A DNA stretch of 64,000 nt from Acholoe squamosa (Eukaryota; Annelida; Polychaeta; Phyllodocida; Polynoidae): the NCBI GenBank assembly GCA_949317995.1, contig OX439052.1, forward strand, positions 40,426,432 through 40,490,431, in the 5' to 3' direction. The stretch's first letter is position 1, and each line of letters starts with the position of its first letter. The notes beneath the pieces were generated by a model. The model did not search any database. It worked only from the letters and a program-made list of their open reading frames with translations, and was not told the DNA's origin. Made by a program: the position numbers and the translations under genes. Positions 1 to 64,000 of this stretch are shown here, in pieces.

Positions 1-824
1 TTGACAAACTGATGTGCAAGTAAATGCTGAAATGCTTTATATGCTGAGGTTCACTTGGATGCTCTTAAAGTGAAAACACATAGTGTTACTGTGATGGCAA
101 CATTATGCATGAATGTGAAGGAAACTCAAACATGTGTGACCAGGCAAGCAAAAACACCCCTCTGCAGTGAAATTTATTATCAAAGTTTATGTCAAGATCT
201 TCAAAATGAGACATCATTGGCTTCGATTTTCCTAGTAGTTATGTCAGAACCCCTCCTTGAACATAGGCCATTATTCATATCTGAAATCAATGATTAAGCT
301 TTGAAAACATAATAATGTCTAAAGACACAATAGGTCAGCCTTTTTCATAAAAAATACATAACAATATGGTGATTTTTATCATAGAATTTGATCTAGAATG
401 AATTTTCCATTTCCGTTTTCAGTTTTGGGTTTTTGGTGAGTTATTCCAAAAATTGGCATAAACAAGAAATGCGGTTGTGTCCGCGTAAAAAACGCCTCTT
501 TAAGCAGTCACAACCTCATTTCTTGCATACAAGGGAATTTAGTTTGGGGATTCTGTATTGTGACACCTCATCAGATGGGGGAAATGCAATCATCATAGCG
601 CAAGGTTACATAGCGCTAAAAATGCAAATTTTAAATGGAATGGTTGCCATGGCAACCAGAAACAGGCATATAGGTTGATTTCTCATGAAAAATGTTCATT
701 TTACCATCCAAATAAAGGCCATTTCTACTGAAAATGGTGCATTTTAAATAAGAACATTGCATTCTGCATCAAAAATTAGCTTAATGTATATTTATAATGA
801 TTTTAGAGTAACTTTGCCCCCCTT
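1..824. other. Non-coding stretch, no gene seen
   Basis: This is AT-rich sequence without a convincing reading frame, splice signals or RNA gene. The short frames are not supported by any motif. The one structured site is the 16-bp palindrome at 642-657, listed separately. Confidence 0.5.
642..657. promoter_or_regulatory. RFX/X-box-like perfect palindrome
   Basis: GGTTGCCATGGCAACC is a perfect 16-bp palindrome. It matches the known RFX-family consensus of two inverted half-sites (GTTGCC and GGCAAC). Related sites recur in the 6-9.6 kb repeat complex, so it may be a repeat remnant rather than a working enhancer. No gene lies close by. Confidence 0.4.
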
Positions 825-828
825 CAGT

Positions 829-1045
829 TAGTTAGTTAGTTAGTGTTTTACGGCACGTCAGCTACTGGTGATGGCTATTTGTGCCTAAATTTGCCCCCCT
901 TCAATGCCCCCTGGTGGCCAAATGGGGAATTTAAAATCCCCACGGAGGGGTGTTCTTGCGTGAAGGGTCACATGTACTCTATAGTAACAGGTCACCCTTG
1001 TATACAATATTACAGTAATATGGACATGAGACTGCCTTGGCCATA
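829..1045 (+). repeat. Possible SINE head with (GTTA)n start
   Basis: A (GTTA)n run at 829-844 leads into GTGTTTTACGGCACGTCAGC and then a GC-richer block. The composition differs from its surroundings. It may be the head of the SINE-like family whose tails are seen at 5.0 and 48.6 kb, but no single full-length copy links the two parts here. Confidence 0.25.
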
Positions 1046-1058
1046 ATTATACAATTTC

Positions 1059-1060
<2 letters not shown>

Positions 1061-1121
<61 letters not shown>

Positions 1122-1130
1122 TTATATATA
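1061..1130. repeat. (TA)n microsatellite
   Basis: An almost pure TA dinucleotide run covers most of this interval and degrades at its right edge into TATATTTATATA-like sequence. Confidence 0.9.
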
Positions 1131-1294
1131 TCTATCCAACATGAAACAAACACCATTGAATTTAACTTTTATTTTCTTGCAGGGTTACAAGGCCGGTAAT
1201 AATGAGGCTCAATCCAAATACCTTTATATTAAAAGATACCAACAACCTGACAAAGGCAAATATTTAAATCGGCAAAGGAATTAAACATGACAAA

Positions 1295-1540
1295 TACCAT
1301 ATTCATTCAAATAAGTGCACTTGTGCGGAAATTTAATTGTTATATGCTTAAAACATCAGTACAAAATTAATTCTAATAAGCACACCCCCTAAAGCCTAAA
1401 AATTGTTGTTTTTGTCCTCAAAACCGTTGTTTTCTTTCCTCAAAATTGCTGTTATTGCACTGCATTTGCATCATTTGAGGTTACAAAAGGTGGGGTGTGC
1501 ATTTATTAGAGCATGTGCACTTATTAGAATGAATATGGTA
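1295..1540. mobile_element. MITE, family B (TACCRTATTCATTC)
   Basis: The left end TACCATATTCATTCAAATAA is the inverted partner of the right end, which reads TTATTAGAATGAATATGGTA. A second copy with the same TIRs and similar interior (AATTAATTCTAATAAGC, repeated TTATTAGAGCA) lies at 20796-21038. Both are about 245 bp and have no coding capacity, as expected for a non-autonomous DNA transposon. TA at both edges is compatible with a TA target duplication. Confidence 0.75.
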
Positions 1541-1670
1541 CTTCGAGTTATGCAGGCAGGCAACAAAGAAGAAAAAGGGTCATTGAAGTGACTTTGATGT
1601 AGGCTTTCTTACGAGGACTTGCTTCAATTCACTCTATTGTAATTGATAAATTATGAATGGGTGCCCTCCT

Positions 1671-3285
1671 GGCTTACAAACATTAAACATAAGATGAGCT
1701 GGGGGATTTGATTTTCATTTCTGTATTTTCTCAGAATGTATAAGGATTGAAATACCTGAGAAGTCCATATTGATAGAATTTGACTTACAAACATTTAAAG
1801 TTAGACGAGATGGACGATTTGATTTTCATTGTGTAACCATGCTTCAAATATATTTTCACAGAATGTATAAGGATTTAAATACCTGAGAAGTCCATATAGA
1901 TAAAACTTGACATACAAACATTTGATAAAGCTGAGCTTGGTGATTTGTTTTTCATTTGTGTAACCATGCTTCACATATATTGTCACAGAATGTATAAGGA
2001 TTGAAATACCTGAGAAGTTCATACAGATAAAACTTGACTTACAAACAATTAATGTTAGATGAGCTTGGCGATTTGATTTTCATTTGTGTAACCATGCTTC
2101 ACATACGTTTTATCAAAATGCATAAGTCAATATAGATAAAACTTGACTTCCAAACATTTAAAGTTAGATGAGCTGGGTCATTTGATGTTCAGTTGTGTAA
2201 CCTTGCTTCATGTAGGAGGATTAGATTTTCATTTCTGTATTTTCTCAGAATGTATAAGGATTGAAATACCTGAGAAGTCCATATTGATAGAATTTGATTT
2301 ACAAACATTTAAAGTTAGACGAGATGGACGATTTGATTTTCATTGTGTAACCATGCTTCAAATATATTTTCACAGAATGTATAAGGATTTAAATACCTGA
2401 GAAGTCCATATAGATAAAACTTGACATACAAACATTTGATAAAGCTGAGCTTGGTGATTTGTTTTTCATTTGTGTAACCATGCTTCACATATATTGTCAC
2501 AGAATGTATAAGGATTGAAATACCTGAGAAGTTCATACAGATAAAACTTGACTTACAAACAATTAATGTTAGATGAGCTTGGCGATTTGATTTTCATTTG
2601 TGTAACCATGCTTCACATACGTTTTATCAAAATGCATAAGTCAATATAGATAAAACTTGACTTCCAAACATTTAAAGTTAGATGAGCTGGGTCATTTGAT
2701 GTTCAGTTGTGTAACCTTGCTTCATGTAGGAGGATTAGATTTTCATTTCTGTATTTTCTCAGAATGTATAAGGATTGAAATACCTGAGAAGTCCATATTG
2801 ATAGAATTTGACTTACAAACATTTAAAGTTAGACGAGATGGACGATTTGATTTTCATTGTGTAACCATGCTTCAAATATATTTTCACAGAATGTATAAGG
2901 ATTTAAATACCTGAGAAGTCCATATAGATAAAACTTGACATACAAACATTTGATAAAGCTGAGCTTGGCAATTTGTTTTTCATTTGTGTAACCATGCTTC
3001 ACATATATTGTCACAGAATGTATAAGGATTGAAATACCTGAGAAGTTCATATAGATAAAACTTGACTTACAAACAATTAATGTTAGATGAGCTTGGCGAT
3101 TTGATTTTCATTTGTGTAACCATGCTTCACATACATTTTATCAAAATGCATAAGTCAATATAGATAAAACTTGACTTCCAAACATTTAAAGTTAGATGAG
3201 CTGGGTCATTTGATGTTCAGTTGTGTAACCTTGCTTCATGTAGGAGGATTAGAATACCTGAGAAGTATACATACAGATAAAGCTC
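1671..3285. repeat. 514-bp higher-order tandem repeat (three units)
   Basis: Three nearly identical units with a 514-bp period run through this interval; identical positions recur at 1801, 2315 and 2829. Each unit contains four diverged monomers of about 128 bp sharing AATGTATAAGGATTGAAATA, ACCTGAGAAGT and GTGTAACCATGCTTCA. Monomers within a unit differ far more than units do from each other, which is the definition of a higher-order repeat and points to recent unit-level amplification. Matching frames on both strands repeat with the period and are not genes. Confidence 0.9.
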
Positions 3286-5683
3286 TGCCATCACCTGATG
3301 TACAAGCCCAAATAAAAATGACATTGTTATCAAAGAATTAATTTTTTTCACCGAAGCTTTGCTTAAGATAATTTCAGCTCAAGGAACTGGGTTGCTTTGC
3401 TAAATATAAAATCTTGCTATGCCATTGTGACCCTAACACATGATAAATATTGAGTGCCCTAAAGCTCTGGTTTAATGTCTGTCCTTTTTCATATCTGAAT
3501 ATGTTAGAATGAATTTTTGATATTCTTCTCCGTGTCAATGAAGAGTTGATCTCAATGAATCAACAATCTAATGTTCTACATACTGCTTATAAATGGTGTA
3601 AATTAACTGTTTGACAGCCAATAAAAGTAAATCAATGTGGGCTTTCTTTAACAAAATCAAATATATAAAATTGGTTGTTGTTCTTTTTTCATTTGTTCTC
3701 ATGGAGATGGAATGTCATTTGACACTTGAGTTTAGAAACCATAAAAAGGCTAACCTTTTGAAATGTTAAGTTAGTCAGCCAGCCAGCCACTCAGCTAAGT
3801 CTTGTACCATGGCCTTTGGTAACTAACCAATTTGCTTGAACGACAAATCCCTTCTCATTTAACCAGGTTTCACCAAGATTATACCGATAGCTGGGCATGG
3901 TCCAAGCATAGTCCAGACAATTGTACCTTAAAATCCCTTTTTTAACCAACACAAGTGAGAAGCTGGTAGATTTTTAGGAATTGAGGAGATTTGGGGACTG
4001 GTGCGCGCCATAATTCACTGTAATAGCCCCCAGTGTTAATCTGGGGGTATTCTTTGGCAAAAATGTGGAAGCCTATTTTTAACCACAATTGTTGTGAGAA
4101 ATGTGTTCTAGGATGCTGGTTTACCATGCTATATGAGCTCTGCATCCTATGATATGTAATGGTGTAAAAGGATGCTTACACATATTATGTAATAGTTGTG
4201 TACATGGTTAAAAAATTGCTTATTAAACATCTTAGCACTTGTAAATTTCAAACTCTAGACCTCCCCTGGTTTTAAACATGAGGAAAACAGCAATCACAAA
4301 ATTCAGAAAGGTAAGATAATGACATAACTAAAACACATGTAAGGTAAGTAAGTAGGTGAAGTGATCGATTAACGCTTAGTTCGTTATGTCTGTCCCTCCA
4401 TCAACAGGGTCTGTGTTAGCTGACTGGGCCTTAATAGGTCTGTACCTGGGTGATTTCTGCCAAAGCTCCCACTTTCTGTTTTTTTTTCACCTGTGATATA
4501 TGGAAAGTATTAATGTCCTGGATTTTAAAACTAGCTTTATATATTTTCTAAGTTGAGGCAAAGTCTATGAAAAGTGTGATACAGAAAGTGTCAGGTGTAG
4601 CCCTCAGTGCAGTGCCCTTCAGTGTGGATACTATTAGGGCCATCAGACCTGATAAGTGAGTAGGGTGTAGGCCTACCTATGTATATATCCCCAGGTGTCA
4701 CCAGTAGGATCACCCTGTGGATTAGTTCTCCAACTTAACTCTTTATTGGGAGCGCAGCTGTTCATATGCACAGACATGGACACATGTCCTCATTTGTGAC
4801 AGTGATGTCTAATCAGAATTTTCTCACAATGAATATTCACTCTAAAAATATCCACAATACCTATCATGGATTCTCGTTAAACTGAACAATGAACCACTGT
4901 TGTTGCATTATAGTGAATCAGTGTAGTTTCTACAATGAAGCAGTACAATACACACTGAGGTACAAGGAATCTCCTTTTTTCTAGCCCCTCAGGTGTGTGT
5001 GGTCCACATATGCGCAGGCACTGACACATTCCTCTGTGAAATTGTGTAATGTAGCTGTCGAAATGGCGTTAAACACCTATTACTCACTCACTCACAAGGA
5101 ATCTGTGCGAAAATGACGATGGTTCCCTGGCAATGCTGGGACAAGGAATTTACCGTTTTTTTGATAATGTCACCTACCTAACACAACTTTAAAATTTAGT
5201 CACCCACATTTAATTTTAAAGATTTAGAGAATTTAAACAATACAAAAGTCATAAAGACACATTCAAAAATTTTCTCACCAACCAAAAAACTGATAGAGCC
5301 AGTGTATCGGCATCAAGTCGAAATTATCTGTGGACATACAAAGAGCTGGGTCCAGCATGCAACGACTGTGGTTATAGTGAAAATAAGTTTGAAAATATCT
5401 TCGAGAACACAATTCACATTGGGACCCCCACAGTAATGTTGTTCTCATTTTTACTGTGAAGTCGAGACGTGGCACACAGCTGATGTGAAGGATTGACTTT
5501 TGTGTTTATAAGAAGTCAGTCAAATAAAAATAATTTTTTGGTGGCCATTTTTTGGAAACAGGGGTGAAATTGGAAAACTCCATACCAGTGACCTACCCTC
5601 TGTTGCACCTACTCCTATTACTGCTACACCCTATCTACCTATATACTACCTGAGGTAATCCCTTTTTCACCTGCCTTACACAA
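3286..5683. other. Non-coding stretch, no gene seen
   Basis: No supported coding region or RNA gene. It contains one SINE-like tail (5001-5095). Direct repeats of about 33 bp at 5651-5683 and 5912-5944 flank the next inverted-repeat element. Confidence 0.45.
5001..5095 (+). repeat. SINE-like 3' end with (ACTC)n tail, copy 1
   Basis: CTGACACATTCCTCTGTGAA and TCGAAATGGCGTTAAACA are followed by TTACTCACTCACTCA. The same block recurs at 48585-48680, and a diverged copy lies at 47745-47858, all in the same orientation. A short tetranucleotide tail after a conserved block is typical of SINE or LINE 3' ends in invertebrates. The head is not identifiable here. Confidence 0.55.
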
Positions 5684-5908
5684 GAGTGCTTTGATGGTAT
5701 TTACAAATAAGCTCCTCCCTTTGATATATTTAATACCCCCGGTCCCCACACTTCTATATGGGAATAGACACCATCCACATTATGAAAACGCAGAAAAGAG
5801 GATATTTTTTTCATACTTTGCATGTCCGTGAAAATTGAAAAAAGGGGTATTTTTTAAATACTACCTCATTCGGAGTGCGGGGACGGGGTTAATACCATCA
5901 AAGTACTC
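5684..5908. mobile_element. 225-bp inverted-repeat element
   Basis: The ends GAGTGCTTTGATGGTATT and AATACCATCAAAGTACTC are inverted repeats with one mismatch. The element lies between direct repeats of about 33 bp (5651-5683 and 5912-5944, both containing AATCCCTTTTT and ACCTGCCTTACACA). Those repeats are much longer than a normal target duplication, so a local duplication may also be involved. Confidence 0.55.
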
Positions 5909-6109
5909 AACCTGAGATAATCCCTTTTTGACCTGCCTTACACATTGACATTGTCTTATGGTATAAACCTGGTCCCCGCACTCTTAATGACAATCTGACA
6001 CTATCCTCGTTATGAGTCATTTGAAAGTAAATGCACAGTCAGTGTGAAATAGATCCCCTATTTTAATTTTTTCATGGAGTTAGTCTTGCTACAATCAATG
6101 GAATTCTGG

Positions 6110-6345
6110 GATATTTTACCCCTGGAATGTTCCATTATATAGTGTCATGATATTCGATCCTTTAAATGATAGGTGAGTTAAAAAAAATTACCCATTTCAT
6201 CAGATTTAGTTCGGAAATGAAATTTTCCTATAAAATGCCTGTAAGGACTAGAAAAAAGGGAGTTAGTTTCAAGGTCTAATTTTTGTGAAAATTAGGCATT
6301 TTTAAGGCAAAACTCCATGAAATTCTATCATTTTTGGACACAAAT
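6110..6345 (-). repeat. Inverted copy of 6905-7160
   Basis: This segment is almost exactly the reverse complement of 6905-7160; for example GGAATGTTCCATTATATAGT here corresponds to ACTATATAATGGAACATTCC there. Together they form a long inverted repeat with a spacer of about 560 bp that could fold into a large hairpin. Confidence 0.85.
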
Positions 6346-6780
6346 CCATCACCCTAAATCGGACCACTTTCGGGTTTACTGGCCAAATAGTCCCTTCTGA
6401 ACTTAGTTAGGGAATTTGGCCCAAAGGGAAGGGAAAGAGGGGCCAAACCCATTGTTATTTGGTATCAGAATGATGAGTAGGAGTGTTTCAATAGTCACAG
6501 AATATTTTTTGTTCAAAACATAAATTCAGTGGAAGTTTATGGGGTGAAGGGGTCCTGATGTGTATTCATGCGCTGATCAGGCCTCACCATGCAAAAATCA
6601 CTACCTGGTTACCATGGCAATTTGCGCAAAACCTAGCCTGACCATGTTTATGTGAACCTATCTTATTTTTTTCTCCATTTCATAAGCTAAAATATGGTGT
6701 TGGTTGCTAAGCACTGTGAGAATTTTAAGTTTATTTAATATCAGGTCAAAGGTGGAAGACCTGTGATTTTTTGGATGGCC
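6340..6780 (+). repeat. Left direct repeat of the 6-9.7 kb complex
   Basis: This block of about 440 bp (containing GGACCACTTTCGGGTTTACT and CAGGCCTCACCATGCAAAAA) recurs in the same orientation at 9243-9683 with few differences. The two copies bracket the ~820-bp tandem units. They resemble terminal direct repeats, but TG..CA ends, PBS and PPT are not evident, so I do not call them LTRs. Confidence 0.8.
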
Positions 6781-6806
6781 ACAAGGCATTTGGGTGGTGA
6801 CACCTT

Positions 6807-9240
6807 AAAGGAAAAGCTGATTTTAATACATATGCCACTCAGGGGGGCATTTTTGAGCCCTTTTCACATTTCTTTCAACAATAAGTGTTGGTTGTTTGTG
6901 CTGGACACCTCTTATATATGGGATTTGTGTCCAAAAATGATAGAATTTCATGGAGTTTTGCCTTAAAAATGCCTAATTTTCACAAAAATTAGACCTTGAA
7001 ACTAACTCCCTTTTTTCTAGTCCTTACAGGCATTTTATAGGAAAATTTCACTTCCGAACTAATTCTGATGAAATGGGTAATTTTTTTAACTCACCTATCA
7101 TTTAAAGGATCGAATATCATGACACTATATAATGGAACATTCCAGGGGTAAAATATATTCCAGAATTGCATTGATTGTTTTGGTTACCATGGCAACATAA
7201 CATGTTTCCTCTCCAAGGGGCCTATTTTGGCCCGAAAAATGCCTGTTTTAGGACCTTTTCACCAATTCTACTGACTTCCCTAATTCTCACAGTGCTTAGT
7301 GGCATATTACTGGAGAAAATGGATGTTCTGGGCTGTCTTCTAATGCATATTTGCCATAACAAAGTCAGGCTAGATTTTTCACTATGTCAGATTAAAAACT
7401 TGTAGCTAGAAAAACAACCTTTTTAGGGCAGTTTTGGTCTACGCACATCCCTCCACTGTCCCAAATGGCCCAAAATACCAACAAAATATGGTTTTTAGGT
7501 AGAATCTGGGGACAAATTATGATTGAGGGTCCTCAAAATGTTTTGTTTATAAAGGAATCTTTTGGTAACCATGGCAATAACAAAACCAGCTTTTCTGTTA
7601 AAGGAAAAGCTGATTTTAATACATATGCCACTCAGGGGGGCATTTTTGAGCCCTTTTCACATTTCTTTTAACAATAAGTGTTGGTTGTTTGTGCTGGACA
7701 CCTCGTACCGGGTATATATGGGATTTGTGTCAAAAAAATGATAGAATTTCATGGAGTGTTACCTTAAAAATGCCTAATTTTCACAAAAATGAGACCTTGA
7801 AACTAACTCCCTTTTTTTCTAGTCCTTACAGGCATTTTATAGGAAAATTTCACTTCCGAACTAATTCTGATGAAATGGGTAATTTTTTTTAATTCACCTA
7901 TCATTTAAAGGAGCGAATGTCATGACACTATAAAACGGAACATTCCAGGGGTAAAATATCCCAGAATTCCATTGATTGTTAAAGTTACCATGGCAACATA
8001 ACAACATGTTTTCTCTCCAAGGGGCCTATTTTGGGTCAAATTTGGCTATTGTGGCCCGAAAAATGCCCGTTTTAGGACCTTTTCACCAATTCTACTGACT
8101 TCACTAATTCTCACAGTGCTTAGTGGCATATTACTGGAGAAAATGGATGTTCTGGGCTGTCTTCTAATGCATATTTGCCATAACAAAGTCAGGCTAGATT
8201 TTTCTCTATGTCAGATTAAAAACTTGTAGCTAGAAAAACAACCTTTTTAGGGCAGTTTTGGTCTACGCACATCCCTCAACTGTCCCAAATGGCCCAAAAT
8301 ACCAACAAAATATGGTTTTTAGGTAGAATCTGGGGACAAATTATGATTGAGGGTCCTCAAAATGTTTTGTTTATAAAGGAATCTTTTGGTAACCATGGCA
8401 ACAACAAAACCAGCTTTTCTGTTAAAGGAAAAGCTGATTTTAATACATATGCCACTCAGGGGGGCATTTTTGAGCCCTTTTCACATTTCTTTTAACAATA
8501 AGTGTTGGTTGTTTGTGCTGGACACCTCGTATATATGGGATTTGTGTCAAAAAATGATAGAATTTCATGGAGTTTTACCTTAAAAATGCCTAATTTTCAC
8601 AAAAATGAGACCTTGAAACTAACTCCCTTTTTTTCTAGTCCTTACAGGCATTTTATAGGAAAATTTCACTTCCGAACTAATTCTGAGGAAATGGGTAATT
8701 TTTTTTAATTCACCTATCATTTAAAGGAGCGAATGTCATGACACTATATAACGGAACATTCCAGGGGTAAAATATCCCAGAATTCCATTGATTGTTAAAG
8801 TTACCATGGCAACATAACAACATGTTTTCTCTCCAAGGGGCCTATTTTGGGTCAAATTTGGCTATTGTGGCCCGAAAAATGCCTGTTTTATGACCTTTTC
8901 ACCAATTCTACCGACTTCACTAATTCTCACAGTGCTTAGTGGCATATTACTGGAGAAAATGGATGTTCTGGGCTATCTTCTAATGCATATTTGCCATAAC
9001 AAAGTCAGGCTAGATTTTTCTCTATGTCAGATTAAAAACTTGTAGCTAGAAAAACAACCTTTTTAGGGCAGTTTTGGTCTACGCACATCCCTCCACTGTC
9101 CCAAATGGCCCAAAATACCAACAAAATATGGTTTTTAGGTAGAATCTGGGGACAAATTATGATTGAGGGTCCTCAAAATGTTTTGTTTATAAAGGAATCT
9201 TTTGGTAACCATGGCAACAACAAAACCAGCTTTTCTGTTA
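6807..9240 (+). repeat. Three tandem units of about 800-824 bp
   Basis: Units start at AAAGGAAAAGCTGATTTTAA at 6807, 7600 and 8424. Copies two and three are nearly identical; the first is slightly shorter and more diverged. Each unit holds several GTTACCATGGCAAC-like palindromes. The small frames recur with the 824-bp period and hence are not genes. Origin unknown; no transposase or RT similarity seen. Confidence 0.85.
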
Positions 9241-9242
9241 AG

Positions 9243-9683
9243 CTGTCACCACCCTAAATTGGACCACTTTCGGGTTTACTGGCCAAATAGTCCCTTCTGA
9301 ACTTAGTTAGGGAATTTGGCCCCAAGGGAAGGGAAAGAGGGGCCGAACCCATTGTTATTTGGTATATGAGTAGATGAGTTTCAATAGTCCCAGAATATTT
9401 TTTGTTCAAAACATAAATTCAGTGGAAGTTTATGTGGTGAAGGGGTCCTTATGTGTATTCATGCGTTGATCAGGCCTCACCATGCAAAAATCACTACCTG
9501 GTTACCATGGCAATTTGCGCAAAATCTAGCCTGACTACCGTATGTTTATGTGGACCTATCTTATTTTTTTTCTCCATTTCATAAGCTAAAATATGGTGTT
9601 TGTTGCTAAGCACTGTGAGAATTTTAAGTATATTTAATATCAGGTCAAAGGTGGAAGACCTGTGATTTTTTGGATGGCCACAG
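9243..9683 (+). repeat. Right direct repeat of the 6-9.7 kb complex
   Basis: Same-strand copy of 6340-6780 with minor substitutions and small indels. It ends at the same TTTTTTGGATGGCCACA boundary as the left copy. Confidence 0.8.
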
Positions 9684-9699
9684 GGATGCCAGCGTCTCA

Positions 9700-10480
9700 G
9701 ATGCTCTAACGCTCTCTAGGATGGACGTCTCTTAATACGTCCCCCACGTCTCTTGGCGACATCTCCATGGTGACGTGGAATTTTCGCTGGATGGTTGCTG
9801 GAGTTCTATCTCAAAGTCAAACAGGTCGCAAAAGGGCAGATGTTCAGTGTCTTTTATGCTGGGGGGAGAGAGAAAGGAAAAAGGATATACATCTCTGAAG
9901 ACTTTGCTCGATCCCCTGTAATAGTTTCGTATCTAGTTCAAGGATTAATCAAGGGTGGCGCTCATTGTGAGCTGGTTCCCGAGAGTTGCTATGGCTGCGT
10001 GATCAATACTTCTTGCAGATAATTGAAAATAAATCTATTAAATAATTTTAAGAAAAGCAAAAAAAATAGACAACATACACAAAAGTAATGCAGGCATTGA
10101 ATCAATGTCCAACTACAATAGAGTAAAGCAATTGAAGGGGGTAACAAAATTAGAAAAGTAAAGATGGAAAGTAGTAGCTATCTCGCAAGTCTTTACTTCC
10201 GTTTCCAAACGACAGGTGTCACAGCCATCCTGTTTTGGTATATTTTTAGAAGAAGTACGGTAACAAGGCATTTGGGGTGGCTAGCGTGCGATCTCAGAAA
10301 GTCCACGTAGTCACGTGGTACAGCTTATCTAGTCACGTGATCTAGCATTAATCTCGATCCAGATAAGTAAGGCCGTACAAACCATGATTACATACTCTAA
10401 ACTATAATAGAACTAGAAACAATTAAAGGGCTAAGGATACTGTCCCTACGCTGTAGAACTACTTTTGCCAAAACTATTAG
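9700..10480. other. Non-coding stretch with two CACGTG boxes
   Basis: No supported gene. Two E-boxes embedded in GTCACGTG occur 22 bp apart at 10312-10317 and 10334-10339, just upstream of a CpG-rich segment. A frame at 9795-10022 lacks family features. Confidence 0.35.
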
Positions 10481-11270
10481 TTTATAAAAATTGGATCAAG
10501 GCTATTTGCTCTGACAGTGACGCTCGCGAGTCTGCACTACGAGGACTTTCTGAGAATCACGATTTGCAAAATGGGGCTGGTGACAGTTAGTGGAAACGCC
10601 GTCAGAGGGCAGGTTGAGCGCGCAGGTTAAGAGGGCGGGTGTTGCTAGAGGGCGGCATGAGTGACAGGTGCTACCAACAGACAAGACTTTGTGGAATTTG
10701 TGGTCTAAGTTTACCTTTGGCTTGGACGGAGAAGCAGCTAGACCAACTTCCACATTTCATGCCAAGACTCCCCTCCCAACCAACAACTTCAGGTTGAGGC
10801 AGCAAAGCGGGGCCGACACCCAACACCCCCGACCGCCCGACCTTCTCCCAAGCTCAGCCTCAGCAGGGACTATCTATTGGTCTGGGGCTCAGACACTTGT
10901 GTTTTCATTTGGCATCCACTCTTGATCCAGACTCGGCCGGAGCGGGACTCAAGGATTTTGCTCCGCTTTCTTGCTCGTTTTTGGGGTAAAGACGGCAGTA
11001 TTCTCATCACAGAAGGTCGTCTGGTACACCCAACATTCAGGAGAGCAAGGTTAGCGAGTTTTTTTGTTCGTTAGGGGTGTATATTTGCGGGTTATGGACG
11101 TTGTAAACACGCACGTGGTTGCTAGTCTACGAGACGCACGCTCAGGGACGCACGGCCATTTCTGTAAAGTTTGTCAGCAAGGACGAGGCGAGGCGAGCCA
11201 ACCACGGGCTCCCCTCACCGCCACTCCCCCAACTCGATTTACAATGTCAACAACCTTTCAGATCTCCTTT
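10480..11270. promoter_or_regulatory. CpG-rich segment
   Basis: CpG dinucleotides and overall GC are clearly higher than in the surrounding AT-rich DNA, with many CG steps in 10500-10640 and 10920-11220. This could be an unmethylated promoter-like island or an old insertion of different composition. The overlapping frames on both strands do not encode anything I recognise, and I see no initiator or splice pattern that decides the matter. Confidence 0.3.
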
Positions 11271-11271
11271 T

Positions 11272-11306
11272 TAGGCTCACCCATTCACATAGAATGGGTG
11301 AGCCTA
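11272..11306. repeat. Perfect 15-bp hairpin
   Basis: TAGGCTCACCCATTC is followed by a 5-base loop and its exact reverse complement GAATGGGTGAGCCTA. There is no U-run after it, so it is not a terminator-like signal. It probably marks a transposon end or a minimal foldback relic. Confidence 0.7.
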
Positions 11307-12174
11307 TTACCCTATAATATAACTGTAACTCGATAGATAAATTATTAGGGTATTATTAGGTAGGACAGCAGAGGATTTTTCGGGAGAATCATCTGCATTC
11401 TTCTCAGGTCGACTCCAAAAAAGTCGTGGAGTAGGGGCCAGCTGATTGGCTCATTAGCAGCGTTGGGTTGAGAGGTCAAAGGTCACCGAACACAGTGGTT
11501 AGCCACATGGCTCTATTTTTAGCCCCAGTCCAGCCAACCATTGAAAACCACCAGGGAATACTTGTAGGTATTCCACAATGTTAACAGAAAAGGCGATCAA
11601 GTTGCTGAGAAAACAAAGGCATTTCCTAACTGGGTCAACTTGAGGTCAAGGCAGTTGTGCCTTGAAAGTTGAAGCCTATTTGTGCCTGTGGTGACCTGAA
11701 ATGACTGTGATACCTTTCCAGAGTAGTTCAGAGTCAGAGAAGCTCAGACCAGCTCAGAGTGCTGGTAGTACAGTTACTCATGTCTAGACCAATGTTTACT
11801 GACAAATATACAACCAGTGGTGTGTTTTATGGTGTAGCTTGTGCAATGCAAAGGCTGTAGGTGTAGGGTTTATTCTATGTCTGCATTCTTTGGTGTCTAG
11901 ACTCTATTTTTGTTAAATCGGAAACCCCAGCTTGTTCACATGCATAGCCCACTCCGTATATACATATGAATGTGTGGGAATAAAAATCTTTGCACGGGTA
12001 TCAGCATGAGTGAGATGGGTCATTTCTCTAGGGTCGTTTCACACATGTCGTTAGAAACATCCCGGCTCTGCCGATGATTTGGTATGGACTAAAGACTATA
12101 AATGTACCGTAATACCGTTAACTGCCACATATAAGCTGTAACTTATACGGTCGACCTGCTGAAACTTTTTAATC
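11307..12174. other. Non-coding stretch, no gene seen
   Basis: No supported gene, RNA or mobile element in this interval. Confidence 0.4.
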
Positions 12175-12199
12175 AACGCAGGCCAAAGTGGCCTGCGTT
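12175..12199. repeat. Hairpin with AGGCC stem
   Basis: AACGCAGGCCA and TGGCCTGCGTT pair perfectly around AAG. A similar GCAGGCC..GGCCTGC hairpin is found near 12820-12840, suggesting related inverted-repeat ends. Confidence 0.5.
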
Positions 12200-12319
12200 T
12201 TGGTATTTTATGCACGGTAGGCCATTTCCTCTTACACAGGCCATATGAATTTTGATAACTAAAGCGGAAAACAAACATAGCGCGTTGCGTCGATGCGAAG
12301 GGACGTCACCATGCCAACG

Positions 12320-12610
12320 GAATACTGGACACCTCTGAAGCAGGGACACCTCGGAAGCAGGTTATGGGACATCTTGGAAGCAGGGCATCTTGGGTGCAGA
12401 TAAAACCATGATAACATCCCTCTCTTCTCATAGAATTTGAAGAAACAACAACCCTAATGATACTGCCCCTACGCTGTAAAATTATGGATGCCAAAGAAAT
12501 GCTTCAAACTCAAGAAAATGATTCATTCTAAAAGTTATTTGATTCCGAGATGACTTGCTTCCGAGATGTCTGCTTCCGAGGTGTCCCTGCTTCCGAGGTG
12601 TCCAGTTATC
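12320..12610. mobile_element. hAT-like non-autonomous element with 8-bp TSD
   Basis: The element is flanked by the exact 8-bp direct repeat TGCCAACG at 12312-12319 and 12611-12618. Its ends, GAATACTGGACACCTC and GAGGTGTCCAGTTATC, are inverted repeats. Each subterminal region contains about three tandem copies of a ~20-bp GACACCTCGGAAGCA-type motif, inverted between the two ends. An 8-bp target duplication is typical of hAT transposons. There is no transposase, so it depends on a partner elsewhere. Confidence 0.8.
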
Positions 12611-12618
12611 TGCCAACG

Positions 12619-13827
12619 TATGCGGGAGGGCACCAGAAATGCCCTACTGGGGGTTATCTCACGCGTCGACACATACATTAACGCATCTAGAAACGCGCTT
12701 TGTTTGTTTTCCGCTTAACGTACTCATATACACTTTATTTTAAGTGAAAAGAAATTTGAAAAGGTTTTAATTTATTGGTAAATTTGAAAATTAATTCACC
12801 ATTAGAAAGCTGGGATCATGGCAGGCCATATTGGCCTGCTTCAAAACACCAAATGCCAGCCATTACGATTCGACACCGGCAAAAGCCGACACACCGGCAT
12901 CATTTCAGCAACACTGTCAAACTTGTTTTGTACTGTCCAAAGACTCGATTGAACCTACGGCTGACCATTAGATCATGATGTGTGGCCAATCGAGTCACCT
13001 TACAATATAAACTTACATAACTTGCATCAATATAGGGTTGAACTGTCAGAAAGGTTGCGATTTTTCATCCTAGAGGAACCATAGCAAGCACCATGAGATA
13101 TAGGTTGCAAGCTTCATTTTTTAGGCTGAAAGCAGCCATTAGAAAGCCTAGCAAGGAATAAAAGTGAATATAATTAGTCTTAAGTTAAGTTTCAAAGATC
13201 TTCTATTCCAGGAATTATTTACAGGTTCGCCATTCTGGAGATTTCCCTGTATCATACGCCTGTGAGATTGCTATGAGGGAACAATCTCTCATTTACCATG
13301 GTACCCGGTAATACTATAAATACTAGTGGAAAAACAGAACCTCATACACCCAGGGCTTTTATTATAACAGGTCCACAAAGGCCATGGACACACAGAAAGT
13401 CCCCCAAAGTATTGCTCTAATAACTTGCCCAGTACCAAGGGCGTCCCTCAGAAAAAGCACCTACTAAAGTGCAGGATATTGTATGGGCTTTGGGCCTATT
13501 TTCTCTCATTTAAAAAAGAGTCAGAAGAAGAAGAATTTTCGTCGGTTTTAAATTTACAGGTAGTTGAGAATTTCTGTAGTAAGGACAGAAAGATTGAGAA
13601 AGTGAAAGTTGGCTGTGACATTCTTTGTAATGGGACTTAAGAGTCCCTATAGGTTCCTTTGTAGTTATGCAGGCAGCCTGTTAAACCTTGAATATAAGCC
13701 ACATCTCACCCAAAGGTTTACCATGACGCACCAATGCAGTACTGTGATGAGTTACTTGCCATCACAACATGGGTGTATCATCACTGATGTAGGGACAATA
13801 ATCACAAGAGGAGGGGGGGGGGATAGC
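12619..13827. other. Non-coding stretch, no gene seen
   Basis: No supported gene. The short frames at 13425-13884 have no recognisable features. Confidence 0.4.
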
Positions 13828-14078
13828 CTAGGCCAAAAAAATAAATTGTTTGTTTCAGGTAACATGCTGAAAAATATTAGGTAGGGTAGGTCAGATTTTT
13901 TTGATTTTTTAATGCTTCAAAGAGGCTGGATGCGGTCGGGCGGGTGAGCGCGACACAAGGGTCAGTAAGATGACCCAAAAACATGGAAGTTTTCCAAAAT
14001 TGAAGAAAAAAAAAAGATTAAGGTCGGCCCTGTTTACCTAGGTAGGGTCAGGAAACAAACAATTGTTTTTAGGCCTTA
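13828..14078. mobile_element. MITE with AATTGTTTGTTTC inverted ends
   Basis: The left end CTAGGCCAAAAAAATAAATT followed by GTTTGTTTC is the inverted counterpart of the right end GAAACAAACAATTGTTTTTA followed by GGCCT. The interior is about 200 bp and has no coding capacity. The flanking target duplication is unclear because the left flank is a poly-G run. Confidence 0.6.
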
Positions 14079-14541
14079 CAATAATACCTCGCATATAAGG
14101 CATGGCTCGTGTATAAGGCCCACCCTGAGTTCAAAGAATAGCCTACCGGGGTTACAGGATATCTAAATTCATGGCTGAAGCCATTGCTGAAGCTGGTTAC
14201 CAGTGGTTATCACTGATAACAGTTATCAGATGGGTACCATCTCCCCCGCCCCCCAGTTGTAGCTTATAGTTTTAAGTTTTAGATGAGCTTTAAGTACACT
14301 GAAAGCCCCAAGGTCGTCAGACTGACGATACCCAAATCTACAACCTTAGGTCATCAGGTTGAGCACCCAGGGTAATCAGCCTGAGGAGTTTAGGTCAATA
14401 CACTCACCCAAGGTAGTCAAACTGATTACATAATGTCGTTAGTGTGACAACCTTGGTGCTGACTACCTGGGGTCCTCAATCTGACTACCCAAAGCTGTAG
14501 ATTTGGGTATTGTCAACTTGAGCACCTAAAGTCCTCAGCTT

Positions 14542-14750
14542 CCCCTGTGGAGTGGGGACCTTCATGTGAGGACATGGAGGAGCAGAATAATTTTATTGGG
14601 AGTCCATGAAGGAGGATTTCCCCTTCCATTCTACCAGTGGGCATACCAGATTCGTAAAAGGCGTCAAACTTGGGGTTTCATGTGGCTTGGGGTGAGCATG
14701 TGGGCAGCTGGTGTCCATATGCGCGGGCCCGGGTCTACATGCTTTCCTCC
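14542..14750 (+). repeat. Dispersed repeat C, copy 1
   Basis: About 200 bp starting CCCTGTGGAGTGGGGACCTT recurs in the same orientation at 24028-24233, with scattered substitutions. The frames in it (14566-14790) exist in both copies only as fragments and are not conserved proteins. Class unknown. Confidence 0.7.
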
Positions 14751-14778
14751 CTGTTTGTACCTCTTCTGATGAATATAG

Positions 14779-15051
14779 CAGGGTTCCCAATTGTCAGTTA
14801 AAAGTCAGTTAAACCTATTTTTCTTTAAAGGTCAGTTAAAACAATATTTTTGGAAAAAGTCAGTTAAAAATGAAATTTTGACTAATTATCAAGATTCCAC
14901 GTGAATTCACAAAATTTCTAAAACTCTCGCTCAAGAGTGGATAATTTTTTTCGCAAGCCCTGTAAATCATCCGCTATTTGGTCAGTTAAAAGACGATAAC
15001 TGTCAGGTAAAAGCCATTTAAAACCATGATCCATAAATAGTGGGAAGCCTG
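14779..15051. mobile_element. Possible hAT-type MITE (CAGGGTTCCCA ends)
   Basis: The left end CAGGGTTCCCA and right end TGGGAAGCCTG are imperfect inverted repeats of the CAG..CTG type known from hAT elements. The interior carries at least five copies of GTCAGTTAAAA. The flanking 8-mers match only partly, so the target duplication is not confirmed. Confidence 0.45.
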
Positions 15052-16034
15052 AATAGGTCCTCAATTTAAGTCAACGTTAATATGCGCCATTCCAAGGTAG
15101 CAGTATATTACTATGAAGGCCTTCTTATCGATTTCAAATTCTGACTGAATATTTTCTCTCGGTGTTATCTACATGGATCGGGATTTTAGATTACAACAAG
15201 TGTCACTTCACAGCTTATGGATTAAAAAGTTAATAGAACAAGTGGGAATTGATGATAAGATGAGGCAGTTTCTACTACCTTAAAATCCCATGTATATGCT
15301 GTGAATTCAACTTGGAAATTGTTAGTTTAGCACTGTGTGGCCCATATATCCTCAATATTAAGAATGCGGCTTATGGGCAGGGTTTTACGGTAGTTTCAAT
15401 GCCTACATTTGGCAGGAGCGTACCAAGTCAAACAGGCCCGTAACTAGCACTCGTCGCAGGGCGGTTAGATTTTCATATAAGGTGGACCTTTTGCAGTTTG
15501 AAGTTGGAATTTTAATAGAAAAATTTCATTAAATTAATAAGGAATGACTTCATTTGTGTACTAAAGTACATTTTGTATTGATAAAGTAAGCCAAATAAGA
15601 AAACATATTCTTCTAATATGGTTTTCTAAATAAAAATCGAAATAATTGTTCGATTTTGAAGCTGTAAAAACTGACATGTAGCTCATCATCTGCCCTTTCA
15701 TCTCAGCTAGGGTGGACCTCTTTTCCTCCAATAGCTAAGTCGGGTGGTTCGTTCGAAACGACGACCCCCCCCCTTGTTACGGGCCTGTCAAATCCCTGAA
15801 AATATGGTTATTGGATTGGTGTACAAGACTGGCAATTACCGTAATACGTCATGTATACTGGCACCTGGGGCAAAATTCTGGCCATTTTAGAACTGTTATA
15901 TGGCCACCTACAGGGATTAATTATCAGCCAATGAAGTAAATGCAACTATTCACTGTGGAATTCTTAAGGGGTGCTAGTACCCATCTCATAACTGTTATCA
16001 GTGATAACCACTGGTAACCAGCTTCAGCAATGGT

Positions 16035-17671
16035 ACTCTGGTGCCCTGAGGTATAGACCCTCAGGGAACCTGAGTTATAGGGAATTAAAAGGGGCGACAA
16101 TTTGGTCGCTATTGTTTGAGGATTTACAATAGTAATCCTGGAAATAATACAAAGACGCGGGGTTCCTCCTGTTAAGTGTTTGCGGGAATATCCCAGTAGA
16201 ATGCATAAATGTTTGTTATAAAATATATTTTATAAAGAAAGAGAACTTCTGGATGCGATATGTCACCGGGAACAGGTAAAGAATGTCGCTATAAGTCCTT
16301 AGACCCGATGAAGCCTAGAGTGGGAGCGGCATGTTATGGTCCTATAGGATGCTGGGGGTGGTTGTGAAGGCTGAGTCAGTGTGTTGGACTTTGTCCATGC
16401 AGGTCTTGGGGGTCCTGATGGTGGCAGTGGAGATTATGTCCTTATGAGTGGATGGGTGTGTCCTCTATAGAATCTGTTAGAATCTCAACAGGCTTAAAGT
16501 CCAAAAGGTGTAGGGTGACAAAAGACCAAAACCACCGGTAGTCTGGGGGTATATTAGGATGGAACTGAGAAATCAGGGCGCGAATTGTGCTCGGAACTTC
16601 AGGGATCCACAGTTCGACCTGGAATTAGAGGGGAAGATATTTATATTCGGCAGCCCACAAGTATGAATCGATTGAAATTCTGAATAGTATTTACAGGAGC
16701 TTTGGTCACTGTCTAGGGTGCTTCCTGTAGTTTTAACTTCATTCAATTGGAGGCCTAGGCATACAATAAGAGGATCTAATTATTATATAGAGGAACCACA
16801 CATCAAGGACTTAGCTTTGATTAGCTTTTCCCTTGGTCTCTCACTACCCATTATTATATTCTCAATGCTCACTTAACATCTCACCATGGAGGGATTGATT
16901 TAACTTGGAATTATGCCATGATGGAATTTGAAGACACCAACAGATTGTAATTGTGCCATCTGATAACAACTTGTGGTTATGTTATAAAATTCGGCGACAT
17001 TTTGTAAACCTGTGCTTTTGAAATATGTGATGGTGATGGAACTTATAAATGTTTTGGAGAACCGTTTATGGTTATGAAATTTATAAATGTTTTATGATTG
17101 TGTGGATTTAAAGATATTTGATGACGATGGAAATTACTCATGCCTGCGATTGGATACATGATGTTATTGATGAAATGTGGTGGCATTATTATTTGTGATT
17201 TAGATATGTTGGCACGATTGACTTTGCAAAATGGCTGGATCTAGTTCATTGGAATCTTCCTGGTTAAAGGTATGTGATTATGATTACCAAATTGAAATGT
17301 GAAATCAACACTGGAGTCTGAATTGTACTAGACCTTTGAATTGGCATATATACATATTCAATAAAACCCCTGGAGATTAATTACCCAATTGTGTTTTCTT
17401 TCCAAATGGGCTGTGGGATTTAAAAACAGTTCTATTACTTGACGCTAGCTTGAAAACATTCCCCAAATAGACAGTTTAAACAGCGAGTGGAGATTGGAGT
17501 GAGGTAAAGCATAACTGGTGTAAACCCGAGTTGGATTGTATTATAGCTTTCCTTTTAGAGAACCCAAAACCCAACTTTAGAACATCAAACCCCTCATTCC
17601 CCTCCGCCTGTGATAGCCCAAACCACCCTACAGGAAGTAGTATAGGAAGCAGGAAAGCATAGTGGTACATG
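16035..17671. other. Non-coding stretch, no gene seen
   Basis: Nothing supported: no long frame, no RNA gene and no repeat with clear ends. Confidence 0.4.
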
Positions 17672-17906
17672 TACCGTAATCTCCTGCGTAGAAGACGCGC
17701 TGCGCGTATAAGACGCACCCCAAACTCAGCACATGCATTTTCGCGTATAAGACACACATTTTAAGGCTGAAATTTGTAAGATTAGTACATTTCTATAGTA
17801 AAATTACCCCTCGTATAAGACACACCCCCAACTTGAGAGAAAGCTATAAGACGCCCCAGCATTTTGTTTGCCCTAGAGGACGCGTCTTATACGCGGGAGT
17901 TTACTA
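17672..17906 (+). mobile_element. MITE family A, copy 1
   Basis: Starts TACCGTAATCTCCTGCGTAG and ends in the inverted form CGCGGGAGTTTACTATA, slightly decayed at the right. The inside repeats TATAAGACGCACCCC-like motifs in both orientations. Family A has seven clear copies in this window, all about 235-245 bp, which is the strongest evidence that it is a mobile unit. Confidence 0.8.
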
Positions 17907-18178
17907 TATGTATTTCTCTCCCACCATGCGCCTCTTCCACCTGGTGGGAACTGGAAATACTCCTCACTCTTCAAGCATACGTTTTATTTTTCTAGTCTGA
18001 AACATGATTGAAGAGTGTCAAGTTCAGGGACATTGTGGCAGTTACTAGTGCCTATGTATGGCACTAGGTACCAGTGTACAGCAATGGCTGCGGCCATTGT
18101 ACATTGCACAACCTCGGTTTAGTATGAAATCCTCACCCAGACTTCAAACAGATATTCTAGGTATACCAAAATGTTGCC

Positions 18179-18209
18179 CACGTGTATAAGCCATGGTTTA
18201 TACACGTGT
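18179..18209. repeat. Hairpin CACGTGTATAA..TTATACACGTG
   Basis: An 11-bp perfect stem with a short loop containing CCATGG. It sits immediately left of an inverted-repeat element (18225-18751) and may be part of its subterminal structure. Confidence 0.5.
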
Positions 18210-18224
18210 GTGAGCGAGTGGTCA

Positions 18225-18751
18225 TTATTTACAGAGATGTCAGACCTTCAGAGGTCCGTCTATTTTCAGATGTTCAAACAATCCTAAAAAGCAGACATCT
18301 CAGAGGCTTCTTCCAACTTGTGGTCATAATTTGGATAGAGAGAATTACATTAATCATAGATAACCTCACATTTCTTTTCTACTTCCTGGGGTGCATAAGG
18401 CTGAGCATAGTTCAGGCTTCAGCAGGTGGAATTAAGCATGCCTTGTGCTGCCCTATGGCCTTTTCTAGACAAACCACCTTTCAGAGATCCACTGATCTAT
18501 GAAATCTCATTTCAGAGGACATGAATCTAAGCTGGCTGCTGATTGGCTGAAATTCTGATGCAGTGTTTTTAATTGTCTTTCTATAACCATCCATTCTAGA
18601 GATGGTTTTAATAGTTTGAGTGAGGAGAACAGGTTGACATGAAGACAAGATGGTTGCTTTTAGCACAATACATTGGGGGAATGGGTGCTTTGCTAACACC
18701 CAAACATTTTCAGAGGTTAAGCCCATACCCAACTGACATCTCTGTTATTTA
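18225..18751. mobile_element. 527-bp inverted-repeat element
   Basis: TTATTTACAGAGATGTCAG at the left is mirrored by CTGACATCTCTGTTATTT at the right with one indel. Sub-terminal CTTCAGAGG/CCTCTGAA segments also mirror each other. The frames inside (18182-18502 plus, 18481-18732 minus) have no recognisable domains. Confidence 0.45.
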
Positions 18752-18835
18752 TCAGCAGTGAGGGGGGGGGGGGAGTTTTTGTGCAGATGCGAAATTCATT
18801 TGTTACTGTAAACGTAGATATTTTCATGTGTATAA

Positions 18836-19100
18836 CAGGGATGAAAGTCTTTAGGGAAATAATTCCCTGATTTCAGGGATTTTGAAGTTCCAGGGCCCTA
18901 TACATTCATACAGAAACCCAGGTTTTTGGGGGCGAATATTGGACCATTTCAGGGGTTTGTATGTTTACTGTATATCCCCCTCAACAGGTCAAAATCTCTT
19001 TGATCTATAGCAACATGCAGGCTTTTTTTGGTGATAAGATGCCAAATTCACCCCCCCCCCAGAAGAGGGGTCAAAAACTTTTATTCACCTTTCAGCCCCG
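18836..19100. mobile_element. Possible hAT-type MITE related to the one at 30034
   Basis: The left end CAGGGATGAAAGTC resembles the TIR CAGGGATGTAAGTC of the clear insertion at 30034-30207. The right end TTTCAGCCCCG is a decayed inverted match. AATTCCCTGATTTCAGGGAT in the interior resembles the other copy as well. Confidence 0.35.
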
Positions 19101-19588
19101 TCAAACCCACCACCACTCCCCTGTTGATTAATAATGACCACTCCCTTATGATATCGGGTATACCTAGTGGGATTGCTGTGACGGCATTTTGACATTGACC
19201 TTTTATATCATTGTAGACCAAAGAACATGGACCTTAGGCCATCAAGGGGTGAACCCTTTGAAGGCTGTAAGTGTATTAATACATCTTGCCCATTGGTCAG
19301 CATGATTCATGATTGTAGCCCTGGGGTGTAGCTTGTCAGGGCTGTAGTCATGCATCATGCCAAACCTATGGGGTTGATAGCTCACTCCCATACAGTAAGT
19401 AGGCATGATGCACCAATGAAGTGCTGGTGAGCAGACTCGTTAGCACTTCATTGAGGCAACATGCCAACCAATGGGCATGATGCACTCCTTCATCATGGAT
19501 AAGGGTCGCATATTGCGTTTATATACTTCACGTCAGATGGGCACATTTAAAAAAAGAAAATGTTAACACTTTAAAGACAGACATAGCA
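19101..19588. other. Non-coding; fragments of the GCATGATGCAC family
   Basis: Contains several GCATGATGCACCAATGAAGT-type fragments in both orientations. This short dispersed family is also seen near 26.4, 31.5, 38.5, 40.7, 42.8 and 48.7 kb. No gene. Confidence 0.4.
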
Positions 19589-20141
19589 TTAACCCATTGA
19601 GGGCTAGCATCGACTATAGTCGACACCATGGTAGGCCTAGCATCGACTATAGTCGACACCATGGTAGGCCTAGCATCGACTATAGTCGACACCATGGCAG
19701 GCCTAGCATCGACTATAGTCGACACCATGGCAGGCCTAGCATCGACTATAGTCGACACCATGGCAGGCCTAGCATCGACTATAGTCGACGCCATGGCAGA
19801 CCTAGCATCGACTATAGTCGACACCATGGCAGGCCTAGCATCGACTATAGTCGACACCATGGCAGGCCTAGCATCGACTATAGTCGACACCATGGCAGGC
19901 CTAGCATCGACTATAGTCGACGCCATGGTAGGCCTAGCATCGACTATAGTCGACGCCATGGCAGGCCTAGCATCGACTATAGTCGACGCCATGGTAGGCC
20001 TAGCATCGACTATAGTCCACGCCAGTTTTATAGGATTATATAGGAATTGAAAATAGGCTCGTCCTCTAGGAATTATACTTTTTTCAGAGGCCGTCCCCAT
20101 GGCCAGGGCAACAATTTTTTGCTCTGCCCTTAAAGGGTTAA
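19589..20141. mobile_element. TTAA-flanked TIR element enclosing a 33-bp satellite
   Basis: The left end TTAACCCATTGAGGGC and right end GCCCTTAAAGGGTTAA are inverted repeats, both beginning at TTAA. A TTAA target followed by CCC is the pattern of piggyBac-type elements, so this is probably a non-autonomous member. Most of its interior is the 33-bp tandem array (19608-20025). Confidence 0.6.
19608..20025. repeat. 33-bp palindromic minisatellite, 13 copies
   Basis: Thirteen consecutive 33-bp units begin with CATCGACTATAGTCGAC. Each unit contains the 14-bp palindrome TCGACTATAGTCGA and AGGCCT, and most have CCATGG. Copies differ at a handful of positions (ACC/GCC, GGC/GGT). As 33 is a multiple of three and no stop arises, frames stay open on both strands (for example 19528-20163 minus), giving an 11-residue peptide repeat. 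This is a by-product of the period, not evidence of a gene. Confidence 0.95.
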
Positions 20142-20795
20142 TATACTGATATGATTGATGCACTAATGCATTAGTGAACCATAAAGGGTTAAAGTAGGAC
20201 TTTGGGCAGACCTTTATCTATTATGCCATGGACCTTGGTCTAGATATTATGCCATAGACTATGATAGCAATGGCGTGAACAGACTACTTATACCACCATT
20301 TAGAATATGACATCTAAAATTATCTAGATATTATCTTAATGGATTCCATTGAGCCAGTACAGGACATGCACAAGGTAGACTAACTCATACAATATTGGCA
20401 TGTTTGAGGCCACATCTAGAATAAGACTACAGTGCCGGTCATGGACAAGGAATGCAGGCAATCTGCCTCTAAGCCTAAGAACAAGGGTCTCTTATTTAGT
20501 ATTTAGTTTGAAAAGTATGTTAGGGAGTGATCAATTTTTAACAATGGGAGTGTTTATTTTGAGGGGAAATATTTTAAGCGTGTCCCATGCAGCATTATAT
20601 TGTTCAAAAATTATCACTCCCATAGATACACAAAGGTGTTTGGGTAGTACCTGAGATATCTGAATATAAAAGTGCAATTAAACTTACCTGGTTGTCTATT
20701 AGTGGTTTGTCACCGATATGACTGATAGCATATCTGCCGTAACGCACTCTATTCATGTGTATCAGCGGTTAGAAACTTTAATTACCGTAGTGCCT

Positions 20796-21038
20796 TACCG
20801 TGTTCATTCTAATAAGAGACGTGCGGAAAATTAATTGTGAGATGCTCAATTTCTTTATTTAAAAATTAATTCTAATAAGCGGACCTCCTGAAGCTATAAA
20901 ATAGCTGTTTCTGCCCTAAAAAGTGTTTATTTTTACACATATTTTGTGTAAATTTACATCAGGGGTGTGTGCTCATGGCCCAAAAAAGAGAGGTGCGCGC
21001 TTATTAGAGCAAGTGCGCTTATTAGAATGAATACGGTA
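20796..21038. mobile_element. MITE family B, copy 2
   Basis: Starts TACCGTGTTCATTCTAATAA and ends TTATTAGAATGAATACGGTA, closely inverted. The interior matches the copy at 1295-1540, including AATTAATTCTAATAAGC. Confidence 0.75.
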
Positions 21039-21410
21039 GTGTAGGCATAACGGCCCCTGCCTGCACCTCGCATACCTGCCTTATAGAACTTTGCAAAAGA
21101 GGGGGTCGAAATAACATTAGATTTACATTTTTCAGCAAGAAAGCCTGCACGTTTCTATAGGTTAAAAGGGTGCTTTTCGGCTTCTCGGGCGTGGTGCAAA
21201 AAAGATTTTACCCTTGAGGGAAGGGGGCAAAAAATGTATTTTTTTGGCAGCTCCGCCTGTAAACCCACCAACAATGTGGGTGTCTGAATTTTGCCTCCTG
21301 AGAATCATTTAATACCCCCGTATAAGCCACACCTTGATTTTGGGCACATTCTATTAGGCCGCACTTTGGCTTTGTTTTTTTTTTTGGCTTATATAAGAGA
21401 GAATTTAGGG

Positions 21411-21879
21411 TACCGTAAAACCTCGTGTATAGGACGCACATTGCATATAGGACGTACCCTGAGTTTTAGGAAACACTATAAGACATCAGGGGTCACATTT
21501 TGGTTATTTCAGGGATGTCCTATACCGTAATCTCCCGCGTATAAGGCGCAGCCCGCGTATAAGGCGCACCCCCAACTAAGGGAGGCCTGTCCCACATATA
21601 AGACACACCCCTAAGAGCAGATTTTTGTTAATGTAGTACTGTTCTATAGTAAAAATACCCCCCTATAAGGCGCACCCCAAACTGAAGGCAATTTTCCTCC
21701 CAAGTATAAGACCCAGCAGCCTTTTGTTTGGCGTATAAGACACGCCTTATACGCGGGAGATTACGGTAGTAGAAAATCCTCGCTTATAGGACGCACCCCC
21801 AACTCCTAACAATCATATAGGACGCACCTGGGGTTATTTTAGTGCATAAGACACGTCCTATACACGAGGATTTACGGTA
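21411..21879. mobile_element. Outer MITE of a nested pair
   Basis: TACCGTAAAACCTCGTGTAT at the left is mirrored by ATACACGAGGATTTACGGTA at the right. A complete family A MITE (21523-21768) is inserted inside it, so the outer element was there first. The outer family shares the TACCGTAA start and the TATAGGACGCACCC motif with family A but has CTCGTGTATAGG instead of CCGCGTATAAG. Confidence 0.75.
21523..21768 (+). mobile_element. MITE family A, copy 2 (nested)
   Basis: Near-perfect TIRs TACCGTAATCTCCCGCGTAT and ATACGCGGGAGATTACGGTA. It lies inside a related, older MITE at 21411-21879. Confidence 0.85.
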
Positions 21880-23470
21880 ATACATTTACGTGTAAACCCC
21901 TTTGGATATTTCAATTCATCTAAAAAGCTCAATCCATGGGGCAGTCCTAACCTTCAGATTTGTGCTTGTTCTGCACAATATATTTCTCCCTAATCATTGT
22001 GTACATTATGGATCAGATATATAATTATGTCACAGTCCAAGTCCTAATGACACTGGTCAGAGTACAAACTTCGCTCTCCGCGCCTAACTCAGATTCCCAG
22101 TACTCAGTACTTATCTACCAGATGCCAGTGCAGGAGCCACTTGGACTATCTCCACTATCCACCATACCAGGACCATACCTTTGGGGACAACATCTAAAGC
22201 TCTCTGTCATTCTGTGTATTGGGACTTGAAACTAGTCAGCCTTCACACAAAAACTATAGCTACTTGTCAGCAGGTTATATCTCCTGGACTTTAGGCTGCA
22301 AGAATGATACAGAGCTCATCATCAGCATCACTGTCACCATCAGTAGTTTCCATATCAGTTCTTAGAATAAACACTGCTCACAGATAGTCTGCAATCCATT
22401 TCTCAGGCTGAATTGACTGACTGGAGATTTGATATATAGATCTGGGACATTGTATTTGGTTCATCCAGAGGAGATATTTATTTGTGCAGAGAATTGGCAG
22501 CAAAAAGTACTTATTTAAAGAGATTTGGTACAAATAGAAAGTAGTAGAGAAGTGTGAAAATGTCTGGAAAATTGACAAGTTCAGGAAACCATTATGGGAC
22601 ATTCAATGTGAGTACAAACTTACTTTATCATATATAAACTTTGGTCAAGATCATAAGTTTGTAAGATGTTATTTTTTGTTTTTTTGTTTTTTTATTTACT
22701 TTTTTTCAGGTTAGCATGTTGACTTATAAGTGACATGATTCAAATACATTTATTTACCAACATGATGAATCGCTATGGCAAGTTAAGCCACTCGCTACAT
22801 GTATTTATAAGCACAGTATTATTGGTGCATTATGCCAGCAAAATTGCATAATGCTTTAGTGTAGTACTCAGCATAGTTAGGGTCAAATCTATTGTGTAGA
22901 AATGAATTCAGACATTCTAAAAGGCACAGTAAATGTCTATCTTACATATAAGCTGCACATTGTATGCTAGGTACTATGGTATTTTTTGGCGATGCACCAA
23001 AGTATTGCTGAACAGTTACTCGCCTGCATGATGTGGATCCATTATGACAAAAAATAGTAGAAACCTTTTTACGCATCATACAACATTTAAAAGGGTCAAT
23101 GATACAAGTTTGTCTGATAAGCCCATTGGGATATACTATGTAAAAAAAGCATGAGATAGGATATTGGGCCATGGTTCCTTACATATCCATGATTACCAGC
23201 CATATTGTTATGATTAAGCGTACATGGACTTAAAGAGCAGGATAAGTCCCAGCTCTTGCAAAATAAGCACTTTCTGTACTACCTCACATGTAAGGCACAT
23301 CACTTGTATAAGGCCCATCCTAAGTTAAAGGAAATTATACAAGGCATAGCTGAAGACTAAATTTGAGCAGATTAGTTTTGTTTTATGATGAAAAAAAAAA
23401 TCCTTACCTACAAGGCATGCCCTGGCAGATTCTGCAGGATGAATCATGCGACATGTTCTGTGCAAGGTAC
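21880..23470. other. Non-coding stretch, no gene seen
   Basis: No supported gene. A T-rich simple stretch lies at about 22672-22708. The frames at 21960-22229, 22378-22602 and 22942-23172 show no recognisable domain. Confidence 0.4.
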
Positions 23471-23705
23471 TACCGTAATCTCCCGTGTAGAAGACGCGTT
23501 GCGCGTATAGGACGCACCCCAAACTCAGCAGGAGCATTTTCACATATAAGACACATTTTAATGCTGATATTTGTAAATTCAATACATTTCTATAGTAAAA
23601 TTACCCCTCGTATAAGACGCACCCCCAATTTCAGTACATCCTATAAGACGCACAAGGCATTTGTTTGGCGTAGAGGACGCGTCTTATACGTGGGAGTTTA
23701 CGGTA
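23471..23705 (+). mobile_element. MITE family A, copy 3
   Basis: Starts TACCGTAATCTCCCGTGTAG and ends GTGGGAGTTTACGGTA. The interior has TATAGGACGCACCCCAAACT and TATAAGACGCACCCCCAAT, as in the other copies. Confidence 0.85.
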
Positions 23706-24027
23706 CTGCATTCAGTCTATTTCAGCCCTTAACACCTCCAATAACCGCCATGCCCCAAGTGCTCAAACTACCAGAGTGATGCTTTTTCGAAACCCAGGTG
23801 CTTATTAGAGAGTAAAACGGTTGTAATAAGAGGGGTTTAGGTGTCTCTGGATAAAGGTGGCCTTGTTCTGGACTATGATTACCACTGCTCACTCCTTATC
23901 TTGATCTGCACTGTACACATAAGGCTTGCTGATATCTGGCTTTCATGTAATAGAGAAGATGAACTGATAACACTTAGGATGACCTTATACCGTTATACGT
24001 GCACATGTCAAATCTACCTCTCAGTAT

Positions 24028-24233
24028 CCCCTGTGGAGTGGGGACCTTCATGTGAGGGCATGGAGGAGCAGAATAACTTCATTGGGAGTCCATAAACAGG
24101 AATTCTCCTTCCATTCTACCAGTGGGCATACCAGATTCGTAAACGGTGACAAACTCAGGGTTTCTTGTGGCTTGGGGTGAGCATGTAGGCAGCTGGTGTC
24201 CATACGTGCGGGCCCGGACCTACCTGCTTTTCT
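24028..24233 (+). repeat. Dispersed repeat C, copy 2
   Basis: Same-orientation copy of 14542-14750, beginning CCCTGTGGAGTGGGGACCTT. No conserved reading frame between the copies. Confidence 0.7.
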
Positions 24234-24858
24234 TTTGCCATGGGAATCCCCCTTAGTGAACCACGTCTGAGTTATCAAAGGCCATGGTTTGTCTGGCCCT
24301 GCCTATGGGACCAGGCAAATATAAGAACACATGCTATCCTTCGAAAAGAGTAGGGGAATGAAGCCCCGGTAGTGGTTTCCCCCTCACCCCTCCTCATAGA
24401 ATTGGTCATTCATCTCATAGATTCTGTCATTTATAGATACGGTCAAGGCTGTTTCGGGCAAGCAGCATATAAATACCTGTCTAGATGTCTGGACAAGCAG
24501 CTTTGAAATACCTGTCCAAACAGAAACAACAGGGCTTAATGTCTGCAAACCACAGAAATGTCTGCTCACTTTTAAGTACTATTAGTGGACGTAAAATCAA
24601 ACCAAACCAATACATCTCACCGGACATCTCAGTATCATGTCATAATCATGCATGGTACTCATGTGTCAAACTTCAAGGGACCGATCATGCGTGTGAAGCA
24701 GGGGCGGGTCGAGGCTATCGAAAACGAGGGGCATGGTCCAAAAGCAGGGTGTCTGGGAGAACAACAGCCCCCAAAGCCCAATGAAAAAAAAAACTCACAT
24801 TGAATCACTGAAGCACCTCAGTGCTGGGTGCATCATGCCGACTGCCACAACCGCATAC

Positions 24859-25095
24859 TACCGTAATCTCCCGCGTATAAGACGCGTCCTCTACGTCAAA
24901 CAAAATGCTGGTGCGTCTTATAGGATTTTCTGAGGTTGGGGGTGCGTCTTATATGAGGGGTAATTTTACTAGAGAACAGTACTGGATTTACAAAATTGAG
25001 CCCTAAGAGGTGCGTCTTATACGTGAAAATGCCTCTGCTGAGTTTGGGGTGCGTCCTATACGCGCAGTGCGTCTTCTACATGGGAGAATACGGTA
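24859..25095 (-). mobile_element. MITE family A, copy 4 (reverse orientation)
   Basis: Starts TACCGTAATCTCCCGCGTAT followed by AAGACGCGTCCTCTACG, the end that lies on the right in most other copies. The right end reads TACATGGGAGAATACGGTA. The frames inside are by-products of the repeat. Confidence 0.85.
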
Positions 25096-26427
25096 GGCAG
25101 TACATTAAAGCACTGCGATTAGCACGCACAACCCTTCAAAGGTCAATACATGATACATCAAGTCCAGAAATTTATCTCTAACCTTGGCCCCATTGATGAC
25201 TATTAGAAAGCCTATCAGTCTGCAGGTCTTATGTATGTGATAGCTGACATCTAATTTGTGGACCGCGGGAAGTTTATCAAATATAGTCACGTAGTGTCAG
25301 TTGAGGTTGGGTAATTAATCAGGCACTAAATCTAATATTGATAGCAAAGATAGGGCATACTGACATGGTATCTTTAAACCTTTAGTACCTGCATGGTCAT
25401 GGACGATAATGGCTCAATGATCATGAACAAAGAGGGATTAAGTAGCCATAAATGATTAAGATAAAGACATTATGGAAGCCTTAATTATCATGAAGATATA
25501 GAGCCATTATTCAGTCAACCCTTCATGATCATGAAAATACAGGCATTATTCAGCCCTTAATGATTGTTAAGATAGAGGCAGTATTCAACAATTATGGAGA
25601 TAGAGGCATTGTGCAGCTCTTATCGGAATTAGGTAGAAAAGCGTTAATTCATTCATGTGAGTTCTGAACTGAGCACCAGGACCATGGACCCTCTTGGTCT
25701 ATAAAAAAACTGTAGGAAAGCCCGATCCTGCTGAAGGGTTTACATGTCAGGTGCACCTTATATGGTTAACATGGTGTGTTCTATATGCACGGGGTTGCCT
25801 TAGACGCTGGCTACTAATCTTGTCTTAGCAGTGGGGATGGAGTAGCTGAAAAAGTATGTAAATTCTTATATATATTTCTATGTAATCTATAATAAAACCT
25901 AAAAGAGTGTGGAGGGCTGCATGCACTTCCAGAGTCTCTTCTAACATAATACGACCTAAGCCATAGCTTGGAGGGCTACATCCATAACTTAAGGTCTTAG
26001 CAAACATGAACACAACATAATTTCCCCAAGTAGCACATAGTACTACACTTATATCTGGCTACCAGAGCACCAGTATCAGACCAACCGCTACATGTAGTAA
26101 TGGTACTGCAATACCTTGCATATAAGGCACAGTTTTATTAATGCCCCATGCAGTGCCTTATAGAATCTGTCCGAATCCAGGGTGCGCCTTATAAGCAAGG
26201 GTTTTATACTGATATGGTTCAGGCACACTTCATAGGTCTGGCATGAACTCAGCGTGTGCCGTATATATGCAAGGTGCGCCTTATATGTGAGGTGTTCCGG
26301 TAGTAGTACAAGTAATTGCTGTCTGTTAAATGCTCTACTGAATATCCAGGTTGATGGCTGTGACTAGATGTGTTCCAAGACGTCACATATCCACTGAGTA
26401 CCCATGTCAAGGGGTTAGGATATTTAA
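25096..26427. other. Non-coding stretch, no gene seen
   Basis: Nothing supported apart from decayed GTATAAGGCACA/GTGCGCCTTATA-type fragments at 26115-26300, probably remnants of the TACCGTAA MITE superfamily. Confidence 0.4.
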
Positions 26428-26754
26428 TATCTTATATGCCTTAATGCATCATGCTCATCGGTCGTCATGATGCATGAATGTAGCCCTGGTGAAAAACTCA
26501 TTAGGGCCCAGGCAGTGGCAATGGAGCGGTAGTGGATGCATCCCCGCTCACCTTTTCAGCACTTCATTGGACCATAATGCCCACCCTCGGGTCGTATCAA
26601 TTCCACATGGTCATCATAACGCTTTAATGTAGCACTGGTGAGTTACTCACGCTTTAATGTAGCACTGGTGAGTTACTCACCAGGGCTGCATTCATGCATC
26701 ATGACGACTAATGGGCATGACCCATTAATCCATCAGCGGCCCTTAAACGGTTAA
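26428..26754. mobile_element. TTAA-type / GCATGATGCAC family copy, decayed
   Basis: It contains TTAATGCATCATGCTCATCG near the left edge and GGCCCTTAAACGGTTAA at the right edge, matching the end pattern of the TTAA family. GCATGATG cores occur in both orientations. An internal 30-bp unit (26619-26648) is tandemly repeated once (26649-26678). Confidence 0.4.
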
Positions 26755-28400
26755 AGTGTTCATCAAGTGTTCTGCTGGTGCCCTTATTTTGCATCCCTCA
26801 TAGTTAGACACTGAGACATTACCAGCACTATGCTTAATGTTATCTCCACCCTACATATACCACAGGAAGCTTTCACTCACCTGTGTAAGCCTAACTACGT
26901 CACACAATGCCCAGGACGTAAATGACGTCATAGAATATACGTCTTACAATGTCAATGGCGTCATAGATCACATGGTACCCCGGTAGTGTGTTAAGTGCTG
27001 ATTGGTTGAGTGGGTGTGATTCTCGGGATATTCACTGAAGTTTCCCCTCTCCCAAGTAGAAATGGGAAGTCCTAATTACAGAGAGAAAACCACTCTAGCA
27101 AACTCTTTACGGGCTGCATGGTGCATGAAGGTATCATGCTCATCTGTCGTCATGATGCACCAATGAAGTGCTGTCGAGTCGTATAATATCAGGCTATTGA
27201 GGTTTCCCATAATATACTCTGTTCATAGAGGTTTCCTGTTAATTAGCATAAGTAGGTCAGTCACGTGACTAATGCCATTGGCCAGAGCAGGTCATGTGAC
27301 TGAACTTGGAAGCCTTAAAGTGTAGTGGAAGAGAAGAAAATCTGTTTCCATTAGCATTAAACTAACTGACAGTTCTTATTATAATGCCCATGATTAATCA
27401 ACCTAAATCCTTACCCGTTCCATTTCAATTATCCATCAAAGACACCCGTGGGTGAAATGTTCACCGCATTGTAAAAAATAACCGTTGAATCTACCAGGGA
27501 TCCAGAAAACAAGAGTTTGAACTGAACAGAGTTTTTACAAGAAGCCCAAGGTGGCAGTACGGTGGTACAAGGAACCTCTGTGAAAATAACGACATCTCTG
27601 TGAAAACAGCGATGGATCTCTGGCAACTTTGGGACGAGGATTCCATTGTTATTTTGACTTTTTCTTTTACAGTGTGTTGATACATTGAGTACTCAGCCCC
27701 CTTCCTACAGTCTCTCTCTGTATGATATAGTGGGTAGGAAATGCCGATAAATCGTTGCCTCTGATTGGCTCATGTACATTTTTTATTTGGTGTCCACCGG
27801 ATGAAGATCATTCACTATACTTATGGTACTGTGAGTGAGAGACGCCGACCCCGATCTGCCAATTAGATCAAGCCGCGACATGATCACTCATTTCTCGCTA
27901 CCCTTCATCATTCACAGTCACTGCTTCTCTTTGGTCTAAATGAAAAAAAAAGGGAAAATGTTTTTATTTTAAAGAATTTTTTTATGAGTGACTGAATTTT
28001 CATACCGTTTGATCCTGAATTTCCATTCTTCATTCTCAAAAAAAAAAGTTCTATAGTACTGCGGCTTATACGTGAATCTGAAGCCTACTGCCCCTTATAG
28101 AATCAGCCCAAACTCTGGGTCTGTCATACAAGTTTTCATTATAGAACAGTAGTAATCCTTGAAAAATCAAGCCCCAGGTGCGCCTTATAGCAATTCAGCA
28201 GGCATCTTACATGCGGGAGTCGCCCTATATGTGAGTTTATTGTGAGGTACTGACTATGTTTTGTAGCATTACCTGAACGCATCAATTTTTTTTTGGTCAA
28301 GGCTTTACTTTTCACAATGTTAATAAACAGTGTGGTTTATATGTAGGATTTGACAGGCCTCTCCCACTCAGCACCTATGCAGTCATTTATAGGGAAGGCT
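26755..28400. other. Non-coding stretch, no gene seen
   Basis: No supported gene. A GTCACGTGAC palindrome is present near 27262 with an ATTGG box close by. MITE-like GTGCGCCTTATA fragments lie at 28055-28260. Confidence 0.4.
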
Positions 28401-28521
28401 ATATTTAGGGACGATGGTTGGGAACCATCCACATCAGACACTGGTGTCTGGTGTGGATGGTTCCCAACCATCAGACACTGGTGTCTGGTGTGGATGGTTC
28501 CCAACCATCGTCCCTAAATAT
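28401..28521. mobile_element. 121-bp near-perfect foldback palindrome
   Basis: The left arm starts ATATTTAGGGACGATGGTTG and the right arm ends CAACCATCGTCCCTAAATAT. Arms are about 41 bp and nearly perfect, and the centre repeats CAGACACTGGTGTCTG. The whole segment is a foldback miniature element. Overlapping frames on the plus strand come from the internal duplication. Confidence 0.7.
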
Positions 28522-28821
28522 TCATATGGAAGGCTTACTACACCCCACAACCTACCCCCACCTACCCCCCATACACACACACACACACACACCCAGACAG
28601 CGTGCTTGTTGCATCAGCCACCTGCAGTAGCAGACAGACTTAGCACCAGATCAGGTAACTGAGATGTGTCTGCTTACACTGCTGCCTACAGGCTTACTTC
28701 TTGTTGTGGTTACTGTACAAGGTGCACATGATGCAATACCAAGGTATGCTATGCTGCCAATAGCATGCCAAGTCACAACAGTGAAGTGTTGGAATATAAC
28801 AGTACAGCTTATTGGCGGGTG

Positions 28822-29004
28822 TACCATAAACTCCCTTGTATTAGCCGCTATCTGGGTTTATGACAAGGCTATAAACCACATCTGGGGCAGTTTAGTACTG
28901 TTCTATGGTGCCAAACCCCCTCGTATATGCCGCACCCTCAGAGTTCAGGAAGACCTTACAATTTGATCCTTTCAAATTCTTCTTATACGAGGGAAATTAC
29001 GGTA
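28822..29004. mobile_element. TACCGTAA-superfamily MITE
   Basis: Left end TACCATAAACTCCCTTGTAT and right end ATACGAGGGAAATTACGGTA are imperfect inverted repeats. The interior has AGCCGC and CTCGTATATGCCGCACCCTC motifs like its relatives. Confidence 0.6.
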
Positions 29005-29408
29005 TTAAGCCTGCAACTTTCAAGCTCCAGATGTCGCATTTAATAACTTATAAATGCAGGGGTGCAGCTTATACATGAGTGCATCTTAGATACAGGGGTT
29101 TCCTGTAGTCAAGACACCTTGCATCGCCATAGTAGCCGCTAGTCTGTGAATGAATGACCGCTTGGACATTTCATCAACCCGGATTGTATGGAGTCCTGAG
29201 TCACATGATTGCGCTGACTCGTCTCCTTGTAGTCTGCCAATCCCGCGGTCCGCTTGGCTTCAATAGAGCAAATTGTTATCAATCATGTTAGGCTGCACAC
29301 CCCATGTGACGCATGCACCCATGAACTGTCTTATAGTACACAATCATATTTGAGGGGTGGAGGTTAGTGGTTCGAATACCAACCGGGTTGTAAGGCAAGC
29401 TAAAATAC

Positions 29409-29722
29409 TTGCAGATGTTGCATTCATGCATCATGTTAAATTTTATTGTGTTGATACACTACACTTCTTTTATATATTTTGTATATAGTATATACTTTTG
29501 TATACATTATTATTGTATCTATTTATTTATTATTTTTCTCACTGTATGCTTCATCATTTCATTTTTCTTTGATTTGCCATTTGTCATTGAATTGTGTAAA
29601 CAATGATTTTGTAAAAAAAATTGTATAACCGGGGTATCACGTTATTGTCTAATATTACCACTTTTGTTAAATTGTGATCAGACAATAAAACTTTTCAAAC
29701 CTGAAAAAAAAAACCAAAAAAA
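29409..29722 (+). pseudogene. Possible retrotransposed 3' end (LINE or processed transcript)
   Basis: An AT-rich stretch ends in the polyadenylation signal AATAAA at about 29685, followed some 20 bases later by an A-rich tract (29703-29727). That arrangement is typical of a reverse-transcribed 3' UTR. No coding part or clear target duplication is visible, so the parent cannot be named. Confidence 0.35.
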
Positions 29723-29957
29723 AAACACACTTGGCATGATGCTCCAGTGAATTTGGTTTAGAATTTTCCACTTCTAACAGTACTGTTCTATAGTGTCAAA
29801 GCTCCGCCTGTAAGACAAATGTAGGGGCCAGCTCTGCCATACAAAGCCAGCTGCCCCGTTCCGGGTGTACCAGCCTAGCCCCCTGACACCTGGTGGTAGC
29901 TGCCCCTATGTGTGTCATACCGATCCAGGTGTAGATGGAAGGCAGAGAATGTCAGAC

Positions 29958-30029
29958 AGGGAAGTAGCTCAGCGGTAGAGCTTCCGCCTGCATGTTGGAG
30001 GGTCCGGGGTTCGACTCCCGGTTTCTCCA
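29958..30029 (+). tRNA. tRNA-like sequence in TRIM 1 left LTR (GCA at anticodon position)
   Basis: A 72-nt cloverleaf-like sequence has an A box TAGCTCAGCGG, a D stem GCTC/GAGC, a B box GGTTCGACTCC and an acceptor 3' strand TTTCTCC plus A. The anticodon loop CTGCATG places GCA at positions 34-36, but the anticodon stem pairs poorly (TCCGC/TTGGA). That argues for an internal pol III promoter and primer-like 3' end rather than a decoding tRNA. Confidence 0.65.
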
Positions 30030-30033
30030 GGAC

Positions 30034-30207
30034 CAGGGATGTAAGTCTTCAGGTTTTATCAGGATTTCCTGATTTCTGAAAATTTAGAATGACATGTATT
30101 TTCCTTATACAAGTGGTAAGGAGGGCTGTTTGAGGAAAATAGGAGGCTTTTATACATAGTAAGTGTATCGCTTCCTGATTTTTGCCCATGCCTGACTTAC
30201 ATCCCTG
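30034..30207. mobile_element. 174-bp MITE inside TRIM 1 LTR, 6-bp TSD
   Basis: Perfect TIRs CAGGGATGTAAGTC and GACTTACATCCCTG are flanked by the direct repeat CAGGAC (30028-30033 and 30208-30213). The other LTR shows the empty site. The CAGGG start is hAT-like, but the clean duplication is 6 bp, not 8. Confidence 0.85.
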
Positions 30208-30235
30208 CAGGACATTTTCCGCCAACCCTCTACAC

Positions 30236-30251
30236 TGGTGGAGAAACCGAG
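30236..30251 (+). promoter_or_regulatory. TRIM 1 primer-binding site
   Basis: TGGTGGAGAAACCGAG begins two bases after the LTR end. It is complementary to a tRNA 3' end reading CGGTTTCTCCA plus CCA, which is the 3' end of the tRNA-like sequence encoded in the element's own LTRs. Confidence 0.8.
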
Positions 30252-30429
30252 TGGTCCTGACCCGTGTGAGGGGGGACTACGAGAACTCGGTACCTGGGCC
30301 GGTATGACACAAATGCGATTCAATCTGCTAAGTACTGGGGGACTGGAAACAGGTGGCACCCTGAAGGTGACTCAGTACTAGTCCTGGTTGTCTGGTTCCG
30401 AGCCCTAGGTTGAATCTGGTAGGGAGGAG

Positions 30430-30663
30430 TGTAGGGGGCCAGCTCTGCCATACAAAGCCAGCTGCCCCGTTCCGGGTGTATCAGCCTAGCCACCTGGCAC
30501 CTGGTGGTAGCTGCCCCTATGTGTGTCATACCGATCCAGGTGTAGATGGAAGGCAGAGAATCTCAGACGGGGAAGTAGCTCAGCGGTAGAGCTTCCGGCT
30601 GCAGGTTGGAGGGTCCCGGGTTCAACTCCCAGTTTCTCCAGACATTTTCTGCCGACCTCTACA
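30430..30663 (+). repeat. TRIM 1 right LTR
   Basis: 234-bp repeat beginning TGTAGGGGGCCAGCTCTGCC and ending ACCTCTACA, preceded by the purine tract. Confidence 0.85.
30569..30640 (+). tRNA. tRNA-like sequence in TRIM 1 right LTR
   Basis: Acceptor strands GGGGAAG and TTTCTCC pair with G-U pairs. A box TAGCTCAGCGG and B box-like GGTTCAACTCC are intact. The loop CTGCAGG again puts GCA in the anticodon position. It is the homologue of 29958-30029. Confidence 0.65.
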
Positions 30664-31264
30664 CATACTCTGAAATCAAGAATATTCATGATCAATCCAT
30701 AAACCGCAATATTGCGTCTCATTACCATGGTATGCAAGCCTCGGCTGATATGTGAGGTTTTATGGTACAGCCCTAATAAACCAATCACATAAACAGACCC
30801 GGGTATACAGACCATACTCCTGCCCATTGATAGTTAACTCGAAAAGCAAGTTATAAGGAGACACCCTAGGGCACTGCACTTTCAGTCATTTTGGTGATGC
30901 GAATAAGTTTAAAAAAAGATGGAAATTTTATATATAAGAGGCAGAATTACTTTATGAATTTGTAGTGCCATTAAAGGAGGAGATGTAGGGGTCTTGCAGG
31001 AAAAGGTATTTCATTACCAAGTTATGTAAATTTTGAGAAATTGTCAATAATGTACAGACTCAGTTGGTTGGCAGCCATAAGACCCTTTTTGCCTCCAATG
31101 GTGAAGGTATATGATGTTGATCCATGTATCAACTTTCCAGTCTTTTTTAGCAATGTGGTGCGAATAGCACAGTTTTGGCGGGAGTTATATGAATAGTGGC
31201 TTGGTGGTGCTAATAACCTGGGTGAGGGAGTGCTGATGCAACAGGATGAGTGCACAACTCATGG
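30664..31264. other. Non-coding spacer between TRIM elements
   Basis: No gene or named repeat seen. Confidence 0.4.
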
Positions 31265-31430
31265 GGGGCCATCCACAAATGACGTCATGCTGAAGGGGGG
31301 GGAGGAAGGTCAGGCCGGCATGACGAAATAAATTTTCCATATACCTTCAGCATTTCAAAATTGGCAAAGACATGACGAGGAGGGGTCTAAAAAGGTGAAA
31401 TTTTGCCTGATATCATTTATGGATGACCCC
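31265..31430. mobile_element. MITE with GGGGYCATCCAYAAATGA ends
   Basis: GGGGCCATCCACAAATGACG at the left mirrors the right end, which reads ATCATTTATGGATGACCCC. The trinucleotide TGG flanks both sides (31262-31264 and 31431-31433), consistent with a 3-bp target duplication. The element is 166 bp and non-coding. Confidence 0.7.
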
Positions 31431-31522
31431 TGGGAGCCAATCACAGGCTTTTCACTTTTCGAGTTATCAGCAATTTACATTGCTGCATTATATTTGTACA
31501 CATGCTAACAGGACACTGTGTA

Positions 31523-31698
31523 TTAACCATTTATGGGATGCTTAATGCAGGAGTGCATCATGCCCATTGGTGCATCACATCTTTCCTCTGGGAGTGTATC
31601 ATCATGATGCATGAATGTATAGCCTTCGCCAGGGCTACATTCATGCATCATGATGACCGATGGATGCATTAATGCTCTGCCAGCCTTCAAACAGTTAA
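31523..31698. mobile_element. TTAA-type miniature element
   Basis: Starts TTAACCATTTATGGGATGC and ends CCTTCAAACAGTTAA, with TTAA on both sides. GCATCATGCCCATTGG and CATGATGCATGAATG cores are arranged in both orientations, as in the other copies of this dispersed family. Confidence 0.5.
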
Positions 31699-31799
31699 GC
31701 TTCCCTGACTAAAGGATCTATACCGTACCGTCGTGTTCAAGCGCCCTGGCGGTCTTTGATTTGGCGGCCTCAATTCGCCCGGCACTCACACAAGACAGG

Positions 31800-32048
31800 T
31801 GTAGGGGTTCGTTCCCTCCCCGGGTGCGTTGAGCCTTCAGAGGCCAGCTCACTTGGGGGTCACTCCCCCTATGTATACCATACCGATCCAGAGGTAGGTG
31901 GAAGGTGGAAATGTCAGTGGGGCCGTGTTGGTGACAGGGTATGTCAGGCCAGGGGAAATAGCTCAGAGGAAGAGCTTCCGCTTCGAAGTTGGAGGGTCCC
32001 GGGTTCGAGTCCCGGTTTCTCCAAGAGACGTTTTTGCCGACCTCTACA
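31800..32048 (+). repeat. TRIM 2 left LTR
   Basis: 249 bp, TG..CA ends, one mismatch to the right LTR (GTTTTTGCC against GTTTTCGCC). Confidence 0.9.
31952..32023 (+). tRNA. tRNA-like sequence in TRIM 2 left LTR (CGA at anticodon position)
   Basis: GGGGAAA pairs with TTTCTCC, with one G-U. The D arm is GCTC/GAGC, the A box TAGCTCAGAGG and the B box GGTTCGAGTCC. The T arm CCGGG/CCCGG is perfect. The loop TTCGAAG would give CGA, a serine anticodon, yet there is no long variable arm and the anticodon stem is weak, so it is not a normal serine tRNA. Confidence 0.7.
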
Positions 32049-32049
32049 C

Positions 32050-32065
32050 TGGTGGAGAAACCGAG
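32050..32065 (+). promoter_or_regulatory. TRIM 2 primer-binding site
   Basis: TGGTGGAGAAACCGAG, identical to the PBS of TRIM 1. Its first 14 bases are the exact complement of the LTR-encoded tRNA-like 3' end (CGGTTTCTCCA) plus CCA. Confidence 0.85.
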
Positions 32066-32291
32066 TGGTCCTGCCCTGTAAGGGGGTCTAAGATACTCGG
32101 GACCTGGGCCGGTATGGTATAGACAAGCGCTTCAACCTGCTAGTGCTGGGAGACTTGGAAACAGGTGGTACATACAGTAAGTCCTGGGAACAGGACAGGC
32201 TGTAACTGTGTGTGGCTCAGTGCTGGTACCGTTCAGACCTGAACTGGAGGATCGGGTCTGGCGGGATACGGTTGAAGCTGGTTGGGACGAG

Positions 32292-32540
32292 TGTAGGGGT
32301 TCGTTCCCTCCCCGGGTGCGTTGAGCCTTCAGAGGCCAGCTCACTTGGGGGTCACTCCCCCTATGTATACCATACCGATCCAGAGGTAGGTGGAAGGTGG
32401 AAATGTCAGTGGGGCCGTGTTGGTGACAGGGTATGTCAGGCCAGGGGAAATAGCTCAGAGGAAGAGCTTCCGCTTCGAAGTTGGAGGGTCCCGGGTTCGA
32501 GTCCCGGTTTCTCCAAGAGACGTTTTCGCCGACCTCTACA
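32292..32540 (+). repeat. TRIM 2 right LTR
   Basis: 249 bp; matches the left LTR at all but one position. Confidence 0.9.
32444..32515 (+). tRNA. tRNA-like sequence in TRIM 2 right LTR
   Basis: Identical to 31952-32023, at the same LTR offset (492 bp apart). Confidence 0.7.
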
Positions 32541-33084
32541 CAGGCGTTTTTTTAAAGATCCAGTTTTAATGCTTAAGTAATATTTCAGCACCCCATTACC
32601 CCAGGCACTTATTGCCGTTCATTCTTAGGAATGAACGGCTATAGGAGGGGACCCATTCTTAAATACAAGCTCTCATAGTGGTGCTTCCTCGCTCTCCATG
32701 TATAATCCTGTCATAGGTACAGTATTGAGTATGCCTATACCTGGATTAAAATCTGCAAATCAGTCAAGCATAGAAGTGGTGGCAGTGGTGGTGTTGGTGG
32801 ACCTGTTATTGTAGACCCTGGGGACAGAGTGGTGGTAGCCCTGGACAGCTCAGGCAGGGCCATGGTATATAGCATATATAGCCCCCCCCCCACCCACCTC
32901 TGAATAGTGGTGGTGGCTGTGCTCCTGTGGTGGCCCCATACCTGCCTGGCACCACCTCACCCAGCACCATGTGGTTCTCTTCTGCTGTTGATGCATTTCT
33001 CAGCACCACTGACTATTAACCCACTAAAGGCCACCTACATGTATATTTATGTATACATGTACACATAAGTATGATGCACTTTTT

Positions 33085-36000
33085 AAGGAGTTTTAAGTGG
33101 TGTGGCATTGGATTATTTGGAGTCTTGGGACCGTTTTCCATGTGTGTTGGCCATCTTGGTTTGTGGAAACACAGGGATCCAGGCCATATATGGTCAATTT
33201 TAATCTTAAAAAGTTATCAGATGGATGTAAGTGACCATTGGGACACCTCAACTACCCAATTTTATTGTTTGCCATGTGTGTCAGCCATCTTGGTTTTAGG
33301 AAACACAGGGATCCAGGTCATATGTGGTCAATTTTGATCTTCAAATGTTATCAGATGGATATTAGTGACCATTGAAAGACCTCAACTACCTAATTCTATT
33401 GTTTTCCATATGTGTCGGCCATCTTTGTTTTAGGATACACAGGGATCCAGGCCATACATGGTCAATTTTGATCTTCAAAAATTATCAGATGGGTGTTAGT
33501 GACTATTGGGAGACCTCAACTAGCCTATTTTATTGTTTTCCATGTGTGTCGGCCATCTTTGTTTTAGGAAACACAGGGATCCAGCTCATATATTGTCAAT
33601 TTTAATCTTCAAAAGTTATCAGATGGATGTTAGTGACCATTTGGACACCTCAACTAGCTAATTTTATTGTTCTCCATATATGTCGGCCATCTTTGTTTTA
33701 GGAAACACAGGGGTCCAGGCCATATATGGTCAACTTCGATCTTCAAAAGTTATCAGATGGATCTTAGTGACCATTGGGGGACCTCAACTACCCAATTTTG
33801 TTGTTTTCCATGTGTGTCGGCCATCTTTGTTTTAGGATACACAGGGATCCAGGCCATACATGGTCAATTTTGATCTTCAAAAATTATCAGATGGGTGTTA
33901 GTGACTATTGGGAGACCTCAACTAGCCTATTTTATTGTTTTCCATGTGTGTCGGCCATCTTTGTTTTAGGAAACACAGGGATCCAGCTCATATATTGTCA
34001 ATTTTAATCTTCAAAAGTTATCAGATGGATGTTAGTGACCATTTGGACACCTCAACTAGCTAATTTTGTTGTTCTCCATATATGTCGGCCATCTTTGTTT
34101 TAGGAAACACAGGGGTCCAGGCCATATATTGTCAACTTCGATCTTCAAAAGTTATCAGATGGATCTTAGTGACCATTGGGGGACCTCAACTACCCAATTT
34201 TGTTGTTTTCCATGTGTGTCGGCCATCTTTGTTTTAGGAAACACAGGGATCCAGCTCATATATGGTCAATTTTGATCTTCAAAAGTTATGAGATGGATGT
34301 TAGTGACCATTGAAAGACCTCAACTACCTAATTCTATTTTTCCAATATGTGTCGGCCATCTTTGTTTTAGAAAACACAGGGATCCAGGCCATATATGGTC
34401 AACTTTGATTTTCAAAATTTATCAGATGGATGTTAGTGACCATTGGGAGACCTCAACTAGCCTATTTTATTGTTTTCCATGTGTGTCGGCCATCTTTGTT
34501 TTAGGAAACACAGGGATCCAGGTCATATATGGTCAATTTTAATCTTCAAAAGTTATCAGATGGATGTGAGTGACCATTGGGAGACCTCAACTAGCCTATT
34601 TTATTGTTTTCCATGTGTGTCGGCCATCTTTGTTTTAGGAAACACAGGGATCCAGGTCATATATGGTCAATTTTGATCTTCAAAAGTTATGAAATGGAAG
34701 TTAGTGACCATTGAAAGACCTCAACTACCTAATTCTTTTTTTTTTTTCAATATGTGTTGGCCATCTTGGTTTCAGGAATCACAGGGATCCAGGTCATATA
34801 TGGTCAATTTTGATCTTCAAAAGTTATGAGATGGAAGTTAGTGACCATTGAAAGACCTCAACTACCTAATTCTTTTTTTTTTTTCAATATGTGTCGGCCA
34901 TCTTTGTTTTAGAAAACACAGGGTTCCAGGCCATATATGGTCAACTTTGATCTTCAAAAATTATCAGATGGATCTTAGTGACCATTGGGAGACCTCAACT
35001 AGCCTATTTTATTGTTTTCCATGTGTGTCTGCCATCTTGGTTTTAGGAAACACAGGGATCCAGCTCATATATTGTCAATTTTAATCTTCAAAAGTTATCA
35101 GATGGATGTTAGTGACCATTGGGACACCTCAACTAGCTTATTTTATTGTTCTCCATATATGTCGGCCATTTTTGTTTTAGGAAACACAGGGATCCAGGCC
35201 ATATATGGTCAACTTCGATCTTCAAAAGTTATCAGATGGATGTTAGTGACCATTGGGACACCTCAAGTACCTAATTTTATTGTTTTCCATGTGTGTCGGC
35301 CATCTTGGTTTTCGGAAACACAGGGATCCAGGTCATATGTGGTCAATTTTGATCTTCAAAAGTTATCAGATGGATGTTAGTGACCATTGGGACACCTCAA
35401 CTAGCTAATTTTATTGTTCTCCATATATGTCGGCCATCTTTGTTTTAGGAAACACAGGGATCCAGGCCATATAGCTCACATAGCCATTATCAGCTGGGGG
35501 CCGCCATTAGACCCCGACGGCACTATGACTAACACCTTCAGCCCCCGACTCCGCAGTATATGCCAGGGATGCCTCCCATTGGTCAATAATACAATAGCCA
35601 TGTGCCGTATATGGTCAACTTCGATCTTCAAAAGTTATCAGATGGATGTTAGTGACCATTGGGGGACCTCAACTACCCAATTTTGTTGTTTTCCATGTGT
35701 GTTGGCCATCTTTGTTTTAGGAAACACAGGGATCCAGGTCATATATGGTGAATTTTGATCTTCAAAAGTTATGGTTAGTGACCATTTGGACACCTCAACT
35801 ACCCAATTTTATTGTTTTCCATGTGTGTCGGCCATCTTGGTTTTAGGAAACACAGGGATCCAGGTCATATGTGGTCAATTTTGATCTTCAAAAGTTATCA
35901 GATAGATGTTAGTGACCATTGGGACACCTCAACTACCTAATTCTTTTGTTTTCCTTGTGTGTCGGCCATCTTGGTTTAAGGAATCACAGGGATCCAGGCC

Positions 36001-36190
36001 ATATATTGTCAATTTTAATCTTCAAAAGTTATCAGATGGATGTTAGTGACCATTGGGTCACCTCAACTAGCTAATTTTATTGTTCTCCATATATGTCGGC
36101 CATCTTTGTTTTAGGAAACACAGGGGTCCAGGCCATATATGGTCAATTTTGATCTTCAAAAGTTATCAGATGGATGTTAATGACCATTGT
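33085..36190. repeat. 134-bp satellite array, about 22 monomers
   Basis: Monomers of about 134 bp share GTGTGTCGGCCATCTTTGTT, AGGAAACACAGGGATCCAGG and TTCAAAAGTTATCAGATGGA. Variants such as GGATACACAGGG recur about 402 bp apart (three monomers), so parts are organised in higher-order blocks. Nearly every monomer yields similar open frames of 67-88 codons, which are period artefacts. Confidence 0.95.
35474..35608. other. 135-bp foreign insert in one satellite monomer
   Basis: The monomer sequence CCATATATGGTC is interrupted by unrelated, GC-richer DNA beginning GCTCACATAGCC and ending CATGTGCCG. Removing the insert with a 2-bp AT duplication restores a normal monomer. No inverted ends are obvious. 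Confidence 0.6.
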
Positions 36191-36361
36191 GACACCACCA
36201 CCACCAATACCACCACCACACTACTCCCAACCCTCACACACATTCCTTATTTGCATATTTTAATCCAGGCATAGGTTTACTCCATACTATAGCAATGGGG
36301 CAGGATTTTACATGGAGAGCGAGGAAGCACCACAATCAGAGCATATATTTAAGTATAGGTC

Positions 36362-38030
36362 CATTCCAAAGGCCATAGAGTTCATATATAATGATCTTTT
36401 TTCCTTGGATCATCATAGGAATATGCACGGCATTACAGCATTGCTGTGTTTACTTTGCTGAAAGTATGTTCTAGATTAATAAATTGCAAAACACACAACA
36501 TATGAAGGGCTTTTAGATTCCGTATTAAAATAATATTTGTTCTGAAAATTTTGATCTACTATCATATTAAAAATGTTGTAAATCAATTCTATACTTCTTA
36601 GAACATGATATGAATATGCACGGCATTACAGCTTTGCTGTGTTTACTTTGCCGAAAATATGGGATAAATTTCTAAACCGGGAAACGCACTGCAATTTAAC
36701 TGCTTTTAGAATTGATATTAAACTCAGAATTGATCGTCAAATTTAAATATGAAACCCTAATATCTTGATCATAGATGACAGATCCTAAATTGAATCCTCT
36801 CAATTGCATCCTTAACACGGGCCTCTTGATCATAGATCTTAGATTCTAAATTTTCAATTGAATCCTTAACATAATCTCCTAACCATGGACCCCTTGTTTG
36901 AGATGGGCGCTTATTCAAATCCCGGCGCTTTAACACAATGATATAGTATGTTGAGGACGCTGTCCTTTATTAAACCATAACTGACAAGGAAATGGTTTTA
37001 TAGATAAGATGAACGTATTGATGGGGTTTGACCTTGGTGAAGAGAGCCTTTTACCCATGAATTTCTCTGTTCAATATATTGATCTAAATATATTCATAGC
37101 TACAGCACCAGAAAGTCTAGATTTTCACAGTTGTATATTCACAAAATTTTCAAAAGTAGCTTGAACAATAACAGCATTATGCCTATAGGGCTCAGTACTG
37201 AGGCCTAGTGGGTCCGCCATTGCTTGATCCAGCACTAGGTGAGATAAGCTCTGATAACAACCAGCATGATGGGTACGAGGTATGACATAATGTACCCAAA
37301 AAATTCTGCAGTGAATACAGGGACTTATCTGATTGGTCAATAATGCAACCCCGATCAACCCTATAGACCGGCCCTTCCATGATGCATAAATGCAGCACTT
37401 TCATTAAACATGGCGGCAGCTTTCATGCATTATGCCAACTCTACCAGAATGTGCCTATCAACTCCATAGCAGATCCTGGCTTTAGAAAAGGAGGGGCCTA
37501 CAAATGTGAATGTTACTGGAGTTACAGGAGTGAGAACAGGCAGACCGTGACTACGTCTAGACTAGATAACAATCCTCTCATGGTTCACAGCAGGGGTATC
37601 GTTTCAAAGAACCCCCCACCCCCCCCCAAAAAAAAAAACAAAAAAAAAAACACACAAAAAAAACAAAAAAAAAACATAGGATTATCTTCAATGTAGACTG
37701 TAAAGGTAGTCAGGTGAAAGCCTTCTTGTTTTCTAGGCTATCAGTTACAGTTATTTGGCAAAGCAGTGTTGCTAAATTGACACCAGGGCATTTGCAACAG
37801 TAAATTCCCCTCTTGTTACTTTAACGTCAGGGCACGCCTTACCCTTGCCGTATTTGGTACATTGATCATAGATGCTGTATGTGGGTTGAACTACATAAAG
37901 CAATACCCTAAGCCTCATGTAAGCCCCACCCTGAGTTCAGGACACTCCTATAAGCTGTACCTGGGGTTTGACTTTGGACACCTTTATAATTGACTTTGGT
38001 AACATCCTATAACCTGCTACAGCTGCTAGC
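36362..38030. other. Non-coding; includes a 185-bp spaced duplication
   Basis: AATATGCACGGCATTACAGC and the following 60 bp or so occur at about 36421 and again at about 36610, so a local duplication is present. A mixed poly-C/poly-A low-complexity tract lies at 37608-37675. No gene seen. Confidence 0.45.
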
Positions 38031-38152
38031 GTAAATTCTCCTGTATAAGCCGCACCCTTGTATTAGCCGCACCCTGGCTTTTGGAACCTCCTGTAAGCAA
38101 AATTTTCATTTGGGTTCTGGTATGAGTCGCAGCTTATACGAGAGAATTTACA
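38031..38152. mobile_element. Short TACCGTAA-superfamily MITE
   Basis: GTAAATTCTCCTGTATAAGC at the left mirrors CTTATACGAGAGAATTTAC at the right, with internal AGCCGCACCC motifs. Confidence 0.6.
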
Positions 38153-38723
38153 GTACAGTTTTCATGCTTTTACCATATCTGTCCTCTGTCCAAAATCAGT
38201 GAAAATCTTTACTTTCTGAAAAGATTTGGTGTTGCCTCGAAAAGCGACACCGGATGATGAATTGAAAAACTCCGAGGCTCCATTGAGAGGGTCTATATAC
38301 CTCAATGTTGTTAGCCCTGGGGACACTTTAGTCTAATGTATCTCTTGACGATGATCCATTCACATGCACCTTAAGCTTAGTGTAGCCATACACCTGGGTC
38401 CCATAGAGATAACATTGGACAATGATCGATAGTGTCAGGTATACTGTTATATGATACTGTTAGATACTGAGGACCTTTTACAGTTTCTTCTCATGTTTTC
38501 ACTGATAACAATTCCACCATGAATTAACACAATAAGGGCTGCATGATGCACTCCGGTTCATGTTCCCTCATTTTTATGATGCATCAATGCAGGGCTCCCG
38601 TGTTGACTTGCGACTGCTACATAGATGCACCATGCCAAGCTTTCGATAGCTCATTAACTCTACAGGATAGGTATGAACGCAGTCTTGAAGGGTTGACTTG
38701 CCTCAACTTCATTTATGCATCAT

Positions 38724-40115
38724 GGCATCCAGTGGGCATTAAACTTAAACCATAATGCTATGGCATCCAGTGGGCATCAAACTTAAACCATAATGCTAAG
38801 GCATCCAGTGGGCATTAAACTTAAACCATAATGCTAAGGCATCCAGTGGGCATTAAACTTAAACCATAATGCTAAGGCATCCAGTGGGCATCAAACTTTA
38901 ACCATAATGCTAAAGCATCCAGTGGGCATTAAACTTAAACCATAATGCTAAGGCATCCAGTGGGCATTAAACTTAAACCATAATGCTATGGCATCCAGTG
39001 GGCATTAAACTTAAACCATAACGCTAAGACATCCAGTGGGCATCAAACTTAAACCATAACGCTATGGCATCCAGTGGGCATTAAACTTAAACCATAATGC
39101 TAAGGCATCCAGTGGGCGTTAAACTTAAACCATAATGCTATGGCATCCAGTGGGCATTAAACTTAAACCATAATGCTATGGCATCCAGTGGGCATTAAAC
39201 TTAAACCATAACGCTATGGCATCCAGTGGGCATTAAACTTAAACCATAATGCTATGTCATCCAGTCGGCATTAACCATAATGCTAAGGCATCCAGTGGGC
39301 ATTAAACTTAAACCATAATGCTATGGCATCCAGTGGGCATTAAACTTAAACCATAATGCTTTGGCATCCAGTGGGCATCAAACTTAAACCATAATGCTAT
39401 GGTATCCAGTGGGCATTAAACTTAAACCATAATGCTAAGGCATCCAGTGGGCGTTAAACTTAAACCATAACGCTAAGGCATCCAGTGGGCATTAAACTTA
39501 AACCATAACGCTAAGGCATCCAGTGGGCATTAAACTTAAACCATAATGCTATGGTATCCAGTGGGCATTAAACTTAAACCATAATGCTAAGGCATCCAGT
39601 GGGCATTAAACTTAAACCATAATGCTATGGTATCCAGTGGGCATTAAACTTAAACCATAATGCTATGGCATCCAGTGGGCATTAAACTTAAACCATAATG
39701 CTATGGCATCCAGTGGGCATTAAACTTAAACCATAATGCTATGTCATCCAGTGGGCATTAACCATAACGCTAAGGCATCCAGTGGGCATTAAACTTAAAC
39801 CATAATGCTAAGGCATCCAGTGGGCATTAAACTTAAACCATAATGCTATGGCATCCAGTGGGCATCAAACTTAAACCATAATGCAAAGGCATCCAGTGGG
39901 CATTAAACTTAAACCATAATGCTATGGCATCCAGTGGGCATTAAACTTAAGCCATAATGCTATGGCATCCAGTGGGCATTAAACTTAAGCCATAATGCTA
40001 TGGCATCCAGTGGGCATTAAACTTAAACCATAATGCTATGGCATCCAGTGGGCATCAAACTTAAACCATAATGCTAAGGCATCCAGTGGGCATTAAACTT
40101 AAGCCATAATGCTAA
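38724..40115. repeat. 38-bp tandem array, about 36 copies
   Basis: The unit begins GGCATCCAGTGGGCATTAAA and ends CATAATGCTAT. Copies vary at a few sites (ATT/ATC, GCTAT/GCTAA, AATGC/AACGC). Two copies lack the AAACTTA part. There are no spacers, so it is a minisatellite, not a CRISPR array. Confidence 0.95.
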
Positions 40116-40137
40116 GGCATTCATGGATCATGACCAT

Positions 40138-40375
40138 TACCGTAATCTCCGGCGTAGAAGACGTGCTGCGCGTATAAGACGCACCCCAAACTCAGCACAT
40201 GCATTTTCGCGTATAAGACGCACATTTTAATGTGTAAATTTGTAAGATTAGTACATTTCTATAGAAAAATTACCCCTCGTATAAGACGCCCCCCCCACCT
40301 TGAAAAAATCCTATAAGACTCCCCAGCATTTCGTTTGGCGTAGAGGATGCGTCTTATACGCGGGAGTTTACGGTA
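40138..40375 (+). mobile_element. MITE family A, copy 5
   Basis: Starts TACCGTAATCTCCGGCGTAG and ends ACGCGGGAGTTTACGGTA. It is the left end of duplication unit 1. Confidence 0.85.
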
Positions 40376-40976
40376 GTTGTCAAACCTAGCGAGTAAGTCA
40401 CTAGGGCTGTGTTCATGCTTCAAGTCGACTGGTTGATACACACTGCAACACTACATGATGCCTCACCAATCGGTGTGATGCACTCCTGCATAAACAGCAC
40501 TTAAAGGGTACATGTTAAAGTTCTAAGACATCTGACACTATTGAGGGTGTTTGCAGCCATCACTCATTCAGAAAGCCCGCCCTGTCGTGCCTGACAATTT
40601 GTTACCCTTCCACTCACTAACTCCAAATACACCTCCAAAAGCACAACCATGTTAACCCCTGGGATTTAAAATCCTGCTAACACTTAAAAAATGTTTTATA
40701 GCCTAAATATGAAATGCTCATTTGCCATCATGATGCACCGATGCAGTGCTGGCATCATTGCTGCATCTCATTGCTGGGCCTGCATGGCCAGTAACTCGCC
40801 AAGGCTGCAGTCGTGGAGCACTTCATTGGTGCATCAAGCCAACCAAGAATCATTATTTGCTCATGCATTCATAGTGCCCTTAATGGGTTTAAGAGTTCAA
40901 AGGTGTCAGCCTGCGCAGTAAAAGATAAGGCAGAGAGAAGCTTCACAAAATTTTTACCTTAACCCTTTAAAGACTG

Positions 40977-41584
40977 TATCATAACATCACTTTAGGAGCA
41001 CGAAGTGGAGACCTTCCTCCCACAGCCAGAGCTACCTTGTTATTGTGGCAACCGTGGCCGTATCCAACCGCCGTAGTTGTGTCTCATGGCAACGATTGTC
41101 AAAGTTTACTCCGTTGCTAAGTCACACAGGAAATTGATTGTGTTCATCACTTCCAGGTCATGGGTCATAGTGAATGACCTGTGACCTTTCCTAATCTTTG
41201 ATTGGGAAATCCCCTGACTTTGCCATGGGGTGTGACACCAAGGTTTCGATCTTTGGATCTCATCAGGCTCTTAAATGGCGAACAAGGCTTGTGACTATTG
41301 TCACAATTTAATTCCTAAAATAGATTGATTCTAGAAATTACTAATTTTCAAATAAATGTTATTTCATGGAAAATTAGAAAATAGAGACAATCGGTGTCAT
41401 CATGAAATCCTTGTTTCACATTGACAACGAGGGTCCCGATGGGAATTAAATTAGGAGTGTATCCAAAATCTAAATTTCCACCATGCCCATCCTCTCAGTA
41501 AACATGTGTTTTTATGACGAAGTGGGGGATTGGAAGGGCGCTATTTGGGATCTTGGGATTTAGAATTATCATATCATAACATCA
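40977..41584. repeat. 595-bp presence/absence segment between 13-bp direct repeats
   Basis: TATCATAACATCA occurs at 40977-40989 and at 41572-41584. In unit 2 only one copy remains (as TATCAAAACATCA near 43022), with nothing in between. Either the segment inserted with a long target duplication or it was lost from unit 2 by recombination between the 13-mers. Confidence 0.8.
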
Positions 41585-41838
41585 GGGTCATTTGTTTGCA
41601 GGCTTTGCACCTTTGCAACATTGGCAAGACTTGATCTCACCAGTGGCAAATCGATAGAAAGTATTAATGGTCTATGTGAAGTTTAACGAGTTACCCATGC
41701 AGTCAAGATTCTGCTGGGAGACTGAGGGGAAATGAATCTGGTTGGAGAGGGAAAAGGGTCTGAAGCCAGTTTTGTAATAGTCTTAGAGGCTAAAACCATG
41801 CTAAAACTAACATCAAAGCATCTGCTTGAAGATGGAGT

Positions 41839-41932
41839 CACGTGATGACAGCCTCCCCTGTGCTGATTTGGGGAATCACAAGTCATGTGACACTGACACC
41901 TGGTGTCTCAAGATGGCGGATCTAATTTCCGG
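41839..41932 (+). promoter_or_regulatory. Candidate TATA-less promoter cluster, copy in unit 1
   Basis: A CACGTG E-box (41839-41844), a YY1-like AAGATGGCGG (41910-41919) and an ETS-like TTTCCGG (41926-41932, CCGGAAA on the other strand) lie within 95 bp. In known animal promoters this trio is typical of housekeeping start sites, and the YY1 orientation would suggest transcription to the right. No coding exon can be assigned, so this remains a motif-based guess. Confidence 0.3.
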
Positions 41933-42180
41933 TTGGTCCTTTTGAGAGGAAGTAATAGACGTGAAGGACGTAATGGGGGTGTATCGTGGTTGGAGCGTTA
42001 CTGTAGATACACTTAGAAAATACTACAAGGGCTGATACACATTGAAGAAAAAGTTAGGCTGTAAAGAATGCAAAACCTGTAGCTAGGTGCATTGCAGATC
42101 TATTTCCTGGTAATCTCCCATAGCTCAAGGCACACATTTCTGCACCACTGTTAAGGTGGCTGGCGGGGATAGACTAGAAG

Positions 42181-42419
42181 TACCGTAATCTCCCACGTAG
42201 AAGACGCGCTGCGCGTATAAGACGCACCCCAAACTTAGCACATGCATTTTTTGCGTATAAGTCGCACATTTTAAGGCTGAAATTTGTAAGATTAGTACAT
42301 TTCTATAGTAAAATTACCCCTCGTATAAGACGCCCCCCCCAACTTGAAAAAATTCTATAAGACTCCCCAGCATTTCGTTTGGCGTAGAGGACGCGTCTTA
42401 TACGCGGGAGTTTGCGGTA
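42181..42419 (+). mobile_element. MITE family A, copy 6
   Basis: Starts TACCGTAATCTCCCACGTAG and ends ACGCGGGAGTTTGCGGTA. It is the left end of duplication unit 2 and directly abuts unit 1. Confidence 0.85.
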
Positions 42420-43296
42420 GTTGTCAAACCTAGCGAGTAAGTCACTAGGGCTGTGTTCATGCTTCAAGTCGACTGGTTGATACACACTGCAACACTACAT
42501 GATGCCTCACCAATCGGTGTGATGCACTCCTGCATAAACAGCACTTAAAGGGTACTTGTTAAAGTTCTAAGACATCTGACACTATTGAGGGTGTTTGCAG
42601 CCATCACTCATTCAGAAAGCCCGCCCTGTCGTGCCTGACAACTTGTTACCCTTCCACTCACTAACTCCAAATACACCTCCAAAAGCACAACCATGTTAAC
42701 CCCTGGGATTTAAAATCCTGCTAACACTTAAAAAATGTGTTATAGCCTAAATATGAAATGCTCATTTGCCATCATGATGCACCGATGCAGTGCTGGCATA
42801 ATTGCTGCATCTCATTGCTGGGACTGCATGGCGAGTAACTCGCCAAGGCTGCAGTCGTGGAGCACTTCATTGGTGCATCAAGCCAACCAAGAATCATTAT
42901 TCGCTCATGCATTCATAGTGCCCTTAATGGGTTTAAGAGTTCAAAGGTGTCAGCCTGCGCAGTAAAAGATAAGGCAGAGAGAAGCTTCACAAAATTTTCA
43001 CCTTAACCCTTTAAAGACTGTATCAAAACATCAGGGTCATTTGTTTGCAGGGTTTGCACCTTTGCAACATTAGCAAGACTTGATCTCACCAGTGGCAAAT
43101 CGATAGAAAGTATTAATGGTCTATGTGAAGTTTAACGAGTTACCCATGCAGTCAAGATTCTGCTGGGAGACTGAGGGGAAATGAATCTGGTTGGAGAGGG
43201 AAAAGGGTGCATTTTGTCTGAAGCCAGTTTTGTAATAGTCTTAGAGGCTAAAACCATGCTAAAACTAACATCAGCGCATCTGCTTGAAGATGGAGT

Positions 43297-43387
43297 CACG
43301 TGATGACAGCCTCCCCTGTGCTGATTTGGGGAATCACAAGTCACGTGACACCTGGTGTCTCAGGATGGCGGATCTAATTTCCGGTTG
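43297..43387 (+). promoter_or_regulatory. Candidate promoter cluster, copy in unit 2
   Basis: Duplicate of 41839-41932. It has two CACGTG boxes (43297-43302 and 43342-43347), since ATGTG has become ACGTG. The YY1-like site is altered to AGGATGGCGG, and the ETS-like TTTCCGG is kept. Confidence 0.25.
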
Positions 43388-43779
43388 GTCCTTTTGAGAG
43401 GAAGTACATGTAATAGACGTGAAGGACGTAATGGGGGTGTATCGTGGTTGGAGCATTACTGTAGATACACTTAGAAAATACTACAAGGGCTGATACACAT
43501 TGAAGAAAAAGTTAGGCTGTAAAGAATGCAAAACCTGTAGCTAGGTGCATTGCAGATCTATTTCCTGGTAATCTCCCATAGCTCAAGGCACACATTTCTG
43601 CACCACTGTTAAGGTGGCTGGCGGGGATAGACTAGAAGTAATTAGATTTTCGCCATATTCTCACCAGATCCCCAAAATGTCATGTACTCTGTGGATTTGC
43701 AATAAAAATGTGGGGGTCCCAGGCATATTTCTGAACTACAGAACCTTCAAGCTTACATAGGATTATTGGTATAGAACCA

Positions 43780-44092
43780 CGACTGTCCGGCCGGTGTCAG
43801 GATAATGGACCGGTCAGATGATGTGTCAACAGTCTGCGGCACAGCGTCTGGGTGAGGCAGCACGATAAAGAGGGGCCTTGAGCCACGAGCAGTGTCTCGC
43901 TGCTACGAGCCGTGTCCCACTGCTACAAGCAGACTCCCAAACACACACACGCGCACACTCACACTCACACGCACACACACGCGCAAATTAAGTTTGAGAA
44001 AAGAATGGACTAAATGTCTGATAACCAATGAGGCAGTCCCATGAGGCCTACGGCCTTAGGATGTTAAACAAATCAATCAATCAATCAACATA
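43780..44092 (+). repeat. Possible SINE with (ATCA)n tail
   Basis: A GC-rich body beginning near GGTATAGAACCACGACTGTC contains a CA/CG-rich simple stretch (43934-43984). It ends TTAGGATGTTAAACAAATCA with further ATCA repeats. Conserved sequence ending in a short tetranucleotide tail is characteristic of SINE or LINE 3' ends. Clear A and B boxes were not found. Confidence 0.4.
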
Positions 44093-45303
44093 GGATTATA
44101 TAGTAATATGTTAATTTAATCCCCAGATTTATATATAAAAGTAATTAGATCTTTATATAACTTTGTCAGCTTAGATCATAAGCATATCTTTCCAGGAAAT
44201 GCAATACTGAAATATGGTCCCGTCCATAATTCTAATGTTTTGTATGATCAAAAAAAAAGATCAGAAAATGCAGAGACAATGTATGTATCAATGGCTATGC
44301 TCTGTAAGACTGAATACCACTAGAATCAGCTTATACAAGGGTGAGGTATATATGCAAAGTTTTAGGCTAAGTTTCTTTTTTCCTTTCCTTATCTCCACCC
44401 AAGCTAACAGTGAGTCCTTACATGGAACTGAACATAATACAGTAACACAGAAAATAAACACACCAAGTCAACAAGGGTAAACCAATGTGTTACAAGTGTC
44501 ACATTCATGCACCATGATGCCCTAGGAGAAAATAAAACATGGGACAGAACTTGGCAGTGAGCTCCTTCAGAAAGTGAATAAATAAACATGTTACTGATTC
44601 TATTAGATTACCTTGGAGTGTGGATACAAAGAATATTTACCGTGCTGAGTGAGAGAAGATGTAATAAGACAGAGTTAACATTGTAATCCTAGTGGTTATT
44701 AAGTTACTGCTATAGATCAGTGCACTGAGAAAGGGTTTTTATTAAAAAGTTGGTGATAAAGTTTCCGTACTTTCCTGAAGTTTCAGACAAAGTACTTAAA
44801 CATAACATCGATATTTTGCAATCTAGTGTATATTTTTTAAAAAAGAAAATTGCCTTGTAAATAATCCCCACGATATAAGACATTTGAATGTTACAAGCAT
44901 TATGCCAAAAATAGTTCAAACATCTTTTTTTTCTCTCCGCCTTATCCTGCTGCATGAGTCTATAGTGTCAGTATGCACGTGTTAGACATGTGTTATGGGT
45001 CCCCTGATGCTTTACATTACTCAGAAGGACATAGGAGTACTTGGAAATATACCAGTTGAACCTGTTGTTTTTGTGTTGGAGATAGATAAACAATGGCAGG
45101 GGCTCCAGGGGGGTTAGGGTTAAAATTGATACAATGGACCATAGTAACTTTCCTCCCACTGTATGATGATTACAAGCTGGGCATACCGGAGTGGCCCGTA
45201 TAAGCGCCTAGGGCGCTCACTGATTTCAATTCCATTGCACCCCAGTGCTTATACTACAAGACAGGCACTTATTTGAATGCGGCTGTTAGTGCTGAATATT
45301 AAT
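44093..45303. other. Non-coding stretch, no gene seen
   Basis: AT-rich. The frames at 44214-44480, 44404-44589 and 44710-45159 lack recognisable features. Confidence 0.4.
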
Positions 45304-45540
45304 TACCGTAATCTCCCGCGTATAAGACGCGTCCTCTACGCCAAACAAAATGCTGGGGAGTCTTATAGGATGTACTGAAATTGGGTATGTGTCTTATACG
45401 AGGGGTAATTTTACTATAGAAATGTACTGAATTTACAAAATTGAGCCTTAAAATGTGCTTCTTATACGCGAAAATGCATTTTCTAAGTTTGTGGTGCGTC
45501 TTATACGCGCAGCGCGTCTTCTACGCGGGACATTACGGTA
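45304..45540 (-). mobile_element. MITE family A, copy 7 (reverse orientation)
   Basis: Starts TACCGTAATCTCCCGCGTAT and ends CTACGCGGGACATTACGGTA. Orientation as in the copy at 24859-25095. Confidence 0.85.
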
Positions 45541-46212
45541 CCCCCGGCGCTTATTTAAGACCACCTTTTTTTGGGACCCCAGTCATAACTGTATATCCTG
45601 TATTACCATTAAATTACACTGCCTCAGTCCTTAATGCGTTTGCGATCCTCTCCTGCTTGTTTCTTGAGAAAATTCTATATATTCCTATTCTTGACTCGGC
45701 TAACTCCCATTCGCTGGGCTGACCCCTCTGCACTTAACTCTTAAGTACCATTAAGTGTTGCATATAAGCCACAAACCACCTCAGATATACTGATGTTGTG
45801 GGAGGTTCAATGGGCGCAGTCATTTAATCACCTGGTCACTGATGAGACTAAATAGGGCGGTGCCAATTTCTGCATCGATTTAGGCAAAGTCTATAAGGCG
45901 TAGCGTGTGTTTTTTTCACACGTTTAAGGCACGCCATAAATATAAGGCATGACGGTGGTTGTCCATCACTGTCATGTACATGTAGATCTATATCTTCCCA
46001 TCTTAACTTCCTTTTAAGTTGTTTGACTGTTTTAAACACAGAGTTTTCTCAGAGTATACATTTATGACCTTAGGGCAGTGTACAGTCAGAGGTCAGAGTT
46101 GAAAAGTGCAAAGGGGGATGTCTTGGTGACCAACTAAGGTCTTTAATATATACATTTAGTGACCTACCGTATTGGACATAATAAGCGCTCCACCTGCTTT
46201 CAAGTAATTTCC
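45541..46212. other. Non-coding stretch, no gene seen
   Basis: No supported gene; decayed ATAAGCGC/GCGCTTAT fragments suggest MITE relics. Confidence 0.35.
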
Positions 46213-46418
46213 CAGTGGCGGATCCAGGGGGCATGGGGTCCCCCCACCACAAAAAAAAAAAAAAGAGAAAAGGAGTGTGAAAAAGAAGAAAGAGGGAAAA
46301 GAATAGTGTACAGGGGGCCCCAAACAGAGGGTTTCCGGAGCTCGGGGCCACATATAGTACCTCATCAGCTCTCAACAAGTCTTGGGCCCCCCATTCTAGA
46401 CAATCCTGGATCCGCCAG
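46213..46418. mobile_element. hAT-like MITE (CAGTGGCGGATCCAGG end)
   Basis: The left end CAGTGGCGGATCCAGG is a known hAT-type terminus in many invertebrates, and the right end CCTGGATCCGCCAGT is its near-inverse. The interior is G- and A-rich with a poly-A run. TTTCC-containing flanks match partly, so the 8-bp duplication is only suggestive. Confidence 0.6.
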
Positions 46419-47744
46419 TTTCCAGATTAGACTTAAATGTTTTCATTGTATTTGAGACCCCTTCTTCCCCTACTCAAATGACACAAAATTAGTGGTATTA
46501 GTCATCACTAAGACTTCTTGTAGTATTTCTGTAGGAATGTGAAGGCCTGATAATGAAGTATTTGTAGTTTCAGGATGATTAGGATTAGAATCTGTTAAAA
46601 TCCTGACGTTGTATATAAAAGTATAAGCCACCCCCGGGTAAGCCTCTTGGTACCACTGAGATGCTGTAAAAACAAGGGGGAAACACGAATCAGGCTCCAT
46701 TTGGAGAAGCATTTATACCAATTAGCACCAATCAATTAGTGGTCAGTGTGCAGTATACCATAATGAAGCACTCATTAGGTAAGTGATTGATCAGGATAAT
46801 GAAGCACTGTAATACGTATTCCGCATATAAGGCAAACTCTGTGTATAAGACGCACCCTGAGTTGAACGGTATATTGCTATTTGGTGTAAGCGGGAGTGGA
46901 GCTGGTTCTGGCGACTTGCACTGATAAGCTGATAATGTAGGGACGTGGTTATCCCTGGAAGTGGTTGTTATCCAGGGACAAGGTACCCATCATGACAATG
47001 TCTTATCAGTGTGTATTGCCACCTTTGGCATAACCAGCAAAATTTAAAATGGTGGATCCCAGGGATATGGGTCCAGACTCCTATAGGATTCAGCTGGGAC
47101 TTTATTTTTTAGCAGTACTGTTCTTAAGTTGATATCCTCGCCTATAAGCCCCCCCCCCCATCTTACCCCCCCCCCCCCAATTCTATAGTATAAGGTGCAC
47201 TTGAGATTCATCCTTGTGTACAAGCCAAGTTTTATGATTTATATGCAGATGGATCATGCTATCCCTCCTTTTTGCCCTTATATGAGTTTAAGGCAATAAT
47301 TTACCTTAAATCAGGCCTTATTTTACCAGAAAGAGGAGTACACATCCATTCTTTTCAAATCTTGGATCCACATTGATCAGGTATGTTGAATGAAAAAGCC
47401 TATATATTTGGCTATGTCCTAGATGTATCTATACCTGTTCCTACCTACCGGGTCTTGTATTTGTGTATGTACCTAAGTCAAAGGTCACATATCCATGATA
47501 TCATAAAAAGGTCAAGTAAACTATGTGTGTAAGGCTGGGGTAAGATGTGCATGTAGGTTCCATAATACCCCGCATATAAGGTGCACTTTATCTATAATAA
47601 GGCACATGCCTTGCATAAAAGGGGAACCCTGATATAAGGGCAACCCAAAAAGCATAGTAGGGGGTTATCCTTGCATAGAGGGCTTCCCAAGCCAGACTTA
47701 GAAGGACCTCTATATCTCAACTTTCCTATCCCCTCTCTGCCTGG

Positions 47745-47858
47745 TGCACATGTGCACAAGCACCGCCACATCATTGCCGTCTAATGTAGTTTTTGCGCCA
47801 CGAGTATGATTTTCACGGTCTAAATGGCGGTAAACAACCATTTCTTACTCACTCCCTG
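47745..47858 (+). repeat. SINE-like 3' end, diverged copy
   Basis: GCCACATCATTGCCGTCTAA and TCTAAATGGCGGTAAACAAC precede TTACTCACTCC. It corresponds to the copies at 5001 and 48585 with more changes. Confidence 0.4.
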
Positions 47859-48584
47859 TAGATAAGCTGCATCGATGCAATGTCAGCCTTTAAAGGGTTA
47901 AACCAATAGCCATACTTAACCCGCCATACTTAAAGGGTTAAGTATAGGGTGTAGGTGGTATATGGGTGGGTAGGGGGACAGGGAGGTAGCTAACCAGTTC
48001 TCACGTTAGTCCCACCTCCCCATTACTGAAGGTGAGTCCCCTCTATAAGACCTCTTTAACCTGTCTTTAGATTAAATGTCCACATCTATTGGAAAAGTGT
48101 GTAGACTAAGGTGGCGGAACTAAATCATTGAGACGACCACCATAATGCCCCGCGTGTAAGGTGCATCCGATCCCCGCACGCAGAGTTGCCAGCTTTCCTT
48201 CAAGCTGCCTTTGGGGCTGAAATGCTTGCCATTCATTACTTTGGTCTGTGCATATTGTAACCCCCCCCCCCACACACACACACACCGCACCCTGACTTCA
48301 GGAAAACTATTAGCTGCAGTGGGTCTCTCACAGGGTTTTACCATAATTGTGTAAAGGTGGATGTACCTTTAGTTTATGGTTGATGCAGCCAAGCATGAAG
48401 TGGTACAAACCACACTACACGATGACTTAAGTGGCTCACCGCAAATCATCAGTGTAGTTGAGAGTGTAGTCTATTGCATGCCGGTAGAAAAGGGTAAGAG
48501 GTTTGCTGTGGATTCTTGTGCATTTAGCCATGGTTGATACATGAAGTACAAATGTAGATAGTATTGGAGGCTTATCAAGGCGAG

Positions 48585-48680
48585 CACTGACACATTCCTC
48601 TGTGAAATTGTGTAATGTAGTTCTCGTCATGAATATGACCTTAGCTGTCGAAATGGCGTTAAACATCTGTTACTCACTCA
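48585..48680 (+). repeat. SINE-like 3' end with (ACTC)n tail, copy 2
   Basis: CTGACACATTCCTCTGTGAA is exactly as at 5019. After a 25-bp insertion the TCGAAATGGCGTTAAACAT block and TTACTCACTCAC tail follow. Confidence 0.55.
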
Positions 48681-48699
48681 CTTTTATCAAGGCGAATAT

Positions 48700-48933
48700 C
48701 ATTTAATGGCTGCTGACACATTAATGCATCATGTCCATTGGTCGTCATGATGCATGAATTACAGTCTAGATAACTAACTTACCAGAGCTTCATTCACGCA
48801 TCATGAGCTTGATACACTCCTGGAGGGTTGGCATGATGCTCCCATGAAGTTCTGGCGAGCACTTCATAGGTGCATCATGACAACAAATGGATATGATGCA
48901 CTTTTGCATTAGCTGCCCTTTAAGGGTCAAAGG
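48700..48933. mobile_element. TTAA-type / GCATGATGC family copy, decayed
   Basis: GCATCATGTCCATTGGTCGT, its inverted forms, and a right end CTGCCCTTTAAGGGTCAA show the same pattern as the clearer copies at 19589 and 31523. The TTAA itself is lost. Confidence 0.4.
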
Positions 48934-49203
48934 TCATACATTTTGATACCGTGCTCTAGTCTAGGACACAGACCATGTCTCGTAAGCAGGGTATGTTTAT
49001 TATAGAACAGTATAACTTAAGTGCCCAACAGCCCATGCAGTTCTACCTTACAGCCTTTTCTTCAACTCAAGGTGTGCCTGGTAAGAGAGGGATATTTTGG
49101 AGTATTTGGTGGAACACCCAGGAATCTGGAATTGTACACCTTAGTTACACAACTCCCTAAAACCCTTCGTATAAGCCGCAGCTTCTACACCATTTAAGGC
49201 TGT

Positions 49204-50553
49204 TGTCATACTAGTAATTGGCATGATCAAGTTGTCATATGAGAAATATCATATGACTAGTGGTGTATGGAGTAAATATATATCAGGCTCATGTAAAATA
49301 GTGTTATTTCCAGTTGTCACTGGTTTATTCAGCTTTAGGCAACATGTAAGAAATATCAATCATACAGTAGTTAGTATGTAGGTAATTTGCACATACAGTA
49401 AACATACAGTAATTTATAAAGTATAATGTTCAGTTCCACTCCACCTGTGAGGTATTAATAATACAGTGTCCAGCATAGTTCTAGGTGGGTTCCCACACCT
49501 AGCTCCTGACCTGCTGCTTAGAGGAATAATGTAATAATGAGTAACTTTACCCTCTGGTGGAAGTCTTGAAGAAGATAGCCTCTGGCCACTAATGGTAGGA
49601 AACCAATGCCTGTCTAGCATAGTTTCACCATAGTGCAGTGGTATAGCAGGTAGCAGGAGATGACTGGAGATGTTACCTCTAGAGCGGTTCTTGGTGATGT
49701 GTCTTCCTGGAGGTGCAGACAGGCTATTTGTAGCAAATCTTGGAAAAGCACCTCCAGACTGACTGGAGCCAGCAGCATCTGCCTAACTCTACAATTGTTT
49801 GAGGGGACTCTTTCAAGTGTCACAGGGGGACAAAGGACCCCCATGGACGCCGCTATGCCCCCCATTGTCTTGGTCGGTTCTGCATCTTCAGACCCTCATA
49901 ACTCGGTCGTTTATGCTTGTATAACCGCCATTTTGGGCATGCGCGGAGCTGAATGTGCCAAGATTATCATGCCCGCTGGATAGGCGCGTAACTCCCGCCG
50001 GTTTGTCTGTAGCTCACTCGGAGGTCGATTCAGTCTCCATGGCGTAACTTCCTTAATACTGGGAGTTCCGCCTTGATCTTGGGCTCATTCTGACCGTCTA
50101 ATTATGGGCTTTCCATAGATATTTTGATATTTGACCTAGGTCGCTCAGGAGCGACGCTAGAGCGACCGGAAGGTTATGGCGTCGTGTTTATGTAACCCAT
50201 TGTTCAGTTATTAGAGTGCTCAGACACTCATGACGGCGTCAGCGGTGCTCAGGCACCCGTGACGGCCGGTTGCATTCACTTACAAGTTATTAATTTGTGC
50301 ATTGAACCATGAGGTCGCACACTGAGACCCTTATTCTTATTATATTGTGCAGTGAACCATTAGGTCGGAGCCTTTGATGTCAGAGAGAGTGTTTGTAACT
50401 GACCTGGCTGGTGTGCAGTGGGGCATGAACGCTCTTATACAAAGTTTGAGCGCTCTTATAGCTCTTAGAACCAACCTATGTATTAATTTCATAGATATCC
50501 TTTGATTAATACAAAATATGTTACAATTTATGGAATAATAAAATGGTATATCA
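49204..50553 (-). repeat. 3' LTR (inner end inferred)
   Basis: The outer end begins TGTCATACTAGTAATTGGCA on the plus strand and equals the 5' LTR at 63854. The inner end is placed at the CA at 50552-50553 because a purine tract (minus strand) follows within a few bases. If correct, the LTR is about 1350 bp. A polyadenylation signal for the element (TTTATT at 49324-49329, AATAAA in sense) lies near its 3' end. The frames within 49414-49983 are not supported as genes. Confidence 0.65.
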
Positions 50554-50560
50554 TAGAATA

Positions 50561-50573
50561 CTCCCTCTCCCCC
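50561..50573 (-). promoter_or_regulatory. Candidate polypurine tract
   Basis: The plus strand reads CTCCCTCTCCCCC, so the element strand has a 13-base purine run GGGGGAGAGGGAG about 7 bases before the proposed LTR start. It is the longest such run between the env region and the 3' LTR. Confidence 0.55.
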
Positions 50574-50884
50574 GAAAGAATGCGAAACTCCGTCATTTCG
50601 CCGAGGGAATGTACAATTTATACAATTTTTACCTTATTTTGGAGTTATATACTGTTTTGTAAGAGGATTTGAAGTGATGGGGAGTGCTTCAAATGCAATT
50701 TTTGTGGTAGAGCTTTGTCAGTATAAACAATTTTCTCCTGGGTATAAGTACATTTCCGAGTTTCTATATCTTACCATACCTGAGCTTATTTGCTCATGTG
50801 ACATCAATTTTGGGTACAATTTCCCATTTTTATGTACAACATACAATTTGGCAAATAGTGTGCAATTTTGGCATTCAATGTTCA

Positions 50885-51330
50885 ATTTAGCGTGCAAATT
50901 GAACATAAATGACAATTTTAGTGTGCAAATTTACAATTTCGCGTGTAATTGCGTTCAATTGACAATTTCAGTATGCAAATATATAATTTTTGCGTACATT
51001 TGGCAATTTGAGTGTGCAAATATATAATTTTCGCGTATATTTAGCAATTTTAGTGTGCAAATATATAATTTCGCGTACATTTGGCAATTTTAGTGTGCAC
51101 ATATATAATTTTGCGTGCATTTGGCAATTTTTAGTATTCAAATCTATAATTTCGCGTGTATTTGGCAATTTTAGTATGCAGATATATAATTTCGCGTGTA
51201 TTTGGCAATTTTTGGTGTACAAATATATAATTTTTGCGTACATTTCACAGTTTTAGTATGCCAATATATAATTTTGCGTTCAATTGATAGTTTCTGTATG
51301 TACATATATAATTTTGCGTACAGCTTGGAT
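50885..51330. repeat. ~43-bp minisatellite in the retroelement
   Basis: Units contain GTGCAAATATATAATTT and GCGTACATTTGGCAATTTTA, with changes in almost every copy; about ten copies. Matching frames on both strands are period artefacts. Confidence 0.8.
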
Positions 51331-51419
51331 ACACATAGAAATGTTGATTTTCTAAAAATCTGACTTCAGTGTATGAATTGGGTACAGACATACAGTATAA
51401 TGTGCAACATATAATTCAA

Positions 51420-51712
51420 ATGTAAATTGGATACAACTTACAATCTAGTGTGCAAACATGCAATCTTTGTGTGCAAAATTGGGTACAAGTGTACAATCTG
51501 GTGTGCAAACATACAATTTTAGTGTGCAAATTGGGTACAAGCGTACAATCTGGTGTGCAAATATACAATTTTAGTGTGCAAATTGGGTACGAGCGTACAA
51601 TCTGGTGTGCAAACATACAATTTTAGTGTGCAAATTGGGTACAAGCGTACAATCTGGTGTGCAAACATACAATTTTGTGTGCAAATTGGGTACAAACGTA
51701 CAATCTAGATTA
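51420..51712. repeat. ~52-bp minisatellite in the retroelement
   Basis: Five to six units contain GTGCAAATTGGGTACAAGCG and TACAATCTGGTGTGCAAACA, following directly on the previous array. Confidence 0.8.
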
Positions 51713-51918
51713 CACTATTCAATTTATGGGATTTGAGACAAATTATTCCGAGGGCCGGAAAAACAAAGTACTTCATGTACAATAGGCTTGTTTGTCTCTG
51801 AGTTACTCATTGATTTTGCTATATGGGTGTATTAGTTGGCAATTTCGGCAGTGGGCCGCTGCTTAATTGACTTTTCCCCTAGCCTTTTGAGTATGTGTCC
51901 CTGAAAGAGATTTATTTG

Positions 51919-52288
51919 GTGAGTATCTTAAGTAAACATGTTTTATGTCAACAATTTTCTCAACAATTTTTTTTTTTTTTTCATTCATTTTTTCCAACAA
52001 TTTTCTTGGATACCTAAAGTGTGTTACTTTAAGTAAACCTTGGCATAGTATACAAGTGCTAGTGGGTACAAAAACTGTCTTAGTTATCTACCTGCATTCA
52101 TGTATATTAATGTTAGATTTGTACAATTTTACAATTTGTAATTTGCAATTTCGCAATTTTGCGCGTACATGCGCGCATTAATCATCGATTTTGTGAGAAT
52201 ACCATAGATTTTCATATTATACATCAACAAGTGGCTGTGTATATAATTTTTTTTTTTTTTTCTAATACTTTGATAATTTCATTGACAG
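51919..52288 (+). other. Predicted 370-bp intron of the antisense gene
   Basis: A strong 5' splice site, TTTG|GTGAGTAT, occurs at 51919. A textbook 3' splice site ends at 52288: a run of T (about 52247-52261), a branch-like CTAAT, and ATTTCATTGACAG. Both lie on the plus strand, opposite to the retroelement, and upstream of the open frame at 52517. Random co-occurrence of so complete a pair at a short distance is possible but not likely. Confidence 0.5.
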
Positions 52289-52516
52289 TGGAGGTGTGTC
52301 AGGAGTGAGATGTGAGTCTCCTCCCTGGTGTGCTCATGCAGTGGTGGCACTTGAGGTGTTAGGTGCCAGATTCTGGCATGTGTCTGTGGCAGTGCCTAGC
52401 TTGGTGTCAGTGGACAGTTCAGGGTGGGGGGGGGGGGGTGTGTGTGTGTCCATTTAAGGAGTGTGTGGCTGGTATTGGAGCATCAGTTCCTCTCTGGAAG
52501 TCACTGCTGTAGTACC

Positions 52517-52990
52517 ATGGCCCACCTACAAGCTCTCTTTGCTCTGCCTGTCACCCAGGTGATGGAGGTGGGGAGTCCAGCTAGGGCCCTGGTTGAGTCT
52601 AACCAGACCATCCATTATGGGTACATAGTGAGTAATTTCAAGGAGATCATTGAGCATGGTGATGTGATGGTCTGTAATTACTCCTGCCATTATTTCCTGG
52701 GCTCAGCCTTGCGTCGGGGGGCCACTGTGGCCCTTCTGACTAGGGCCTTGGGTAATATGGGTTTCTGGCCCATGGATTATAACCTAGGGCCGCGGGAGCT
52801 ATGGGATTATCTGTTGGCGGCATCCCTCCTCGATCTTGCGGCATCCGGGAATCCATCCACGGCTGCCGAGTATGGACTGGGGATGCTGGAGGCCCGGCTC
52901 GCTGAGTGGGAGCAGGATCACGGCCATATGTATGGCTCGGACTCGGCCCCGGACTCTCCCATTGATGTTGAACCTGAGGATCTGTGGTAG
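52517..52990 (+). CDS. Antisense (convergent) ORF inside the retroelement, unknown function
   Basis: 157 codons from an ATG in an excellent context (ACCATGG), tail to tail with the env-side ORFs and not overlapping any of them, so it is not a shadow of a sense gene. The frame stays open another 31 codons upstream, but that part is G-run low complexity and lacks a better ATG. The protein has a balanced composition, a hydrophobic or helical middle (ALLTRALGNMGFWPMDYN, LLAASLLDLAASG), and an acidic C-terminus (DSAPDSPIDVEPEDLW). No family is recognised. A predicted intron lies 5' of it (51919-52288), so transcription could start towards the 3' LTR, as in the antisense genes of some retroviruses. 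It could instead be a captured host exon. Confidence 0.5.
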   Translation: MAHLQALFALPVTQVMEVGSPARALVESNQTIHYGYIVSNFKEIIEHGDVMVCNYSCHYFLGSALRRGATVALLTRALGNMGFWPMDYNLGPRELWDYLLAASLLDLAASGNPSTAAEYGLGMLEARLAEWEQDHGHMYGSDSAPDSPIDVEPEDLW

Positions 52991-53139
52991 GATCCCGACT
53001 GACTGAAACCTAGGGTGTAAGAACCCGCCATCCCAAAGGCCCTTTTCAGGGCCGGCAAATTGTCCGAAAAGTTCTGAATACTGTCTCTGATGTGTTGTCT
53101 CCTGGTGGTGGACTGGGGGCAGCCTAGGCTGTGGGCAGT
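52991..53139. other. Short gap between convergent ORFs
   Basis: 149 bp between the stop of the plus-strand ORF and the stop of the minus-strand ORF. No AATAAA is visible for the plus-strand transcript. Confidence 0.5.
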
Positions 53140-54078
53140 CTAGGCTGTTTCCACAGTCACCGGGGAGGGCTGGTGGTTTAGAAAATTAGCAATAGTCTGC
53201 ATGTTTGACCTTGCGGTCTCCTCCTGTTGTTCGTCAATAATTATATCTGTTGTATTTTCCAGTGCTGTCATGGTCACCGGGCTGGTGCCACAATCATTCT
53301 GGAGAAGCATGGAGTAGTACAGTCCTTTGTTTTTAAGGGCTGGTATAGTACTGAACCTAGTGCGCCAAGGTAGGTGTATCACCTGAGGGAGGTGATAAGC
53401 AAATTCTCCTCTCTGTGTTGTTATAACTGCTGGTCCATTCCAGGTAAATATAGCCTTAGGTAGTGGGAAGGTTTTAACCACTATATCCTTATAGGTAGGG
53501 GCAGCTGCTGATTTAATCTCATCAAATTCATGTGGTATTGGCCTCAAGGGTAGCGCGAAGTTTGAGTCTCCACAATATATTTTAAAATATATTGTGGGGT
53601 TTGTGCGCTTGGCCATATTTTTCTTGCCACAGTGTGTCTGTGCAAATTTCTTAAGGTACTTCATTATTCTGTAGGCTGAGTAGATGGTCAGGGTGAATAA
53701 TATAGCAATTATCAGGGTGTGGGTTTCCTGAATTGTGAGGAAAGGGGTGTGGGTTTCCTCTGTAGGGGTTAGTTTGGTAGGATTCTTATCTGGGAGCAAT
53801 TTGTGTAGGGGCAGCTCGGTGACTAGTCTGAATGCTTTGGCTGTAGGCAGGTAGGCTACAGTTCCTCCTAGTCGGTACAGTTTGAGTAGTATGTATACTA
53901 TAAAAATGTGAGCTGATATCCCTAGGATGAGTGCTAAGCTTTGGAAGATTGGATGCTCTGTAACTCGACGTAGGTATGATTCCTCGTAGCGCGTTTCCAT
54001 TTCCTTATTAAGGTTGGAGGCATCTTTTAATACTGTTTTAGCAAAGAGCTCTAAATTTAGTTGAGTAATATCATCCAT
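53140..54078 (-). CDS. Two-membrane-segment ORF downstream of env (possible Env C-terminal part)
   Basis: 312 residues from an ATG. The first 45 residues are helical and charged, a hydrophobic segment spans about 46-68 (SLALILGISAHIFIVYILLK) and a second about 119-137. The rest (150-312) is soluble-looking, with no recognised domain. The upstream env frame stops at 54123, 44 bases before this ATG, and has no membrane anchor of its own. This ORF is in the -1 frame relative to env and stays open back past the env stop for about 25 codons. It may therefore supply the Env anchor through frameshifting, be a separate membrane protein, or show that the copy is broken at this spot. No classical slippery heptamer is visible in the overlap. 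Confidence 0.7.
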   Translation of the reverse strand: MDDITQLNLELFAKTVLKDASNLNKEMETRYEESYLRRVTEHPIFQSLALILGISAHIFIVYILLKLYRLGGTVAYLPTAKAFRLVTELPLHKLLPDKNPTKLTPTEETHTPFLTIQETHTLIIAILFTLTIYSAYRIMKYLKKFAQTHCGKKNMAKRTNPTIYFKIYCGDSNFALPLRPIPHEFDEIKSAAAPTYKDIVVKTFPLPKAIFTWNGPAVITTQRGEFAYHLPQVIHLPWRTRFSTIPALKNKGLYYSMLLQNDCGTSPVTMTALENTTDIIIDEQQEETARSNMQTIANFLNHQPSPVTVETA

Positions 54079-54122
54079 GGTTGGATTTTCCTGTAGTTTT
54101 TCTAAGGTTCTAGAAAGGTTTA

Positions 54123-55781
54123 CTACTGGGAAATTTGGAAGAACTCTCTTTCATCTGGTTTGGTTTCAGAAATTTTGTTAAGTGCTGCCATGAATGGTAA
54201 ATTAATTGTCTTGAGAATGTAATGAAATGATAAGGTTGAGTTACAGGGCAATTTTGTGTTTGGAAGAGAAAATTCTCCTACACTGATCGTGCACCCACAG
54301 GGTACACCTATGATTGAGTAGGACTGGGCCTTCCGAGTTTCAGACGTTTTACCATGGCAGTTGATAAAGTAGTGGGGTTCATTAGTAGTGACCAGATACT
54401 CATCTTCAGAAATGGAAATAGCATGGGTGGTAGGTGCTTGCAGTGGTGAAACTGTAAACTTGCAATGTTCCTTAATCTGTTGAGCCTGGTTAGTAAAAAT
54501 GGCTACAGGGCATGTAGGCCTGTGTTTATAGATTCTACCATTTACATCTCTGCATACCTTTACTGTAGTACCTTCACATGCCTGCATATCTGCTGAGTCC
54601 AATTCGATGAATAATGATTCGTCGTAAGATACTGCTAGAAACTCAGTCGTGGTTTGTAGTTTGGTGACTCCTCTGGTGGGGGTCTCCTGTGTGTCTATAG
54701 GCATGGGTGATGTAATCATTTGGTACAGTTTGAAGGTTGAGGTGGTAGATTGAATTATAATGTCCAGATGAATATATATATGGTGAGCTGAGTAAGTGTA
54801 TGAGGTCAGCTTCTGTGAATAATAGAAATCTAAGTCATTAATTGTGACTTGTGCTCCAGGGTGTGTAATCCTAAGTTTGTTATTAATGTCAACTAGGTAT
54901 CTAGCGAGGTCTGAGGGTGGTACTATATCAGGGGTTAGGATTCCTGATGATAGCATCCTCAGGGCTGCATTTGTCCTTTGCAGTGATTGAACTGTATTCA
55001 TTCTTGCTGCTATGATAATTAATGCATCATTTAATACTTGCATTTTCTCCCTTTGGGTTTTCTCGTGCCTTGAATATGAGTCAAGTGACCTGGACATGTT
55101 AGAGGCCCACAGGTTGACGGTGTCACCTATGGTGTTGATTGTGCTGTCCAGTACCTTCTTATCTTGGATGTATGCTTTAACAAACTTATCTTGTCTGTCT
55201 GTGATCTTTTCAATGAGATTAGCTGCTTCCTGATCCTGTTTAGCAAATTTTCTTAGTATTTCATCTATGTTCTTGAGCTGTCCCATTACTTGGTTTACAT
55301 CTTCTACTGTGGCTAGCCCTAGCACACCGCGAAACAGGGGTGCTAGAAAACCCAGTATGGCCTCTCTTTTGGCCTTGTCCAATGTGTTTATGGGGTTGGA
55401 TAAGAACAATTTGATGGAGGCTAGTGTTTCATTTATCTCCTTGTCTGCAATTTCCAGCAAGGTGTCTAGCTCCTTAGCTTGTTGGATAATTTGGCCAGAG
55501 GTATGATCTTGTAGAGTAGGAGTGGTCAAATGGAGTATTCTATCCCTTATGGATCCTTGGGTAACGGGTGCCCGAGGTATCTTGTAGGGGATAGCTAACA
55601 ACAGTGTTGTGGTTGTATGTCCATTGACCAATGGTTGAGGGCTAGGTTTGAATACTACTCCTATGTTTTGTCTCACCACAGGTGTATAGCCTGCAGTAAG
55701 TGGTTTTATAGTATATAATAACAGCATAGTTAGCAGTATGGGTGAAACTCTCAGTCTCCCCATGGTGCTTGTGTAAAGCAT
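54123..55781 (-). CDS. env: Env-like glycoprotein ectodomain (baculovirus F / errantivirus type)
   Basis: 552 residues starting at an ATG, with a hydrophobic signal-peptide-like segment at about 11-29. A basic site (KAKR, 136-139) is followed by a hydrophobic glycine-containing stretch (141-156), resembling the cleavage site and fusion peptide of F-type envelope proteins. Long helical heptad-like regions follow (about 160-250). The C-terminal half has many cysteines and several N-glycosylation sequons. The expected function is membrane fusion after cleavage at the cell surface. The usual C-terminal membrane anchor is missing in this frame; hydrophobic segments lie in the next ORF (53140-54078). 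No F-protein consensus was checked by alignment, so the family is assigned on layout. Confidence 0.75.
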   Translation of the reverse strand: MLYTSTMGRLRVSPILLTMLLLYTIKPLTAGYTPVVRQNIGVVFKPSPQPLVNGHTTTTLLLAIPYKIPRAPVTQGSIRDRILHLTTPTLQDHTSGQIIQQAKELDTLLEIADKEINETLASIKLFLSNPINTLDKAKREAILGFLAPLFRGVLGLATVEDVNQVMGQLKNIDEILRKFAKQDQEAANLIEKITDRQDKFVKAYIQDKKVLDSTINTIGDTVNLWASNMSRSLDSYSRHEKTQREKMQVLNDALIIIAARMNTVQSLQRTNAALRMLSSGILTPDIVPPSDLARYLVDINNKLRITHPGAQVTINDLDFYYSQKLTSYTYSAHHIYIHLDIIIQSTTSTFKLYQMITSPMPIDTQETPTRGVTKLQTTTEFLAVSYDESLFIELDSADMQACEGTTVKVCRDVNGRIYKHRPTCPVAIFTNQAQQIKEHCKFTVSPLQAPTTHAISISEDEYLVTTNEPHYFINCHGKTSETRKAQSYSIIGVPCGCTISVGEFSLPNTKLPCNSTLSFHYILKTINLPFMAALNKISETKPDEREFFQISQ

Positions 55782-56588
55782 GTTTGCTGTTTAAAGTCTT
55801 GTCAAATTTGTAGTGATTTGGTGCTGGTAAAGTCTAAGTGTATGGTGTAGCACTTTAAATGAAGTGGTTCAAACTGTACCTTTGCAAGATTGAGCTGTCT
55901 TGGCAATATGTCCGGTGAGTCTATAGAGATTGACCAGTAAATGGTAAGGTCAGGTTGAAGGTGAAGTAGGTGTGTTCTTTATCCTAGTGCAGTCTCTCCT
56001 ACTGGAGAAGTGGGCTGGCTAATTCCCAAGTGGGGTCCTGTAGACTTGTATTCCAGACTGCAGCTGGATGAAGACTGATGGTGGGCTATGGTCCACAGTG
56101 CTTCTTATGTAGCCTACCCTACCCACATCCATTGTGGGCCTGGTATTGTTTCTCTGGAGACAATGCATTAATCTCCAGTGTCTGCTAACTGTGGGGTCTA
56201 TTGTGTAGTCTGTGTACTGGTAATTAGCTCCTCCTGTCATCCAGGACAGCCATTCATGACCGTCTAGACAGTTGTCTGAGGGTAGCTTATAAGGTCAATT
56301 GATCTCTATAGACTGCTGTGTTGGCATAGCGCGCTCTTTCATGTGGGGATTAGGCTTTAGACACTCCATTGTGTTACCCTTACTCTTCTTAGACTTCATG
56401 TCTGCTTTACTTGGGGGGTCCCAGTCTTTGACCCTTTCAGAGGCAATAACCTACTGATATATTTACAAATTTGATTGGCTTTATATACATAGTAATTCAT
56501 TATCAGTCACACATGTCTTATGTGTGGATGAAGAGAATTTGTAATACATTTTGAAAATCTTATGACTTTTGGTATCTCAATCTTGTTT
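55782..56588 (-). other. 807-bp spacer between pol and env
   Basis: No convincing frame. It may hold the splice acceptor for a subgenomic env RNA; ACTTTACCAG in the sense direction near 55825 is a weak candidate. A frame at 56019-56240 has no recognisable features. Confidence 0.4.
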
Positions 56589-59500
56589 CTAATTTCTTGA
56601 AACTGCACCACACCTAGATGTCTTTCTTAGTATGTGGTGTGCAGGCCTAGGCTTGATAGGGCCTATGCCTGTGGTTTCTCTTGTAAGGGTGATATCGTTT
56701 TTGTTCCTTACAATCTTGCTGTAGTATTTGGCCTCATGTGGAATAAGCCTGTGTGCAAATTCATTGTTTCTGACAGCCACAACCTTTTTCAGTCTGTCTA
56801 TGTGCACTGGTCTGGCCACCAATAGATTGGTGTCCAAGTTTTTGAGTTTGGCACTTGTCAAACTAGGTCTATCTACTACAACATATGGTCCCATAAAAAG
56901 GGGTTGAAGTTTCTTACACTCTGTGTTGGTCAGGATTCTTGGTATGTTTAGGTACACCATGTCGGTGACCTTGATTTCCTGTGGTGTAAGTTTCTTATCA
57001 TATCTATCCTTTCTTTCCTTTTGTAGCTTGGCGACCCTTTCTATAGCTTTCCTCCTAGAGGTATCTTGATTTGTTATCATGTTAGCTACATGGTCTGCTA
57101 CGGTGGATATGTCTTCCTGTATTCCCAGCCCTAAGTCCATTGGGGTGGCTGGGTTTCTTCCATGGAGTAGGAAGAAAGGGGTGAATCCTGTGGTTTGGGA
57201 TTCAGTGTTGTTTAATGCAAAGGTTATGGGTTCAATAAATGAATCCCAATTGTTTTGGTGCTTTGAGCAGAATGCTCTGAGTGCTGTGCCTATGCTAGCA
57301 TTGAATCTCTCTACAAGCCCATTTGATTGTGGCCTGTATGGTGAGGAGAATTTATGTTTGATCTTGAGGTGTTTAGTTAACTTTGTGAACTTTGCACCTG
57401 TATAACATGTCCCATTGTCTGTTTGAAGAGTGGCTGGTGTTCCATGATGACAAATTATGTTCTTGTAGAACTCCGCTGCTGTTGTTTCAGCTTTTAAGTC
57501 AGTAGTAGCCCAAGCTGTTGCATATCTGGTAGCATAATCTATGCAGACCTGTATATGTTTGTTTCCCCTGGCAGTTGTGGGAAGTGGTCCCACCGCGTCT
57601 AGGTTTAGGAACTTCATTGGTGAAGTCATGTACTCTCTCACTGTCATTGGTGTTTTGTGTGAGTGTACTTGCCTTTTTGCTGTGAGGCATGTGTGGCAGG
57701 TGGAAACATATTTTGTTGTGTCTGCTAGCATAGACTTCCAATATACCCTAGGTCGGAGTGCTGACAGCATCCTACTAGAACCAAGATGGCCGCCAGTAGG
57801 TGAGTCATGGAAATACTGTAGTGTACTTGTTATCCATTGCTGTGGTATAACAATTTGAAGTGGTACAGTATTGGTCTTTCTCCAATTTATGGGGCATATA
57901 TGGACTAATGTACCATTTACCAAGGTGTATGTCTGGCCTTGGTTGATGATTCTATTTCCTTGTGCTTTGGGTGCAGGCAAGGTTCCATCCTCAAGATATT
58001 GTATGAGGGGCAATAGGTCCTTGTCTTTCCTTTGTTCCAAGCCAAGGTTTGTACCTGAGATGGATGTGTCGGGAATCTGATCCAGTAGTTGATTTATATC
58101 TAGCACGTGTTGTTTTATTCTGTCCCTTTCTTTTTCTTTTTCATCGACTATTGGCCTATCTTGTGCCTTTTGTTGGGGTGTGTCACTCTTGTTTTGGTGT
58201 GTAGGCTCCTTTGGAGGGCCTATTCTCGCCTTAATGGGAGTGGCAACCTTTTTCTTTAAAGGCACAATTTGCTTTTTGTCATTCTTCTTTGTCTCAGAGT
58301 TCTTTGACTTAGTAGATGCAGTGTCTTTTGTGACATTTTTCCTGGCAGGTGGGGTTTTGGTAGGTTTGTTTCCTGTGACCTTTTTCTCGTTTAGAATAGT
58401 TTGTGATTGTGTGGGGGGTTTTGGTGTGCCCTCCTGAATCATTTCTCTAGTCTTTGAGCGTGTGGTCATAGGACACAAATGGTTTGATGTTTCCTCTCCC
58501 TGCATTGGTTCAAAGAATCTGACTGATTTTGAAGTTGCTTGAGTAATAGCATATATTGTGTCTTCTGGATCTTCATCACCTGAGTCAGGTGGGGTGAAGG
58601 GTGGCTCCTTAGGAGTTGCCTTCAGCATCTGATTGAGTGATGAGAATTCAATAGGCTCGAAGTCATTATCTGGAAAGAGTTGTGAGTATTCTCTCTCACA
58701 GTGGCAAAACACATAGTGTGTAGATTGCTTCAAGATACCCCTAATGGGTGTCTCTGGCTTTTCAATGGTGTTGGGTGGATCATCCCTTTTGAATGGTACC
58801 TTCTTTGTTACTTTTGCAAACTTGGTTCTACTGGCTGCTCTAACTCTCCTTGGTGGGGGTGGAGGGTTAGTCATGGGTCCAGAGTCTGGGTATTCTCTTC
58901 TAGACATAGCATCTGGTGGTGTGTTATCATCACCTTTCACGTGTTGGATGGTGAATGAAAATTGTTGTATGTCTAGAGCCCATCTGGCCCATCTATGTGT
59001 GAGTCCTGTATTGGTTAGCAGTGGGATTAGGGCTGCATGGTCTGTGTATAATTGGAAGTGTCTAGTCTCTAGATAGTGTCTGAAGTGTAATACTCCATAC
59101 ACTACTCCCAGTAGTTCTCTCTCTGTGGTATTGTAATTTCTCTCATGTTTGGAGAGGGTTCTACCTGCAAAGGCTACTGGTCTGAGCACTCCTTCATTAT
59201 CTCTCTGTGAGAGTACAGCTCCTAAACTCACATTGGAAGCATCAGTTGCCAAACTGAACTCTTTCTCATAGTTTGGATATCTGAGAAGAGCATTGGTACA
59301 GAGGGCATGCTTTAATGTTTTGAAAGCATTATCTGCCTCTTCTGTCCAGACAAATGCTTTGAGATGTGTCTGTAGATCATACAATGGTCTAGCAATTTGG
59401 GCATAACCTTTGATAAACTTCTTGAAGTATTGGCATAGGCCTGTGAAGGATCGGACATTTTTGACTGATTTTGGTGTTGGGAAGGTTTTGATTGATTCCA

Positions 59501-61319
59501 CCTTTGTGGGAGATGGTTGCAGTCCCATGGGTGTCACTCTCATTCCCAAGAAGTCTATTCTGTCTATGAAGTATTCACATTTTGATTTCTTCAGTTTGAG
59601 TTTACCAACTCTTAGGCTGTTGAATACATCTTCCAGGTCATGGAAGTGTTGTTCGATTGATGGTGATAATACCAATATGTCATCTAGGTATGGTAGGGCA
59701 CATTTGTACTTGAGTTTGTTCAGAATTAATGTGACTAGATGGCAGAATCCCGCCGGTGCCGTCACTAAACCCATCGGCATCCTTTCATAGACATATTTTT
59801 TGTCATTTGCTATGAATGCGGTTTTATGCTGATCCTCCTGTCTTATAGGAATTTGAAAAAATCCCTGTTGGGCATCTAGCTTACTGAATACTCTTGGTCT
59901 GAGTGACCCTATCATGTCTAGAGTGTCATCGGCCCGGGGTGTAGATAAGGCTTGATTTATCGTGTTCTGGTTCAAATAACGAAAATCTGTGACGAGCCGA
60001 TGGCCTCCCGATGATTTTTGTACTAAAAAGGATCTGGAGGCCCAGGGGCCTTCAGCACATTCTCTCAGAATGCCCTGTTGTACTAGCCTTTCACACTCTT
60101 CCCCTATTGCGGCCTGTTTTTCTGGTGTTTGTCTATATGGTAGGAAATGACATGGTACTGCCTCAGGTTTTACATGTATAGAGTGTGTATACAGGTGTGT
60201 GGCACCAATGTCTCCATCCTTTCCTACAAATACATCATCATACTTGGCCAGCAGTGATCCTAATCTATCATGCTGATCTTTGGATGTGAGCACAGATTTT
60301 GGTGGAACATTCTCTTCCAATTCTGGCTCGAGGTCATGTGCCTCACTATGTATAGCAGCTATTTCAGAGAGTCTGATTGAGTTGGGTTCAGGGTCAGCAT
60401 ATGTGGACTCACAGTCTGAGTCTGTGTCACTGAATTGAGTTACATCCTCAGGCCGTATGGCTGAGATGGATTGATCAGTGTGTGGGGTAGTGTCTGACAC
60501 CTGTTGGGGTTTTTCTAAATCAGATTCCTTGACTTCCTGAAATAGAGCTATGATGGCACCCTTCTTGATTTTATGTGGGCGCCTGCTGGTGTTGAGTAAC
60601 ACTAGGGGATGTTTGTTATTTTCCCTGGGGGTTACTGCTGCCCTTTGAACTAGATATGGGGCATTGTTATTTCTTTGGAGGTTATCTACTACTCCAGTTT
60701 TCCCTTGCAGTGATTGAGTAGATGTGACTTTACCCAATACTGCAAGTTCAGAGAATGGAGGGATGGTAAAATCCCTCACTGCCCTAATGGGTTTGAGAAT
60801 TTGTTCAGGATCAACATTAAATTCAATTTGAGATTTTGTAGTGCTTAAGAAATCTGTGCCGAGAACAACGGGCTGTGTGAGGTTGGGTATTACAGCAAAT
60901 TGGTATTGGAATCTGACACCTTGGATTCTAAAGTTCAGCATAGCTGAATGTCTAACATGACACACCGATCCATCTGCCAAGTGGATGTTGATTTTAGATT
61001 TCCTCAGTTGGATATGGAATCTCTTTTGGAGATCCATGAGGAATGATTGTCTGACACAGGTGATAGTAGCACCTGTATCAACCAAACATTGTACATCTGA
61101 AACATCATATAGATTTGCATTGATACAGCCATTTTGAAGAAGTACAATAGAAAGCTTGGTACTCTCACCTGTATCCTTTGATGATGAATCTGGTGGGGTG
61201 ATGTGTATCACTGATGGACGTCTCTGTCTGTTAGATGGTAGATTTGCACTAGCAATTGTCTCTGGTTGGATCTTTGTTAATCCTGATTGATTGTTTGTAT
61301 TTGGGGTGTCACAGTGCAC
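56589..61319 (-). CDS. pol: Ty3/gypsy Pol polyprotein: protease, RT, RNase H, integrase
   Basis: About 1576 residues, open throughout. The aspartic protease has LVDTGAT (89-95). The reverse transcriptase (about 380-600) has the catalytic YLDD (544-547) and the gypsy-typical FLGMRV block. RNase H (about 685-806) has ATDAS and YTDH. The integrase has an HHCC finger (H1171, H1178, C1208, C1211), a catalytic triad D1241, D1301, E1337 with exactly 35 residues between the last two, and a GPY-type motif near 1476-1480. Between RNase H and integrase is an unusually long linker (about 807-1090) rich in K, P, S and T. The 5' end is not an ATG: the frame continues upstream and overlaps the end of gag in the -1 frame, so translation as Gag-Pol by frameshift is likely. 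Confidence 0.95.
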   Translation of the reverse strand: MHCDTPNTNNQSGLTKIQPETIASANLPSNRQRRPSVIHITPPDSSSKDTGESTKLSIVLLQNGCINANLYDVSDVQCLVDTGATITCVRQSFLMDLQKRFHIQLRKSKINIHLADGSVCHVRHSAMLNFRIQGVRFQYQFAVIPNLTQPVVLGTDFLSTTKSQIEFNVDPEQILKPIRAVRDFTIPPFSELAVLGKVTSTQSLQGKTGVVDNLQRNNNAPYLVQRAAVTPRENNKHPLVLLNTSRRPHKIKKGAIIALFQEVKESDLEKPQQVSDTTPHTDQSISAIRPEDVTQFSDTDSDCESTYADPEPNSIRLSEIAAIHSEAHDLEPELEENVPPKSVLTSKDQHDRLGSLLAKYDDVFVGKDGDIGATHLYTHSIHVKPEAVPCHFLPYRQTPEKQAAIGEECERLVQQGILRECAEGPWASRSFLVQKSSGGHRLVTDFRYLNQNTINQALSTPRADDTLDMIGSLRPRVFSKLDAQQGFFQIPIRQEDQHKTAFIANDKKYVYERMPMGLVTAPAGFCHLVTLILNKLKYKCALPYLDDILVLSPSIEQHFHDLEDVFNSLRVGKLKLKKSKCEYFIDRIDFLGMRVTPMGLQPSPTKVESIKTFPTPKSVKNVRSFTGLCQYFKKFIKGYAQIARPLYDLQTHLKAFVWTEEADNAFKTLKHALCTNALLRYPNYEKEFSLATDASNVSLGAVLSQRDNEGVLRPVAFAGRTLSKHERNYNTTERELLGVVYGVLHFRHYLETRHFQLYTDHAALIPLLTNTGLTHRWARWALDIQQFSFTIQHVKGDDNTPPDAMSRREYPDSGPMTNPPPPPRRVRAASRTKFAKVTKKVPFKRDDPPNTIEKPETPIRGILKQSTHYVFCHCEREYSQLFPDNDFEPIEFSSLNQMLKATPKEPPFTPPDSGDEDPEDTIYAITQATSKSVRFFEPMQGEETSNHLCPMTTRSKTREMIQEGTPKPPTQSQTILNEKKVTGNKPTKTPPARKNVTKDTASTKSKNSETKKNDKKQIVPLKKKVATPIKARIGPPKEPTHQNKSDTPQQKAQDRPIVDEKEKERDRIKQHVLDINQLLDQIPDTSISGTNLGLEQRKDKDLLPLIQYLEDGTLPAPKAQGNRIINQGQTYTLVNGTLVHICPINWRKTNTVPLQIVIPQQWITSTLQYFHDSPTGGHLGSSRMLSALRPRVYWKSMLADTTKYVSTCHTCLTAKRQVHSHKTPMTVREYMTSPMKFLNLDAVGPLPTTARGNKHIQVCIDYATRYATAWATTDLKAETTAAEFYKNIICHHGTPATLQTDNGTCYTGAKFTKLTKHLKIKHKFSSPYRPQSNGLVERFNASIGTALRAFCSKHQNNWDSFIEPITFALNNTESQTTGFTPFFLLHGRNPATPMDLGLGIQEDISTVADHVANMITNQDTSRRKAIERVAKLQKERKDRYDKKLTPQEIKVTDMVYLNIPRILTNTECKKLQPLFMGPYVVVDRPSLTSAKLKNLDTNLLVARPVHIDRLKKVVAVRNNEFAHRLIPHEAKYYSKIVRNKNDITLTRETTGIGPIKPRPAHHILRKTSRCGAVSRN

Positions 61320-61342
61320 TGGCCCATCGGCACTGTGACATC

Positions 61343-63367
61343 CTAGTTTTCCTGGTTCTGTGGGGTGGTTGAGATGCTTGCCACCAGGAGTTTGGAGATT
61401 TGATCCATCACATGAGGTGGTATTTGGGGGTTACTTTGTTGGTTCCCCTGGTAACCTCTTGTGTCAGGTTTGTAATCCTCCCGGCGTGAGTTGGAACCCT
61501 GGTTATATTGACCAGAGTTGCTGTATTGACCGGAGTTATTGGATCTCTGGTTGTTGTAGGCGCCATTGTTGTTGTAGGATCCACTGTTGTAGTTCCTATG
61601 TGGACTCTGGCTCCTACTGTTGGATCCTTGATTATAGGATCCAGAGTTGTTTGAACCCTGGCTGTTGTTGTAGGATCCAGAGTTGTTGTAGGATCCAGAG
61701 TTGTAGTTCCTATGTGGACTCTGGCTCCTACTGTTGGATCCTTGATTATTATAGGATCTGCCATTACTTGGGGTTCTGTCTCTCCTATCACTGTATGAAG
61801 AGTTACCATTGTTGGAGTTGGAAGAGCTGTTGTCTTTCCTACTGTTGTGACCCCCCCGGTTGTTGTTGTTGTTGCCCCCTCTACCTCTACCTCTATTGGA
61901 TTGGTAGTTGGGGTCATAGTTATTTCCTCTATATCTACCGGTAGGGTCTCTTGATGTAACCTTAGCTTCCTGTTGCCTTACATGGGCACTAGACATTAGG
62001 TTAACATCTTCATCTGCACTAGTGCTGATTTCCTGGACCTTTTTCTTAGTAGGCTGTGGGTTGGATTCTGCATCCCTCACCTTCCTAGATCTCTCTTGGG
62101 TCTCAACCTCTAGGGCTAGGTCTAGGGCTTGGTCAAAGGAGTCTATTTTCTTGTTCTCAAGAGCTACAGAGATCCAGGGCCTCATGCCTTGGGTAAATGC
62201 CTTGCTTAGGATTTTATCACTCTGGCGTTGGGCATTACACACTTTCCTGAGATGGCATGCATAGTCTAGGACAGGTTCATCTACCTTTTGTGCACGGAGT
62301 GCAGTCCTTGAGATTATATTGTCTCGAGTAGCAAAATACTCTTTTAATTTATTCACTACATTGGTCCATGTCAACATATCAGGTGTGGCACTCTCCCTGA
62401 AGGATTCAAACCAAGCTAGTGCTTGTCCTTCGAGGTACTTGGGTAAATATGTTACCATGGTGTCACTGTCTGTCACTTTGTACTTATCCTTCAGATATTC
62501 TGGGAATTTGTGATCAATAAATAATGCTGTTGACATGAGTGGTGATGGGTGTGAAAAGGTTTTGGGTTTTGTTACCTCATGTAGCCTGATCTTTCTGTCA
62601 TCCTGTTGTTTTCTGTCTATGAGTTTGGTCATGTTGGACACCATGGAGATTATGATGTCGTCTTTGGATCCAGAGGCAGATGGTGTGACAACAGGTGTGA
62701 TGGCAGGTGTGGGAGGCTGTGGGGTCTGGGATGATACCATCTTCATGAGATCTGCTATCTGTTGTTGTTGTCTCTCTAGGGACTTCCGCTGATCTTCCAT
62801 GGCCTTCTGTTGAGCATCTATTGCTGCATTCCTCTCTGCCAGTTGTTGGTTGAGGATCCTCTCCCTTTCCTCCTGCTGGGACTTGTTGGTCTCTAGGGCA
62901 GTAACTGCATCTTGGATGGCCTTCTCATAGGCCCTTATCTTCTCAGCTGTCTGATTAGGTTGGGGGCCTTCATCGGTGTCCATGATGGAGGGTGTGGGGG
63001 AGGTGTCTCTGGAGGAGTGGCTGTCAAAGGCTGGAGCTGGGGTGGAGGATCTAGATGAGGGTGTGGATCCACCCCCTGAGGCAGATCCTTCTTCCCCTGA
63101 GGTAGATAGCGTGAGTTGAGCGTCCTGTAGAGATCCCTGGGAAATGTTGGATCCCTGAGAACTGGTTGTTCCCTGAGTAGACAGGGTGGGAGGTGTGGGG
63201 TCTACTGAGTGTGGGTCTGTTGTATTGGAGGCTGGTTTGCCTCCTGTGGGCCTCCTAGATCTAGGTGGGAGGGAGACCTCTTCAACAGGCCCCTGACTAC
63301 GTAAGGTCTTTGTGTTTTGTTCTGCCAGCTTGACTGATAAGACCTTGATGTGTGGGGTGGACCTCAC
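61343..63367 (-). CDS. gag: Gag polyprotein with low-complexity C-terminus
   Basis: The open frame is 674 codons. The first in-frame ATG is residue 129 (62983), so the true protein is either about 546 residues or starts at a non-AUG or spliced-in codon. In order: an S/T/P/G-rich N-terminal part (to about 135), a coiled coil (about 140-210), a retrotransposon Gag-type capsid region (about 275-425, with TYLPKYLEGQALAWF), then a strongly N/S/G/R/Y-rich tail (about 475-640). The tail has RGRGG and a 22-residue repeat occurring twice. No CCHC zinc knuckle is present, so RNA binding probably relies on the RG-rich tail. The role is particle assembly and RNA packaging. Confidence 0.9.
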   Translation of the reverse strand: MRSTPHIKVLSVKLAEQNTKTLRSQGPVEEVSLPPRSRRPTGGKPASNTTDPHSVDPTPPTLSTQGTTSSQGSNISQGSLQDAQLTLSTSGEEGSASGGGSTPSSRSSTPAPAFDSHSSRDTSPTPSIMDTDEGPQPNQTAEKIRAYEKAIQDAVTALETNKSQQEERERILNQQLAERNAAIDAQQKAMEDQRKSLERQQQQIADLMKMVSSQTPQPPTPAITPVVTPSASGSKDDIIISMVSNMTKLIDRKQQDDRKIRLHEVTKPKTFSHPSPLMSTALFIDHKFPEYLKDKYKVTDSDTMVTYLPKYLEGQALAWFESFRESATPDMLTWTNVVNKLKEYFATRDNIISRTALRAQKVDEPVLDYACHLRKVCNAQRQSDKILSKAFTQGMRPWISVALENKKIDSFDQALDLALEVETQERSRKVRDAESNPQPTKKKVQEISTSADEDVNLMSSAHVRQQEAKVTSRDPTGRYRGNNYDPNYQSNRGRGRGGNNNNNRGGHNSRKDNSSSNSNNGNSSYSDRRDRTPSNGRSYNNQGSNSRSQSPHRNYNSGSYNNSGSYNNSQGSNNSGSYNQGSNSRSQSPHRNYNSGSYNNNGAYNNQRSNNSGQYSNSGQYNQGSNSRREDYKPDTRGYQGNQQSNPQIPPHVMDQISKLLVASISTTPQNQEN
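61346..61352 (-). promoter_or_regulatory. Possible gag-pol frameshift site
   Basis: In sense orientation GGAAAAC directly precedes the gag stop TAG. Pol is in the -1 frame and open across this point. The A-site part (AAAC) fits a slippery site, but the P-site part (GGA) is not ideal, so the exact position is uncertain. Confidence 0.35.
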
Positions 63368-63633
63368 TGACGTGTGGGAGGCCTCATTGATGTGTGGGAG
63401 ATCTCATTGATGTGTGGGAGATCTCACTGGTGTAGGGAGATCTCATTGATGTGTGGGAGATCTCACTGGTGTGTGGGAGATCTCACTGATGTGTGGGAGA
63501 TCTCACTGGTGTGTGGGAGATCTCACTGGTGTGTGGGAGATCTCACTGGTGTGTGGGAGATCTCACTGATGTGTGGGAGATCTCACTGGTGTGTGGGAGA
63601 TCTCACTGATGTGTGGGAGATCTCACTGGTGAC
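63363..63633. repeat. 20-bp minisatellite in the retroelement leader
   Basis: About 13 units of GTGTGGGAGATCTCACTGRT run from just before the gag frame into the leader. AGATCT palindromes recur every 20 bp. Since 20 is not a multiple of three, no frame continues through it. Confidence 0.9.
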
Positions 63634-63679
63634 CTTGGTGGGTATGGTGTCAAGGTCAAGGTCACTGGGTGGGTGGAGT

Positions 63680-63810
63680 GGGTCTTACTGTGTGTATGCG
63701 GTACCAGCTTTAATTTACTGTGTGTATGATTGTTCTTAGTTGCGGTACCAGCTTTAATCTACTGTGCGCATGATTGTTCTTAGTTGTGTTACCAGCTTTA
63801 ATTTTTATGA
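63680..63810. repeat. ~48-bp triplicated segment in the leader
   Basis: Three units contain GGTACCAGCTTTAATTTACT and GATTGTTCTTAGTTG, with small changes. Confidence 0.75.
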
Positions 63811-63835
63811 GCCTGTGAGAGATGGGATCTTAGTA

Positions 63836-63850
63836 GGATGTTCTCCACCA
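63836..63850 (-). promoter_or_regulatory. Primer-binding site of the large retroelement
   Basis: In sense, TGGTGGAGAACATCC starts three bases after the LTR end. It is complementary to a tRNA 3' end GGATGTTCTCCA plus CCA. Its first ten bases equal those of the two TRIM PBSs. Confidence 0.75.
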
Positions 63851-63853
63851 CTT

Positions 63854-64000
63854 TGTCATACTAGTAATTGGCATGATCAAGTTGTCATATGAGAAATATC
63901 ATATGACTAGTGGTGTATGGAGTAAATATATATCAGGCTCATGTAAAATAGTGTTATTTCCAGTTGTCACTGGTTTATTCAGCTTTAGGCAACATGTAAG
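63854..64000 (-). repeat. 5' LTR, partial (cut by window edge)
   Basis: The 147 visible bases are identical to 49204-49350. The remainder lies outside the window, so neither LTR length nor the outer target duplication can be checked. Confidence 0.95.

Follow-up and report, generated by a model that had tools for sequence, protein, structure and literature searches.

Miniature LTR retrotransposons of Acholoe squamosa carry a tRNA-like gene that varies in step with the primer-binding site, suggesting a self-supplied primer

The miniature LTR elements described here seem to supply the primer for their own copying rather than use the cell's, as is suggested by a primer-binding site (PBS) that changes in step with a tRNA-like gene in the LTRs. 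Retroviruses and LTR retrotransposons normally depend on a tRNA of the host for priming. Two such elements, E1 and E2, lie in the window, the 64-kb stretch of DNA analysed (Table 1), and it is fairly probable that they are of the Helenus type (TRIMp3), with an LTR tRNA that acts both as a pol III gene and as the primer for reverse transcription.

The two elements of the original prediction, with TG..CA LTRs and a PBS, were confirmed. Their LTR termini read TGTAG...CTACA, and the E2 LTRs differ at a single position over 249 bp each. The 5′ LTR of E1 owes its length to a 174-bp insertion with inverted ends (30034–30207, as read from the sequence). Target site duplications (TSDs) are 4 bp long, perfect in E2 and agreeing at three of four bases in E1; a script run on 30 loci succeeded in delimiting 19 elements, of which 15 have a perfect TSD and 17 match at three or more bases. 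The predicted purine tract is present in both elements as a purine-rich stretch, but it is purine only in part (GGTAGGGAGGAG, GGTTGGGACGAG). The sole open reading frame of at least 120 amino acids spans the 3′ part of E2 (32212–32580), and a protein search with it returned no homologue.

Table 1. Positions of the elements, their parts and related features in the window
Feature	Position	Strand	Remarks
Element E1, Cys-gca type	29820..30663	+	844 bp, TSD CAAA/CATA
E1 5′ LTR	29820..30234	+	415 bp, insertion-interrupted
tRNA-like gene, E1 5′ LTR	29958..30029	+	decayed, 36.9 bits
E1 PBS	30236..30249	+	TGGTGGAGAAACCG
E1 polypurine-like tract	30418..30429	+	read from sequence
E1 3′ LTR	30430..30663	+	234 bp
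tRNA-like gene, E1 3′ LTR	30569..30640	+	49.3 bits
T4, putative pol III terminator	30645..30648	+	4 nt past E1 3′ LTR tRNA
Element E2, Ser-cga type	31800..32540	+	741 bp, TSD CAGG/CAGG
E2 5′ LTR	31800..32048	+	249 bp
tRNA-like gene, E2 5′ LTR	31952..32023	+	53.5 bits
T5, putative pol III terminator	32031..32035	+	7-nt spacer past E2 5′ LTR tRNA
E2 PBS	32050..32063	+	TGGTGGAGAAACCG
E2 polypurine-like tract	32280..32291	+	read from sequence
E2 3′ LTR	32292..32540	+	249 bp
tRNA-like gene, E2 3′ LTR	32444..32515	+	53.5 bits
PBS start of autonomous Gypsy-type element (candidate helper type)	63840..63850	-	TGGTGGAGAAC

A 72-nt tRNA-like sequence had been proposed for all four LTRs, and two methods agree on it: ARAGORN calls a 72-nt tRNA in each, and all four score 36.9–53.5 bits against the Rfam tRNA model RF00005, for which the cut-off is 29 bits. 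The tRNA-derived part contains A and B boxes in every case. Besides the putative terminator listed for E2, the only other run of at least four thymines in that element is the copy in its 3′ LTR (32523–32526); as a signal of selection, the count of such runs in E2 is not significant. No 5S rRNA was found in the window LTRs, where Rfam at the gathering threshold returns tRNA only. A match to the Rfam family mir-2008 was rejected, the site being a long hairpin where many miRNA models score below cut-off. Once LTR decay in E1 had been corrected for, the cloverleaf proved to be conserved between the two window subfamilies: the E1 and E2 tRNAs differ at only one of 42 paired positions, with pairing kept, and at seven of 30 unpaired ones (p 0.008). 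Between the two LTRs of the same element, counted over 31 elements, there are 106 differences in 1297 comparisons of paired positions and 60 in 922 comparisons of unpaired ones. Since the differences between E1 and E2 avoid paired positions and those between LTRs do not, the entire tRNA fold, beyond the A and B boxes, is, to judge from these comparisons, kept during element replication.

In both elements the PBS is the complement of the LTR tRNA 3′ end. The 14-base match comprises 11 encoded bases and an added CCA, which is not encoded after the tRNA in the LTRs read, while the PBS opens with its complement, TGG. Allowing up to two mismatches, TGGTGGAGAAACCG has five sites in the window against 0.32 expected by shuffling, namely both PBSs and the ends of three LTR tRNAs. 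The complementarity originally described is exact in three of the four LTRs; the end in the E1 3′ LTR, CAGTTTCTCCA, matches at 13 of 14.

Covariation of the PBS with the LTR tRNA 3′ end across subfamilies, put forward earlier as a check on self-priming, was observed. Two pairings occur: the LTR tRNA end CGGTTTCTCCA (Cys/Ser-type) with PBS TGGTGGAGAAACCG, and CGGTGTCTCCA (Ala-type) with PBS TGGTGGAGACACCG. With CCA, LTR-type tRNA 3′ ends would read ..CGGTGTCTCCA-CCA or ..CTCCCGGTTTCTCCA-CCA. The junction of LTR end and PBS occurs 1,500 times in the 1.48 Gb of genome searched. From the first 100 listed we sampled all 18 non-AA junctions and 19 of the 82 AA junctions, chosen by LTR end and PBS alone and not by the tRNA; 36 of these 37 are preceded by a tRNA T-arm. 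PBS positions 10–11 agree with the LTR tRNA in 33 (AA-TT 18/19, CA-TG 14/16, TA-TA 1/1, GA 0/1), and the match to the own LTR is 14/14 in 24, 13 in ten and 12 in three. Fisher tests of the association gave 2e-8 for the sampled junctions and 5e-8 in a second test, values that are not true probabilities because the copies are related. Mismatched junctions were found at L127, L115, L089, L090, L092, the chimera L009/L073, and L144, where an inverted piece replaces the tRNA. The Ala-type 3′ end is tied to LTRs: of 531 genome copies of CGAATCCCGGTGTCTCCA, 524 have a run of four thymines 3–8 nt downstream and seven lack a T tract, and all 50 inspected in context were LTRs.

The copied primer end is usually 18 nt long. 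Eight PBSs extend beyond the 14-nt match, and three of them form footprints of 17–18 nt that follow the own LTR tRNA (L077 18/18, L035 17/18, L082 18/18) and match the three cellular tRNA-Ala ends at no more than 16 of 18 positions. The other five mismatch their own LTR at nt 17–18 (own match 15–16/18). Among these, the extension of L083 matches a variant cellular tRNA-Ala at 18/18, and L084 and L128–L130 share an identical GGGTT extension and lie one change away from an interior that is common.

The main alternative, which we regard as unlikely, is that cellular tRNA-Ala isodecoders prime and that the LTR tRNA is a pol III promoter only; were that promoter captured from the same tRNA family, common ancestry would account for the likeness of PBS and LTR tRNA. 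A promoter role is indeed the published view of such LTR tRNAs. The comparison with cellular genes covered Ala-AGC and Ala-TGC genes and three tRNA-Ala ends. The tRNA-Ala(AGC) end CGGGTTCTCCA matches the AA-type PBS at 13/14, and three variant tRNA-Ala(AGC) genes end in CGGTTTCTCCA and match the common AA-type PBS at 14/14. A cellular gene with the exact 3′ end, combined with LTR copies that never give RNA, was named in the original prediction as grounds for abandoning self-priming; the first half of that combination is seen in these variants and weighs against the idea, as the covariation and the upstream T-arms weigh for it. For AA-class junction types the cellular variant fits 25 of 28 and the own 5′ LTR, which is often decayed, 16 of 28; the L083 extension also follows the variant. 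The PBS of the Gypsy-type element in the window, which starts TGGTGGAGAAC, is complementary to tRNA-Ala(AGC) over 11 nt, so a normal alanine primer may be used by this kind of element; it has 10 nt in common with the E1/E2 PBS, and no further similarity between the two was found within the window. Against cellular priming, none of the 13 CA-class junction types is matched at 14/14 by the three cellular ends, whereas six are by the own LTR, and the matching end is found in LTRs. The variant genes are moreover confined to one tandem array, and in L085, the only one of them read from end to end, the acceptor stem contains a C-U mismatch. L077, L035 and L082 continue to follow their own LTR tRNA past nt 14, where the cellular ends diverge, and the acceptor and anticodon stems, which form no part of the promoter, are conserved. 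LTR-type and cellular tRNAs can be told apart by the T-arm, which is CGAATCCC, CGAGTCCC or CGACTCCC in the former and CGATACCC in the latter.

Covariation would equally be expected of a switch in cis, in which the PBS would form 11 bp with the 3′ strand of the acceptor stem in the 5′ LTR tRNA of the same RNA, blocking tRNA processing of the genomic RNA or hiding the PBS. RNAfold places this hairpin in both the minimum free energy and centroid structures of 31950–32075, and the duplex is worth -17.4 kcal/mol, against -25.0 for the 14-bp primer duplex. Such a switch is nevertheless improbable: the slightly shorter segment 31952–32075 adopts another fold, folding is no better than that of shuffles (z -0.13), and neither the TGG opposite an unencoded CCA nor PBS extensions ending at 18–19 nt are explained. 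Hitch-hiking, that is, two linked but functionally unconnected changes fixed in one subfamily, is more improbable still. Only one common covariation is seen at the level of subfamilies, from TT-AA to TG-CA, and related copies are not independent; yet both the position of the change and the new base are those that complementarity calls for, and bases specific to the subtype occur in three extended PBSs, with a probability of about 0.002 (three of five distinct types, 1/16 each).

We infer the course of self-priming, from transcription and tRNA processing through the addition of CCA to priming with the aid of a helper, as follows. The alanine-type LTR tRNA gene, with its A and B boxes and a T4–T5 terminator 4–7 nt past the tRNA, would be transcribed by pol III into two products, a short tRNA and a read-through RNA that reaches the terminator of the 3′ LTR and serves as element RNA. 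The tRNA would be end-trimmed and receive CCA, and its last 14–18 nt would anneal to the PBS and prime reverse transcription by an enzyme that a Gypsy-type element probably provides in trans. Priming in cis, by the tRNA-like 3′ end of the element RNA, might even occur. Copying of the primer end into the PBS in each round would keep the PBS and the LTR tRNA in step. We lean slightly towards regarding these elements as a natural family that encodes its own primer tRNA, each subfamily with a private lock-and-key of tRNA and PBS, rewritten in every round and free of the host tRNA pool.

A tRNA within the LTR of a miniature element is already known, which in part answers the doubt about novelty voiced in the original prediction: Helenus (TRIMp3) carries tRNA-derived sequence in both LTRs (Kojima, 2024; PMC10886601). 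E1 and E2 resemble it in having an LTR tRNA with A and B boxes, a PBS and a PPT, in the TRIM structure of two LTRs in less than 1000 bp with no proteins, in the 4-bp TSD of the animal type, and in the frequent disagreement of anticodon and tRNA body type; they may also do so in a PBS similar to that of Gypsy elements, to judge by the 10 nt in common with the one in the window. Complementarity between the LTR tRNA-like sequence and the PBS was reported as not found in Helenus (PMC10886601). That absence, which is not definitional, fails here: among 47 distinct junctions of loci collected earlier, the own match is 14/14 in 26 and 13/14 in 12. Unlike the Helenus report, we find complementarity of 14–18 nt, subfamily covariation and an intact acceptor stem. 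Cassandra, a plant TRIM, likewise has a pol III gene in its LTR and is transcribed from 5′ LTR to 3′ LTR, but the gene is 5S rRNA rather than tRNA (PMC10886601); its PBS is given as methionine in the available text of PMC10853983, which makes no mention there of a self-match. Tf1 and Tj1, self-priming LTR retrotransposons of fission yeasts, use the 5′ end of their own mRNA as primer, according to the part of PMC4600332 available. They thus resemble the present elements in a PBS that pairs with element sequence and in the proposed origin of the primer from an element transcript, but the mRNA end primes rather than the proposed product of a tRNA-like gene with CCA. To go by the title of a 1997 study by Lund, an engineered tRNA-like primer reportedly complements an MLV vector with an impaired PBS, so that a non-cellular tRNA-like RNA primes in an artificial system. 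Pattern scans for the tRNA/PBS design found none in viral contigs and, in a first scan, none in genome contigs; five bacterial or archaeal contigs were discarded as chance hairpins with no tRNA at the site. Capture of a primer through reverse transcriptase read-through into the tRNA was likewise rejected, because that route would give an inverted tRNA and the LTR tRNA has the orientation of the LTR.

Retrotransposons account for hundreds of the tRNA-like sequences in this genome. If these elements do carry their own primer gene, primer use could evolve along other lines, the persistence of whole tRNA folds in LTRs would have an explanation, and there would be a natural system whose choice of primer is legible from the PBS.

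As originally predicted, there are two neighbouring LTR elements with TG..CA ends, E1 and E2, and a tRNA was detected by ARAGORN and Rfam in all four LTRs. Both elements have target site duplications (TSDs). The two E2 LTRs are 249 bp each and differ from one another at a single position. Those of E1 are about 95% alike, the 5′ copy being interrupted by a 174-bp insertion with inverted ends; E1 is the older element. The primer-binding site (PBS), TGGTGGAGAAACCG, begins 1 base past the 5′ LTR; its sequence is complementary to CGGTTTCTCCA followed by CCA. The exact complementarity claimed over 14 bases holds for three of the LTR copies (14/14), but the fourth matches at 13/14.

Features of the window and their positions
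Feature	Position	Strand	Remarks
E1	29820-30663		short LTR element; LTRs TGTAG..CTACA; TSD CAAA/CATA
Insertion in E1 5′ LTR	30034-30207		MITE-like; 14-nt inverted ends CAGGGATGTAAGTC / GACTTACATCCCTG; directly 3′ of tRNA end
E2	31800-32540		short LTR element; LTRs TGTAG..CTACA; TSD CAGG, perfect over 4 bp
Gypsy-type element	49203-64000	minus	gag, pol, two ORFs at env position; 5′ LTR cut by window end
gag of Gypsy-type element	61343-63367	minus
pol of Gypsy-type element	56589-61319	minus
PBS of Gypsy-type element	from 63850 downward		TGGTGGAGAACATCC
Inverted repeat	28407-28515		109 nt, near-perfect; many miRNA precursor models matched, below cut-offs
Interspersed repeat, 230-250 bp	17671-17904, 21523-21768, 23471-23705, 24857-25095, 40138-40378, 42181-42422, 45304-45540		seven copies, both orientations
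Direct duplication	40138-43640		~850 bp and ~620 bp; identity 95-97%
Direct and inverted repeat block	6091-9685		identity 93-97%

Across the four copies in the window the LTR tRNA retains 18 to 20 of the 21 cloverleaf pairs. Acceptor position 3 is a G-U pair and the discriminator is A, the alanine identity elements, despite anticodons GCA and CGA. Downstream of the tRNA comes a T4-T5 tract, separated from it by 7 nt in each of the E2 LTRs and by 4 nt in the E1 3′ LTR; E2 has no further such tract, a scarcity no greater than composition allows. Between E1 (corrected for decay) and E2, the tRNA differs at 1/42 paired and 7/30 unpaired positions, whereas differences arising after insertion between the LTRs of 31 genomic elements, aligned roughly for a few decayed copies, are about equally frequent at paired (106/1297) and unpaired (60/922) positions. 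The contrast between the two comparisons implies that the tRNA fold is maintained during element replication, and with it the acceptor stem, which lies outside the promoter boxes.

A search of the 1.48-Gb genome containing the window with E1 gave at least 81 matches. Among 30 loci examined, 19 elements were delimited by script (L017 and L019 being near-duplicates), with TSDs perfect over 4 bp in 15 and matching at 3/4 or better in 17. The family has been mobile recently, since the LTRs of four E2-like copies (L026-L029) are 248-249/249 identical. The LTR-end plus PBS pattern occurs 1,500 times, and its reversed control 0 times, in the genome. Of 37 sampled junctions, 36 are preceded by a tRNA T-arm. 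In L144 the LTR tRNA part is replaced by the PBS and the beginning of the interior in inverted copy; the D-arm of L103 is incomplete.

Ala-type elements, reached via locus L009, carry an LTR tRNA resembling tRNA-Ala-UGC (68.8 bits) that ends in CGGTGTCTCCA, and their PBS is TGGTGGAGACACCG. PBS positions 10-11, counted by hand in the first 100 junctions listed, read AA in 82, CA in 16, TA in 1 and GA in 1. In the 37 sampled junctions, comprising all 18 non-AA and 19 AA cases from these 100, PBS and LTR tRNA end co-vary across subfamilies, as the self-priming idea had led one to look for: AA stands with TT in 18/19, CA with TG in 14/16 and TA with TA in 1/1, while the single GA junction (1/1) sits with TT, a mismatch. 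The PBS matches the tRNA end of its own element at 14/14 in 24 of them, 13/14 in 10 and 12/14 in 3. For 47 distinct junctions, collected by similarity to E1, by similarity to the Ala type and from the junction listing with an expression that misses strongly decayed PBSs, the match is 14 in 26, 13 in 12, 12 in 6, 11 in 2 and 9 in 1. In three extra junctions beside singleton LTRs, the variable positions match in L122 and mismatch in L115 and L127. L009 and L073 hold a chimeric copy with Ala-type outer LTRs, an E1-type interior and LTR, and a second shortened interior attached immediately after the 14-nt PBS, with TSD TATC. This is a sign of template switching between subfamilies; L009 shows that RNAs of different subfamilies come together, and such meetings may account for some mismatched junctions.

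The primer might instead be a cellular tRNA, and the original prediction had named a normal cellular gene with exactly the LTR's 3′ end, combined with LTR copies that never give RNA, as one case against self-priming. A tRNA-Ala pattern search gave 192 matches. Among the 100 listed, 57 are tRNA-Ala(AGC) genes in one tandem array on C12 (~51.451-51.472 Mb, spacing ~290-810 bp), 19 are AGC genes elsewhere, 7 are tRNA-Ala(TGC) ending in CCCCGGCATCTCCA and 17 are unrelated. The common AGC end among those listed, shared by all 19 outside the array, is ACCCGGGTTCTCCA. Three AGC genes, all inside the array, do end in CGGTTTCTCCA, and a genome-wide count returns the same three; the one examined, L085 (of three tRNA-Ala genes, L085-L087, examined in full), has a C-U mismatch in its acceptor stem. 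A cellular source is therefore possible for the AA class, but no tRNA gene with the AGC T-arm ends in CGGTGTCTCCA. There are 531 occurrences of CGAATCCCGGTGTCTCCA, the 3′ end of the Ala-type LTR tRNA; in 524 of them a T4 lies 3-8 nt downstream. The 30 loci (some being two LTRs of one element) and 20 singletons examined in context are all LTRs. For the CA class, then, this analysis turned up no source of a matching primer other than the element itself.

PBSs extended to 18 nt, of which there are 8 genomic occurrences, all with the 5′ LTR tRNA examined, bear on the same choice. The match to the element's own LTR tRNA is 18/18 in L077 (GGGAT) and in L082 (GGGAC), and 17/18 with a C-to-T change in L035 (GGGAG), against at most 16/18 for the three cellular tRNA-Ala ends. 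L083 (GGGTA) matches its own tRNA at 16/18 and the cellular variant, the end carried by the three array genes, at 18/18. GGGTT, at four places, is one step from the common interior CCGAGTTGG and scores 16, 15, 15 and 16 of 18 against its own tRNA (L084, L128, L129, L130) and 17 against the cellular variant. On these scores, three of the eight look like footprints of the element's own tRNA, one fits the cellular tRNA and four resemble a point change.

The Gypsy-type element in the window, whose PBS is complementary over 11 nt to the common tRNA-Ala(AGC), shows an element of this priming class without an LTR tRNA. Its 552-aa and 312-aa ORFs, which lie where env is expected, gave no Pfam match, and PF12259 is present in 3/8 listed homologues of the 552-aa ORF (P0001, P0007, P0008). 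From the PBS alone, we infer that this element or a relative may mobilise elements of the E1/E2 type. At L100, L102, L104, L106 and L107 the interior after the PBS starts GAGCATCC; CATCCTA also lies 3′ of the Gypsy PBS, a possible trace of the helper.

The original prediction left open whether the design had been described. Miniature elements with tRNA-derived sequence in their LTRs are known as Helenus, from fungi, animals and one plant, with a 4-bp TSD in animals (PMC10886601). E1 and E2 resemble these in LTR tRNA, miniature size and 4-bp TSD, but differ in having a PBS complementary to their own LTR tRNA. Section 3.6 of that paper sought such complementarity, found none, and argued on that ground that the tRNA-like part has no role in initiation. 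No title or abstract listed by a full-text search that covered few subscription papers reported a self-matching LTR tRNA and PBS. The kind of element is thus already described, and the self-match is a departure for which the describing paper searched without success. The likeliest reading of the sequences is that the LTR-encoded tRNA would prime reverse transcription, in cis or in trans within the family.
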